Origin: Argopecten irradians
Taxonomy: Eukaryota > Mollusca > Bivalvia > Pectinida > Pectinidae
Reading direction: 5' to 3'
Assembly: GCF_041381155.1 (NCBI RefSeq)
Contig: NC_091135.1
Location: forward strand, 69,738,418-69,802,417
Length of the DNA: 64,000 nucleotides
Positions 1-64,000 of this stretch are shown here, one piece after another; position 1 is the first letter of the stretch, and the number at the start of each line of letters is the position of its first letter. A program made the translations under genes and the position numbers. The notes under the pieces are model-generated. The model saw only the letters and a list, made by a program, of their open reading frames with translations. It did not search any database and had not been told where the DNA came from.

Positions 1-79
1 GAACATCTTTAATAAACAAATATAGAATACATAGATAACCTCCATTTTCATCCAAACTCCGAATTGAGAATAAAATATT

Positions 80-248
80 TCATTGCAGTTTAAAGTTTGA
101 TGGTGTGAAGGTCACACCCGAGCCTGGATACGTCAAAAGTTCAAATAACACGGCCATTCGCTTGAGACTAGGGGTGCTACCACAGATCGGCATGCCGCCA
201 CGTTTGTCTATCTCTGAAAACCAACAGTTGAGATGCTCCGGCATGATC
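80..248 (-). CDS. Candidate terminal exon of an unidentified gene
   Basis: On the minus strand a TTTTTCAG acceptor precedes an open stretch of about 55 codons ending in TGA. The best frame contains MPEHLNCWFSEIDKRGG and GSTPSLKRMAVLFELLTYPG. I do not recognise the family. A frame this long is only mildly unlikely by chance, and the phase does not match the exon at 947-1086 without an additional exon between them. It could be the last exon of the gene started at 1519-1838, or a chance frame. No polyadenylation signal is obvious before the window edge. Confidence 0.3.
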
Positions 249-480
249 CTGAAAAATAAATACATGTATACTACATCATTAATTTCACGCTATACAATGT
301 ACACAAATTTAGATGCACGTCATACAGCGCGCAAAAGGACTTATAATGAAAGTAATGAAACGGCGAACGTTTTGTTATTATTATTATTAGTATTTGTTCA
401 CTTAGAGGACCATAACCTCGTAAGAAGGCAGTTTAATGCTTAAATAAAACCTTACCAGCTATAGTATATCGATACTTGAC

Positions 481-660
481 CGACTATAGGAAGTCATTGC
501 CGGCTATAAACATTCCGTCCAGGCCCACGTCGTTAGGGATGTCTCCCCACCGATACCAGATTCATGTCCTGTGGGCAGGCACTCACTACGTGGTCGTATT
601 TGGAAAGCACGACTTGAAAAAGTATCATGTATATAAAGCATTGTTAATATTTTAAATATG
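481..660 (-). other. Possible internal exon region, unresolved
   Basis: Between the two candidate exons on either side, the minus strand has a CTGCCCACAG acceptor-like site and short open stretches, one reading RWGDIPNDVGLDGMFIAGND. No acceptor and donor pair gives the phase needed to join the exon at 947-1086 to the one at 80-248. The exon may be here but decayed, or this may be intron. Confidence 0.15.
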
Positions 661-946
661 ATTCGTCAAAAAGGTGATGAGAATGTCTTAAAGGTTAGAC
701 AATGGCGTCACCGAGGAAATAGGACAATCAACAGTAACCAAACGTGTCGTGTAAATAGACGTTAAGTTAAATGATTGTAAATCCACAGATAAACGAGAGT
801 TCAACCTATGTCTTTGGCTTTCTTTCCTAATTCACTAACGTAAAAAACTGAGATGGTAACTACCGGTACAATACTAGTGCTATAGTGCTATAGTTATAAC
901 GCTTACGTGATTGGATGGATACTTGATTCTTGACATTAAATCTTAC

Positions 947-1086
947 GTTCATTAACAAACGTTGTAAGAGACCCTTTATCTGTACATATACCACCAAAGA
1001 CGTGCATTCCAATTAAATCAATCTTTAAGTCTGCGCAAACCAATTCAATATCATCCTTAATTCGTCTTACGTTCTTCGCCAGAACC
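947..1086 (-). CDS. Candidate internal exon of an unidentified gene
   Basis: The minus strand has an ATTTTCAG acceptor, 140 bp open in one frame, and a C|GTAAGA donor. The start phase fits the exon at 1519-1838: the two leftover bases AC plus G make a Thr codon. The joined reading continues VLAKNVRRIKDDIELVCADL and IDLIGMHVFGGICTDKG. The clean phase match and consensus splice sites make this likely a real exon. I cannot name the protein family, and the exon ends in phase 1, so a further exon is required downstream. Confidence 0.5.
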
Positions 1087-1518
1087 CTGAAAATAATCGC
1101 AAATAGTTTAATTCGTTAGTTTGTTTGTTTAACACCTTCGAACAGAGAGGTTTAATTTGTGTATGGGTGGTACAAAATTGATGTGGACGGTCAGACGTCA
1201 AGACTGGGGTATATTTCTGTTCTCTCGTGTGCTATATTGACAACTAACACCTACTTCACAGTTTGAACACTGGTACGTATACAACATGACAATTAATACC
1301 CGTTATCCATACCACCCATTTCCCTCACGCCACTGACACAATGCTATGTATTAAATCCCTTGTTATTTCTTTCCATTTTGCATAAATGTCTAGACTTTCA
1401 AGTGTATAGTATCATGCTTTTTATATGAATGTATGCGGGATGCGACCAAATGCTAAAATATTTCAAACGGAATGTTGTTCTGTAGTCATTTGATTACTGA
1501 TAACGAGGGAAAACTCAC

Positions 1519-1838
1519 GTCCACGTTGCTTGTAATTCCTCAACGACTGTAGAGTTCAGAATTCTCTCCTGTTTGTGTATTCGTTCGCCAATCCCACTTA
1601 TAGTTTCTTCCATTGACTTGGTTATCTTGTCTGTAAAGACGGCATACGAGTTGCACTCTGTCCTGACTTGTGTGTCGGATACTAGTCTTACCGTTGGAAT
1701 CCTTGATGTCACAACCATCGTAATGCCCACAAGCCAAAGTACTAAACATGGACAGATCTTATCAAGCCTAGATATCACTTGTATATTGCACCATGGTAAC
1801 GGCACAAACCAGGCTAAGCTAGGGAAAACATATAACAT
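1519..1838 (-). CDS. Candidate first coding exon, type II membrane-anchored protein of unknown family
   Basis: A minus-strand frame opens at ATG (1838) and runs 106 codons to a consensus GTGAGT donor. Residues 29-47 are strongly hydrophobic (CPCLVLWLVGITMVV), followed by a hydrophilic, probably helical stretch containing DKITKSMEETISGIGERI. The layout resembles a signal-anchored protein with a lumenal or extracellular stalk. The first 20 residues are also hydrophobic, so the true start could be a later site or an upstream exon. It joins in phase to the exon at 947-1086. The family is unknown. Confidence 0.45.
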
Positions 1839-2249
1839 GAAACAAACTTAAAACTAACAAGCATGAAGATATATTGAGTATACTTCATTGGTGATAGGCA
1901 GTAGCGTAGGAAGATGAAACGTAATGGAGGGAGGGGTCAAAGGTCCTCAATATTTTGTAAATCCGCGCCCCGCACCCATAGGAGGATATCAATTCAACAC
2001 AGAACCATATTTACTTTATATACTTTTTCACATTATTTTTCTTAACATATCATTACATATAACCCTTGTACACATCCATAGACATTGGCTCAAATTGGCC
2101 AAATTGGCGTGCGATTTTGTGTCTCCCCCGGGAAAATAATTACGATTTAGAATGGCTGAGATGAGTTTACGATGTATTTTGATGATTTTTAAAGCGTTCT
2201 TAACATGGTATTTTTTCAATTAAAAGTTACTTGCATTTAGAAATGATAT

Positions 2250-3440
2250 ATGTGAATGTCGTCATTGCAACCATGCTCGATCTGAACATACCGGCTTCAC
2301 ATCATCGGCACATTTGTGTGTAATTCAAAATGATAATGAATTTATTGTCTTGCTAAGAGATGTAAACAATTTAATATCAGACCATAATACTGGAAGTTTT
2401 TACAATTTCCAGGAAATCATTCGTATATATAAGGTAAAATCTAATTTCCTTCAGTACCATAGCATTGTGTCAGCAGTTAAAAAGTTCCTATCATCCAATG
2501 AAATCCCAAACATTAAACTACCATATCCATACATACCGATAAACATTGAATTATTCTTGAGAAATCAAAAAGGTGCTAAAGATTTTTATGATATTTTCAT
2601 CAAGAGTAATACCGAGCCAACTGGTAAAAAGAAGTGGAATGAACTTTTTGATTTAGATGACACAGCATGGGCTTTGATATACAAAACTCCTTTCACTGTT
2701 ACAAAAAATAAAGCTGCAGTGGCTTCAATACAAAATTAATCATCATATCCTAACTACTAACACCTTTCTCTTCAAATCACATATAGTTATATCGCCTTTA
2801 TGTACTCTGTGCAACTCTGAGAATGAAACTATTTCACATGTACTGCGGGAATGTGGTGAGTACAAAATTTACTAGAAAGCCTTAAAATTTTATTAGACGC
2901 CCTTTTTATCCCATTCACTTTCAATAGGCAATCGTTTATTTTTGGTCTGATATCTGAAAACCTTGATAACTGTAAAGCTGAAAATGAAATTCTCCTCATA
3001 ATAAAAGAATATATCTATAAAATGCGGTGCTTTCACAAGTCACTTAACATAAATGGGGTGATTTGTGCTTTGAAACAATTTTATGATTTGCAAAAATATA
3101 TTGCAAATAGTAAAGGTGAATTGGAAAAGGAAAAATTTGAAAAAGAATGGGAAACATGGGGAAAACTTTCTAAACTATAGTAGGTATTCCTCTCTTCAAT
3201 AACCACTCTCCATTGCTTCCTCAGTGTTCCTGATCCATCTTTAATAAATAAGCAGATGTAGTATTCATATATCATTAAGTTAAATGTGTATATATTAATA
3301 TTGATAGTACCATCCCTCTTTCTTCCTTCCTACTCATCCCAGATTTACCCTTTAAGCTCCCCTTTCTCAATTTCCTATTTTTTTCTCTCTTTCTCCTCTA
3401 TACTCTAATTTTCACGAAAAGAAATGTAATTAAAGGAGTA
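2250..3440 (+). mobile_element. LINE remnant, 3' end of ORF2 plus 3' UTR
   Basis: The translated pieces match the C-terminal tail of molluscan non-LTR retrotransposon ORF2: WALIYKTPFTVTKNKAA, then in another frame WLQYKINHHILTTNTFLF and CTLCNSENETISHVLREC, a CxxC...H...C zinc-like motif. A last stretch (FGLISENLDNCKAENEIL onward) ends near 3180. At least two frame breaks separate the pieces, so the copy is dead. A pyrimidine-rich, then AT-rich stretch to about 3440 looks like its 3' UTR. The reverse transcriptase core is absent, as usual for a 5'-truncated insertion. Confidence 0.8.
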
Positions 3441-5135
3441 AGAAATGATAATTTTACTTTACAAATTATATATAATTCTCACTACAGGAAGAGGAAAGCA
3501 AATAATTATCTGGATTCTACACTGTAGCTGAGAGGTATAATGTATGTCCATGCATTAATCATATTAATATTCTACACAAGTTTAGTGTACAAACAAACAT
3601 ATTCAGTGCTTCTTGAAACAGGGTTCAAGCAGACAAGAAAAGGCAATTAAATTGAGGACATTTCATAATTATACAAACTCTTTAGTTAGTTCCAAATTAG
3701 TCCAAAAATTTACATTTGTGTTGGCTTAACTCTATCTCAGACCATCTGAAAACTTAACAGCTCACAATGCCTCAATTTAAAAATAGGCCTGTCATATTAA
3801 ATATAGTATTATGACGTTTCAAATCCTTCTTGTTTTTAATTATTTTTCCTCTGTGTGAACCCTGCAATATACAACAATGTGCCTTTTAAATTTAAAATAT
3901 GAAAGCATGAAAGTGGATATGATGAATGGATCCCCTCCTGTGTGAGGGCTACTTAATGTATCATTTCCCTCCGATATGAAATAATAAAAAAAAACAATTT
4001 AATCTTTTAAGAAACTTTTTTTTAAATAGTAGAATCCTTGATGGATATAGTTCATGTGTATAAAATTATTAAAGGTTTGAACATTACGTACTTAAACGTT
4101 TTAGGAAATGCGCCGCGCAGCGGAACTACACCCCTGCTAGGATTGCTATATCCAACAGAAAGCTTAACGATGAATATATGTTTATACTCACATAAGATTT
4201 TAGATGTACACATCATCGTTACTGTGTTAGCTTCAAGTGTTATGAAATCGTACTCGCTGCAACCTGATACATCGGTTTGCGCGCACGAATTTATTGAAAT
4301 TATGGCCAGTGATTGATGGTGTTGAACCATCTGCTCCAAATAGCCTAAGGCGACTCTCTCCTAATAGGGTTCGATTGTTTACAATAAGTGAATAGGTTTA
4401 TCACAGTCTATCACAGTCATATAAAAATTTAAAAAAAAACAAAAAAAAAAACACACATTTTTTTGTACAAATAACGTGAAAAAAATGTTTAAGGTTATGG
4501 AATCCTACATTCATCATCTATTTGTCCTGTGTAGAGAAGATATGAGTACACGTTTTAAAGCAAATGGGAAATTAATACTTCCCCACGCACATGTTTAAGC
4601 TAATATAATGTATGCGGGTTCAATTATCATTATCTCCTCAAAACCGTAACAAAATCACTATCTATTCCATATGTTTACGGTTTTCTCTAAAATTAAAACA
4701 TTTTCTTTTTGTTAAAAATTTTTTTCTATGAATTATTTGTTCTTCTATATATACTGTCATTGTCAGCTTCCTAGATTCAACAGCCCATTCAATTGGAACC
4801 CATAGTCTGTGGTGTTGTACATATTTGTTCATAAGTGTGAGTTATTTTATTGATAATGTCATTCCTGTGAAACTGATTGTATTGTAGAATGTTATTAGTT
4901 TTTTTCTGTTTCGTAGCTGGAATCTCTTGTCAATATATTTCGTTAATTATGCCTTTTGACATGCATGTGAAAGACAATACGACAGCCAATGTATATTTGT
5001 GCCATGTCGCATAGGACCATCGAAAAGCTTGGGATTGCTGCTCGAAAGGTTTATAAAAATTGATATTATTATTAATTGAACATAATATTGATATCGCAAT
5101 ATACAGCTTTATGCAAATGTACATTATTTAATAAT
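3441..5135. other. Non-coding, AT-rich, no gene recognised
   Basis: No exon or RNA gene could be supported. Around 4050-4340 both strands are open for about 92 codons in overlapping frames, which looks like base-composition chance rather than a gene. Short A-runs occur near 4428-4450. Confidence 0.5.
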
Positions 5136-5141
5136 TAACTA

Positions 5142-5271
5142 GAATAGATTTTTATGTTATGGAGATATAACACAAACATCTGAGTGTACTCTCATTATAA
5201 ATCGCTTCGCGGTTTATTTAGAGTGCACTAAGATTTTTGTGTTATATCTCATAAACATCAAAAATCTATTC
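5142..5271. mobile_element. Foldback (MITE-like) element
   Basis: Two arms of about 63 bp (5142-5205 and 5209-5271) are inverted copies at roughly 85% identity around a GC-richer centre, ATCGCTTCGCGG. Shared landmarks are GAATAGATTTTT at the outer end and GAGATATAACACAAA inside. The whole unit folds into one long hairpin. The outer edges and a target duplication could not be fixed. A more decayed, longer relative may span about 6457-6915, since GTACACTCAGAT and GTTATTTGATTTATCTCC recur there. Confidence 0.75.
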
Positions 5272-5279
5272 AAACCAAT

Positions 5280-7430
5280 CCTTATAATTTACATAAATAA
5301 TCTCCTCAGTATTCACAATTGATGTTTGCACCCTTTTGTCTATGAAATCATTACGCTGTTATCTCAGTCAATCCGAAGCGACGCCATTTTTTTCCTTTAA
5401 CGTAGACCGCCCCTTCTGTGACGTCATACGTTTGTTACGTCGCTATCCGAATCCAGCAAACATATTTTATTTCTCCGTACTCATCTATTACAACTCGCTT
5501 GTGAAATCGGCATTCGAGCAAGTATTTCGTCTAGAACCTTTTCGAGTGTTTACTTGAAGTGTATCACTCTTAAGATGTGCCAATCGGTAAAAACTAACAA
5601 GGGTAAATGAATAACATAAAATGTTGAAAAGTGCTACGGATTCGCCTATTTGTTAACATTTTCAGACCAAAATTTAAGGGGTAATAGGAAGCAAATCGGT
5701 CATATTTTGAAAAATAATGCGGCGAGTTATACTTTTTATTGGCTTTTCGTATTGCAAATAAGCCAATCTTCATGGAAATTCTAAAAAATCGATTTTTCTT
5801 GAGATCATTTTTTCAGAAAAAAAGAAAACATGACTATTTTGATGCATTTTTTTACTAAAATTGGGTCCGGACTTAATTTTAAAATAACGATATTTCGTTT
5901 GATTGTGGGAAACCCAGCTTATTTGATATAGCTATGAATTCTATAACACCTACTGAAGGTATGAACATGTTACAGGCATATTATTTATATGTTAAGGGAA
6001 GCTACAGGGAGGAAATATTATTTATTTAAAAATCCTTAAAATCCGGATTGTTAAGTCATTTGTACATATTTTAAACAACCCCGGAAGAAAAATTAACTCG
6101 GTGACATATGATTTTTATGTGGTTTTTGTGATCAGGGTATACCTAAAATCAAAATATCAAAAAATGAACGAAATCCATGAGAGGAAACCAGAAGGGAGGG
6201 TCTACCTTAAGTGCTGACAAAGTTAATTCTTAAGCCAATGGAAATGCTCGTTACAAGCAAAATTGAATTATTCTACATAGCAATAAAGTTGAATTGTTAT
6301 CTAATCTTGCTTGCAAAACGGATTTTCGTTGGCCGGAAATTATTTTTACACCCCATAAAATTATTGCTTTTGGCGGCGTAATGATTTCTAGTGGAAAAAA
6401 GTCCATCCAAAGTGGAATCACAGGTTAAAGATTAAATTATAATGATTACCTTGAATATATTTATGTTATGTTATGGAGATATGATATTATTTTTTATTTC
6501 TTCTTACTAATTCCTAAGTTTCTAATTGGCCGGTTGGTTTTCTTCATACCTCTATAAATAAAAAATATCAGAGAATGGCGCGAAAACCTGACGTTATCGT
6601 GACTTCACAATATATACATGTATATCGACGTTGCGTATAGATTTGAAAAAAAATCCCTTGGGACATCAATGGATTGGTACTTTAAAACGTATTTTATTTT
6701 AACAAGTACTACTAGTAGTATGATAAATTAATTAGAAGCGTTGCTGTCACTTTTTGTTCATTCAGGAATGAAAGAAATTTTGTTTACAAACTGTGTGAAT
6801 TACCGATTAAATAAAGTGAAATCAATGCTTAAACAAACTTTGAGTGAACTCAAAATAAGCCACGAAGGAATAAGCGTACACTCAGATAGGTGTGTTATTT
6901 GATTTATCTCCACATTGGTCGAAATTAACTGTATGTATTCCGGAAATAGCGATCGCCAAAACGAGAGATCTTCTTGAAGAAAGTGACCTAATTATTATCA
7001 ACTACAGTCAAACCTTGATGTATCGAAGTTCAAGTAACTGAAAGAAAAACTTCGAAATACCGAGACTTCGAATTATTCATCTTGTTTTTCGTAATTGGAA
7101 TAAGACCGATGTTTTTTACCATTGCCAACTGGGTCAGTTGTTTACATATCGTTTACGTTCCGTAAACTTTATAATCAATGTACATTGTATTTACTACAAA
7201 TAAAACAGAATAAAACAAGTATAAAATCAATTACGTGTATTGTTATTGTTAGTAATAGGCCTACATTATAAACAAGACTTACGTGCAGTACCTCATGTAC
7301 ATACTGTAACTTTGGAAGCGACAGCTTCTATTACGGATTGAATATAAAAACGAAAACACGCTATAAGAACGAAATTAATAAAGAGGAACAGAAAGCACGA
7401 CAATATCGACACAAGTACTTAGAATGATCG
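5280..7430. other. Non-coding region with decayed repeats
   Basis: No gene could be supported. Near 7003 a stretch beginning CAGTCAAACCTTGATG, with 'cttcgaaat' and 'acttcgaatt' nearby, resembles the terminus of a pogo/Tigger-type DNA transposon. No matching second end was found, so it is only a possible fragment. Confidence 0.4.
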
Positions 7431-7439
7431 ATTTACTCT

Positions 7440-7960
7440 TGTATGTTCTGATTTTCAAAATGGCCGACATAGATATGTTGAAATTTTAATATCTTTAAAA
7501 TTATATGTAATTGATACAGAATTTGATTTTTTGTTCGATACGTATATTCTCAGGGTTTCTGAATAAAAATGTGTTCGTTAGTAATTGGTTTTCAAAATGG
7601 CCGACATATTGTTAGTGTTTAAATTCTACTATCTGGGAAACTCATTGATATAGAATCCTAAATTTTGCTCTAAACATATATTTTTAGGGTTACTGAATGC
7701 AAATATGAACGTTAATAATTGGTAAAAGCTGTTATGTCAGTCATCTTGTTTTTCAAAATGGCCGCCGCAGATATACTTAAAATTAATATCTTCAAAACTA
7801 ATTGACGTATAATCCTTATTTTTGTAACAAAGCCTTTATTTACATTGTAAATGAATGCAAATTAATATGAAAATTATTTAATGGAAAATGCGTCCAGACA
7901 TCTTGTTTTTCAATATGGCCAAATTTTATAATTTTATAATTAAAAGGGTAGATAGATAAA
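7440..7960 (+). repeat. Diverged tandem cluster, 'aaaatggccgac' family
   Basis: About four diverged copies of a unit of roughly 130-150 bp follow one another, each with the landmark TTTTCAAAATGGCCG. This is followed by a run on 'aatatct..aaa..taattgata' and 'agggtt.ctgaat.caaat'. The same family recurs in opposite orientation at about 11510-12130. Confidence 0.75.
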
Positions 7961-8315
7961 TAATCTCTAAGATCTTGAATTCATGAATAAAAACTATTTA
8001 CAGATGGTATTTTTATAGCCCTCCATCCGGAACAAGGGGCAAAGGATATAGTTTTGTGTCGTGTTGTCCCATCAGTGTGACCGTCCCTTTGTTAGTACAT
8101 TCCGCATCTTATCTGCCTGGATGTTTCTCGTCATGGTTGATAACTTGAATGCATTTTGATCACATATATTTTTTTAAATTATCACACACATATGTAAAAT
8201 ATCACATATATATATATTCAAAACATCGCACATTTATCTCAGTATATATTGAACATACATGTATATATATTTATCACATTATATATATGAAAAATATCGA
8301 ACATATATATATTTC

Positions 8316-8750
8316 TTTTGTCCACACGGTTGGAATTACTTCTTTGTCCCATATTTACCATTTGAAGTAATTCGTATCCAACAGACTTACGTTTGATTGG
8401 ATCCCGTGTCATCTGGAAAATCCTGTTGATATTACTTCTTTCACCCCTATTTCTTATCATATATATATATATATATATTGATAATCCTTGTGCTGTATAG
8501 TTAAACATTTATCTACTTTGCCCTGCATTACTGTTCGTATCATATTATGTAATCGTATTCGTTTTGTATGTCTTGATAAAGGGGCAGATCGCCTCGAAAA
8601 TTTGACAATTTTTTTTGTCCACACGGTTGGAATTACTTCCTTGTCCCATATTTACCATTTGAAGTAATTCGTATCCAACAGACTTACGTTTGATTGGATC
8701 CCGTGTCATCTGGAAAATCCTGTTGATATTACTTCTTTGACCCTTATTGA
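8316..8750 (+). repeat. Two direct copies of a dispersed repeat
   Basis: A segment starting TTTTGTCCACACGGTTGG and ending near GATATTACTTCTTT occurs at 8316-8452 and again at 8613-8747, almost identical. The intervening DNA contains an AT dinucleotide run and the phrase GATAAAGGGGCAGATCGCC. Inverted copies of the same family lie at 23125-23312 and 23508-23672. No coding potential was seen. Confidence 0.85.
8457..8481. repeat. (AT)n microsatellite
   Basis: An uninterrupted run of alternating A and T of about 24 bp. Confidence 0.9.
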
Positions 8751-8769
8751 AAATATATATATATATTTG

Positions 8770-11500
8770 AATCTCTCAAAGTTTGACTTGCCATAATATG
8801 ACCATCTCTCGTATTCGGATGTGAACTATGGAGTAATTATTCTAACACCACATTAAACGATATGGAAATACTCTAGAGTCAAACCGCGCTTAGAATACAA
8901 GGATTCGACACCCGCTCTCCGAAAGCGGTAACTATATGATCATTAGGTCTTCGCGAGATAAATGCAGAAATTCAACAGTACAAACTCTTCTTCTGGAACC
9001 AGTTTTATATAGGAGAGGGCTTTATTTGATGTCAGACTGAAAAACAATATACGGCAAACAACAGCGATTCCTTTGGATTTATACCAGCGGGCATAATATT
9101 ACGGAAAATCACAATATCGAGATTTACTTTGGATTGAACAATCCTGACGACGATATTCCTTCAAAGGGCAATGGAAACAGTTCATAAAACGAATTGTACA
9201 TACTCGCGAGGAGGAGAAATGGAGAGAATCCTGGCTGTTAAAGAAAGTCTACACATATTTGCTAGTATACATACTAAGCTGGATACACATCCCCTGTGGG
9301 AGATCTCTCAATTAAGTGTGAAGTGTGCTTGTTTTTGAGCTATTGTCACTCAAAGATACCAATTTGACAAAATCTTTTGGGGTTTTTGCCGTTTTGGCCG
9401 TTTTGAACATATACACAAGAGTTTAAAGCCATAATTTCCTAATGAGATGTTTGATATGTATGGAAGTTTGAAGAATTTATTTTCCTGTAATCTTCTTATA
9501 AAAATATACAAGTTTTGATTAATAAGACTCATATTTTTTCGCAGATTAACAACATATGCTACCCCTACCCCTTAATTTTTAGCTACAAAATACACCTCAT
9601 ACATTTTCAGCCATTTTTGCCAAATTTAACCCTTTATAGTTGCGGTATTAAACTTTTGTTAATATTTTGCATATCAATAGGTAATGGGTTGTTCTTTCTA
9701 AATTAGGCAGAAAAATGGGGGGTCAGTGTGCTTACGTTTTTGCCCCATTTGAATATGTGTTATTTTTCAGTATTTTAGAGTAAAAATAAAAGTGCTCAAA
9801 TTACCATTAAATGTAAAAATAAAGTGACAAAAACGTATCACTTCACGCAATAATGCTTAATATTTTAAAAACCACGAACTTAGTAAAGATTAACAGCAAA
9901 CATTAGCTCGATACAGCTAAAAATGCTGGTGCAGTGATGATTTAAGTAAAAACAATTTCAGTAAAAAAAGGTTAAACTATGGCTCTACTCAAAGAGGAAA
10001 AAGACACAATTTCAAAAATGGCTGCCAAATGGGCCATTTCTTAAAATCCCTGTATAAAAAAATCTACTGAAAATAGAAATGTAATTTTTTGACAAAATTT
10101 GCATCTGGCAACTTGCTACAGATATTGATAAAATATATTTGAAAACCTCATAACTTCTTTGATCTTTGTCGAAACGAGACTTCAACGGGACTGAAACCTC
10201 AGAAGAATACATCCTTAAATTGCGCAATATGGTCCATTTATATAATTAGATGAGCCGCTAGGCCATATACATGTCGTAGAATCAGATCACTAAGGTTTTA
10301 CCTTTGACCTCCGCTTGATGAAGAATAAAAACTTTTCTGGTCTCTCTCCTGATGTGTATAAAGGACTGGAACATCATTACATTAATTTACATTATACATT
10401 TTTAGACAAGGGAATGACGACCTTTTTGGCATATAGGACAGAGCCCTTTAGTTAGTCAAATTAGTGTTATATCATATGAATCCATTTCGTTACAGTGAAA
10501 TAAAATGTGTAAACTAGCTCCAATATGACATTTAAACATCATTTCATGATAATAACAGAAAGAGAAAACCAGCTACATTTAATATGTACAAAATCATTCT
10601 TTAATTTTTATAGCAAGTTGGTCTACATAAAATTGATATTCCAATCTCATCAATATGGCTAGCGTTTCAGAGACAAGTTAAATAAAAGCAACATAATGAT
10701 AGATATCTCATTCCAAGTGCGTTTAAAATGGTATCAATCAGTACATATTATTAAATAATGCCTGCACTGTATGTAGGGCGTTAGATGTGTACCTACTATC
10801 TCAATTGTATAATCGTAAAAGAAGACTTGGGATTTTATCTTTTTATCCCCTCCCTTGACACCGCCTTCCCATTTGAGAGGTTGTCTCTTTGAGGAAAGGT
10901 CTTTGTTCTATAATGTGATGCTTAGACCTGAACATAAAGTTAATGGGACGACTAGTTAGGCTATTGTCAGTACAATGTTACCAGTTAGGAGGATTGTTGT
11001 TTATCGGCATGCTTTAGAGGGATAGTCCTATAAAAATGAAAAGAGTTTCAGTATCACATGGAGACACAACACAGGTTTACAGCAGCTTCCTAAAACATAC
11101 ATTGTATTTTGTATATCGACACACGTTACAAATTGCTTACAGTGTGAAGCCTGGCTGATAATAAAACGTAAAGCCAAATCAACCAACCAATTAACTAATG
11201 GTTTGAAAATTGTTTGACAATAATTAAATTTATTCAAAACGTAAGGAGATAAAAATCCATTAACGTTACCATCAGAGCCCTTTTGAAAAAAACGAAAAGA
11301 AAAAGAACTAATTTGACACATTTTGGTGAATATGTCACTCACAAAACATCACAAAAACTATGCTCCTCTATATTAGTTTTCAATATACAATGTATTTGAA
11401 AAAAATTCTGGTATCTGTTCATTAATACATAATATATGGATTTGTTTTCAATGACGGTGAAAATGAAGAAAACGTTGGCTTGGTTTTGCTATGTGATATA
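8770..11500. other. Non-coding region, no gene recognised
   Basis: Short open frames occur on both strands (for example around 10012-10227 and 11028-11342 on minus). None shows a recognisable domain or convincing splice sites. The stretch sits between the two oppositely oriented 'aaaatggccgac' clusters. Confidence 0.45.
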
Positions 11501-11509
11501 CCGTACCTA

Positions 11510-12130
11510 GTACATTGTATATATTAATTTTACCAATTACCAACGTTCATATTTGCAATCAGTTTCTCAAAAAATAGAGTTATAGAAAAATATTAAGATT
11601 CTATATCAATTAGTTTTCAAGATTTTAGAATTTAAACATAACTATGTCGGCCATTTTGAAAACCAATCTTTTACCAATTACTGTCGTTCATAGTTTTATA
11701 TAGTTACCCTAAAAATATAGGCATAAAACAAAAAAATGGATTCATTCTATATCAATTAGTTTTCAAGATATTACAATTTAAACATTTATTTGTCGGCCAT
11801 TTTGAAAAACAAGATGGCCGACCGTTTTTACCAGTCACTAATGTTCCAATTTGCAATCAGTAACCCTGAAAGTATAGGCACAGAACAAAAATAAGGATTT
11901 CATATAAATTGGATTATTAGATATTAGAATTTAAACATTCCTATGTCAGCCATTTTGAAAAACAAGATGGCCGACAGCTATTACCAATTATTTATATTCA
12001 TATTTGTATTCCATAACCCTTAAAGTATAAAAGTATAGAACAAAAAATAGGATTCTACATTAAGATATTAGACTTTTCAGATATTAGATTAGATATTTCC
12101 ATGGCGACCATTTTGATATAAATAGCCGCC
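11510..12130 (-). repeat. Diverged tandem cluster, 'aaaatggccgac' family, inverted
   Basis: Four to five diverged copies of the family at 7440-7960 lie here in reverse orientation. The landmarks are GGCCATTTTGAAAA, ACCAATTA and TTCTATATCAATTAG. The two clusters therefore face each other across about 3.5 kb. Confidence 0.75.
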
Positions 12131-12497
12131 ATTGCCGTCACCAGCAAGATCCAGTTGGGGTCCCGTTCTTCAATACCTTGTATTAGGTCATAGTATTGGT
12201 GTACCAGATTTCATACTTTTATCATAAAGTCCGAGATTCGACCAAAAAAAGGGTTAAACCTCTGGACTATATTATGTTTTAAAAATGACAACATAAACCA
12301 TTTGGTAATTACAGATTAAAAAAAACCATGTAATAATATGAATGTTCAAATATTGTCAACACGACTTTAGAAACATGTACAAAGATATCCACCTAACGTT
12401 GGTTATATGTAAGGAACATATTAAATTTTACTTCACAACTTGACATTGGACATCTACAATATATACAACAGTGGTAACCACTACAGGTAATCCACAT

Positions 12498-15173
12498 TTA
12501 TACCGTAGCCGTAGTGTATTCGGAGATCGATGAAGCTAGCTTATCCCAGAACACGATTGTACCATGGACATCTCCCGTTGGGTACTCAATGTAAGAGTCA
12601 GTCTCGATCAAGTCAAGTAAAGGAAATGGTAACTCCCGGGCTGGAATGTCCTCAAAGAAAACCAATACAAGAATAGAGTCACCTCCCCTGGAATAGATAC
12701 TCTCCATCCGCGCCATGTTGAATTCAAACATACACCAGTATGAGTTAAGATAGTTTTTTGATAACATGATAACAGTTTTCCGACTTTGGTGAATAGCATT
12801 GGTAATGTTTTGTGCTATTTCGTTTCCTGGTACGAAGTCTCTCTGATGAAGACACAATCGTAACCCTTTATTACCCTCAAGATTCCTCAACAGCTCATTC
12901 CTTACAAACTTGAAATCATCTGAACTGTAGGATATGAAAGCATCATATTGATAGTCGTCCTCCTCCTCGGCGTGCACCACTGGTCTATAACCCTTATATC
13001 GGGTCTTCGCCATGTAGTAGAGGTACCGCAGTTTCCACCTGTAGCGGTAGATGATACCAGTAACGATGAGCGAAAATGAAAATATGATCAAAGACGAAAA
13101 AACTGCAATTATACCAATATAGCTGTCACATGATTTACCTAACTCTATTAACGTCCTGTCAGTAAACGATACTTCACTTCCATTTCTGAAGACACACTTA
13201 TACAAATGGAAGTCCTGAAATAAGTCTTCGTTGTCAGCGATCCATTTCAGAAATTCAAGTTGCTCACAGACACAGGACATAGTGTTACCTTTCAGGTTCA
13301 CAGTTAAATTGTCCCGTAAGCGATGTATCTGGTCTCGTTGTTCTGGTTGGATTGTTTTCAGTTGATTGAAGGTAAGGTCCAAAAATTTCAGATTATCCAT
13401 GTGTCCCAAATTTAGGCCGAACTCAACTAATGCGTTGTTGCTGAGATTTAGAAATTCAAGTCGATGTTGATTTTTCAAAACGGCATGGTGCAATGTTAAA
13501 ATATGATTGTTTGATAGATCAAGCTTCTTCAAACTTCTTAGATACTGAAATGTCTCTCCATTAAAATCAGTATTCAGTGTTAATCCAAGTAAATTGTTTC
13601 TAGCTCTCACAGTTTCGATGATGTTTTCGACCATTATAAAATCTTTCGACATGTATGTGCAGAAGTTATTTGACAAATCCACATATGTTAGGTGTGGTAA
13701 ATTCGATAATGGACCTTTCCATGAATGAAGTAAATTATTGCTTAGATCAATATATGTTAGGTTGTTGTCTCGAAAATGGATAGTACCAAGTTCAAAATCT
13801 ATCGCGTTGTGACTGTGATGCAATTCCTTTAATGCATATGGTAATTGGAATTTTGTTATTGTTTTACTGCTGTGGTGGATATTTAACATCGGATTTCTGT
13901 TACAGCTCAGTAACTCAGATGAATGTCCGAGGGATATGACGTCATACGATGCTGGCGGAGCTCGCCAGTCATTACAGTCACTACTTCCGGTTTCCTGATT
14001 ATGCGAGAATCCCTGATATTCCGCATGGATGACTTCTATATTTGGTAACGACGATACTAATTCTATATTGTACAGTCCAAATGATAATTTATTGTCTATA
14101 ACCGATATAAATGATAAAGAGGTCGGCAATTGTTTAACTGTGCCGATTTCAAGAATCGACAACCGGTTACTATCGATATATAAATGTGTTAAATTAGTCT
14201 TTACTAGATCCATTATATCCCTCCTGTGTAGTACCGTACCTGGACCAAAAGTACAATGTAAACGACTGATGTCGAGGTGACGAATGGCGGTATAGGGCAT
14301 ATCACTGGTCACGTTTTCTAGAACTCGAAAGGTCAAGCATTCGTTCTGCGAAATGTTCAGAAAATTTAAATTTTTCATAATACGAAATGTCCCGAGATCA
14401 ATTTGGCGAATGTTGCAGTGTGATATATCCAATTTTTCAATTACAGATATATTATTAAAGTAATTTGATTTCATTGCTCGTAGATGACAAATTCCTGAAC
14501 TCCCAGATAAATCAAGAATCTTTAAATGTTTTAGCTGCGAAAACCCTTCTTCAAATCCAACAAGGTCTACTCCATCTATAAGTAATTCTTCTAGGTTGGT
14601 TAAACTAGAAATACTTACAGGGAAATACAAATTCGGAAATGAATATTTCCTGTTATTTTGCTTTAGATTTAAGTATCTTAACTTTGAAAGTCCTTGAAAA
14701 ACTTCACTGGGATACATTGAGCGACTGTATTGCAAGTTGTTTTGGCTCAGATCTAAATATCGTAAGTGGCCCAAGTGCTTAAACGATGAATCAGCAATGG
14801 AACCTATTTCGTTATGCGACAAGTCCAAATATTTAAGTTTATAAGGAAGTTCTTGGTCCGAAAGATATTGAATGTGATTCCCCTGAAGATGTATAACAGA
14901 TACATCGTGTTGGAATCTCGGTATGTGTTGAAGTTTATAGTAGGAACAGTCAGCCACCAAACCTTGTGAAGAGTGATAACAACGACAGAGACACTGATCA
15001 CAACAATTATGGGACGTATTCTCAGTATCCAGGCCGAAGAGTTCCTCAGAGTAGATTTCCCCAGCAATGGTACTTCTTTCGATAGCTCGGCAATGTGTTA
15101 GGAAAATGGTGGACAGCGAAACGAACAGAAATACACCTGAAAAGAAGTAACTGTTCGTTTGTAAAGCATACAT
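12498..15173 (-). CDS. Toll-like receptor, single cysteine cluster type, complete
   Basis: An 891-residue type I membrane receptor for innate immune sensing. Residues 1-30 are a signal peptide (GVFLFVSLSTIFLTHCRA). A Cys cluster (CCDQCLCRCY) and a leucine-rich-repeat ectodomain with many LxxLDLSxN units follow. One LRR C-terminal cap (CVCEQLEFLKWI through GKSCDSY) ends at about 683, and a transmembrane helix spans about 685-709. A cytoplasmic TIR domain runs from about 743 to 885. The TIR boxes are intact: YDAFISY (box 1), RDFVPG with its proline (box 2) and FW (box 3). A single juxtamembrane cap marks the vertebrate-like sccTLR class. The coding sequence has no intron or frame break and should signal through MyD88-type adaptors; the ligand cannot be predicted. 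The start is the first Met before the signal peptide. Confidence 0.97.
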   Translation of the reverse strand: MYALQTNSYFFSGVFLFVSLSTIFLTHCRAIERSTIAGEIYSEELFGLDTENTSHNCCDQCLCRCYHSSQGLVADCSYYKLQHIPRFQHDVSVIHLQGNHIQYLSDQELPYKLKYLDLSHNEIGSIADSSFKHLGHLRYLDLSQNNLQYSRSMYPSEVFQGLSKLRYLNLKQNNRKYSFPNLYFPVSISSLTNLEELLIDGVDLVGFEEGFSQLKHLKILDLSGSSGICHLRAMKSNYFNNISVIEKLDISHCNIRQIDLGTFRIMKNLNFLNISQNECLTFRVLENVTSDMPYTAIRHLDISRLHCTFGPGTVLHRRDIMDLVKTNLTHLYIDSNRLSILEIGTVKQLPTSLSFISVIDNKLSFGLYNIELVSSLPNIEVIHAEYQGFSHNQETGSSDCNDWRAPPASYDVISLGHSSELLSCNRNPMLNIHHSSKTITKFQLPYALKELHHSHNAIDFELGTIHFRDNNLTYIDLSNNLLHSWKGPLSNLPHLTYVDLSNNFCTYMSKDFIMVENIIETVRARNNLLGLTLNTDFNGETFQYLRSLKKLDLSNNHILTLHHAVLKNQHRLEFLNLSNNALVEFGLNLGHMDNLKFLDLTFNQLKTIQPEQRDQIHRLRDNLTVNLKGNTMSCVCEQLEFLKWIADNEDLFQDFHLYKCVFRNGSEVSFTDRTLIELGKSCDSYIGIIAVFSSLIIFSFSLIVTGIIYRYRWKLRYLYYMAKTRYKGYRPVVHAEEEDDYQYDAFISYSSDDFKFVRNELLRNLEGNKGLRLCLHQRDFVPGNEIAQNITNAIHQSRKTVIMLSKNYLNSYWCMFEFNMARMESIYSRGGDSILVLVFFEDIPARELPFPLLDLIETDSYIEYPTGDVHGTIVFWDKLASSISEYTTATV

Positions 15174-15563
15174 CGGTTTATTTATGTTTCACAGACTAAT
15201 TTGTTCATTTGTTATTTTCATACAGTACACTAATGTAAAACTAAAAGCTAAAATATGCAGGAGAGAATGCTCAACCAGTGAACGTGTGTCCAAGAATATA
15301 TACCTACATTATATAAATAGACCATGTTAAGCTCGATAGACACACACAATTTGAAAGGCGGTCTAGCGTAGCAGATATGCTGTAGTAGTTGCTGTTAATT
15401 TGTTTATAATTTCGCCTTTAGATTCATCACTATCATTCGAAATAAGAAAAAAACAACCGTAGAAATTTGATTAATGAATATGCTATAATGTGCGTGATTA
15501 GTTTACAAACAATCTTGTTTTGAACCTTAACAGTAAATAAAAATAAATCTTAGGATAACTCAC

Positions 15564-15650
15564 CACATTGCATTCCTGCACAGTCCATACTGGTCATGAC
15601 CTGGAACATTGAAGGAGAGCACCATGCATTGATACGTGTGTACATCTATG
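15564..15650 (-). other. Possible 5' UTR exon of the Toll-like receptor gene
   Basis: About 390 bp upstream of the receptor start codon the minus strand has a strong donor, CAATGTG|GTGAGT. This could end a non-coding first exon, a common arrangement for TLR genes with an intronless CDS. The acceptor before the ATG (perhaps AAATTAG at about 15194) lacks a good pyrimidine tract. The upstream limit is a guess. Confidence 0.3.
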
Positions 15651-16090
15651 CACTAACTCATGAGAGGCACAAAACCACAGTATTGCAATGAACATTTATT
15701 TGCAGCCTTCCAATATAGGCAATTATGGATGGGGCATTAGGTTTTCACATATTCAAATTATAGTTAGTGGCATCCCTATCATGTCTGACCCATCGAGAAC
15801 GGACCAGCCTTTCAATTGTGGAAAATGGCCATACTGACAAAACAATCAATGGGAACGCTTCGAGGAACGATTCTTATAAGAATGTTTGTATTAAATTAAT
15901 CACCACATATCATACAACAATTGTATGTTGTTCATTCGATATGCAAAGACGGGTTGGATTTGACAGATTTTGTTACAAAACAAAATGAATATATGTAAAT
16001 GCCATTATTATTACCTTGAGCTGAAATTGGTGTTTAGACAAACCTTGTGGACAATTAACATAAACTTTTCGAATAAAATGACCTCTATCA
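15651..16090. other. Non-coding upstream region of the Toll-like receptor gene
   Basis: Likely holds the receptor promoter, but I see no convincing TATA box or binding site that I would single out. Short plus-strand frames here have no recognisable content. Confidence 0.3.
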
Positions 16091-16094
16091 TGTA

Positions 16095-16382
16095 TCATCG
16101 CACCTCGGACAGAAATGTCCCGAATGATTGGCAGAGAGACGTCACGTGGTGAGGGGGGTCAATGAATTTTATTATGGTGCAATATGACGGCTATCGCCCG
16201 TCGCTTCATAATTAAAACATGTTATCTTTAACTAGAAATATTCTTTTATTATTAGTTATACAGTCAGTTAATGACCACTATATAGCCATAGAGAGTCAGT
16301 AAGATTTATAGGGGCTTAAAGAGGATCACGTGCAGGCTCTCCTCCAATCATTTAGGGACATTTCTGTCCAAGGTGAGTAATA
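16095..16382. mobile_element. Short DNA transposon with terminal inverted repeats
   Basis: Terminal segments of about 55-60 bp are inverted copies. The left contains CGGACAGAAATGTCCCG, then AATGATTGG and CACGTGG. The right contains GATCACGTGC, CCAATCATT and GGGACATTTCTGTCC. The interior of about 165 bp has no coding capacity. This is a non-autonomous element of unknown superfamily, lying directly against a LINE remnant. Confidence 0.7.
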
Positions 16383-16588
16383 TGGTGGATATTATTTATT
16401 TTATCTTGGAATGTCCTATTTATGTAGATATTAGATCAAAACTGTTAAAAAAGAAATTTTGGTTTAGGCCTAATATGAATAAATTTATAGATCTCTTGAC
16501 TTCAGAAAATAGTAGCATTGTTAAAAATTTAGCTATTCAATATCATTTGATAATTGATATATTTGATGTGTGCATCCTTACGCTGATT

Positions 16589-16619
<31 letters not shown>

Positions 16620-16735
16620 GTGTACATCCTTTTTCCAGAAAAGTCTGTTTACCATTGTCATGTCTGTATTTGTTTTGCACAAAGGCTTTTAAGCCTATTT
16701 GCTAAATGAAATAAAGATATTATATATATAATTTA
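16383..16735 (+). mobile_element. LINE remnant, ORF2 C-terminal tail and 3' end
   Basis: The frame reads MVDIIYFILECPIYVDIRSK and FRPNMNKFIDLLTSENSS, the usual tail after the zinc-like motif of molluscan LINE ORF2. A (TA)n run at about 16590-16619 interrupts it. The 3' end reads AGGCTTTTAAGCCTATTTGC followed by AATGAAATAAAG and a TATA-rich tail, a typical LINE terminus. Confidence 0.7.
16590..16619. repeat. (AT)n microsatellite
   Basis: About 30 bp of alternating T and A inside the LINE remnant. Confidence 0.9.
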
Positions 16736-16760
16736 CCTGTTCATCATTTGGGTTGAATAG

Positions 16761-16912
16761 AGATTGCACAGTGTTTTGATTGCGTTAAAGGTGGTATGTA
16801 TGCAATGGGATACAGACATATTCAATGTAGCGCGTTAGCGCTTTACGTAGAATATGTCTGTATCCCATTGCGTCCATACCACCTTTAAATCAATTAAAAC
16901 ACTGTTCAATCT
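16761..16912. mobile_element. Foldback MITE, 152 bp
   Basis: The arms at 16761-16823 and 16850-16912 are inverted copies with few mismatches. The outer ends are AGATTG and CAATCT, and a perfect inner stretch of GGGATACAGACATATTC is mirrored by GAATATGTCTGTATCCC. The loop is a small GC-rich palindrome, TAGCGCGTTAGCGC. It has no coding capacity. The element follows the 3' tail of the adjacent LINE by about 25 bp. Confidence 0.85.
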
Positions 16913-18495
16913 TTATATTTACATAAATAAGTCTACTTTTACGTCAAATTAAAACGGTGGGGGTTGCTAAGTTTGGTAAGTACGGTAGTCAGGATGACCG
17001 AATATATAGTTCCGATTGTTGAATGTTATAGCTGCAGTTTGATTTGAAATATAACAATGACACCTATAAATTATTTTTTAAATCATGTTGTTTTTTTTTC
17101 CTTCAATTTGATAATGTATCAATAATGTTCATTTCGAATAAATAGTTAAGATAACCGAGGCGGAACGACTACCGGTATATCATCGTTGTCAGGGTAGTGA
17201 TGCGGTCCGAAGTGGAGCGAGCCGCCATATTTGATTTTCAACCGAGGAAAGTAACTGTGAAATAGCCTGTTGATCAAATGGTATAACCGTTGAGCTGCTG
17301 AATGTTTGTAATGTATGTATCGGTCTACGAACGCTATATAGACTAAATTCTTCATAGTCACGACTTTTGTTTTATTGTACGGATGATAGACAAGTGTTTG
17401 CATGGTGTGTGACTGACGTAACTATAGAATTCCTCGAACATTCCTGAGGAAAGCCCCCGGTTGTAGCCTCGACCAGCAATTCTTTTTGTTGTTTATTACC
17501 GTTACTATGCTTGAACACATAATCTGTTTTGATGTCAAATACATTTTAATTGGATCTAATAACAACTCTTTATTATTATTTTGAATCCGACAACGAGGAA
17601 ACTTTGTTTACACTTCATACCGTAGGCCAACCGAGTATGCTAATGACGAGCATGATATTGTCTGTGCCGCCTAAGGATCAGTCTTGAGACAAATAGACCG
17701 AAATCGTTTTTTAGATTATTATTAATTCAAAGCAAATCTGTCATCTGTGAAAAGGTTGATGTGAATTAAGTAATTTAAGTTTATTTAGATTATCATATGA
17801 CGCAAAATCTTACCGAAGCGTGAATAAGAAGTAGTCCGATCCTACTCTGGGTTTGTATTCATACGTCGTTGCATAGGGGCATATGTAAATATATTAACTT
17901 AATCAACCGTTCAATTACCAATTAACAGTTCAAACAGTGTTAAAGCCATTATGTGATAATAAACAAATGATGAGGTTCGAACAGGTCATCAAGCCTTTCG
18001 CAACAAAAAGGAATTTGTAAGTAATCAATCCGTCGGTATGATCGGGATTACTTTAAATGTTGGATTGATGTCACTTTTGTTTGTGATGCTTTACGGCCAG
18101 CCTGATGTCGTAATCGCTTTTGAGGTAGTCCTACTATTTACAAGTAATGTCGAATTATTGTAGCTCAAAAGACTTTTAGACAGATAATTGTTTCGTCTTT
18201 AGAGCTACAATCGGTGCCTATTACTGCTAATTAAGCAAAGACATGTTTGTACAAACCATTATTAAAACGTCTGTATGCATTTTATCTTACTTGTTTGATA
18301 TCACTTACCTACAAAGCAAATATACTGAACTGTATAAAATATCAAATTCACAGCGAGACATTATTTTTTCATATAGAAATATGATGGTCTTTTCGAATGA
18401 AAATTATACGGCAAGTCTACAAATTATGAATTTGACGTCTTAATAGTGGTAAAGCAGATATTTAGAATGGTCGTTATGTTTGTTTTTGATAAAGA
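16913..18495. other. Non-coding region, no gene recognised
   Basis: No exon could be supported. A short perfect hairpin lies at about 18158-18210: TGTAGCTC...AAAGAC pairs with GTCTTT...GAGCTACA. Its function is unknown. Confidence 0.4.
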
Positions 18496-18499
18496 CAAT

Positions 18500-18944
18500 A
18501 TGTATCGCTCACCTGGTTTGTAATGCCAAGTAATGTTCAGAATACAGGATCATGGTTTCTTTTCTGATGCAAGTTAAACTTTATGTCTATTTTCCCTATT
18601 TAGGCCCACACTTTCTGCTCCAGGAGGTATACAAACCCTGTTCCCCTACCTCCAACAATGTTGTTGGCTTGGTTACAATCCATACAGAACTCTATGACTA
18701 TAGTATCGATTTAAAGGATTTATCTCTATTTCTGCTATTAGGCTCCGCCCCTCCTGCCTCTGGGGGTGAGAAACAAAATTTATACAAAATCTGTTCCTCT
18801 TTCCCCCAAGAATATTTCTGGCCAAATTTGGTTAAAATCCATGCAGAAATATGACTTTAGCGATTTAAAGGAAATATTCGCAGAAGGACAGATGGACGGA
18901 CGACGGACGCCGCGCCATAACATAAGTCCGAAAGGTGAGCTAAA
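18500..18944 (+). mobile_element. SINE-like dispersed element, copy 1
   Basis: The element starts near CGCTCACCTGGTTTGTAATG and ends near GGACGCCGCGCCATAACATA followed by AGGTGAGC. A second, shorter copy lies at 25838-26163. Shared blocks include GAATACAGGATCAT, TTTCTGGCCAAATTTGGTTA and GACGGA repeats. The short inverted ends (GCTCACCT and AGGTGAGC) and the GACGGACG-rich 3' part match a family I recall as abundant in bivalves. It has no coding capacity. Confidence 0.75.
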
Positions 18945-19424
18945 ATCTAATAATTGGATACAAAATAGAACATCCAAAATACTAGAAAATATATATTACC
19001 TGTTAACTGTAACAAGCGACACTAGTTACAATGCTACTATATAAATGAAGCAGAAACCAAACAAATAAATATAATGCACATTGTCAAACACTACTTACAA
19101 ATGACAATCGAAGTGAACAGGTTCAGAAAAATTATCTGTAAAATCCTTCAAAATAATCTTCCTCTTTTAAAAACACTGCGCAGTTTAATTTCTTCCTCTT
19201 CAAAACATTACGCAATCTTAATAAAAAAAGCACACATACACACAATTTAATGAAAACACAGATATGGTATACATGTATAAATGTATGTAATTTCATGCCA
19301 AAGTTAACCTACACATGAAATATTACAAATGAACAGAAATGTAAAAAACATTATCCAAATTCTCATTTTAAGTAGGTCGCGAAGCACTGATCGACCTCGA
19401 TAGACACGCGGAACTCCTCGGGGT

Positions 19425-19700
19425 GTATTCCTTTGTATCCCCTATCAAAAAAGTATCCGGATACTTTTTTGCCCATCAAAATAGTATCCCCCCTATCAAA
19501 AAAGTATCCCCCATGACATCAATAGTGATTGCTATAATTTTAGTTAGCAGTAAATCAAATGGTCATAAAGATATACCAGGAGTCCCATTACATGTGCCAG
19601 GTACTTAATTACACCTGGTCAGGTATTGCCTAAGTACCTAATTTGTGGTGGGAGGGACAGGTACAGGTGTGTCTATATATAGGCACTGTCAGATAGTCAC
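19425..19700 (+). repeat. Repeat with 'tatcaaaaaagtatcc' motifs, left copy
   Basis: Several copies of TATCAAAAAAGTATCC and its inverse are packed into about 90 bp. After them comes a stretch rich in CAGGTA and CACCTG words. A diverged copy in opposite orientation lies at 29060-29350. Confidence 0.6.
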
Positions 19701-19786
19701 CTATGTAAGATATACTTTAGATATTTAACGTTTTTTCTGATCATTCCCCTATTTGTATCACAGTGGATTCATGGGAGTGAAATGTT

Positions 19787-22466
19787 ATGGGTACAGATTA
19801 CACTGATAAAAATAAGGTATGTACATGTATAAATATTAAATGGAAGGATGAAAATGCAGAGAGTTCTTTATCTAGGTTAGAGGAAAACAGCAGGCAGTTA
19901 TTACAAGCATGTGATATAAATACAGAAAATCAAGAATGTATAGACGAAAGTGTCAATAGATTTACTAATATGTTGAATGAACTGTTATTGCCTTTAAATT
20001 CGATTTCAAATAAACCAATGAAGGTCAAAAAATCTCGAGTGGAAGATAAACCATGGTTCAACGCAGTTTGTAAGAACAAATATATTGATTTAAATCTGAA
20101 GAAAATAAGAATAGTTTTATTGCCAAAAACGTATTTATAAAAAATAGAAGCTAAGTTAAAGCGCGAATATACATATCAACAAGGTGATATGATGGAATTT
20201 TTAAGAAAAAGTAATCCAAAGGTTTTTTACAGAAGATTTAGAAAAAGAAAGAATAAAGAAAATAGCATCCTTACTAATGAAGATTTTTTCAATTATTTTA
20301 GCAATCTGTCCTCAACGGCAGCAAATGAAAATGACACGGTGAGGGATTTTTTGAACAACTATGACGTTAACGTACCTAATAATATGTTTCATGAATTAGA
20401 TGAACAGATATCTGATAATGAAGTTCTAAAAGACATGAATAAATTAAACAACTCTAAGGCATGTGGACCAGACTTACTGATAAATGAGTATTTTATAAAG
20501 GGTAAAGAGGGACTTATGCCATGTCTCGTTGTTTTGTTTAATAATATTTTTAACTTTGGTTTTTATCCTAAAAGCTGGTCCTTAGGTAATATTATTCCTA
20601 TTTTTAAGAAAGGAGATAAAAATGATACAAATAATTACAGAGGAATTACTCTAGTAAGTTGCTTAGGCAAATTTTATACATCAATTCTTAATGAGCGTCT
20701 AATGAAATTTGATAGTGATTATTCTAAATTAAGTGACGCCCAGTTTGGTTTCAAAAAAACTTATCAACTATTGACGCAATTTTTGTTTTACAGGCACTGA
20801 AAAGTAAAAATTTTTTTTTAAAAAAAGGAAAAAAATATATTGTTGTTTCATTGATTAAAAAAAAGCTTTCGACTTTGTAGATAGACAAAATTTGTGGTAC
20901 AAACTTATTAAAGAAGGTATCGAAGGAAAATTGTTAGAGCTTTATATAAAGATGTAAAATGTTGTGTGAAATTTGATAAGAATATGTCTGAATTCTTCCA
21001 GTGTCAGAACGGTTTATTCCAAGGGGAAATAATGTCACCCCTCCTTTTTTCTTTATATGTTAATGATTGTGAAATTAATTTTTTAACAGAAGGATGTCCT
21101 TCTATAGAGTTACAAAATATTAACCTATTTTTAATGATGTATGCTGATGACATGGTGTTATTGTCTGAAACTCCCGAGGGATTACAAAAAATGCTAGATT
21201 CTCTTCTATTATATACAAATAAATGGAATCTTACTGTTAATACTTCTAAAACAAAGGTAATGGTTTTACGAAACGGAGGTAAATTAAAAAATGAAGATGC
21301 AAGGTTGTATGATGGAAATATTTTAGAAACGGTAGAGGAATTTAATTATCTGGGGGTTTTACTTAATTTCAATGGGAAATTTAGAAAAGCCCAACAAAAA
21401 ATTGCTGAACAGGAAAGAAAAGCTTTGTGTTCTATAACAGGAGTGTCTAAGAAAAACTATTTTAATGTTGAAACCAAACTTAATATTTTTGATACATATG
21501 TAAGTAGTATTTTTAATTATGGAGCTGAATTTTGGGGGTTTCATAAGGCTCCTGATATTGAAAAAAGTTCATTTAGGGTTTTGTAAACGATTATTGGACG
21601 TTAAAAAATCTACAGCAAATTTTATGGTATATCAAGAATTAGGGAGAATGCCTTTAGAAATTTGGATAAAATTAAAACAGACTGACAATTGTGTTTTGAA
21701 TGCCTGCTATCAGGAAATGTTAGAAAATGGGAGTGAATGGTCAGATGGAGTGAGAAATGAATTATTTAGGATAGGGGTAGGGTATTTGTGGCAGTTTGGG
21801 GATCTATATACAACTGACTATATAATAAATATTATAAAAGGTAAATTATGTGATATTTTTAAGCAGGAATGTAAAGAAAAAATTGATTCATCTTCTAAGT
21901 GTTCATTGTACAAGTTTGTTGGTCAAAATTTCTACTTACAACCTTATTTAACAAAACCAATTGGTGTCATGAATTTAAAAAGAAATAACAAAAATACGTT
22001 TGTCATCTCACAAATCAAATATTGAAACGGGAAGGTATAACAATTTAGAAAGGAATAAAAGAACATTCAGGTATTGTAATAGTGAGGACATTGAAGATGA
22101 ATTTCATTTTTTTTTAATGTGAATGCTATTTAACTTTAAGAAAGCGTTTTATTAAGAAATATTATTTCATTAGACCGAGTATGTATAAATGTATTCAACT
22201 TTTAGAAACAGAGAACAAAAAAATACATTAAATTATGTAATAGAATAAGAAATAACATGTTATAAGCTAAAATTAGCATAATCCCTCTACACTAGTCTTA
22301 TGTATACTTAAGAGGGTTGTTGTGTGTCAGTGTACATGTATGTATGGTAAGAGCGAGTGTGTGTTGCATGGATGCAAGTGTGTATTCTGTGTATTGTGTT
22401 TGTATAAATGTTTTGTTTCAAACCGAGGAGCCGAAAGGCTCAATGTAATAAAAGAATTGAATTGAA
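19787..22466 (+). mobile_element. LINE, nearly full ORF2 3' two-thirds, decayed
   Basis: A non-LTR retrotransposon with a broken ORF2. Pieces in order: the linker after the endonuclease (KSRVEDKPWFNAVCKNKY), the reverse transcriptase N-terminal half (NNSKACGPDLL, GNIIPIFKKGDKND, NNYRGITL, SDAQFGF), then QGEIMSPLLFSLYVND, the catalytic YADDMVLLSE and FNYLGVLLNFNGKF. The C-terminal region extends to about 22025. At least three frame breaks occur (near 20140, 20790-20960 and 21585), so the copy cannot be active. The 3' end has a small stem, GAGCCGAAAGGCTC, then AATAAAAGAATTGAATTGAA. The endonuclease is missing, so it is 5'-truncated. Confidence 0.93.
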
Positions 22467-22539
22467 CATAGATAATTAAAAGGGCTTCAAATTTATATAT
22501 AATCTATATACCAAATTGATAGGCTAGGTTCCTTCCTTT

Positions 22540-22775
22540 CCCCTGCTCTTGATCATGATGGGTAGAGCTAGTTACTGCTAGACGATGCCATGATAGGACC
22601 TATTAGGATCTAGAAGTCGTCTTCCAAATTAATAGATATATAGGTATAGCAGACGACTCCTCACTCTATGCTTTCTCTTCATACTTTGCTCTTCCTACTC
22701 CATTTCCTATCTTTTCGCGTCCCCAGAAACGATTACGTTACGGCACGTAAAACTCTTCAATTCAATTCATAGTCA
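22540..22775 (+). mobile_element. Probable LINE 3' UTR fragment
   Basis: The stretch ends CGTAAAACTCTTCAATTCAA, a terminus typical of another LINE family that ends in TTCAA-type repeats. No coding portion is left. The call rests on the tail alone. Confidence 0.4.
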
Positions 22776-23124
22776 CCTGTACACAGTGGTATTACCAATG
22801 TTTAATAGCTCATTACTTGTATACATATTTTCAATGCATATAAATTATGATTATTCAATCATTAAGACCTTTGTTATATAGAAACAAACACATTTATAAG
22901 CTTATATGTATATATGTACCAATTGATTGATGAAATTGATTTGGGATCTGGAAAAATAATAATTAAACTTGTCATATATACATGTATTTCAGATGACATA
23001 TTTACTAATTTGATGAATACAATGTATATCATTTTATAAGTGTAAATTGTATGTCAATTTTAATTCAACTTTATAAAAGGATATAATACACCTATGTATG
23101 CATACATGTATATAGGGGTCCAAG

Positions 23125-23672
23125 AAGTAATATCATCCAATCAAACGTAAGTCTGTTGGGTACGAATAACTTCAAATGGTAAATATGGGACAAGGAAGTA
23201 ATTCCAACCGTGTGGACAAAACAAAATTGTCAAATGTTCGAGACGATCTGCCCCTTTATCAAGACATACAAAGCGAACACGATTACATAATAGAATACGA
23301 ACAGTAATATCTATATAGTTGCATGATATGGATCTGCAAATAAAATCTACAGTTTTGTTGAAAACATCTCAGGGAGATACTTATATTATCAAAAAGGATG
23401 TGCGCGTCGACAAAAATTGTACAATATATCAGGATGGGGAGGTACAGTACATAGTTATAATTATAATGTCCATCAGAGGGAAAATTTATAAAATATCTAT
23501 AGATTGAAATATGGGACAAGGAAGTAATTCCAACCGTGTGGACAAAACAAAATTGTCAAATTTTCGAGGCGATCTGCCCCTTTATCAAGACATACAAAAC
23601 GAACACGATTACATAATAGGATACGAATAGTAATGCGGGACAAAGTAGACAAATATTAAACTATATAGCACA
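23125..23672 (-). repeat. Two inverted copies of the 8.3-kb dispersed repeat
   Basis: Reverse-orientation copies of the family at 8316-8750 occur at 23125-23312 and 23508-23672. The landmarks are CCAACCGTGTGGACAAAA and CGATCTGCCCCTTTATC. As at 8.3 kb, the copies come as a close pair, which suggests the pair is the unit that moves. Confidence 0.8.
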
Positions 23673-23749
23673 GTGGAACGCAATTAGATTGAAATAAATA
23701 TATATTCAAATACATGGTGGCTATATTTATATTAGTATTGCTATAGCTG

Positions 23750-26410
23750 GAGATGTCTTTGGGGAGTACATATTTAATGACCAAAAGAAAGTATTTGTGT
23801 TATAGAAATGTGAGGTTAGGGGGAATACATATTTCATGGTCATCAAAAAAGTATCTAGGGGCAGATTTAAGTGTCATACCTAGGGGGATACTTATAAAAA
23901 GGCCTTAGAAAAAGTATCTAGGGGGATATTTAAGTGTCATTTCTAGGGGGATACATATTTGATGGCTATAGAAAAAGTATCTAGAGGGAGATTAGTGTAA
24001 TATCAAGGGGGGGGGGGGGGGGTACATATTTGATGGTCATAGAAAAAGTATCTAGAGGGAGATTAGTGTAATATCAAGGGGGGGTACATATTTGATGGTC
24101 ATAGAAAAAGTATCTAGAGGGAGATTAGTGTAATATCTAGGGGGTACATATTTGATGGCCATTGAAAAAGTATCTAGAGGGAGATTAGTGTAATATCAAG
24201 GGGGTTACATATTTGATGGCCATAGAAAAAGTATCTAGAGGGAGATTAGTGTAATATCTAGGGGGATACATATTTGATGGCCATTGAAAAAGATACTAGG
24301 AGGTGATTAGTGTAATATCAAGGGGGTGGGGTGGGGATACATATCTGATGGCCATAAAAAAGTATCTAGAGTGAGATTAGTCTAATATATCAAAGAGCAT
24401 ACATATTAGATGGCCATAGAAAAATATCTAGGGGGAGATTAGTCGATTACCAAGGGGGATACATATTTGATGACCATAGGAAAAGTATCTAGAGTCAGAC
24501 AAGTCTAATATCTAGGGGGTATACATATTTGATGGCCATCGAAAATGTATCTAGGGGGAAATAAGTATGATATCAAGCGGGGATACATATTTGATGGACA
24601 TAAAAAAGTATCTATAGTGAGATTAGTCTAATATATCAAGGGGCATACATATTTGATGGCCATAGAAAAAATATCTAGGGGGAGATTAGTCGATTATCAA
24701 GGGGGATACATATTTGATGGCTATAGAAAAATATCTAGGGGGAGATTAGTCGATTATCAAGGGGGATACATATTTGATGGTCATAGGAAAAGTATCTAGA
24801 GTAAGACAAGTCTAATATCTAGGGGGTATACATATTTGAAGGCCATAGAAAAAGTATCTAGAGTGAGATAAGTCTAATATCTAGGGGGTATACATATTTG
24901 ATGGCCATCGAAAAGTATCTAGGGGGAAATAAGTATGATATCAAGCGGGGATACATATTTGATGGCCATAAAAAAGTATCTAGAGTGAGATTAGTCTAAT
25001 ATATCAAGGGGCATACATATTTGATGGCCATAGAAAAAATATCTAGGGGGAGATTAGTCGATTATCAAGGGGGATACATATTTGATGGCCATAGAAAAAT
25101 ATCTAGGGGGAGATTAGTCGATTATCAAGGGGGATACATATTTGATGGCCATAGAAAAAATATCTAGGGGGAGATTAGTCGATTATCAAGGGGGATACAT
25201 ATTTGATGGCCATAGAAAAAATATCGAGGGGGAGATTAGTCGATTATCAAGGGGGATACATATTTGATGGCCATAGGAAAAGTATCTAGAGTAAGACAAG
25301 TCTAATATCTAGGAGGTATACATATTTGATGGCCATTGAAAATGTATCTTGGGGGAAATAAGTATGATATCAAGCGGGGATACATATTTGATGGCCATAA
25401 AAAAGTATCTAGAGTGAGATTAGTCTAATATATCAAGGGGCATACATATTTGATGGCCATAGAAAAAATATCTAGGGGGAGATTAGTCGATTATCAAGGG
25501 GGATACATATTTGATGGCCATAGAAAAAGTATCTAGAGTGAGATAAGTCTAATATCTAGGGGGTATACATATTTGATGGCCATCGAAAAGTATCTAGGGG
25601 GAAATAAGTATGATATCAAGCGGGGATACATATTTGATGGCCATAAAAAAGTATCTAGAGGGAGATTACTCTAATATCTTAAGGGTATACATATGTGATG
25701 GCCATATAAACATTATCCAGGGGGAGATTAGTCTAATATCAAGGGGGATACATATTTGAGGCCATCGAAAAAGCATCTAGGGGGAGATTAGTGTAATATC
25801 TAGGGGAAGGGGTATACATATTTGATGGCCATAGAAAAACAAGAGGCCCAGAGGGCCTGTATCGCTAACCTGGTTTGTATTGCCATGTAATGTTCTGAAT
25901 ACAGGATCATTGTTTCACTTCTGAAGGAATTTAAAGATTTACCTTTAAATGCTCTACTCTTTCTACTCCAGAGGGTCAGAGCCAAAATTGATACAAACTC
26001 TGTTCCCATTCCCTCAAGGATGTTTCTGGCCAAATTTGGTTACATTCCATGTACAATTCTATGACTAGTAGTGATTAACAGGAAATGTTGACGGATGGAC
26101 TGACGGGCGACGGAAGCCGCGCCATGACATAAGTTCAACAGACCTTCGGATCAGGTGAGCTAATTATCTAGGGGGAGATTCGTGTAATATCTAGGGGGGA
26201 TACATATTTGGTGGCCATAGAAAAAGTATCTAGGAGATTAGTCTAATATCTAGGGGGACACATATTTGATAGCGATAGAAGAAGTACCTAGGGTGAGATT
26301 AGTGTAATATCTAGGGGGATACATATTTGATGGCCATAGAAAAAGTATCAAGGGGGATATTAGTCCAATATCTAAAGGGGGTACATATTTGATGGTCATA
26401 GAAAAAGCAT
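23750..26410 (+). repeat. 60-bp tandem array with higher-order structure
   Basis: About 40 copies of a roughly 60-bp unit with the core TACATATTTGATGGCCAT, then 'agaaaaagtatctag', GGGGGAGATTAGT and 'ctaatatc'. Variant units recur in a fixed order. For example, a GAAATAAGTATGATATCAAG unit followed by a GAGTGAGATTAGTCTAATAT unit repeats near 24550, 24920, 25350 and 25590. A pure G run of about 17 lies at 24007-24024. A SINE-like element interrupts the array at 25838-26163. No open frame of note. Confidence 0.95.
25838..26163 (+). mobile_element. SINE-like dispersed element, copy 2, inserted in the 60-bp array
   Basis: The element opens ACAAGAGGCCCAGAGGGCCT and ends CAGACCTTCGGATCAGGTGA. It shares GAATACAGGATCAT and TTTCTGGCCAAATTTGGTTA with the copy at 18500-18944 in the same orientation. 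Array sequence resumes at once on the right (TTATCTAGGGGGAGATT), so the insertion post-dates the array. Confidence 0.85.
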
Positions 26411-26454
26411 CTTTTTCTATTTTGAACTCTTAATTATTATTTGTACACGTAATT

Positions 26455-26609
26455 AAGGATTGATTGTCAATTTTGTTGCTTGCATTGACTGATGAAGAAA
26501 GTTAATCTCGTGCAAATGAAGTGAACTGCGAAGCAGTTCATGTAACATTTGCACGAGATTAACTTTCTTCATCAGTCAATGCAAGCAACAAAATTGATAA
26601 TCAATCCTT
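26455..26609. mobile_element. Near-perfect palindromic MITE, 155 bp
   Basis: The arms at 26455-26518 and 26546-26609 are inverted copies with a single mismatch seen over 64 bp. The ends are AAGGATTGATT and AATCAATCCTT. The loop is itself a hairpin, GAACTGCGAAGCAGTTC. Such near-identity means a very young insertion or ongoing arm correction. Imperfect similarity continues a few bases outward (ACGTAA and TTACGT). Confidence 0.9.
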
Positions 26610-26619
26610 ATATTTACGT

Positions 26620-28330
26620 TAACCAATTTAAATATCCCGCTTTTGAAAAAAGTCAAATTATATGTATTCGGTATAAGATTATTATACAATTTGCAACATT
26701 GTAGCAGTTATCGTACATGTATGTACAGCTACGGAACAGCCGCCAGTCAGTTCTTTTCGTCACCAAGGCAACATAAAATGTAGTTCCGAAAATAACTTCA
26801 TTCTTTGCGCGTTGTTACAATTAAAAACGGCGATTTTGAAATATTGTTTTTATGTACAAGAATTAATGGCTTAAATTTTATCATAAAAACATGATCATGT
26901 AGCTTCAAATAAAAAAAATACTGCGCAGTACTAGCAGTGCAGTCAACGTGTAATCCGGTTGCTCGATTTAGCAGGGGTCCGGTTTTGAAGAAAATGACGT
27001 TTGTGGTGAAAATGCTGAATAGTTGGTATCTAAACATAATCAAATCTTTTAAAAATCAATTGCGATTGTTGTGGAATGTACCTGAATGTTGTATTTCCGT
27101 CTGGTAATTGTTTGTAGCTGGCAGTTAAATGTTTATTAACTAAACCTGTTGTGAAATCCAACCCCTGTGTCTATGGTATGCGATGCAGTCCAAGAACCAT
27201 GCTTCAGGGGCTCAATAAAACGTGTTAAAATGTGGGATTTAGTCGCAGATCACTGGAAGACTTGTGTGTTATTCTTAAAATGTGATAACTTCTCTGTCAA
27301 CTGGAGTTTTAGGATTAAAATTCTGTATAAAGTAAGTAGAGAAACATTGATTTGAAATGTTTGTGGTTTCCAACGACCCTCGAATGCCGTGGGTTTTTAC
27401 ACTCGCAGAATCGTTTCGTTAGGCTTATGTCACTGAAATCAGCCTGTTTGGTATTTGAGCGTATTTTTATGGAATCTATCGTTTCTAAGCTTACATGTAT
27501 GTCACCGTTTCACATATAGATCTATATATTGTACACATTATCCTAACTATTTGCGTTCGATTATGCCTACTTCGATGAGTGATGAACATCGCTGCGCTCA
27601 GTAGCCTATGTTCAGCATTTTCCGGGGCTTGAGCCTAAGTCATCGTTTCTTCAAAATACGTGTAAAATATCTGTAATATCATATTACTAACAATTTCTAA
27701 TATCACTTTATCAAATATTTCTGTCTGTGTTTCTAAATGTACAGCGATAGGCCACATCCCAGAAAGTTCATTCAAAACTGAAGCGGCGTAAAACTAGGTT
27801 AAAATGTAAACAATGTCAAAATGTATTCTCACGCCGGTCAGAGGTCAGCGCGTGACCAAGCATCATCATTGGGAAATGAAGTGATCGGAGTTTACTAGTT
27901 TCATTGAGGCGGAGCGAAGTGAAAATGTAAATATATTATGATAAATGCATTCCATAATTCTCAAAATATTGTTAACTTTTGGTGGTGAAAAACATATTAA
28001 AAGCTCTTCTTGATTCGTCAGTATGGAAAATCACAGCACATTTTTAAAGATATTTACTTTATTATCTCCTTAGGATATTTTATGAGCACCATACATGCAT
28101 GTACAGTAGTATTTTAGTTTAAAGAGGATTTCATTGAAAAATGATAATGATTGAATATAATTAATTTTCAAATTCATTTATATATTATAGTAGATTGTCG
28201 GATGTTGACGCATCAAACACAAAAGACGCTGAATAATGTTATAAAAATTTGTAATTTTTAAAAACTCATATTGGCAGCTCAATGTTTAACGCCAATATCT
28301 TCTGTCTGCCTCTGTGTCTGCATCCATAAA
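26620..28330. other. Non-coding region, no gene recognised
   Basis: No exon could be supported on either strand. A short plus-strand frame at 27167-27355 has no recognisable domain. Confidence 0.4.
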
Positions 28331-28560
28331 ATGCTAAAACATCATCAGGTCCCCACCTATTGTACTAAATGTTGTGTGGATGAAGATATCATACATCTAT
28401 TTTGTATTTATGAAAATAAAATACTAGATATAGTCCTAAGCTAATCGCTGATAATTATATCCTTTCTTCTACATGCGTATTTCAAATTATATCAGTTATT
28501 GATCATGGTATTTTATTATGTATTTTATCTTGATCAATGCCTGACACTTTAACAAACTAA
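28330..28560 (+). mobile_element. LINE remnant, ORF2 zinc-like tail
   Basis: One frame reads CTKCCVDEDIIHLFCIYENK, the CxxC...H...C signature found after the reverse transcriptase in molluscan LINEs. It is surrounded by AT-rich decayed sequence. The boundaries are approximate. Confidence 0.55.
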
Positions 28561-29059
28561 TTGATCATTAAAACTATATACATCACATTGTATACACCAT
28601 TTACTTGTTGGAAAATATTAGGTTTCCAATTTGCAATAACATTTATATCTGCATGCATGTTAATAATGCTTCATATTACATTAATGATCGAATCATATTG
28701 GAACATATATATCAGCATACCATGATATTAAAAAAAGTTTATGATTGTATTTAATTTAATTGTGTATTATTCTGTGACCACATTAAATTAGTTAAAGAAT
28801 TTCAAACATTAGTTTTTAGATATTATCAATTCGCTTTAATCATTATTATTTTCTTAATTACTATATTACACTTATTGATAGAGCATGCAGTTAGTATGCA
28901 CAGCTGTCACTTTAATTGTGCATACATGTACATAAAATGCAAGTTTCACAAAACATCTGTACACTAAAATGTATAATAATTATATTTTCAAAACAAATTT
29001 TATCTCATAGTTTGGTTTTGGATTGATGTTTATTCTCACTGTTGTGATTATGTGGTAGA

Positions 29060-29350
29060 TACACACAGGTAATTTTTATAGGTGCCCTCTACCTGTATCA
29101 GTGTCAGGTGTGACTCCCACGGTGCTGTTATGTAATACAGGTAAACTAGGTGTAATTTACTACCTGTACAGTCACATTGTCACCTATATAGGCATATACT
29201 GCTGATTTTCTGGTTATTTTCTTATAACCTTACCCATCTTTATTTGGAAAGCATAAACAGACAATAGGGGATACTTTTTTGATAGAGGGGTGGGGTGACT
29301 TTTTTGGTATCCGGATACTTTTTTGATGGGGGATACTTTTTGATATGACA
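29060..29350 (-). repeat. Repeat with 'tatcaaaaaagtatcc' motifs, right inverted copy
   Basis: GGGGATACTTTTTTGATAG and its neighbours are the reverse complement of the block at 19425-19510. The CAGGTA/CACCT-rich flank (29060-29200) matches the flank of the left copy in inverted order. The two copies are about 9.4-9.9 kb apart. Confidence 0.55.
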
Positions 29351-29499
29351 CCGGGATAAAACCAAACAAGTTCAGGATGCCCTGAGATACCTATCAATGA
29401 CCCATGACCTGCAAACTTGAGGCCTGCATACAGGGAATTTTCGAATATGGTTATTATGGCATACCAAATATACAGTTACCACTGTACTTCTAACTACAA

Positions 29500-29540
29500 C
29501 ACACACACACACAAACACACACACTTACCAATCCACGCAG

Positions 29541-29573
<33 letters not shown>
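29500..29573. repeat. (AC)n microsatellite
   Basis: Two interrupted runs of CA repeats. Confidence 0.9.
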
Positions 29574-29578
<5 letters not shown>

Positions 29579-30051
29579 TAACACCCTATCAAACACACAT
29601 TTATCAATAATTTAAAACTACAACATTCAACACCTCAAGATACTTACAATAAAATATGACTCCTCATCATGAACACACGACACCCGCGACCAATCGTGAC
29701 GACACACACAGTGACGGTACTTACTTGTTGTATGAGTTATGTGATCTGTGGTATGGAAGGCAGTACTCTGCGATCGTGTCCAATGTCAATAGTCGATGTT
29801 GAATGTTCACGCCCTTGAATTACTTGTAAACCATAGAATAACACATCAACAGATTGACAATAAATATTTATTTAAGATGTTTGTAGTAATAAACAATAGA
29901 CAAAATGGTTGGATTCTTTTTCATTCTGCGTTACAGCCAATCACTCTTCAGCTTTTTGTAATACACGTACGGCTCACTTCATAATAGGAACTATAGAAAC
30001 ATTTTTTTAATAAACATAGATACACGGTATATAAACATCAGTGCATTTTAT

Positions 30052-31027
30052 CACAGGGACCTGGCACGAAAATTTTTAACCATTAGTATACATATATATA
30101 TTATAGTATCAAGGGTATGAACTCGGCGGTCGAGAAAAACCGACCTATTTTTTTTAAAATCGTGATTATTTTAATAAATAGGTTTTATACAACATTGACG
30201 GATATCTTACCTTAAAGAGAAATAATTTATCTTTCCATTCAGTGTTTGATGAACAAAATTGGTCAAGTATTGACGAAGTTATGGCTTGATGAATCGGGAA
30301 ATTTACGATAAATATGCTAGGTAGATATTTCCTTGTCCGGTAGAAATGTCGTCTCGGCTCTAATGGGTACCTCAAAAACCAAGCCAAAATCACAAAATCT
30401 ACGCTTGTGGTGGTAAACAGTACCCATAACTGTGTTCATCCACAATCTCCTTTGGAGGTGTCATGACGTATCGTGACTACATTATGCAAATTATGTAGTG
30501 TTGTGCTTGTGAGTAAACTCGAGAAGCGTTCCGAAGAACAAATGAACATGGCGGTGACGGTTAAAGTAAGAGAGCTACACGATGTTTAAATGGTGTTTCT
30601 ACAAAGTACGGATGATGACACCTGCAAAGGAGATTGTGGATGAACACAGTTATGGGTACTGTTTACCACCACAAGCGTAGATTTTGTGATTTTGGCTTGG
30701 TTTTTTAGGTACCCATTAGAGCCGAGACGACATTTCGACCGGACAGGGAAATGTCTACCTAGCATATTTGTCGTAAATTTCCCGATTCATCAAGCCATAA
30801 CTTCGTCAATTCTTGGCCAATTTTGTTCATCAAGCACTCAATGGAAAGATAAATTATTTCTCTTTAAGGTAAGATATCTGTCAATATTGCACAGAACCAA
30901 TTTATTAAAATAATCACGGTTTTAAAAAATAGATCCGTTTTTCTCGACCGCCGAGTTCATACCCTTGATACTATAATATATATATATGTATACTGTTAGT
31001 TTTAAAAAATCGTGCCAGGTCCCTGTG
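30052..31027. mobile_element. hAT-like foldback element, 976 bp, with 8-bp target duplication
   Basis: Two inverted arms of about 410-420 bp (30052 to about 30465, and about 30608 to 31027) flank a unique centre of about 140 bp. The outer ends are CACAGGGACCTGGCACG and its exact reverse complement. CATTTTAT lies directly outside both ends (30044-30051 and 31028-31035), an exact 8-bp duplication. An 8-bp duplication and CAGGG-type ends point to the hAT superfamily. No transposase is present; the mirrored 75-codon frames in the two arms are a by-product of the inversion. Arm identity is high but imperfect. Confidence 0.9.
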
Positions 31028-31035
31028 CATTTTAT

Positions 31036-31965
31036 ATAAATAGCAAGACAAGTATAATAAATAACATACATCATAACAAAGTGCCCTCCTGATACTGTGT
31101 GACGATCCTTCTCGATACTCCAGGGGATTCTATCACTGACATTATATCCACCCCTGGATTATATATCATAGTCAAACTGGAGGCAGTTCAGAGACTGACC
31201 AATTACATGCCTGCAGAGACTTCATTTAAGGACTCAAGAGAGAGACAGAGAGAGATATATAGAGTGACGCAATTTTTATGTATATCAAAAGACAAAATAA
31301 CCTCTGTTTTTGTTTTTTTGTTGTTGTTTTGTTTTGTTGCCTACAGATTTACTATAAGTTAGTCCAGGGGTAGATAACACGATAGTGATAGTAACCTCAC
31401 CAGGAGTATTTTTATGTAACATAATTAGTGTACCCACCACCCGCGGGTGCTTTGATAAGTTAAAAACTACATACCGAGGTTTATACCTACATACACACAT
31501 AACGATACCTAACTATAGAAACACCTTTTACAACAACATTTATTTGTGCAGGTTTCTCCCCTATCACAAGCAATGCATCACAACAAATAGGTATCTACTA
31601 AATTAAATAAATATGAACCCCTATAGAACCAGTACACATCCCGTTGTCCGTACCCGGGTTTCTGTGGGTTTTTTTTTATAATTGTTTTATTTGTTTACAA
31701 ATATATTAAGGTTTCTGTGTTAATGGCTGTGCCGTGTACGTTCATTTTGAGTTTTGGTTATAGTTAAACAATGACTGTATTCGTTCGCTCGCGGTGTTTG
31801 TGAATACAATACATTGACTGAACTCGTCATACAATAAACAATAAATGTCATCTCACTGTTTATGGTTTGAACGAACGATTGCAGACAAACAAAGGCACTG
31901 GATAAGCGTCAGTATAATACTTTCTCAAACGATTAATAAATGAAAATATATCGAACAATCAAGAC
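31036..31965. other. Non-coding, downstream of the guanylate cyclase
   Basis: No gene was supported. On the minus strand an AATAAA equivalent (plus TTTATT near 31690) could serve the cyclase transcript if its 3' UTR runs through the 50-bp array. This is only a possibility. Confidence 0.3.
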
Positions 31966-32815
31966 AGCAAAACGACGTTAATTCACTGCCATTACCATTC
32001 TCACATAAAATGGTTAGATAAAACGACGTCAATCCACTCTCATGACCTTCTCACATGAAATGGTTACATAAAACGACGTCAATTCACTCTCATGACCTTC
32101 TCATAAAATGGTTACATAAAACGACGTCAATTCACTGTTATGGCCTTCTCACATAAAATGGTTACATAAAACGACGTCAATTCACTCTCATGGCCTTCTC
32201 ACATAAAATCGTTACCTAAAACGACGTCAATTCACTCTCATGGCCTTCCCACATAAAATCGTTACCTAAAACGACGTCAATTCACTCTCATGGCCTTCTC
32301 ACATAAAATCGTTACATAAAACGACATCAATTCACTGTTATGGCTTTCTAACATAAATTGGTTACATAAAACGATGTCAATTCACTGTTATGGCCTTCTC
32401 ACATAAAATGGTTACATAAAACGACGTCAATTCACTCTCATGGCCTTCTCACATAAAATGGTTACATAAAACGACGTCAATTCACTCTCATGGCCTTCTC
32501 ACATAAAATGGTTACATAAAACGACGTAAATTCACTGTTATGGCCTTCTCACAAAAATAGTTACATAAAATGACGTCAATTCAACGTCATGGCCTTCTCA
32601 CATAAAATGGTTACATAAAACAGCGTCAATTCACTATCATGACCTTTTCACATAAACTGGTTACATAAAACGACGTCAATTCACTGTTATGGCTTTCTAA
32701 CATAAATTGGTTACATAAAACGATGTCAATTCACTGTCGTGACCTTCTCATATCAAATGGTTACATTAAAAAGCGTCAATCCACTCTCATGGCCTTCTCA
32801 CATAAAATGGTTAAA
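31966..32815. repeat. 50-bp tandem array downstream of the cyclase stop codon
   Basis: About 17 copies of a 50-bp unit containing ACGACGTCAATTCACT, then 'catggccttctcac' and ATAAAATGGTTACATAAA. Copies differ by a few bases, and those at the edges are more diverged. The array starts about 100 bp past the cyclase stop codon, so it is probably transcribed as 3' UTR or just beyond it. On the gene's strand each unit has TTGACGTCGT, one base from a CRE (TGACGTCA), and a GTGAGA word. Confidence 0.95.
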
Positions 32816-32915
32816 TCATAAGACACAACATTTGGTACATGATGAGGAGGGAGGGACTCCCGGTCGCTGGTACTCCATAAATGTGTCATGGTTTGTGGAC
32901 AGCAGTGAATATTCA

Positions 32916-33020
32916 TCATTTTGCAATATCATCTGGGTCCATGAAAGTGCAGGATTTTCTAATTTCTGTGTTGGTTCCAGTTTTACCAACCAACCAAAAC
33001 GTTCGCATCAGACCTTTCCC
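32916..33020 (-). CDS. Receptor-type guanylate cyclase, last coding exon
   Basis: A TTCGCTTTTAG acceptor on the minus strand leads into 34 codons and TGA. It starts in phase 0 with GKGLMRTFWLVGK, the conserved GKG.M.TYWL segment that closes the class III cyclase domain in receptor guanylate cyclases. A short tail (RKSCTFMDPDDIAK) follows. It joins in frame to the exon at 54880-54971, giving EVEIK-GKGLMRTFWL exactly as in the family. The intron between them is 21,859 bp and almost entirely satellite. I cannot tell which orthologue this is, because the extracellular and kinase-like parts lie outside the window. Confidence 0.95.
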   Translation of the reverse strand, partial: GKGLMRTFWLVGKTGTNTEIRKSCTFMDPDDIAK

Positions 33021-33256
33021 CTAAAAGCGAAAAAGAAGGTTGATAATCATATCGTGTTACTATTGTCAATAAAACGGACGTAATATCAAAGAGGATATAA
33101 GTGATCTATTAAAATGTAACAGAGATATTCCTCAAAAAAGTTTTGGGTCCTACCTAGGTATGCATTTTATACCTATCCTCAAAAGATAATAAAATGATTT
33201 TTAAGGAATTATATGAAATGTGCTTTAAAGGCTACTAAGGAGACAAAACCCTGACG

Positions 33257-36200
33257 CCCTTTATTTCTACTTCTCCCCTCTCCTCAATGTACTGACCTTT
33301 ACCTCTACTTCTCCCCTCTCCTCAATGTACTGACCTTTATTTCTACTTCTCCCCTCTCCTCAATGTTCTCACCTTTATATCTACTTCTCCCCTCTCCTCA
33401 ATGTTCTCACCTTTATATCTACTTCTCCCCTCTCCTCAATGTACTCACCTTTATATCTACTTCTCCCCTGTCCTCAATGTTCTCACCTTTATTTCTATTT
33501 CTCCCCTCTCCTCAATGTTCTCACCTTTATATCTACTTCTCCCCTGTCCTCAATGTTCTCACCTTTATTTCTACTTCTCCCCTCTCCTCAATGTTCTCAC
33601 CTTTATATCTACTTCTCCCCTGTCCTCAATGTTCTCACCTTTATTTCTACTTCTCCCCTCTCCTCAATGTTCTCACCTTTATATCTACTTCTCCCCTCTC
33701 CTCTATGTACTAACCTTTATTTCTACTTCTCCCCTCTCCTCAATGTTCTCACCTTTATATCTACTTCTCCCCTCTCCTCAATGTTCTCACCTTTATTTCT
33801 ACTTCTCCCCTCTCCTCAATGTTCTCACCTTTATATCTACTTCTCCCCTCTCCTCTATGTACTAACCTTTATTTCTACTTCTCCCCTCTCCTCAATGTTC
33901 TCACCTTTATATCTACTTCTCCCCTCTCCTCAATGTTCTCACCTTTATATCTACTTCTCCCCTCTCCTCAATGTACTAACCTTTATATCTACTTCTCCCC
34001 TGTCCTCAATGTTCTCACCTTTATTTCTACTTCACCCCTCTCCTCAATGTTCTCACCTTTATATCTACTTCTCCCCTCTCCTCAATGTTCTTACGTTTAT
34101 TTCTACTTCTCCCCTCTCCTCAATGTACTCACCTTTATTTCTACTTCTCCCCTCTCCTCTATGTACTAACCTTTATTTCTACTTCTCCCCTCTCCTCAAT
34201 GTACTCAACTTTATTTCTACTTCTCCCCTCTCCTCAATGTTCTCACCTTTATTTCTATTTCTCCCCTCTCCTCAATGTTCTCACCTTTATTTCTACTTCT
34301 CCTCTCTCCTCAATGTACTAACCTTTATTTCTACTTCTCCCCTCTCCTCAATGTCTCACCTTTATTTCTACTTCTCCCCTCTCCTCAATGTTCTCACCTT
34401 TATTTCTACTTCTCCCCTCTCCTCAATGTTCTCACCTTTATTTCTACTTCTCCCCTCTCCTCAATGTTCTCACCTTTATTTCTACTTCTCCCTCTCCTCA
34501 ATGTACTAACCTTTATTTCTACTTCTCCCCTCTCCTCAATGTACTAACCTTTATTTCTACTTCTCCCCTCTCCTCTGCTCAATGTACTCACCTTTATTTC
34601 TACTTCTCCCCTCTCCTCAATGTACTGACCTTTATTTCTACCTCTCCTCAATGTACTAACCTTTATATCTACTTCTCCCCTCTCCTCTATGTTCTCACCT
34701 TTATATCTACTTCTCCCCTCTCCTCTATGTACTAACCTTTATTTCTACTTCTCCCCTCTCCTCAATGTTCTCACCTTTAATTTCTATTTCTCCCCTCTCC
34801 TCAATGTTCTCACCTTTATTTCTACTTCTCTACTTCTCCCTCTCCTCAATGTTCTCACCTTTATTTCTACTTCTCCCCTCTCCTCAATGTTCTCACCTTT
34901 ATTTCTACTTCTCCCCTCTCCTCAATGTACTAACCTTTATTTCTACTTCTCCCCTCTCCTCAATGTTCTCACCTTTATTTCTACTTCTCCCCTCTCCTCA
35001 ATGTACTAACCTTTATATCTACTTCTCCCCTCTCCTCTATGTACTAACCTTTATTTCTACTTCTCCCCTCTCCTCAATGTTCTCACCTTTATATCTACTT
35101 CTCCCCTCTCCTCTATGTACTACTAACCTTTATTTCTACTTCTCCCCTCTCCTCTATGTACTAACCTTTATTTCTACTTCTCCCCTCTCCTCAATGTACT
35201 GAACTTTATTTCTACTTCTCCCTTCTCCTCAATGTTCTCAACTTCATTTCTACTTCTCCCCTCTCCTCAATGTACTAACCTTTATTTCTACTTCTCCCCT
35301 CTCCTCAATGTTCTCACCTTTATTTCTTACTTCTCCCCTCTCCTCAATGTACTAACCTTTATTTCTACTTCTCCCCTCTCCTCAATGTACTGAACTTTAT
35401 TTCTACTTCTCCCTCTCCTCAATGTTCTCAACTTCATTTCTACTTCTCCCCTCTCCTCAATGTTCTCACCTTTATATCTACTTCTCCCCTCTCCTCAATG
35501 TACTGACCTTTATTTCTACTTCTCCCCTCTCCTCAATGTACTCACCTTTATTTCTACTTCTCCCCTCTCCTCAATGTACTAACCTTTATGTCTACTTCTC
35601 AACTCTCTTCAATGTTCTCACCTTTATTTCTACTTCTCCCCTCTCCTCAATGTTCTCACCTTTATTTCTACTTCTCCCCTCTCCTCAATGTACTGACCTA
35701 TACTCTATTTCTACTTCTCCCCTCCCCTCTCCTCAATGTACTGACCTTTATTTCTACTTCTCCCCTCTCCTCAATGTTCTCACCTTTATTTCTACTTCTC
35801 CCCTCTCCTCAATGTTCTCACCTTTATTTCTACTTCTCCCCTCTCCTCAATGTACTCACCTTTATTTCTACTTCTCCCCTCTCCTCAATGTACTCACCTT
35901 TATATCTACTTCTCCCCTCTCCTCAATGTTCTCACCTTTATTTCTACTTCTCCCCTCTCCTCAATGTTCTCACCTTTATATCTACTTCTCCCCTCTCCTC
36001 AATGTACTAACCTTTATTTCTACTTCTCCCCTCTCCTCAATGTTCTCACCTTTATATCTACTTCTCCCCTCTCCTCAATGTTCTCACCTTTATTTCTACT
36101 TCTCCCCTCTCCTCAATGTACTAACCTTTATTTCTACTTCTCCCCTCTCCTCAATGTTCTCACCTTTATATCTACTTCTCCCCTCTCCTCAATGTACTAA

Positions 36201-39200
36201 CCTTTATTTCTACTTCTCCCCTCTCCTCAATGTTCTCACCTTTATATCTACTTCTCCCCTCTCCTCAATGTACTAACCTTTATTTCTACTTCTCCCCTCT
36301 CCTCAATGTTCTCACCTTTATATCTACTTCTCCCCTCTCCTCAATGTACTCACCTTTATATCTACTTCTCCCCTGTCCTCAATGTTCTCACCTTTATTTC
36401 TACTTCTCCCCTCTCCTCAATGTTCTCACGTTTATTTCTACTTCTCCCCTCTCCTCAATGTACTCACCTTTATTTCTACTTCTCCCCTCTCCTCAATGTA
36501 CTAACCTTTATTTCTACTTCTCCCCTCTCCTCAATGTACTCACCTTTATTTCTACTTCTCCCCTCTCCTCAATGTTCTCACCTTTATATCTACTTCTCCC
36601 CTCTCCTCAATGTTCTCACCTTTATTTCTACTTCTCCCCTCTCCTCAATGTACTCACCTTTATTTCTACTTCTCCCCTCTCCTCAATGTACTAACCTTTA
36701 TTTCTACTTCTCCCCTCTCCTCAATGTTCTCACCTTTATATCTACTTCTCCCCTCTCCTCAATGTTCTCACCTTTATATCTACTTCTCCCCTCTCCTCAA
36801 TGTTCTCACCTTTATTCTACTTCTCCCTCTCCTCAATGTTCTCACCTTTATTTCTACTTCTCCCCTCTCCTCAATGTTCTCACCTTTATTTCTACTTCTC
36901 CCCTCTCCTCAATGTTCTCACCTTTATATCTACTTCTCCCCTCTCCTCAATGTACTAACCTTTATTTCTACTTCTCCCCTCTCCTCAATGTTCTCACCTT
37001 TATTTCTACTTCTCCCCTCTCCTCAATGTTCTCACCTTTATTTCTACTTCTTCCCCTCTCCTCAATGTTCTCACCTTTATATCTACTTCTCCCCTCTCCT
37101 CAATGTACTCACCTTTATATCTACTTCTCCCCTCTCCTCAATGTTCTCACCTTTATTTCTACTTCTCCCCTCTCCTCAATGTTCTCACCTTTATTTCTAC
37201 TTCTCCCCTCTCCTCAATGTTCTCACCTTTATTTCTACTTTCCCCCTCTCCTCAATGTTTACTTTACCTTTATTTCTTTTCCCTCTCCTCAATGTACTAA
37301 CTTTATTTCTACTTCTCCCCTCTCCTCAATGTTCTCACCTTTATTTTACTTCTCCCCTCTCCTCAATGTTCTCACCTTTATTTCTACTTCTCCCCTCTCC
37401 TCAATGTACTAACCTTTATTTCTACTTCTCCCCTCTCCTCAATGTTCTCACCTTTATTTCTACTTCTCCCCTCTCCTCAATGTACTAACCTTTATTTCTA
37501 CTTCTCCCCTCTCCTCAATGTTCTCACCTTTATTTCTACTTCTCCCCTCTCCTCAATGTACTGACCTTCCTCTCCTCAATGTACTAACCTTTATTTCTAC
37601 TTCTCCCCTCTCCTCAATGTACTAACCTTTATTTCTACTTCTCCCCTCTCCTCAATGTACTCACCTTTATTTCTACTTCTCCCCTCTCCTCAATGTACTC
37701 ACCTTTATTTCTACTTCTCCCCTCTCTCCTCAATGTACTAACCTTTATATCTACTTCTCCCTCTCCTCAATGTACTAACCTTTATTTCTACTTTCTCCCC
37801 CTCTCCTCAATGTTCTCACCTTTATTTCTACTTCTCCCCTCTCCTCAATGTACTAACCTTTATTTCTACTTCTCCCCTCTCCTCAATGTACTCACCTTTA
37901 TTTCTACTTCTCCCCTCTCCTCAATGTTCTCACCTTTATTTCTACTTCTCCCCTCTCCTCAATGTACTCACCTTTATTTCTACTTCTCCCCTCTCCTCAA
38001 TGTACTAACCTTTATTTCTACTTCTCCCCTCTCCTCAATGTACTCACCTTTATTTCTACTTCTCCCCTCTCCTCAATGTACTCACCTTTATATTCTACTT
38101 CTCACCTCTCCTCAATGTACTCACCTTTATTTCTACTTCTCCTCTCTCCTCAATGTTCTCACCTTTATTTCTACTTCTCCCCTCTCCTCAATGTCTGACC
38201 TTTATCTACTTCTCCCCTCTCCTCAATGTCTACCTTTATTTCTACTTCTCCCCTCTCCTCAATGTACTAACCTTTATTTCTACTTCTCCCCTCTCCTCAA
38301 TGTACTCACCTTTATTTCTACTTCTCCCCTCTCCTCAATGTACTCACCTTTATTTCTACTTCTCCCTCTCCTCAATGTTCTCACCTTTTATTTCTACTTC
38401 TCCCTCTCCTCAATGTTCTCACCTTTATTTCTACTTCTCCCCTCTCCTCAATGTTCTCACCTTTATATCTACTTCTCCCCTCTCCTCAATGTAATAACCT
38501 TTATTTCTACTTCTCCCCTCTCCTCAATGTACTGACCTTTATATCTACTTCTCCCCTCTCCTCAATGTACTCACCTTTATTTCTACTTCTCCCCTCTCCT
38601 CAATGTACTAACCTTTATTTCTACTTCTCCCCTCTCCTCAATGTTCTCACCTTTATTTCTACTTCTCCCCTCTCCTCAATGTTCTCACCTTTATTTCTAC
38701 TTCTCCCCTCTCCTCAATGTACTCACCTTTATTTCTACTTCTCCCCTCTCCTCAATGTTCTCACCTTTATTTCTACTTCTCCCCTCTCCTCAATGTACTG
38801 ACCTTTATTTCTACTTCTCCCCCTCTCCTCAATGTTCTCACCTTTATATCTAAATCTCCCTCCCCTCTCTTCAATGTTCTCACCTTTATTTCTACTTCTC
38901 CCCTCTCCTCAATGTACTCACCTTTATATCTACTTCTCCCCTCTCCTCAATGTACTCACCTTTATTTCTACTTCTCCCCTCTCCTCAATGTTCTCACCTT
39001 TATATCTACTTCTCCCCTCTCCTCAATGTACTAACCTTTATTTCTACTTCTCCCCTCTCCTCAATGTTCTCACCTTTATTTCTACTTCTCCCCTCTCCTC
39101 AATGTACTCACCTTTATTTCTACTTCTCCCCTCTCCTCAATGTTCTCACCTTTATTTCTACTTCTCCCCTCTCCTCAATGTACTAACCTTTATTTCTACT

Positions 39201-42200
39201 TCTCCCCTCTCCTCAATGTTCTCACCTTTATTTCTACTTCTCCCCTCTCCTCAATGTTCTCACTTTATTTTACTTTTTCTACTTCTCCCCTCTCCTCAAT
39301 GTTCTCACCTTTATTTCTACTTCTCCCCTCTCCTCAATGTACTAACCTTTATTTCTACTTCTCCCCTCTCCTCAATGTTCTCACCTTTATTTCTACTTCT
39401 CCCCTCTCCTCAATGTTCTCACCTTTATTTCTACTTCTCCCCTCTCCTCAATGTACTCACCTTTATTTCTACTTCTCCCCTCTCCTCAATGTTCTCACCT
39501 TTATTTCTACTTCTCCCCTCTCCTCAATGTTCTCACCTTTATTTCTACTTCTCCCCTCTCCTCAATGTTCTCACCTTTATTTCTACTTCTCCCCTCTCCT
39601 CAATGTTCTCACCTTTATTTCTACTTCTCCCCTCTCCTCAATGTTCTCACCTTTATTTCTACTTCTACTTCTCCCCTCTCCTCAATGTTCTCACCTTTAT
39701 TTCTACTTCTCCCTCTCCTCAATGTACTAACCTTTATTTCTACTTCTCCCCTCTCCTCAATGTACTAACCTTTATTTCTACTTCTCCCCTCTCCTCAATG
39801 TACTCACCTTTATTTCTACTTCTCCCCTCTCCTCAATGTACTCACCTTTATATCTACTTCTCCCCTCTCCTCAATGTACTAACCTTTATTTCTACTTCTC
39901 CCCTCTCCTCAATGTACTCACCTTTATTTCTACTTCTCCCCTCTCCTCAATGTACTAACCTTTATTTCTACTTCTCCCCTCTCCTCAATGTTCTCACCTT
40001 TATATCTACTTCTCCCCTCTCCTCAATGTACTAACCTTTATTTCTACTTCTCCCCTCTCCTCAATGTTCTCACCTTTATTTCTACTTCTCCCCTCTCCTC
40101 AATGTACTCACCTTTATTTCTACTTCTCCCCTCTCCTCAATGTACTCACCTTTATATCTACTTCTCCCCTCTCCTCAATGTACTCACCTTTATTTCTACT
40201 TCTCCCCTCTCCTCAATGTTCTCACCTTTATTTCTACTTCTCCCCTCTCCTCAATGTTACTCACCTTTATTTCTACTTCTCCCCTCTCCTCAATGTACTC
40301 ACCTTTATTTCTACTTCTCCCTCTCCTCAATGTTCTCACCTTTATTTCTACTTCTCCCCTCTCAATGTTAACCTTTATTTCTACTTCTCCCTCTCCTCAA
40401 TGTTTCACCTTTATTTCTACTTCTCCCCTCTCCTCAATGTACTCACCTTTATTTCTACTTCTCCCCTCTCCTCAATGTTACTCACCTTTATTTCTACTTC
40501 TCCCCTCTCTCAATGTTCTCACCTTTATTTCTACTTCTCCCCTCTCCTCAATGTTCTCACCTTTATTTCTACTTCTCCCCTCTCCTCAATGTACTAACCT
40601 TTATTTCTACTTCTCCCCTCTCCTCAATGTTCTACCTTTATTTCTACTTCTCCCCTCTCCTCAATGTTTCTAACCTTTATTTCTACTTCTCCCCTCTCCT
40701 CAATGTTACTCAACCTTTATTTCTACTTCTCCCCTCTCCTCAATGTTCTCACCTTTATTTCTACTTCTCCCCCTCTCCTCAATGTCTAACCTTTATTTCT
40801 ACTTCTCCCCTCTCCTCAATGTTCTAACCTTTATTTCTACTTCTCCCCTCTCCTCAATGTTCTCACCTTTATTTCTACTTCTCCCCTCTCCTCAATGTTC
40901 TCACCTTTATTTCTACTTCTCCCCTCTCCTCAATGTACTCACCTTTATTTCTACTTCTCCCCTCTCCTCAATGTTCTCACCTTTATTTCTACTTCTCCCC
41001 TCTCCTCAATGTCTCACCTTTATTTCTACTTCTCCCCTCTCCTCAATGTACTAACCTTTATTCTACTTCTCCCCTCTCCTCAATGTACTCACCTTTATAT
41101 CTACTTCTCCCCTCTCCTCAATGTACTAACCTTTATTTCTACTTCTCCCCTCTCCTCAATGTACTAACCTTTATTTCTACTTCTCCCCTCTCCTCAATGT
41201 TCTCACCTTTATTTCTACTTCTCCCCTCTCCTCCAATGTTACTTCACCTTTATTTCTACTTCTCCCCTCTCCTCAATGTACTGACCTTTATTTCTACTTC
41301 TCCCCCCTCTCCTCAATGTTCTCACCTTTATTTCTACTTCTCCCCTCTCCTCAATGTACTCTCACCTTTATTTCTACTTCTCCCCTCTCCTCAATGTACT
41401 AACCTTTATTTCTACTTCTCCCCTCTCCTCAATGTTCTCACCTTTATTTCTACTTCTCCCCTCTCCTCAATGTTCTCACCTTTATTTCTACTTCTCCCCT
41501 CTCCTCAATGTTCTCACCTTTATTTCTACTTCTCCCCTCTCCTCAATGTACTGAACCTTTTATTTCTACTTCTCCCTTCCTCTCTCCCTCAATATTCTCA
41601 CCTTTATTTCTACTTCTCCCCTCTCCTCAATGTACTAACCTTTATTTCTACTTTCTCCCCTCTCCTCAATGTACTCACCTTTATTTCTACTTCTCTCCTC
41701 TCCTCAATGTACTAACCTTTATTTCTACTTCTCCCCTCTCCTCAATGTTCTCACCTTTATTTCTACTTCTCCCCTCTCCTCAATGTCTCACCTTTATTTC
41801 TACCTCTCTCTACTTCTCCCATAGTATTCTGACCTTCCCTCCTCAATGTACTAACCTTTATTTCTACTTCTCCCCTCTCCTCAATGTTCTCACCTTTATT
41901 TCTACTTCTCCCCTCTCCTCAATGTTCTCACCTTTATTTCTACTTCTCCCCTCTCCTCAATGTACTAACCTTTATTTCTACTTCTCCCCTCTCCTCAATG
42001 TTCTCACCTTTATTTCTACTTCTCCCCTCTCCTCAATGTACTCACCTTTATTTCTACTTCTCCCCTCTCCTCAATGTACTCACCTTTATTTCTACTTCTC
42101 CCCTCTCCTCAATGTTACTCACCTTTATTTCTACTTCTTCTCCCCTCTCCTCAATGTTCTCACCTTTATTTCTACTTCTCCCCTCTCCTCAATGTTCTCA

Positions 42201-45200
42201 CACCTTTATTACCTACTTCTTCCCTCTCCTCAATGTTCTCACCTTTATTTCTACTTCTCCCTCTCCTCAATGTTCTACACCTTTATTCTACTTCTCCCCT
42301 CTCCTCAATGTACTAACCTTTATTTATCTACTTCTCCCCCTCTCCTCAAAGTAATCACCTTTATTTCTACTTCTCCCCTCTCCTCAATGTACTGACCTTC
42401 CTCTCCTCTATGTACAAACCTTTATTTCTACTTCTCCCCTCTCCTCAATGTACTAACCTTTATTTCTACTTCTCCCCTCTCCTCAATGTACTCACCTTTA
42501 TTTCTACTTCTCCCCTCTCCTCAATGTACTCACCTTTATTTCTACTTCTCCCCTCCTTCAATGTTCTCACCTTTATTTCTACTTCTCTCCCCTCTCCTCA
42601 ATGTACTCGACCTTTATTTCTACTTTCTCCCCTCTCCTCAATGTACTAACCTTTATTTTCTACTTCTCCCCTCTCCTCAATGTACTAACCTTTATTTCTA
42701 CTTCTCCCCTCTCCTCAATGTTCTCACTTCATTTCTACTTCTTCCCCTCTACCTACTACCTTTATTTCTACTTCTCCCCTCTCCTCAATGTACTAACCTT
42801 TATTTCTACTTCTCCCCTCTCCTCAATGTACTCACCTTTATTTCTACTTCTTCTCCCCTCTCCTCAATGTTCTCACCTTTATTTCTACTTCTCCCCTCTC
42901 CTCAATGTTCTCACCTTTATATCTACTTCTCCCCTCTCCTCAATGTACTAACCTTTATTTCTACTTCTCCCCTCTCCTCAATGTACTGACCTTTATTTCT
43001 ACTTCTCCCCTCTCCTCAATGTTCTCACCTTTATTTCTACTTCTCCCCTCTCCTCAATGTACTAACCTTTATTTCTACTTCTCCCCTCTCCTCAATGTAC
43101 TCACCTTTATTTCTACTTCTCCCCTCTCCTCAATGTACTAACCTTTATTTCTACTTCTCCCCTCTCCTCAATGTACTAACCTTTATATCTACTTCTCCCC
43201 TCTCCTCAATGTACTAACCTTTATTTCTACCTACTTCTCCCCTCTCCTCAATGTACTAACCTTTATATTTCTACTTCTCCCCTCTCCTCAATGTACTAAC
43301 CTTTATTTCTACTTCTCCCCTCTCCTCAATGTACTAACCTTTATTTCTACTTCTCCCCTCTCCTCAATGTACTAACCTTTATTTCTACTTCTCCCCTCTC
43401 CTCAATGTACTGACCTTTATTTCTACTTCTCCCCTCTCCTCAATGTACTAACCTTTATTTCTACTTCTCCCCTCTCCTCAATGTACTAACCTTTATTTCT
43501 ACTTCTCCCCTCTCCTCAATGTACTAACCTTTATTTCTACTTCTCCCCTCTCCTCAATGTTCTCACCTTTATTTCTACTTCTCCCCTCTCCTCAATGTAT
43601 TCTACCTTTATTTCTACTTCTCCCCTCTCCTCAATGTACTGACCTTTATTTCTACTTCTCCCCTCTCCTCAATGTTCTCACCTTTATTTCTACTTCTCCC
43701 CTCTCCTCAATGTTCTAACCTTTATTTCTACTTCTCCCCTCTCCTCAATGTACTAACCTTTATTTCTACTTCTCCCCTCTCCTCAATGTACTCACCTTTA
43801 TTTCTACTTCTCCCCTTCCTCAATGTACTAACCTTTATTTCTACTTCTCCCCTCTCTCCTCAATGTTACTCTACCTCATGTTACTTTATTTCTACTTCTC
43901 CCTCTCCTCAATGTACTGACCTTTATTTCTACTTCTCCCCTCTCCTCAATGTACTAACCTTTATTTCTACTTCTCCCCTCTCCTCAATGTTCTCACCTTT
44001 ATTTCTACTTCTCCCCTCTCCTCAATGTTCTCACCTTTATTTCTACTTCTCCCCTCTCCTCAATGTACTCACCTTTATTTCTACTTCTCCCCTCTCCTCA
44101 ATGTACTCACCTTTATTTCTACTTCTCCCCTCTCCTCAATGTACTAACCTTTATTTCTACTTCTCCCCTCTCCTCAATGTTCTCACCTTTATATCTACTT
44201 CTCCCCTCTCCTCAATGTACTAACCTTTATTTCTACTTCTCCCCTCTCCTCTATGTACTAACCTTTATTTCTACTTCTCCCCTTTCCTCAATGTACTAAC
44301 CTTTATTTCTACCTCTCTCTCCTCTCTCAATGTAGTACTGACCTTTATATCTACTTCACCCCTCTCCTCAATGTTCTCAACTTTATTCTACTTCTCCCCT
44401 CTCCTCAATGTACTAACCTTTATTTCTACTTCTCCCCTCTCCTCAATGTTCTCACCTTTATTTCTACTTCTCCCCTCTCCTCAATGTACTAACCTTTATT
44501 TCTACTTCTCCCCTCTCCTCAATGTTCTAACCTTTATTTCTACTTCTCCCCTCTCCTCAATGTACTAACCTTTATTTCTACTTCTCCCCCTCTCCTCAAT
44601 GTACTAACCTTTATTTCTACTTCTCCCCTCTCTCCTCAATGTACTAACCTTTATATCTACTTCTCCCCTCTCCTCAATGTACTAACCTTTATTTCTACTT
44701 CTCCCCTCTCCTCAATGTTCTCACCTTTATTTCTACTTTCTCCCCTCTCCTCAATGTACTAACCTTTATTTCTACTTCTCCCCTCTCCTCAATGTACTAA
44801 CCTTTATTTCTACTTCTCCCCTCTCCTCAATGTTCTAACCTTTATTTCTACTTCTCCCCTCTCCTCAATGTACTGACCTTTATTTCTACTTCTCCCCTCT
44901 CCTCAATGTACTAACCTTTATTTCTACTTCTCTCCCCTCTCCTCAATGTACTAACCTTTATTCTACTTCTCCCCTCTCCTCAATGTACAACCTTTATTTC
45001 TACTTCTCCCCTCTCCTCAATGTACTAACCTTTATTTCTACTTCTCCCCTCTCCTCAATGTACTACCTTTATTTCACTTACCCCTCTCCTCAATTACTAC
45101 CTTTATTTCTACTTCTCCCCTCTCCTCAATGTTCTCACCTTTATTTCTACTTCTCCCCTCTCCTCATGTTCTACCTTTATATTCTACTTCTCCCCTCTCC

Positions 45201-48200
45201 TCAATGTACTAACCTTTATTTCTACTTCTCCCCCTCTCCTCAATGTACTTCTCACCTTTATTTCTACTTCTCCCCTCTCCTCAATGTTACTAACCTTTTA
45301 TTTCTACTTCTCCCCTCCTCTCCTCAATGTACTAACCTTTATTTCTACTTCTCCCCTCTCCTCAATGTACTCACCTTTATTTCTACTTCTCCCCTCTCCT
45401 CAATGTACTAACCTTTATATCTACTTCTCCCCTCTCCTCAATGTACTAACCTTTATTCTACTTCTCCTCCTCTCCTCAATGTACTAACCTTTATTTCTAC
45501 TTCTCTCCCTCTCCTCAATGTTCTCACCTTTATTTCTACTTCTCCCCTCTCCTCAATGTTCTCACCTTTATTTCTACTTCTCCCCTCTCCTCAATGTACT
45601 AACCTTTATTTCTACTTCTCCCCTCTCCTCAATGTTCTCACCTTTATATTTCTACTTCTCCCCTCTCCTCAATGTTCTCACCTTTATTTCTACTTCTCCC
45701 CTCTCCTCAATGTACTAACCTTTATTTCTACTTCTCCCCTCTCCTCAATGTTCTCACCTTTATTTCTACTTCTCCCCTCTCCTCAATGTACTAACCTTTA
45801 TTTCTACTTCTCCCCTCTCCTCAATGTACTAACCTTTATTTCTACTTCTCCCCTCTCCTCAATGTACTAACCTTTATTTCTACTTCTCCCCTCTCCTCTA
45901 TGTACTAACCTTTATTTCTACTTCTCCCCTCTCCTCAATGTACTAACCTTTATTTCTACTTCTCCCCTCTCCTCAATGTACTGACCTTTATTTCTACTTC
46001 TCCCCTCTCCTCAATGTACTAACCTTTATTTCTACTTCTCCCCCTCTCCTCAATGTACTAACCTTTATTTCTACTTCTCCCCTCTCCTCAATGTACTAAC
46101 CTTTATTTCTACTTCTCCCCTCTCCTCAATGTTCTCACCTTTATATCTACTTCTCCCCTCTCCTCAATGTACTAACCTTTATTTCTACTTCTCCCCTCTC
46201 CTCAATGTTCTCACCTTTATATCTACTTCTCCCCTCTCCTCTATGTACTAACCTTTATTTCTACTTCTCCCCTCTCCTCAATGTACTAACCTTTATTTCT
46301 ACTTCTCCCCTCTCCTCAATGTACTGACCTTTATTTCTACTTCTCCCCTCTCCTCAATGTACTAACCTTTATATCTACTTCTCCCCTCTCCTCAATGTAC
46401 TGACCTTTATTTCTACTTCTCCCCTCTCCTCAATGTACTAACCTTTATTTCTACTTCTCCCCTCTCCTCAATGTACTAACCTTTATTTCTACTTCTCCCC
46501 TCTCCTCAATGTACTCACCTTTATATCTACTTCTCCCCTCTCCTCAATGTTCTCACCTTTATTTCTACTTCTCCCCTCTCCTCAATGTTCTCACATTTAT
46601 ATCTACTTCTCCCCTCTCCTCAATGTACTAACCTTTATTTCTACTTCTCCCCTCTCCTCAATGTTCTCACCTTTATTTCTACTTCTCCCCTCTCCTCAAT
46701 GTACTAACCTTTATTTCTACTTCTCCCCTCTCCTCAATGTACTCACCTTTATATCTACTTCTCCCTCTCCTCAATGTACTAACCTTTATTTCTACTTCTC
46801 CCCTCTCCTCAATGTACTAACCTTTATTTCTACTTCTCCCCTCTCCTCAATGTTCTCACCTTTATTTCTACTTCTCCCCTCTCCTCAATGTACTAACCTT
46901 TATATTTATTTCCTCCACATTGTATTACTTTATTTCTACTTCTCCCCTCTCCTCAATGTACTAACCTTTATTTCTACTTCTCCCCTCTCCTCAATGTTCT
47001 CACCTTTATATCTACTTCTCCCCTCTCCTCAATGTACTAACCTTTATTTCTACTTCTCCCCTCTCCTCAATGTACTAACCTTTATATCTACTTCTCCCTC
47101 TCCTCAATGTACTAACCTTTATTTCTACTTCTCCCCTCTCCTCAATGTACTGACCTTTATTTCTACTTCTCCCCTCTCCTCAATGTTCTTACCTTTATTT
47201 CTACTTCTCCCCTCTCCTCAATGTTCTCACCTTTATTTCTACTTCTCCCCTCTCCTCAATGTACTCACCTTTATTTCTACTTCTCCCCTCTCCTCAATGT
47301 TCTCACCTTTATTTCTACTTCTCCCCTCTCCTCAATGTACTAACCTTTATTTCTACTTCTCCCCTCTCCTCAATGTACTAACCTTTATGTTCTACCTACT
47401 TCTCCCCTCTCCACAATGTTCTCACCTTTTATTATCTACTTCTCCCTCTCCTCAATGTACTAACCTTTATATCTACTTCTCCCCTCTCCTCAATGTACTA
47501 ACCTTTATTTCTACTTCTCCCCTCTCCTCAATGTACTCACCTTTATATCTACTTCTCCCCTCTCCTCAATGTACTAACCTTTATTTCTACTTCTCCCCTC
47601 TCCTCAATGTTCTCACCTTTATATCTACTTCTCCCCTCTCCTCAATGTACTAACCTTTATTTCTACTTCTCCCCTCTCCTCAATGTACTGACCTTTATTT
47701 CTACTTCTCCCCTCTCCTCAATGTACTAACCTTTATTTCTACTTCTCCCCTCTCCTCAATGTACTAACCTTTTATTTCTACTTCTCCCCTCTCCTCAATG
47801 TACTAACCTTTATTTCTACTTCTCCCCTCTCCTCAATGTACTAACCTTTATTTCTACTTCTCCCCTCTCCTCAATGTACTGAACTTTATTTCTACTTCTC
47901 CCTCTCCTCAATGTACTAACCTTTATTTCTACTTCTCCCCTCTCCTCAATGTACTACCTTTTATTTCTACTTCTCCCCTCTCCTCAATGTACTAACCTTT
48001 ATTTCTACTTCTCCCCTCTCCTCAATGTTCTAACCTTTATTTCTACTTCTCCCCTCTCCTCAATGTTCTCACCTTTATTTCTACTTCTCCCCTCTCCTCA
48101 ATGTACTAACCTTTATTTCTACTTCTCCCCTCTCCTCAATGTACTAACCTTTATATCTACTTCTCCCTCTCCTCAATGTACTAACCTTTATTTCTACTTC

Positions 48201-51200
48201 TCCCCTCTCCTCAATGTACTAACCTTTATTTCTACTTCTCCCCTCTCCTCAATGTACTAACCTTTATTTCTACTTCTCCCCTCTCCTCAATGTACTAACC
48301 TTTATTTCTACTTCTCCCTCTCCTCAATGTACTAACCTTTAATCTACTTCTCCCCTCTCCTCAATGTTCTCACCTTTATATCTACTTCTCCCCTCTCCTC
48401 AATGTTCTCACCTTTATATCTACTTCTCCCCTCTCCTCAATGTTCTCACCTTTATATCTACTTCTCCCCTCTCCTCAATGTTCTAACCTTTATTTCTACT
48501 TCTCCCCTCTCCTCAATGTACTAACCTTTATTTCTACTTCTCCCCTCTCCTCAATGTACTAACCTTTATTTCTACTTCTCCCCTCTCCTCAATGTACTAA
48601 CCTTTATTTCTACTTCTCCCCTCTCCTCAATGTACTAACCTTTATATCTACTTCTCCCCTCTCCTCAATGTTCAACCTTTATTTCTACTTCTCCCCCTCT
48701 CCTCAATGTTCTAACCTTTATTTCTACTTCTCCCCTCTCCTCAATGTACTAACCTTTATTTCTACTTCTCCCCTCTCCTCAATGTTCTACCTTTATTTCT
48801 ACTTCTCCCCTCTCCTCAATGTTCTCACCTTTATTTCTACTTCTCCCCTCTCCTCAATGTTCTAACCTTTATTTCTACTTCTCCCCTCTCCTCAATGTCT
48901 AACCTTTATTTCTACTTCTCCCCTCTCCTCAATGTACTAACCTTTATTTCTACTTCTCCCCTCTCCTCAATGTACTAACCTTTATTTCTACTTCTCCCCT
49001 CTCCTCAATGTACTAACCTTTATTTCTACTTCTCCCCTCTCCTCAATGTACTGACCTTTATATCTACTTCTCCCCTCTCCTCAATGTTCTCACCTTTATT
49101 TCTACTTCTCCCCTCTCCTCAATGTACTGACCTTTATTTCTACTTCTCCCCTCTCCTCAATGTACTCACCTTTATTTCTACTTCTCCCCTCTCCTCAATG
49201 TACTAACCTTTATTTCTACTTCTCCCCTCTCCTCAATGTACTGACCTTTATTTCTACTTCTCCCCTCTCCTCAATGTACTGACCTTTATTTCTACTTCTC
49301 CCTCTCCTCAATGTACTAACCTTTATTTCTACTTCTCCCCTCTCCTCAATGTTACCTTTATTCTACTTCTCCCTTCCTCATGTACTAACCTTTATTTCTA
49401 CTTCTCCCCTCTCCTCAATGTTCTCACCTTTATTTCTACTTCTCCCCTCTCCTCAATGTACTAACCTTTATTTCTACTTCTCCCCTCTCCTCAATGTACT
49501 AACCTTTATTTCTACTTCTCCCCTCTCCTCAATGTTCTCACCTTTATTTCTACTTCTCCCCTCTCCTCAATGTACTAACCTTTATTTCTACTTCTCCCCT
49601 CTCCTCAATGTTCTCACCTTTATATCTACTTCTCCCCTCTCCTCAATGTTCTCACCTTTATTTCTACTTCTCCCCTCTCCTCAATGTACTAACCTTTATT
49701 TCTACTTCTCCCCTCTCCTCAATGTTCTAACTTTATTTCTACTTCTCCCCTCTCCTCAATGTACTAACCTTTATTTCTACTTCTCCCCTCTCCTCAATGT
49801 ACAACCTTTATTTCTACTTCTCCCCTCTCCTCAATGTACTAACCTTTATTTCTACTTCTCCCCTCTCCTCAATGTTCTCACCTTTATTTCTACTTCTCCC
49901 CTCTCCTCAATGTACTGACCTTTATTTCTACTTCTCCCCTCTCCTCAATGTACTAACCTTTATTTCTACTTCTCCCCTCTCCTCAATGTACTAACCTTTA
50001 TTTCTACTTCTCCCCTCTCCTCAATGTACTAACCTTTATTTCTACTTCTCCCCTCTCCTCAATGTACTGACCTTTATATCTACTTCTCCCCTCTCCTCAA
50101 TGTATTAACCTTTATTTCTACTTCTCCCCTCTCCTCAATGTACTAACCTTTATTTCTACTTCTCCCCTCTCCTCAATGTACTAACCTTTATTTCTACTTC
50201 TCCCCTCTCCTCAATGTTCTCACCTTTATATCTACTTCTCCCCTCTCCTCAATGTACTAACCTTTATTTCTACTTCTCCCCTCTCCTCAATGTACTGACC
50301 TTTATATCTACTTCTCCCCTCTCCTCAATGTACTAACCTTTATTTCTACTTCTCCCCTCTCCTCATTATGTACTACCTTTATTTCTACTTCTCCCCTCTC
50401 CTCAATGTACTACACCTTTATTTCTACTTCTCCCCTCTCCTCAATGTACTAACCTTTATTTCTACTTCTCCCCTCTCCTCAATGTACTGACCTTTATATC
50501 TACTTCTCCCCTCTCCTCAATGTATAACCTTTATTTCTACTTCTCCCCTCTCCTCAATGTACTAACCTTTATTTCTACTTCTCCCCTCTCCTCAATGTAC
50601 TAACCTTTATTCTACTTCTCCCCTCTCCTCAATGTACTAACCTTTATTTTCTACTTCTCCCCTCTCCTCAATGTTCTCACCTTTATATCTACTTCTCCCC
50701 TCTCCTCAATGTACTGACCTTTATTTCTACTTCTCCCCTCTCCTCAATGTACTAACCTTTATATCTACTTCTCCCCTCTCCTCAATGTACTCACCTTTAT
50801 ATCTACTTCTTCCCTCTCCTCAATGTACTAACCTTTATATCTACTTCTCCCCTCTCCTCAATGTACTAACCTTTATTTCTACTTCTCCCCTCTCCTCAAT
50901 GTTCTCACCTTTATATCTACTTCTCCCCTCTCCTCAATGTACTAACCTTTATTTCTACTTCTCCCCTCTCCTCAATGTACTAACCTTTATTTCTACTTCT
51001 CCCCTCTCCTCAATGTACTAACCTTTATTTCTACTTCTCCCCTCTCCTCAATGTTACTCACCTTTATTTCTACTTCTCCCCTCTCCTCAATGTACTAACC
51101 TTTATTTCTACTTCTCCCCTCTCCTCAATGTACTAACCTTTATATCTACTTCTCCCCTCTCCTCAATGTACTAACCTTTATTTCTACTTCTCCCCTCTCC

Positions 51201-54200
51201 TCAATGTACTAACCTTTATTTCTACTTCTCCCCTCTCCTCAATGTACTCACCTTTATATCTACTTCTCCCTCTCCTCAATGTACTAACCTTTATTTCTAC
51301 TTCTCCCTCTCCTCAATGTTCTAACCTTTATTTCTACTTCTCCCTCTCCTCACATGTCATCTACTCCTCTCCTCAATGTACTAACCTTTATTTCTACTTC
51401 TCCCCTCTCCTCAATGTTCTCACCTTTATATCTACTTCTCCCCTCTCCTCAATGTTCTCACCTTTATATCTACTTCTCCCCTCTCCTCAATGTTCTCACC
51501 TTTATTTCTACTTCTCCCCTCTCCTCAATGTTCTCACCTTTATATCTACTTCTCCCCTCTCCTCAATGTACTCACCTTTATTTCTACTTCTCCCCTCTCC
51601 TCAATGTTCTCACCTTTATTTCTACTTCTCCCCTCTCCTCAATGTACTCACCTTTATTTCTACTTCTCCCCTCTCCTCAATGTACTCACCTTTATTTCTA
51701 CTTCTCCCCTCTCCTCAATGTACTCAACCTTTATTTCTACTTCTCCCCTCTCCTCAATGTTCTCACCTTTATTTCTACTTCTCCCCTCTCCTCAATGTAC
51801 TAACCTTTATTTCTACTTCTCCCCTCTCCTCAATGTTCTCACCTTTATTTCTACTTCTCCCCTCTCCTCAATGTACTAACCTTTATTTCTACTTCTCCCC
51901 TCTCCTCAATGTACTCACCTTTATTTCTACTTCTCCCCTCTCCTCAATGTACTCACCTTTATTTCTACTTCTCCCCTCTCCTCAATGTACTCACCTTTAT
52001 TTCTACTTCTCCCCTCTCCTCAATGTACTCACCTTTATTTCTACTTCTCCCCTCTCCTCAATGTACTAACCTTTATTTCTACTTCTCCCCTCTCCTCAAT
52101 GTACTCACCTTTATTTCTACTTCTCCCCTCTCCTCAATGTTCTCACCTTTATTTCTACTTCTCCCCTCTCCTCAATGTACTGACCTTTATTTCTACTTCT
52201 CCCCTCTCCTCAATGTACTCACCTTTATTTCTACTTCTCCCCTCTCCTCAATGTACTCACCTTTATTTCTACTTCTCCCCTCTCCTCAATGTACTCACCT
52301 TTATTTCTACTTCTCCCCTCTCCTCAATGTACTCACCTTTATTTCTACTTCTCTCCCTCTCCTCAATGTTCTCACCTTTATATCTACTTCTCCCCTCTCC
52401 TCAATGTTCTCACCTTTATATCTACTTCTCCCCTCTCCTCAATTTACCTTTATATCTACTTCTCCCCTCTCCTCAATGTACTCACCTTTATATCTACTTC
52501 TCCCCTCTCCTCAATGTTCTAACCTTTATTTCTACTTCTCCCCTCTCCTCAATGTACTCACCTTTATTTCTACTTCTCCCCTCTCCTCAATGTACTAACC
52601 TTTATTTCTACTTCTCCCCTCTCCTCAATGTTCTCACCTTTATATCTACTTCTCCCCTCTCCTCAATGTTCTCACCTTTATATCTACTTCTCCCCTCTCC
52701 TCAATGTACTAACCTTTATTTCTACTTCTCCCCTCTCCTCAATGTACTAACCTTTATTTCTACTTCTCCCCTCTCCTCAATGTTCTCACCTTTATATCTA
52801 CTTCTCCCCTCTCCTCAATGTACTAACCTTTATTTCTACTTCTCCCCTCTCCTCAATGTACTAACCTTTATTTCTACTTCTCCCCTCTCCTCAATGTTCT
52901 CACCTTTATTTCTACTTCTCCCCTCTCCTCAAAGTAATCACCTTTATTTCTACTTTCTCCCCTCTCCTCAATGTTCTCACCTTTATTTCTACTTCTCCCC
53001 TCTCCTCAATGTACTAACCTTTATTTCTACTTCTCCCCTCTCCTCAATGTACTGACCTTTATTTCTACTTCTCCCCTCTCCTCAATGTACTGACCTTTAT
53101 TTCTACTTCTCCCCTCTCCTCAATGTACTGACCTTTATTTCTACTTCTCCCCTCTCTTCAATGTACTGACCTTTATTTCTACTTCTCCCCTCTCCTCAAT
53201 GTACTAACCTTTATTTCTACTTCTCCCCTCTCCTCAATGTACTCACCTTTATTTCTACTTCTCCCCTCTCCTCAATGTACTGACCTTTATTTCTACTTCT
53301 CCCCTCTCCTCAATGTACTCACCTTTATTTCTACTTCTCCCCTCTCCTCAATGTACTGACCTTTATTTCTACTTCTCCCTCTCCTCAATGTTCTCACCTT
53401 TATTTCTACTTCTCCCCTCTCCTCAATGTACTGACCTTTATTTCTACTTCTCCCCTCTCCTCAATGTACTGACCTTTATTTCTACTTCTCAACTCTCCTC
53501 AATGTACTAACCTTTATTTCTACTTCTCCCCTCTCCTCAATGTACTGACCTTTATATCTACTTCTCCCCTCTCCTCAATGTACTCACCTTTATTTCTACT
53601 TCTCCCCTCTCCTCAATGTACTAACCTTTATTTCTACTTCTCCCCTCTCCTCAATGTTCTCACATTTATATCTACTTCTCCCCTCTCCTCAATGTTCTCA
53701 CCTTTATTTCTACTTCTCCCTCTCCTCAATGTTCTCACCTTTATTTCTACTTCTCCCCTCTCCTCAATGTACTACCTTATTTCTCTTCTCCCTCCTCTAT
53801 TCCCTCTCCTCAATGTTCTCACCTTTATTCTCTTCTCCCTCTCCTCAATGTTCTCACCTTTATTTCTACTTCTCCCTCTCCTCAATGTTCTCATCTTTAT
53901 ATCTACTTCACCCTCTCCTCAATGTACTAACCTTCATTTCTACTTCTCCCCTCTCCTCAATGTACTGACCTTTATTTCTACTTCTCCCCTCTCCTCAATG
54001 TACAAACCTTTATTTCTACTTCTCCCCTCTCCTCAATGTACTAACCTTTATATCTACTTCTCCCCTTTCCTCAATGTACTGACCTTTATTTCTACTTCTC
54101 CCCTCTCCTCAATGTACTCACCTTTATTTCTACTTCTCCCCTCTCTTCAATGTATTAACCTTTATTTCTACTTCTCCCCTCTCCTCAATGTTCTCACATT

Positions 54201-54880
54201 TATATCTACTTCTCCCCTCTCCTCAATGTTCTCACATTTATATCTACTTCTCCCCTCTCCTCAATGTACTAACCTTTATTTCTACTTCTCCCCTCTCCTC
54301 AATGTTCTCACCTTTATTTCTACTTCTCCCCTCTCCTCAATGTTCTCACCTTTATTTCTACTTCTCCCCTCTCCTCAATGTTCTCACCTTTATTTCTACT
54401 TCTCCCCTCTCCTCAATGTTCTCACCTTTATTTCTACTTCTCCCCTCTCCTCAATGTTCTCACCTTTATTTCTACTTCTTCTCCCCTCTCCTCAATGTAC
54501 TAACCTTTATTTCTACTTCTCCCCTCTCCTCAATGTTCTCACCTTTATTTCTACTTCTCCCCTCTCCTCAATGTTCTCACCTTTATTTCTACTTCTCCCC
54601 TCTCCTCAATGTTCTCACCTTTATTTCTACTTCTCCCCTCTCCTCAATGTTCTCACCTTTATATCTACTTCTCCCCTCTCCTCAATGTTCTCACCTTTAT
54701 TTCTACTTCTCCCCTCTCCTCAATGTTCTCACCTTTATTTCTACTTCTCCCCTCTCCTCAATGTACTCACCTTTATTTCTACTTCTCCCCTCTCCTCAAT
54801 GTTCTGTATATCTACTTCTCCCCTCTCCTCAATGTATTAACCTTTATTTCTACTTCTCCCCTCTCCTCTATGTACTGACC
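33257..54880 (-). repeat. 21.6-kb minisatellite of a 38-bp unit derived from an exon end and its 5' splice site
   Basis: About 570 head-to-tail copies fill the phase-0 intron of the guanylate cyclase gene. On the gene's strand the unit is the last 30 nt of the upstream exon (coding IEERGEVEIK) plus the first 8 nt of the intron. The exon end at 54880 is itself the first unit. Each copy therefore ends in AAAG|GT. Four donor variants dominate: GTGAGAAC, GTGAGTAC, GTTAGTAC and GTCAGTAC. A second variable site gives AGAAATAAAG or AGATATAAAG. The strand is purine-rich. Irregular units cluster near 37.25, 40.35, 41.6-41.85, 43.85, 45.1, 46.9, 49.35 and 53.8 kb. Confidence 0.98.
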
Positions 54881-54971
54881 TTTATTTCTACTTCTCCCCT
54901 CTCCTCAATGTCATATTCTTTGAACATTTCCAGTATATCTTTGGTGGACTCAGATATGTGTATACAGAGTG
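54880..54971 (-). CDS. Receptor-type guanylate cyclase, penultimate exon (source of the 38-bp satellite)
   Basis: The minus-strand acceptor TTGTTTTGTAG and donor AAAG|GTCAGT bound 92 bp, entering in phase 1 and leaving in phase 0. With the G from the previous exon it reads A-LCIHISESTKDILEMFKEY, then DIEERGEVEIK. This is the family's L.IH.S..T...L segment and the EERGEVEIK that precedes GKG. The match shows this is conserved cyclase coding sequence. Its last 30 nt are identical to the satellite consensus, so the array was copied from the exon and not the reverse. Its own donor, GTCAGT, is a weaker match to the consensus than the GTGAGT found in many array copies. Cys occupies the position that is usually Arg or Lys in L.IH. 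Confidence 0.95.
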
Positions 54972-55953
54972 CTACAAAACAATAATGATATTATGTGTGA
55001 TACAGTCACTAAACTATATTCGCGCTAATTTGTGTTCAATAATTGTACTAATTGTCCCTTCCTACTGCTTTCATCGAGATGATACACTACACTCGTAATG
55101 AATAAGCCCCTTTTCACACATTCAAGGATGAGGCGACACGAACATCACCGGTCTGTGTACGCTTAATCAAGGTAATCTTCGCTTGTCTCCCGACAACCAA
55201 CCGAAATATGCCGGATGATTCATGGACATTCCGGAGCACTACGAATTGTGCCGGTCTTTACACGATTATTTTACGGATGAACCCGGTGTCGATACGGATA
55301 TTCACGGAAAATCACGATACTCAAACGTTATAGGTCAGTTATTACGGAAACACTCCGGGGGCAATCCGTAGATACTGTACCAGTGTTCTTCCGGAGGATA
55401 CTTCGAAACCAACAAGGATACTTTGTTACCTACACGGACATCTCAGATGTTACACGGAGATACGCTGATCGTTTACGAATCAGTACGGACAATTTCTATC
55501 CGTGTAGGTCCGGCGAAAATATTAAACACGTTTAATTATTCTCCCGGACCAGCGTTACCATGCCGGCCGGTTTGCGCTTCCGACCTATAGACGGAAGAGC
55601 TTCCGGTTTGATGGTCCGTGTTAATCCGGTGCCTCATCCTTGAATGTGTGACAGGGGCTGACAGACACCTGTCTCATCTGAGATCTCCTTAGATGTGTTT
55701 AAAACATTTATTTTTATACATGATGCCATCTGTGACAATGTTTAAAGCCCTCCTACCACTAAACGTAACATTGTAATCAGATCTTAATCTGGTGTCAATG
55801 ATATTCTAGTATACTCACGAATATTTATTTCATCGGACATACATTACCAATGAATAAGCTCACTGGCTATGTACACTAATAACACTATTATACCCAGATT
55901 TATCTACCAGGATAGCAAATCAATAGGTTTTAACTTGATTATGACTGAATTAC
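54972..55953 (-). other. Guanylate cyclase intron carrying a transposon
   Basis: This phase-1 intron of 982 bp holds the inverted-repeat element at 55106-55658. No array is seen at the upstream exon's donor (GTAATT), unlike the neighbouring exons. Confidence 0.85.
55106..55658. mobile_element. Non-autonomous DNA transposon with terminal inverted repeats
   Basis: The ends are inverted copies of about 28 bp: GCCCCTTTTCACACATTCAA then GGATGAGGC on the left, and GCCTCATCCTTGAATGTGTG then ACAGGGGC on the right. The interior of about 500 bp is rich in CCGGA and CACGGA words and has no long frame. No clear target duplication was found, so the superfamily is open. It lies in a cyclase intron. Confidence 0.8.
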
Positions 55954-56052
55954 CTTCGGATGTCGACTCCATCCTGGACGCAGTATTCACAGTGTCGCCA
56001 AACAGACAGTACCGAGGCATGGTCAGTCCGACCACTCCGGCCACAACTGACC
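55954..56052 (-). CDS. Receptor-type guanylate cyclase, catalytic exon
   Basis: The minus-strand acceptor TTTGAAG and donor GAAG|GTAATT bound 99 bp, in phase 1 at both ends. With the G of the previous exon it reads [20 protein letters not shown], then [13 protein letters not shown]. Family knowledge: the Cys of YCLFGD helps select guanine, and the Asn and Arg of TVNTASR bind ribose and stabilise the transition state. All are present, so the enzyme should make cGMP from GTP. The match to membrane (receptor) cyclases, [18 protein letters not shown], is better than to soluble ones. Confidence 0.97.
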
Positions 56053-56099
56053 CTTCAAACATATAACATACTGGTGTTTATGTTAAATTTCGAATGAGG

Positions 56100-56905
56100 A
56101 TAGGGAGACGGAACAGAACACACTAGCCAAATTAAATATAACGTTCCAGATTTGTTTATTCGTCCTCCTGTATGATCGGAATCAGGACTACTTCTCATTT
56201 GCTTTTTAACCTACCCCCTTTTCGAGCTGTCATTAAATTTGCATTTATGTTACAACAAGCCAATTCGTGGAATTTATATCCCCCGCTTTTGTTAATCAAA
56301 GGGACATAACTCCACCAAATAGGGTTCAATGAAAGTGCCGATCGAACTTAAACAAGGCCCCGAGACATTTAACCATATTATGAATTTAAAGTTTCGAGTA
56401 AATACGGTAATATTTGCGTGAGTTATCGAACGGAAACAGACGAAAATGGTGCTTTACGTAAATCAAAGGGTCATAATTCTGCTAAAAAGAGACCAATCAA
56501 AGTCACGATCAAACTTGGACAAGGCCTTGAGACATTTAACATGCAAGTAAGTAATTTTCGAGAAAATTCGGTAATATTATCGATAGTTATTAAACGGAAA
56601 CAGACGCAGATACTGTTTTTCGTTAATCAAAAGGCCAAACTCCGCAAAATAGGGTCCAATGAAAGTGCCGAGCGAACTCATCTGAGCCCTTGGAACATTT
56701 GACCATGTGATCGAGTTACAAAAAAAAATCGTTTCTGATTTGTGGCAGTTATTGCACGGAACCATGCGTTACAGACAGACAGACGGGCGGATGAACACAG
56801 GAACAGACCAAAATTGATACCCCCGTTTCCGAGAAAGCGGGGGATAACAAACGAATTGTTTACTACAAAGATATAAGGATAATTATCAAACCAATTACCA
56901 ACTTG
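56100..56905 (-). other. Guanylate cyclase intron, unique part
   Basis: The part of the phase-1 intron (56053-57670) before the 47-bp array. It holds two loosely similar segments with the words 'gagacattta' and 'tcaaagg..ataactc' (about 56280-56420 and 56450-56560) and ends in a GACAGACAGACGGGCGG stretch. This looks like an old repeat. No exon was seen. Confidence 0.5.
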
Positions 56906-56913
56906 GTTCGTAT

Positions 56914-57695
56914 TAGAATACCTAAGTGATAGCCGATCCGTATCTTTGATATGTTTGTTATAGAATACCTGAGTGAAGGGCGATCCGGATTTGATATAAT
57001 TGTTTAAGATTAACTGAATGAAAGTCGATCCGGGTCTTTGATATAATTGTTTCAGGAAACCTGAGAGAAGGCCGATCCGGATTTTTGATATGTTTGTTTT
57101 AGAATACCTGAGTGTAGGCCGATCCGGATTTTTATATGTTTGTTTTAGAATACCTGAGTGAAGGCCGATCCGGATTTTTGATATGTTTGTATTAGAATAC
57201 CTGAGGGGAGGCCGATCCGGATCTTTGATATGTTTGTTTTAGAATACCTGAGTGGAGGCCGATCCGGATCTTTGATATGATTGTTTTAGAATACCTGAGT
57301 GGAGGCCGATCCGGATCTTTGATATGTTTGTTTTAGAATATCTGAGTGGAGGCCGATCCGGATCTTTGATATGTTTGTTTTAGAATACCTGAGTGGAGGC
57401 CGATCCGGATCTTTGATATGTTTGTATTAGAATACCTGAGTGGAGGCCGATCCGGATTTTTGATATGTTTGTTTTAGAATACCTGAGTGGAAGCCGATCC
57501 GGATTTTTGATATGTTTGTTTTAGAATACCTGAGTGGAAGCCGATCCGGATTTTTGATATGTTTGTTTTAGAATACCTGAGTGGAGGCCGATCCGGATTT
57601 TTGATATGTTTGTTTTAGAAAACCTGAGTGGAAGCCGATCTGGATTTTTGATATGTTTGTTTTAGAATACCTGAGTGGAGGCCGATCCGGATTTT
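56914..57695 (-). repeat. 47-bp minisatellite derived from an exon end and its 5' splice site
   Basis: Sixteen intronic copies plus the exon's own copy. On the gene's strand the unit is the last 25 nt of the exon at 57671-57845 (coding KIRIGLHS) plus the first 22 nt of the intron, so each copy carries CACTCAG|GTATTC. Copies next to the exon are nearly identical. The three or four at the far end (56914-57070) are clearly degraded, for example with the donor context changed. This polarity suggests growth or correction at the exon side. Confidence 0.97.
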
Positions 57696-57845
57696 CAGAC
57701 TGGTGTCTGGTAGGTGTTTTATAGAAAATGACTTGACAGTGTCGCGGATCTGCAGGGACATCTGGGCGATATTGCTTGCGTGTAGACTTCCGTTCCGGGT
57801 GGGTAGTCCGGACACTACCATGTAGGCGTCGCCTATCGTCTCGAC
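57671..57845 (-). CDS. Receptor-type guanylate cyclase, catalytic exon (source of the 47-bp array)
   Basis: The minus-strand acceptor TTCCTGGAAG and donor CACTCAG|GTATTC bound 175 bp, phase 0 to phase 1. It reads VETIGDAYMVVSGLPTRNG through DTSLKIRIGLHS. Family knowledge: the Glu of VETIG recognises the guanine base and the Asp of GDAYM binds catalytic metal. Both are present. The exon joins perfectly to YK of the upstream exon and to GSVVAG of the downstream one. The last 25 nt, together with the donor, are the founder of the 47-bp array. Confidence 0.97.
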
Positions 57846-58080
57846 CTTCCAGGAATTATACAACAGAATTTAGTAAATTAAAGGGATTCTAAATGAAAAC
57901 TAAATAAAACCTCATAATCAGACATAACTGGAGAATGCGATGATAGTTGAACGTGCGAGTGAAATATACCGAATCACATATATATTAGGGCATATTTCGA
58001 ACAAGTAATCTGAACTCCACAATCATTGAACACATCATCATTATTAGATGATGGCAATTAAAAAATTCCGCAAATCTTAC

Positions 58081-58149
58081 CTTGTATACATCCAGTTTAC
58101 CGATTACTTCATCAAAGCGTGTGTATAACTCGTTCAGCAACGTAATCAC
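58081..58149 (-). CDS. Receptor-type guanylate cyclase, exon before the catalytic VETIGDAY segment
   Basis: The minus-strand acceptor TTTATTCAG and donor AAG|GTAAGA bound 69 bp, phase 0 at both ends. It encodes VITLLNELYTRFDEVIGKLD-VYK, the family's LLNDLYTxFD...DVYK helix. The intron to the next exon is 235 bp and has no array. Upstream exons (the DIVGFT metal site, dimerisation helix, kinase-homology domain and receptor) were not found and must lie beyond 64 kb or be hidden by the retroelements. Confidence 0.95.
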
Positions 58150-58770
58150 CTGAATAAACAAATATCATCATAACAGATTGTATACTAGTGTGTTTAACAT
58201 GTATTATTTACTAAATAGGACACGTCATGATCAGGCGATTACGTCTCATTTGTAAGTAACTGGGGAAGATATTGAAACGTACGTTTTTGTCAGATCCTAT
58301 GATTTTATTTTGTTACTGCATTATTGTGGATAACAAAAGACCTGGAATGTCTGTTACCATAATATGATAAATGAATTATATTCCAAATGTTTGTATGTTT
58401 AAATAGGTCACACAAAATTAAGCAATCTAATCGAGGAGGCATTGATGTCAATCGAACACCATGTTCCGGTACTGAGGATACTGTTATGTATATCAGAACT
58501 GTGCGGACAATAAATACTTCTGGTATGTATTTATGTGTGATCCGTAATTTGGATATCCGCGAATCATATATGACTGTACTTAAATTTTAATATCGCGGTG
58601 TACTCAATCCGTGTTCCGTTCCACAAGTTAAGTGAGGGATTCGGAGAAAATCACGGTCTTCACGAGTTGTCTGAGGACTCTTTGTAAACACGTGGTCAGC
58701 GCATATTGTTCTACAGGCTGCTGTGGTATGATGTAGACGTTCCTCCGAGAACCTTCAACTATGACCAAAA
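58150..58770. other. Cyclase upstream intron, no exon found
   Basis: A plus-strand frame at 58387-58590 ends GMYLCVIRNLDIRESYMTVL, loosely like an immunoglobulin strand. It lacks splice sites or a wider domain, so I do not call it a gene. Words shared with the 55-kb transposon (such as 'atcacggtcttcacgag') suggest transposon-derived sequence. Confidence 0.35.
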
Positions 58771-59082
58771 CAAGCGTGAATCGTTATGGCTGGGTCACCT
58801 AACTAAAGGACAGCGTGAATCGTTATGGCTGGGTCACCTAACTAAAGGACAGCGTGAATCGTTATGGCTGGGTCACCTAACTAAAGGACAGCGTGAATCG
58901 TTATGGCTGGGTCACCTAACTAAAGGACAGCGTGAATCTTTATGGCTGGGTCACCTAACTAAAGGACAGCGTGAATCGTTATGGCTGGGTCACCTAACTA
59001 AAGGACAGCGTGAATCGTTATGGCTGGGTCACCTAACTAAAGGACAGCGTGAATCGTTATGGCTGGGTCACCTAACTAAACT
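58771..59082 (+). repeat. 39-bp tandem array, 8 copies
   Basis: Eight copies of a 39-bp unit (CGTGAATCGTTATGGCTGGG, then TCACCTAACTAAAGGACAG) are almost identical; one copy has CTTTA for CGTTA. The period is a multiple of three, and the plus strand is open across the array, reading RESLWLGHLTKGQ repeatedly within a 128-codon frame from 58706. I see no family match, so coding is doubtful. On the cyclase strand each unit has TTAG|GTGACC, a weak donor-like word. Confidence 0.95.
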
Positions 59083-59134
59083 TCGCATGTAAAGTAACGA
59101 CCGATTCGTCGGTCCATCGTTGATTCGTTCCATG

Positions 59135-59586
59135 TAATGTCCATAGAAAGTGAAAGAACAGATCTACTTACACCATGACGTGTAGTTCAAAGTGAGCTTT
59201 TGTCTTTAACCACCGTGCCTGTCTCCGGCACTGACACGTGTCTGTTCCAGTATATTATTCTACAACCTGCATAACGAACATGTTTGAAAGATTTCTACAT
59301 CTAGTGTAACCTGCGTCTGCATTGTTACCTGGACACGTAAGTACTCTAATTTGTATTGGACCCACGCGTCGCGACGTGACACTCTACTAAAAGTCATCCT
59401 GTATGTGCTATTTGAATGTTGTTATATATCCGTTGACGCGGACGGTTCACTCAGGAAGGTTCCATGTCGTAATTAATATAGAGATAGACTTGTATGAATC
59501 ATTTTTTTCTGTATAGACACCTCATTAAATGTATTAACGCTACCATGAAGGTTTTTAAGTATTAATTTATTTCGCTCAGCATTACA
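59135..59586 (+). mobile_element. Putative 5' LTR of a Ty3/gypsy-like element
   Basis: Non-coding sequence that ends ATTACA directly before TTGGTGGCAGCGG (59587-59599). That position and sequence fit a tRNA primer-binding site, as in other Mag/Ty3-type elements. The left edge is a guess, because no 3' LTR is present in the window for comparison. Confidence 0.4.
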
Positions 59587-60484
59587 TTGGTGGCAGCGGT
59601 GTTTTTGACTTACATATTGAACGTATATCCGTACTCTGGTTGTTTTGATATCGCACTGTGAAATGAATGATGCAAAAGTAACTCTTATGAAAAACTACAC
59701 TCGTATCCAGATATTCGCCAAGAGTTTAAATCTCAAAATAGTCGAAAGGCAGAAAAGGAGGCCCCGACACGACAAGGCCTTTGGGACTACCGTTGTCTGA
59801 ACAAATGAATAGCACTCAATGTCGTATCGACGAGGAGATCCGTAAACGACGCGAGGAGCTGGCCAGAGAAACACAAAAGGCGAAGGAAGGTGTGTACGCC
59901 GGAGCAATTCCGACATACACGGATGGATATCGGATCAACTCTCGGATCACGATAGAGTGGATGAAAATATCAAATCAACGGATTTCTCACTACCGGCACC
60001 ATTACAATAGATCTAACGGAAGAAGCAAACTACGGATCAAATCAGACAAGAACGAGGGAGAGATTCATGGATGACGGAAAAGATCAAGCGGGAAGCAGAT
60101 CCAAACGGAGTCGGAGCCGGGGGTAAGGACAACCTGGGTAGATTGAAACAATCGGCTGAAGATGCGGCAAAATCCGTACCGGATCACCAGATTTCGTCGT
60201 ATGGTCGGATTAAATCCGTAGCGGATGGGAGGGATTTGCGAATACCACCGCAGCATACGATCATTCCGAATATGGGGATCGAATCCGAGCCGGATCTTGC
60301 TGGTGAATCCGACCAATATTATTCCTCGGAGGGACCGGGAGGGGACATGCTATCCCAAGGAAGAGCTTGCACTGAGTAAGCGGAAGAGTATTCAGACGCG
60401 GATTCACGGAAGGGAACAAATGCGTCTAAATACGCGTCGGACCGCCGGATCAAGGTCGGATCAGCTCGTCGGATCAAATCCAAA
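59587..60484 (+). pseudogene. Decayed 5' part of retrotransposon gag
   Basis: After the presumed primer-binding site, three overlapping frames (from about 59663, 59781 and 60071) each carry charged, Gag-like sequence, for example EEIRKRREELARETQKAKEG and KSVADGRDLRIPPQ, and end at stops. This is best read as one gag leader region broken by frame shifts. It precedes the intact gag core in the same orientation. Confidence 0.5.
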
Positions 60485-61255
60485 GTGGACCACAGGAGGC
60501 CAAAGGTGATTCCAGAGACATTCAACGGAACAACAGCTTTACCAGATTACATCAACTACTTTGAGATGTGCTCTCGGATCAATGGATGGGATAATCTGCA
60601 GAAGGCGGAGTATTTGTGTGTGAGCCTTCGGGGACATGCACAGCAGACCATCGGGATCATATCAGCTGAAGAGATGCAGGATTACGGGAAGATTGTTTCC
60701 GCCTTAAACATACGGTTCCATCCACAGAAGAGAGGTGAACTATATCGAGCTCAGCTAAAAGCTAGAAGACAGGGAGAAAGTGAATCGGTCATGGAACTGA
60801 GCCTTTCCGTCAAACGTCTAGCTTTGGAAGCATACCCCGGAATAGATCATAGCATTCTGGATGTTCTAGCTAGGGATCATTTCGTCGATTCGTTAACAGA
60901 TCCGAACGTTCGACTGTACGTGTTGCAGGCAGACTGTAAAACCTTGGATGTCGTAACACAGCGAGCTATTCAGTTTGAAGCCATTAAAATGGCCGAAAAT
61001 CAGCGAACATGTTCAAAACCTGAGCGGGCAATCCGGCCAGCGGATATAAAATCTCGATCTAGGAACATCGGTCATCAAGGTCATTTAAATAACAAATTGG
61101 AGGAAGAAGTTAAGGAAATTAGAAGTCAATTAGAAGAGCTTAAGTCGTTGCTAAAACAGCGACATGAGGACAAGCCAAAATTTGATGGAAGGAGGTGTTA
61201 CAACTGTAACAGGCGCAGACACATAAGCAGAGATTGCAAGGAGGAACGGAGGTAA
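60485..61255 (+). CDS. Retrotransposon Gag (capsid and CCHC zinc knuckle)
   Basis: A 256-residue Gag-type structural protein. The capsid-like part (FNGTTALPDYINYFEMC, AEYLCVSLRGHAQQTI) matches the retrotrans_gag pattern of Ty3/gypsy elements. A coiled-coil-like stretch follows (KLEEEVKEIRSQLEELKSLL). Near the C-terminus is a zinc knuckle, CYNCNRRRHISRDC (C-x2-C-x4-H-x4-C). It has no internal stops. It is followed 58 bp later, in another frame, by the protease. Confidence 0.85.
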   Translation: MDHRRPKVIPETFNGTTALPDYINYFEMCSRINGWDNLQKAEYLCVSLRGHAQQTIGIISAEEMQDYGKIVSALNIRFHPQKRGELYRAQLKARRQGESESVMELSLSVKRLALEAYPGIDHSILDVLARDHFVDSLTDPNVRLYVLQADCKTLDVVTQRAIQFEAIKMAENQRTCSKPERAIRPADIKSRSRNIGHQGHLNNKLEEEVKEIRSQLEELKSLLKQRHEDKPKFDGRRCYNCNRRRHISRDCKEERR

Positions 61256-61312
61256 ACATATAAGAACGAAGGTTCGGAGTGTAATCGTAGGGGTCGACCG
61301 ATTGCACCTACA

Positions 61313-61798
61313 GTGGGACCCAAAATAAGCGACCAATATTACGACGGATGCTTTGTTCCTTGTACGATATACTGTACTGACGCAGATTTTCTAGTAGATA
61401 CGGGGGCTAGCGTGTCGATCTTGTCCAAGAAGGTTTATGAACGGATCCGGCATAAAACTCCTAACCCAGGTAGTGATCCATGGAACACTAAAGGCGTGAG
61501 GGGAGTAGTTACGCTAGAAGTTACCATGGGAGGGAAAAAGTACCAACATCTATTTCTTGTTGCCGAACTTAATTATGATGGCCTCCTGGGATTCGACTCC
61601 CTGAAATCGCATAAATGTAATGTCGATGTGCATTTGTCCGTTCTGCGTTTCCCGACCGATTCAAGCAAACATGACCATCCACATTGTACTGAAAGAAATG
61701 TTGACATGGAAACCCGGAGGATTAAAATTAGAGTCACTGAAGATGTCGTTGTGCAGCCAGGATATCAGATGATAGTACCCATCCGACCGGATGAATGA
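61313..61798 (+). CDS. Retrotransposon aspartic protease
   Basis: A retropepsin-like domain in a 161-residue frame. The catalytic motif is FLVDTGASVSILS (DTGA). The second conserved strand appears as YDGLLGFDSLKSHKCNVDV, the usual LG.D.L form. The frame stops at 61798. Reverse transcriptase, RNase H and integrase of this element are absent; a LINE fragment lies there instead, so the element is truncated and inactive. Confidence 0.8.
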   Translation: MGPKISDQYYDGCFVPCTIYCTDADFLVDTGASVSILSKKVYERIRHKTPNPGSDPWNTKGVRGVVTLEVTMGGKKYQHLFLVAELNYDGLLGFDSLKSHKCNVDVHLSVLRFPTDSSKHDHPHCTERNVDMETRRIKIRVTEDVVVQPGYQMIVPIRPDE

Positions 61799-61879
61799 TC
61801 TAAAGTCTCGGTGATTGTTGAACCAACAAGCAACTTCGTCCAATTCCATATTCTTATGGTATGTAAAGTAATTTGAAGT

Positions 61880-63330
61880 TGACTTGAAGTTAAGTCAATA
61901 TACTGTGACATAAGCAAAGCATTTGATCGAGTTTGGCATCCTGGTTTACTATTCAAACTTGAAATGTATGGGATCAAAGGCAATCTCCTTAATTGGTTTA
62001 AGGATTATCTCTCAAACCGTAAACATAGGGTTATGACAGATCAGTCCTCGTCCCCTTCCTATTTCTTATATATATTAATGATATCACTGATTGTATAATT
62101 AATGAAAAAATATTATTTGCAGATGACACATCTATCTTTAGAGTAATACATACCACTCCAATCGATGCTGCCAATAGCTTATCCAGTGACCTAGTTGATA
62201 TTGATGTGTGGTCCAAAAAATGGGACATTAAATTTAATCCAAATAAAACTGAGTCATTAACTTTTAGTCGTAAAAGGAACACAATTTTTCCTGATATCTT
62301 ATTTCAAAATGAAAATGTATCAAATGTAACGTCACATAAACACCTCGGTATATTTTTCTCTGCAGATGGTAAATGGCATCATCACATTGATTATATTTAT
62401 GATAAAGCATGTAAACGTCTTAATATACTAAAATCAGTAAAATATAAAATGAGCCGTAAAACACTAGTCACTTTGTATACCTCTTATATTCGACCTATTT
62501 TAGAGTATGGTGATATTATTTTCGATAACTGTACCCAAGAAGATGCAAATTTACTAGAATCGATACAAATTGAAGCTGCCCGCATTATCACAGGACTGCG
62601 TAAAGGAACTTCTCACTATAAACTTTACTGTGAACTTGGTTGGGACACCCTTGCTGCAAGATGGAAAAAACATAGACCAACACTCCTTTACAGAATTCTC
62701 TTTGAAACAACACCAAATTATCTTAATGAACTAATTGAGTCATACATTAATAGTGCCAATCCGTATATACTACGTAATGATAGAATGTTTACTATTCTAC
62801 TATGCAGAACCAATATCTGTGCAAAAAAGTTTTATTCCAGCCACATTGAAAGATTATAATGAACTTGCAGCAAGGTATGACCTCACCAGTGTTACATCAA
62901 TCTATCAGTTTAAAAAACTTTTTAAAATGTATTTAAGTGATATCAGATTAGAAAATGTTAATTAGAATTATTTCAATGCTAGCACCAGGAAAAACAAAAT
63001 ATACTCCTTTGTCAGTTAAGAAACAATATGAGCAATCTTAACTTTGACTTACACAGAGATCATCTTACTGAATCTCCAGCATGTACGTGTGGTAATGGCC
63101 ATGAAACAGTAGAACACTTCTTCTTATCTTGTAGTAAATATGATGAACCCCGAAGAATACTAAGAGAGAAATTACTCGGTCTAAATCAAAATCATAATTA
63201 TTATAACTTAAATATGCTTTTGTCTGGCTGTGAAACTTGTAATAAATTAACCAATTTAAACATATTTGATAGTGTCATTGAGTTCATTAGAGCTACCAAT
63301 CGATTTTTACCTGTATAGATCTTAATATTA
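61880..63330 (+). mobile_element. 5'-truncated LINE, reverse transcriptase to 3' end
   Basis: A non-LTR retrotransposon ORF2 fragment. In order: CDISKAFDRVWHPGLLFKLE and LNWFKDYLSNRKHRV, a deletion with frame change, FLIYINDITDCI, the catalytic FADDTSIF, WDIKFNPNKTESLTFSRKRN, HKHLGIFFSADGKWHHHIDY, and the C-terminal tail. The tail changes frame near 62850 and ends in the zinc-like CTCGNGHETVEHFFLSC (63088-63138). It is inactive, with at least two breaks. It is a different family from the LINE at 19.8 kb (FADD instead of YADD, different tail). Confidence 0.9.
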
Positions 63331-64000
63331 TCCCAATATTGATCTGCGATCTGTTTTTTATATTTTTCCTTACTAAAAATAGCATTAATAGATAGCACAC
63401 TTTATTTTAATTATGGTCACATACTCTACTCCCCCTTCTCCCCCCTCCCCCTCTTTTCTGATTGGCATGTAATTTATGGCACCTAATTTATATTGTTTAA
63501 CATATTATAATGATATATTCAAAGTATCACATATGAAAGAATACATAACTGTTTGTTTATGTAATAAGTAAGGTTAGTTTATGAAATAAGTAAGGACAAT
63601 ATCAAGATTATGTATTTATTCAAAATTTCTTGAATCTAAATTAACTTCATCTCATTCAAATCCATTGATATTAATGATATATTCCAGCTTCAATGATGGT
63701 ACAGTTGTTTTATTACTAAAACTTGAATATAATATCCTTGACTGGATCCAAAAATACATAGGTGGATGACCGCTGGCATGTAAGCCATTATGGACATTTA
63801 GGTCTGTATCCTATGTGTGGATGGATCCAGTCATTTATATCATATTCTAATCTCTAAATTATGATTATATATATTTTGAAAAACAATAAATTTCTCACAA
63901 AAGTATATTGGAGATGATATCTTAAATACTGTCCTTATCCCAACATTATTCATCAATACAATTGCTACAGTATTTGTTCATGAATATGTTCAAAATTAGA
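63331..64000. other. Non-coding, LINE tail and short inverted repeat
   Basis: AT-rich sequence with a C-rich patch (63420-63460), which may belong to the LINE 3' UTR. GACTGGATCC...CATAGG at about 63738-63762 is inverted at about 63808-63832 (CCTATG...GGATCCAGTC), giving a hairpin element of about 95 bp. No gene was seen. Confidence 0.5.

What the first reader, a model, noticed from the sequence alone, without database searches (positions are those of the whole stretch)
33257..54971. A 21.6-kb satellite made of about 570 copies of an exon end plus its 5' splice site
Seen directly: the penultimate coding exon of a receptor guanylate cyclase ends at 54880, and its last 30 nt plus the first 8 nt of intron are repeated head-to-tail for 21.6 kb through the intron. 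Because the exon part encodes the conserved EERGEVEIK segment, the exon is the ancestor. Every copy keeps AAAG|GT, so the intron holds hundreds of tandem donor sites. I know of no described satellite built from an exon/5'-splice-site junction at this scale.
Basis: seen in the sequence. Interest (0 to 1): 0.95.

Follow-up and report, generated by a model that had tools for sequence, protein, structure and literature searches.

The report
Giant intron of repeated splice sites
In a bay scallop gene, the last 32 letters of a coding exon and its splice signal have been copied about 570 times in a row to fill a 22-kb intron, and a neighbouring exon of the same gene shows a smaller array made the same way, which makes the gene a natural test of how cells pick one splice site among hundreds of look-alikes.

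Summary
On the minus strand, 33258-54911 holds 570 tandem units of 38 nt, each 32 nt of exon end plus 6 nt of 5' splice site; 541 units keep AAAG|GT. The window is bay scallop, Argopecten irradians. The gene is an NPR-A-type receptor guanylate cyclase; exon 54880-54971 and the last exon (from 33020) are conserved in other scallops.

New: the donor of exon 57671-57845 seeds a second array, 17 units of 47 nt. Two of four donors, none of four acceptors tested, have copies in their own introns; two of five arrays ending on donors is unlikely by chance (about 0.0003, rough). Of 545 intronic AAGGT sites, 456 are predicted to pair with U1 better than the native donor, 260 of them by 1 kcal/mol or more. 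553 of 570 units carry AATAAA or TATAAA. The A. irradians model found, P0241, ends ...EIKVST inside the array, without the last exon.

Donor columns are not better kept than the rest, so I favour tolerated minisatellite growth across splice donors, not selection. A human precedent exists (IFI6; title only). Genome-wide and RNA evidence could not be obtained.

The parts
33258..54911 (-). 38-nt array, 570 units, first unit inside exon 4; fills nearly all of a 21,859-nt intron
   Evidence: TRF; wrap-around alignment
54880..54971 (-). Exon 4 (penultimate, 92 nt), encodes ALCIHISESTKDILEMFKEYDIEERGEVEIK (first codon shared with exon 3); its last 32 nt are the array's first exonic copy
54874..54879 (-). 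Native 5' splice site intronic part GTCAGT; predicted U1 pairing -6.7 kcal/mol
32916..33020 (-). Last coding exon (GKGLMRTFWLVGK...DPDDIAK) with stop codon TGA at 32918-32916; acceptor CGCTTTTAG upstream
56906..57695 (-). Second array: 17 units of 47 nt = 25 nt of exon 2 end + 22 nt of intron; CAG|GT in 14 of 17 units; distal units most diverged
   Evidence: TRF
57671..57845 (-). Exon 2 (VETIGDAYMVVSGLP...IRIGLHS), seeds the 47-nt array
55954..56052 (-). Exon 3; its donor has no copies in its intron above shuffled control
58081..58149 (-). Exon 1 of those in the window; its donor has no copies in its intron above shuffled control

Best explanation
In this scallop gene, a short tandem duplication spanned the exon-4 donor site. 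It was harmless because the upstream-most donor, next to the exon body, still defines exon 4, and all extra copies fall in the intron and are spliced out. Slippage and recombination between copies then grew and homogenised it to about 570 units. The same happened, at a smaller scale, at the exon-2 donor. The arrays are therefore by-products of a minisatellite-rich genome, filtered by splicing: growth across a donor is tolerated if the first copy keeps working. The consequence is an intron with hundreds of decoy U1 sites, most at least as strong as the real donor by predicted pairing, and most beside a poly(A)-type hexamer; use of the downstream donors tested, or cleavage in the array, would give a receptor cut off at EIKVST. 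Shown: the anatomy, the exon origin, conservation, recurrence at two donors, lack of extra constraint on donor columns, the truncating reading. Inferred: order of events, exon definition choosing the first donor, recombination as the growth step, any use of decoys or poly(A) sites.
For: 570 units; the exon's unit sequence occurs 26 times. Exon ends conserved in orthologues. 2 of 4 donors and 0 of the 4 acceptors tested have copies in their own intron (the acceptor of exon 1 was not tested, its intron leaves the window). Chance of 2 or more of 5 arrays having a terminal unit on a donor 0.000315 in 200,000 random placings. The window also holds arrays with no known exon link (24017-26412, 31969-32813, 58773-59080), and TRF repeats are 15.1% of the A. 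i. irradians draft genome (PMC7090048, passages), so array growth is common here. Donor-core columns (8) carry 4.75 substitutions and 2.9 deletions per column, the 27 other non-variable columns 2.33 and 4.5; together 7.6 against 6.9, so no sign that donors are kept by selection. The last exon is still conserved, so the splice across the array is presumably used.
Against: The one annotated A. irradians protein found for this locus, P0241, does not use the native donor: it runs 3 codons into the array and stops, lacking the last exon. It may be an annotation failure at a 22-kb repeat intron (it starts late too), or real. 456 of 545 intronic AAGGT sites have better predicted U1 pairing than the native donor (194 of them by only 0.2 kcal/mol, 260 by 1 or more), so why the native donor should win is not explained. 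Unit order shows no long blockwise duplication (longest exact repeat 186 nt against 150-213 in 20 unit-order shuffles) and only weak neighbour similarity (0.261 at lag 2, 0.192 expected, 99% of shuffles below 0.247), while simple unequal crossing-over would be expected to leave more. Deletions taken alone are fewer in donor columns (2.9 against 4.5). Genome-wide recurrence could not be tested.
Confidence: 0.72

Rival explanations
1. The array is a functional switch. Each unit pairs a poly(A) hexamer with a U1 site, so when U1 is plentiful the intron is spliced and the full receptor made; when U1 is limiting the transcript is cut in the array and a receptor ending EIKVST is made. The array would be kept for this.
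For: 457 AATAAA and 97 TATAAA in the array, in 553 of 570 units, next to the donor; the public model found ends at EIKVST; U1 suppression of intronic poly(A) sites is described in animals (telescripting; starts of the abstracts of PMC10404622 and PMC5499120 seen in the listing).
Against: AATAAA and AAAGGT are simply what the exon end (GAAATAAAG|GT) contained, so their co-occurrence needs no selection. Donor columns are not better kept than others, and 97 sites have the variant TATAAA. No RNA data. The second array lacks this pairing: no AATAAA and one TATAAA in 17 units.
Confidence: 0.1
2. The gene is decaying: the array has blocked normal splicing, the real product is the truncated form in the public model, and the last exon is a relic.
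For: P0241 lacks the last exon and starts with MICRHLYYSSA, which the Mizuhopecten and Ylistrum orthologues do not have.
Against: The last exon keeps its frame, acceptor and a tail alignable to Mizuhopecten (DPDDIAK / DPDTLAK), and the other four exons in the window read intact. The model is short at the 5' side as well, which points to annotation trouble.
Confidence: 0.13
3. The array length is an assembly artefact: a modest repeat inflated or scrambled by the assembler.
For: 133 of 570 units carry indels, and they are commonest in the middle: 60 of the 171 units from 46,284 down to about 39,764, against 73 of the other 399; deletions are commonest in the G run (35 of 570), as read errors would give.
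Against: 153 distinct unit sequences, with three variable sites mixed differently along the array, are not a simple collapsed or copied contig; no long exact block repeats beyond control. The second array shows the same construction at 790 nt, a size long reads span easily.
Confidence: 0.1

Closest known systems
Human IFI6 (6-16) minisatellite with multiple splice donor sites (Turri et al. 1995, NAR; not held; title and one citing sentence seen)
   Same: A tandem repeat that provides splice donor sites; by the citing sentence in PMC4526556, two downstream repeat units serve as donors, giving alternative transcripts.
   Different: By recall only, about 26 units of 12 nt; here about 570 units of 38 nt over 21.6 kb, and a second array in the same gene. 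Use of the scallop repeats as donors is not shown.
Intron gain by tandem genomic duplication of AGGT segments (PMC3443670, passages; PMC4974935, title and start of abstract in the listing)
   Same: Tandem duplication of a segment holding AG|GT, tolerated because splicing removes the extra copy.
   Different: There an exonic AGGT duplication creates a new intron. Here the donor of an intron was duplicated, the acceptor is elsewhere and unrelated to the unit, and the copy number is hundreds.
Dual-specific splice sites in tandem repeats, human UBC and VCX3A (PMC10809524, abstract and Discussion)
   Same: Tandem units each carrying AG|GT, with expansion buffered by splicing.
   Different: UBC units are coding and in frame. 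The 38-nt unit has only 2 of 17 pyrimidines before its AG, so it is unlikely to act as acceptor; the 47-nt unit has 11 of 17, like the true acceptors (9-15 of 17), and might.
Satellite-like arrays of the Pacific oyster carried by Helentrons (PMC7492417, title and start of abstract in the listing)
   Same: Tandem arrays dispersed in a bivalve genome.
   Different: This array begins inside a coding exon, so no mobile-element origin is needed. Helentron ends were not searched for.

Membership tests
Satellite / large minisatellite array | Head-to-tail copies of one unit over kilobases, homogenised | tested here: met
   570 units, 21.65 kb, 34 of 38 columns 97-100% invariant
Satellite / large minisatellite array | Amplified at several loci in the genome | not tested
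   The genome search did not complete (and 15 repeats, last)
Donor-site minisatellite (IFI6 type) | Units contain a 5' splice site consensus, array begins at an exon end | tested here: met
   AAAG|GT in 541 of 570 units; first unit overlaps exon 4; CAG|GT in 14 of 17 units at exon 2
Donor-site minisatellite (IFI6 type) | Downstream units used as donors in mRNA | not testable with these tools
   No RNA data; P0241 reads through the native donor but its 3' end is unknown
Tandem-duplication intron gain | Intron ends are both copies of the duplicated AGGT | tested here: not met
   Acceptor at 33020 reads CTTTTTCGCTTTTAG|GGG and has no copy in the 5 kb of intron before it above shuffled control
Dual-specific splice site array | Unit AG has an acceptor-like pyrimidine tract | tested here: inconclusive
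   38-nt unit 2/17, 47-nt unit 11/17, the five true acceptors 9-15/17; use not tested
NPR-A-type receptor guanylate cyclase | Guanylate_cyc domain and C-terminal KGKGxxxTxWL tail | tested here: met
NPR-A-type receptor guanylate cyclase | Extracellular ligand-binding and kinase-homology domains | tested here: inconclusive
   Not looked for in the window beyond the cyclase domain; P0241 lacks them; present in the Mizuhopecten orthologue P0130 (PF01094, PF07714)

The most novel reading that the evidence does not exclude
Splice donors are a recurrent seed of new satellites in scallops: duplications that straddle a donor are especially well tolerated, so exon ends with their 5' splice sites are repeatedly amplified into introns, growing them and flooding them with decoy U1 sites that can switch transcripts to truncated forms.
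Probability: 0.27. Interest if true: 0.82.

Novelty: new variant of a known kind. Interest (0 to 1): 0.62.

Why it matters
It is an extreme natural test of 5' splice site choice: one 92-nt exon followed by about 540 copies of its own donor, 500 of 545 at least as strong by predicted U1 pairing, with a poly(A)-type hexamer beside most of them. Which donor is used, and whether the transcript survives the array, bears on exon definition and on U1 protection from early cleavage. If arrays at donors prove common, they are a route by which introns grow and a hidden source of broken gene models in minisatellite-rich genomes; the public model found for this very gene is cut off inside the array.

Tried and rejected
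Higher-order repeat structure: tested by lag matching and long exact repeats; weak local similarity above shuffles, no blocks beyond the shuffled control. Selection on donors: tested by per-column changes and by exact retention of every 6-column window; AAAGGT is kept in 536 of 569, inside the range of the other windows free of the three variable columns (494 to 548). Copies at other splice sites: donors of exons 1 and 3 and the four acceptors tested show nothing above shuffled controls (only the nearest 5 kb of the long intron was used there). Known RNA families: none in the window at gathering threshold. Reading the 39-nt array (58773-59080) as a third donor array was considered: no cyclase exon was found beside it, so not counted. 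A mobile-element origin was set aside because the array starts inside a coding exon; element ends were not searched. In the chance estimate I used the five arrays of more than 7 copies with periods 38-61, merging two neighbouring 61-nt blocks; TRF rows with about 2-3 copies (periods 19-164) and the dinucleotide runs were left out. Paper searches for an exon-end or donor-derived satellite were judged from their listings, except for passages opened in PMC4526556 and PMC2915984; they gave the IFI6 precedent and nothing closer. One search returned no paper; subscription papers are mostly not held. One search was a faulty first version and is not used. One search printed exon borders and then failed; one search finished it. 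The U1 count (464 of 569) let a unit without AAGGT borrow its neighbour's site; one search recounts strictly per site (456 of 545) and replaces it.
Full report
What is there. Tandem Repeats Finder places a 38-nt repeat at 33258-54911 with 565.9 copies. Aligning the minus strand from 54911 to 33258 around a circular 38-nt consensus gives 570 units, 437 of them without indels, 445 of exactly 38 nt, 153 distinct sequences. The unit is ACATTGAGGAGAGGGGAGAAGTAGAAATAAAG|GTNAGN: 32 nt that are the end of the exon at 54880-54971, and 6 nt of donor site. Three columns vary much: column 25 (A 470, T 94), donor +3 (G 287, T 214, C 48) and donor +6 (T 347, A 209). The native unit's sequence occurs 26 times, itself included.

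The gene and the species. A Toll-like receptor frame in the same window (12498-15188) is 100% identical over 98% to an annotated Argopecten irradians protein on a 73.1-Mb contig, so the window is bay scallop. Borders read from the sequence: 58081-58149, 57671-57845, 55954-56052, 54880-54971, and 33020 down to a stop codon at 32918-32916. The joined reading is open to the stop. Exons 4 and 5 together match Pfam Guanylate_cyc at 4.2e-07 and NPR1 chains of the PDB at 6.4e-11. P0129/P0130 of Mizuhopecten and P0132 of Ylistrum are 85-86% identical over the part searched. In the alignment of the tails, all five relatives included and the window's joined exons carry KGKGxxxTxWL, which here lies beyond the array; only the A. 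irradians model P0241 lacks it. The exon end is therefore old and coding, and the array is derived from it.

A second array of the same kind. The exon at 57671-57845 ends ...ATCCGGATCGGCCTCCACTCAG|GTATTC. Seventeen units of 47 nt run from 57695 to 56906, each made of 25 nt of that exon's end and 22 nt of its intron; 14 of 17 keep CAG|GT; the first is the exon's own, and the units furthest from the exon are the most diverged (40, 35, 43 and 33 of 47 matches in the last four). Tested against their own introns, 2 of 4 donors have copies and 0 of 4 acceptors; the fifth acceptor was not tested. Of five arrays with more than 7 copies in the window, two have their terminal unit on a donor; placing the same arrays at random gives two or more in 0.000315 of 200,000 trials. 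That test treats positions as uniform, was framed after seeing the arrays and leaves out the rows with 2-3 copies, so it is a rough guide only.

How it probably arose and is tolerated. The A. i. irradians draft is rich in tandem repeats (15.1% by TRF; PMC7090048, passages), and the window holds arrays with no known link to exons. A duplication that crosses a donor leaves the first donor next to an intact exon, and further copies fall in the intron. Growth is then nearly free. In agreement, the donor columns are not better kept than the rest: 4.75 substitutions per column against 2.33, and 2.9 deletions against 4.5; both together 7.6 against 6.9, leaving out the three variable columns. The two ends of the array have more substitutions (21 and 25 in the end tenths, 1 to 11 in the others), as expected if interior units are homogenised by exchange. 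Against a simple unequal-exchange picture, neighbouring units are only weakly alike (0.261 at lag 2, 0.192 expected; 99% of shuffles below 0.247), and there are no long block repeats beyond a shuffled control.

What it may do. By duplex energy with the U1 5' end, the native donor (GTCAGT) scores -6.7; of 545 intronic AAGGT sites 456 score lower, 44 equal, 45 higher. Of the stronger ones, 194 are at -6.9, a trivial difference; 260 are stronger by 1 kcal/mol or more, mainly 182 at -9.6 and 77 at -10.9. 553 of 570 units have AATAAA or TATAAA, in the consensus ending one base before the donor GT. I translated exon extension to the first five downstream AAAG|GT donors: all end EIKVST and stop, because of the ACATAG in the first intronic unit. 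The A. irradians model P0241 (248 aa) ends in exactly EIKVST. It was the only protein of this locus that I found in the listed best 120 of two searches, whose length brackets leave gaps. Its end either reflects transcripts ending or read through in the array, or a gene predictor that failed to bridge the intron. The model also begins late, which favours annotation failure, but the native junction has not been captured in that model, and I count it against my reading.

Relation to known things. The closest precedent is the human IFI6 minisatellite that provides multiple splice donors (title and one citing sentence seen; unit size and number recalled). Intron gain by tandem duplication of AGGT (PMC3443670, passages) shares the buffering logic but not the product: the acceptor here is unrelated to the unit. 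The paper on dual-specific AG|GT arrays (PMC10809524, abstract and Discussion) says, as I do, that expansion is likely less harmful when it can be spliced out; the 47-nt unit has an acceptor-like pyrimidine content and the 38-nt unit does not. In the listings of my searches I saw no array of this size built from an exon end, nor two in one gene; most listed papers were not opened, and most subscription papers are not in that library.

Limits. The window's own genome could not be searched in 16 attempts, so recurrence across the genome, copies of the 38-mer elsewhere and the upstream half of the gene are unknown. No RNA, no reads, no related scallop DNA were available. All duplex energies are predictions for isolated short strands.

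Noticed in passing
56906-57695: A 47-nt array of 17 units seeded by the donor of exon 2 of the same gene; brought into the main finding.
   Followed up: yes
33258-54911: 553 of 570 units hold AATAAA or TATAAA just before the donor, because the exon ends in GAAATAAAG.
   Followed up: partly
54880-54971 and upstream: The public gene model P0241 is truncated at both sides: it starts after the kinase-homology region and ends inside the array.
   Followed up: partly
31969-32813: 50-nt array of about 17 copies starting about 100 nt after the cyclase stop codon, possibly in the 3' untranslated region.
   Followed up: no
58773-59080: 39-nt array, 7.9 copies at 99% match, which suggests a recent expansion, upstream of exon 1.
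   Followed up: partly
24017-26412: 61-nt array in two blocks (29.5 and 4.1 copies), part of it also fitted as 123-nt double units.
   Followed up: no
12498-15188: Toll-like receptor 4-type gene in one open frame with LRR and TIR domains, minus strand; a 77% identical A. irradians protein is listed from a contig of the same length.
   Followed up: partly
60380-62859: Open frames that look to me like a retroelement gag, protease and reverse transcriptase on the plus strand (reading translations, not searched).
   Followed up: no
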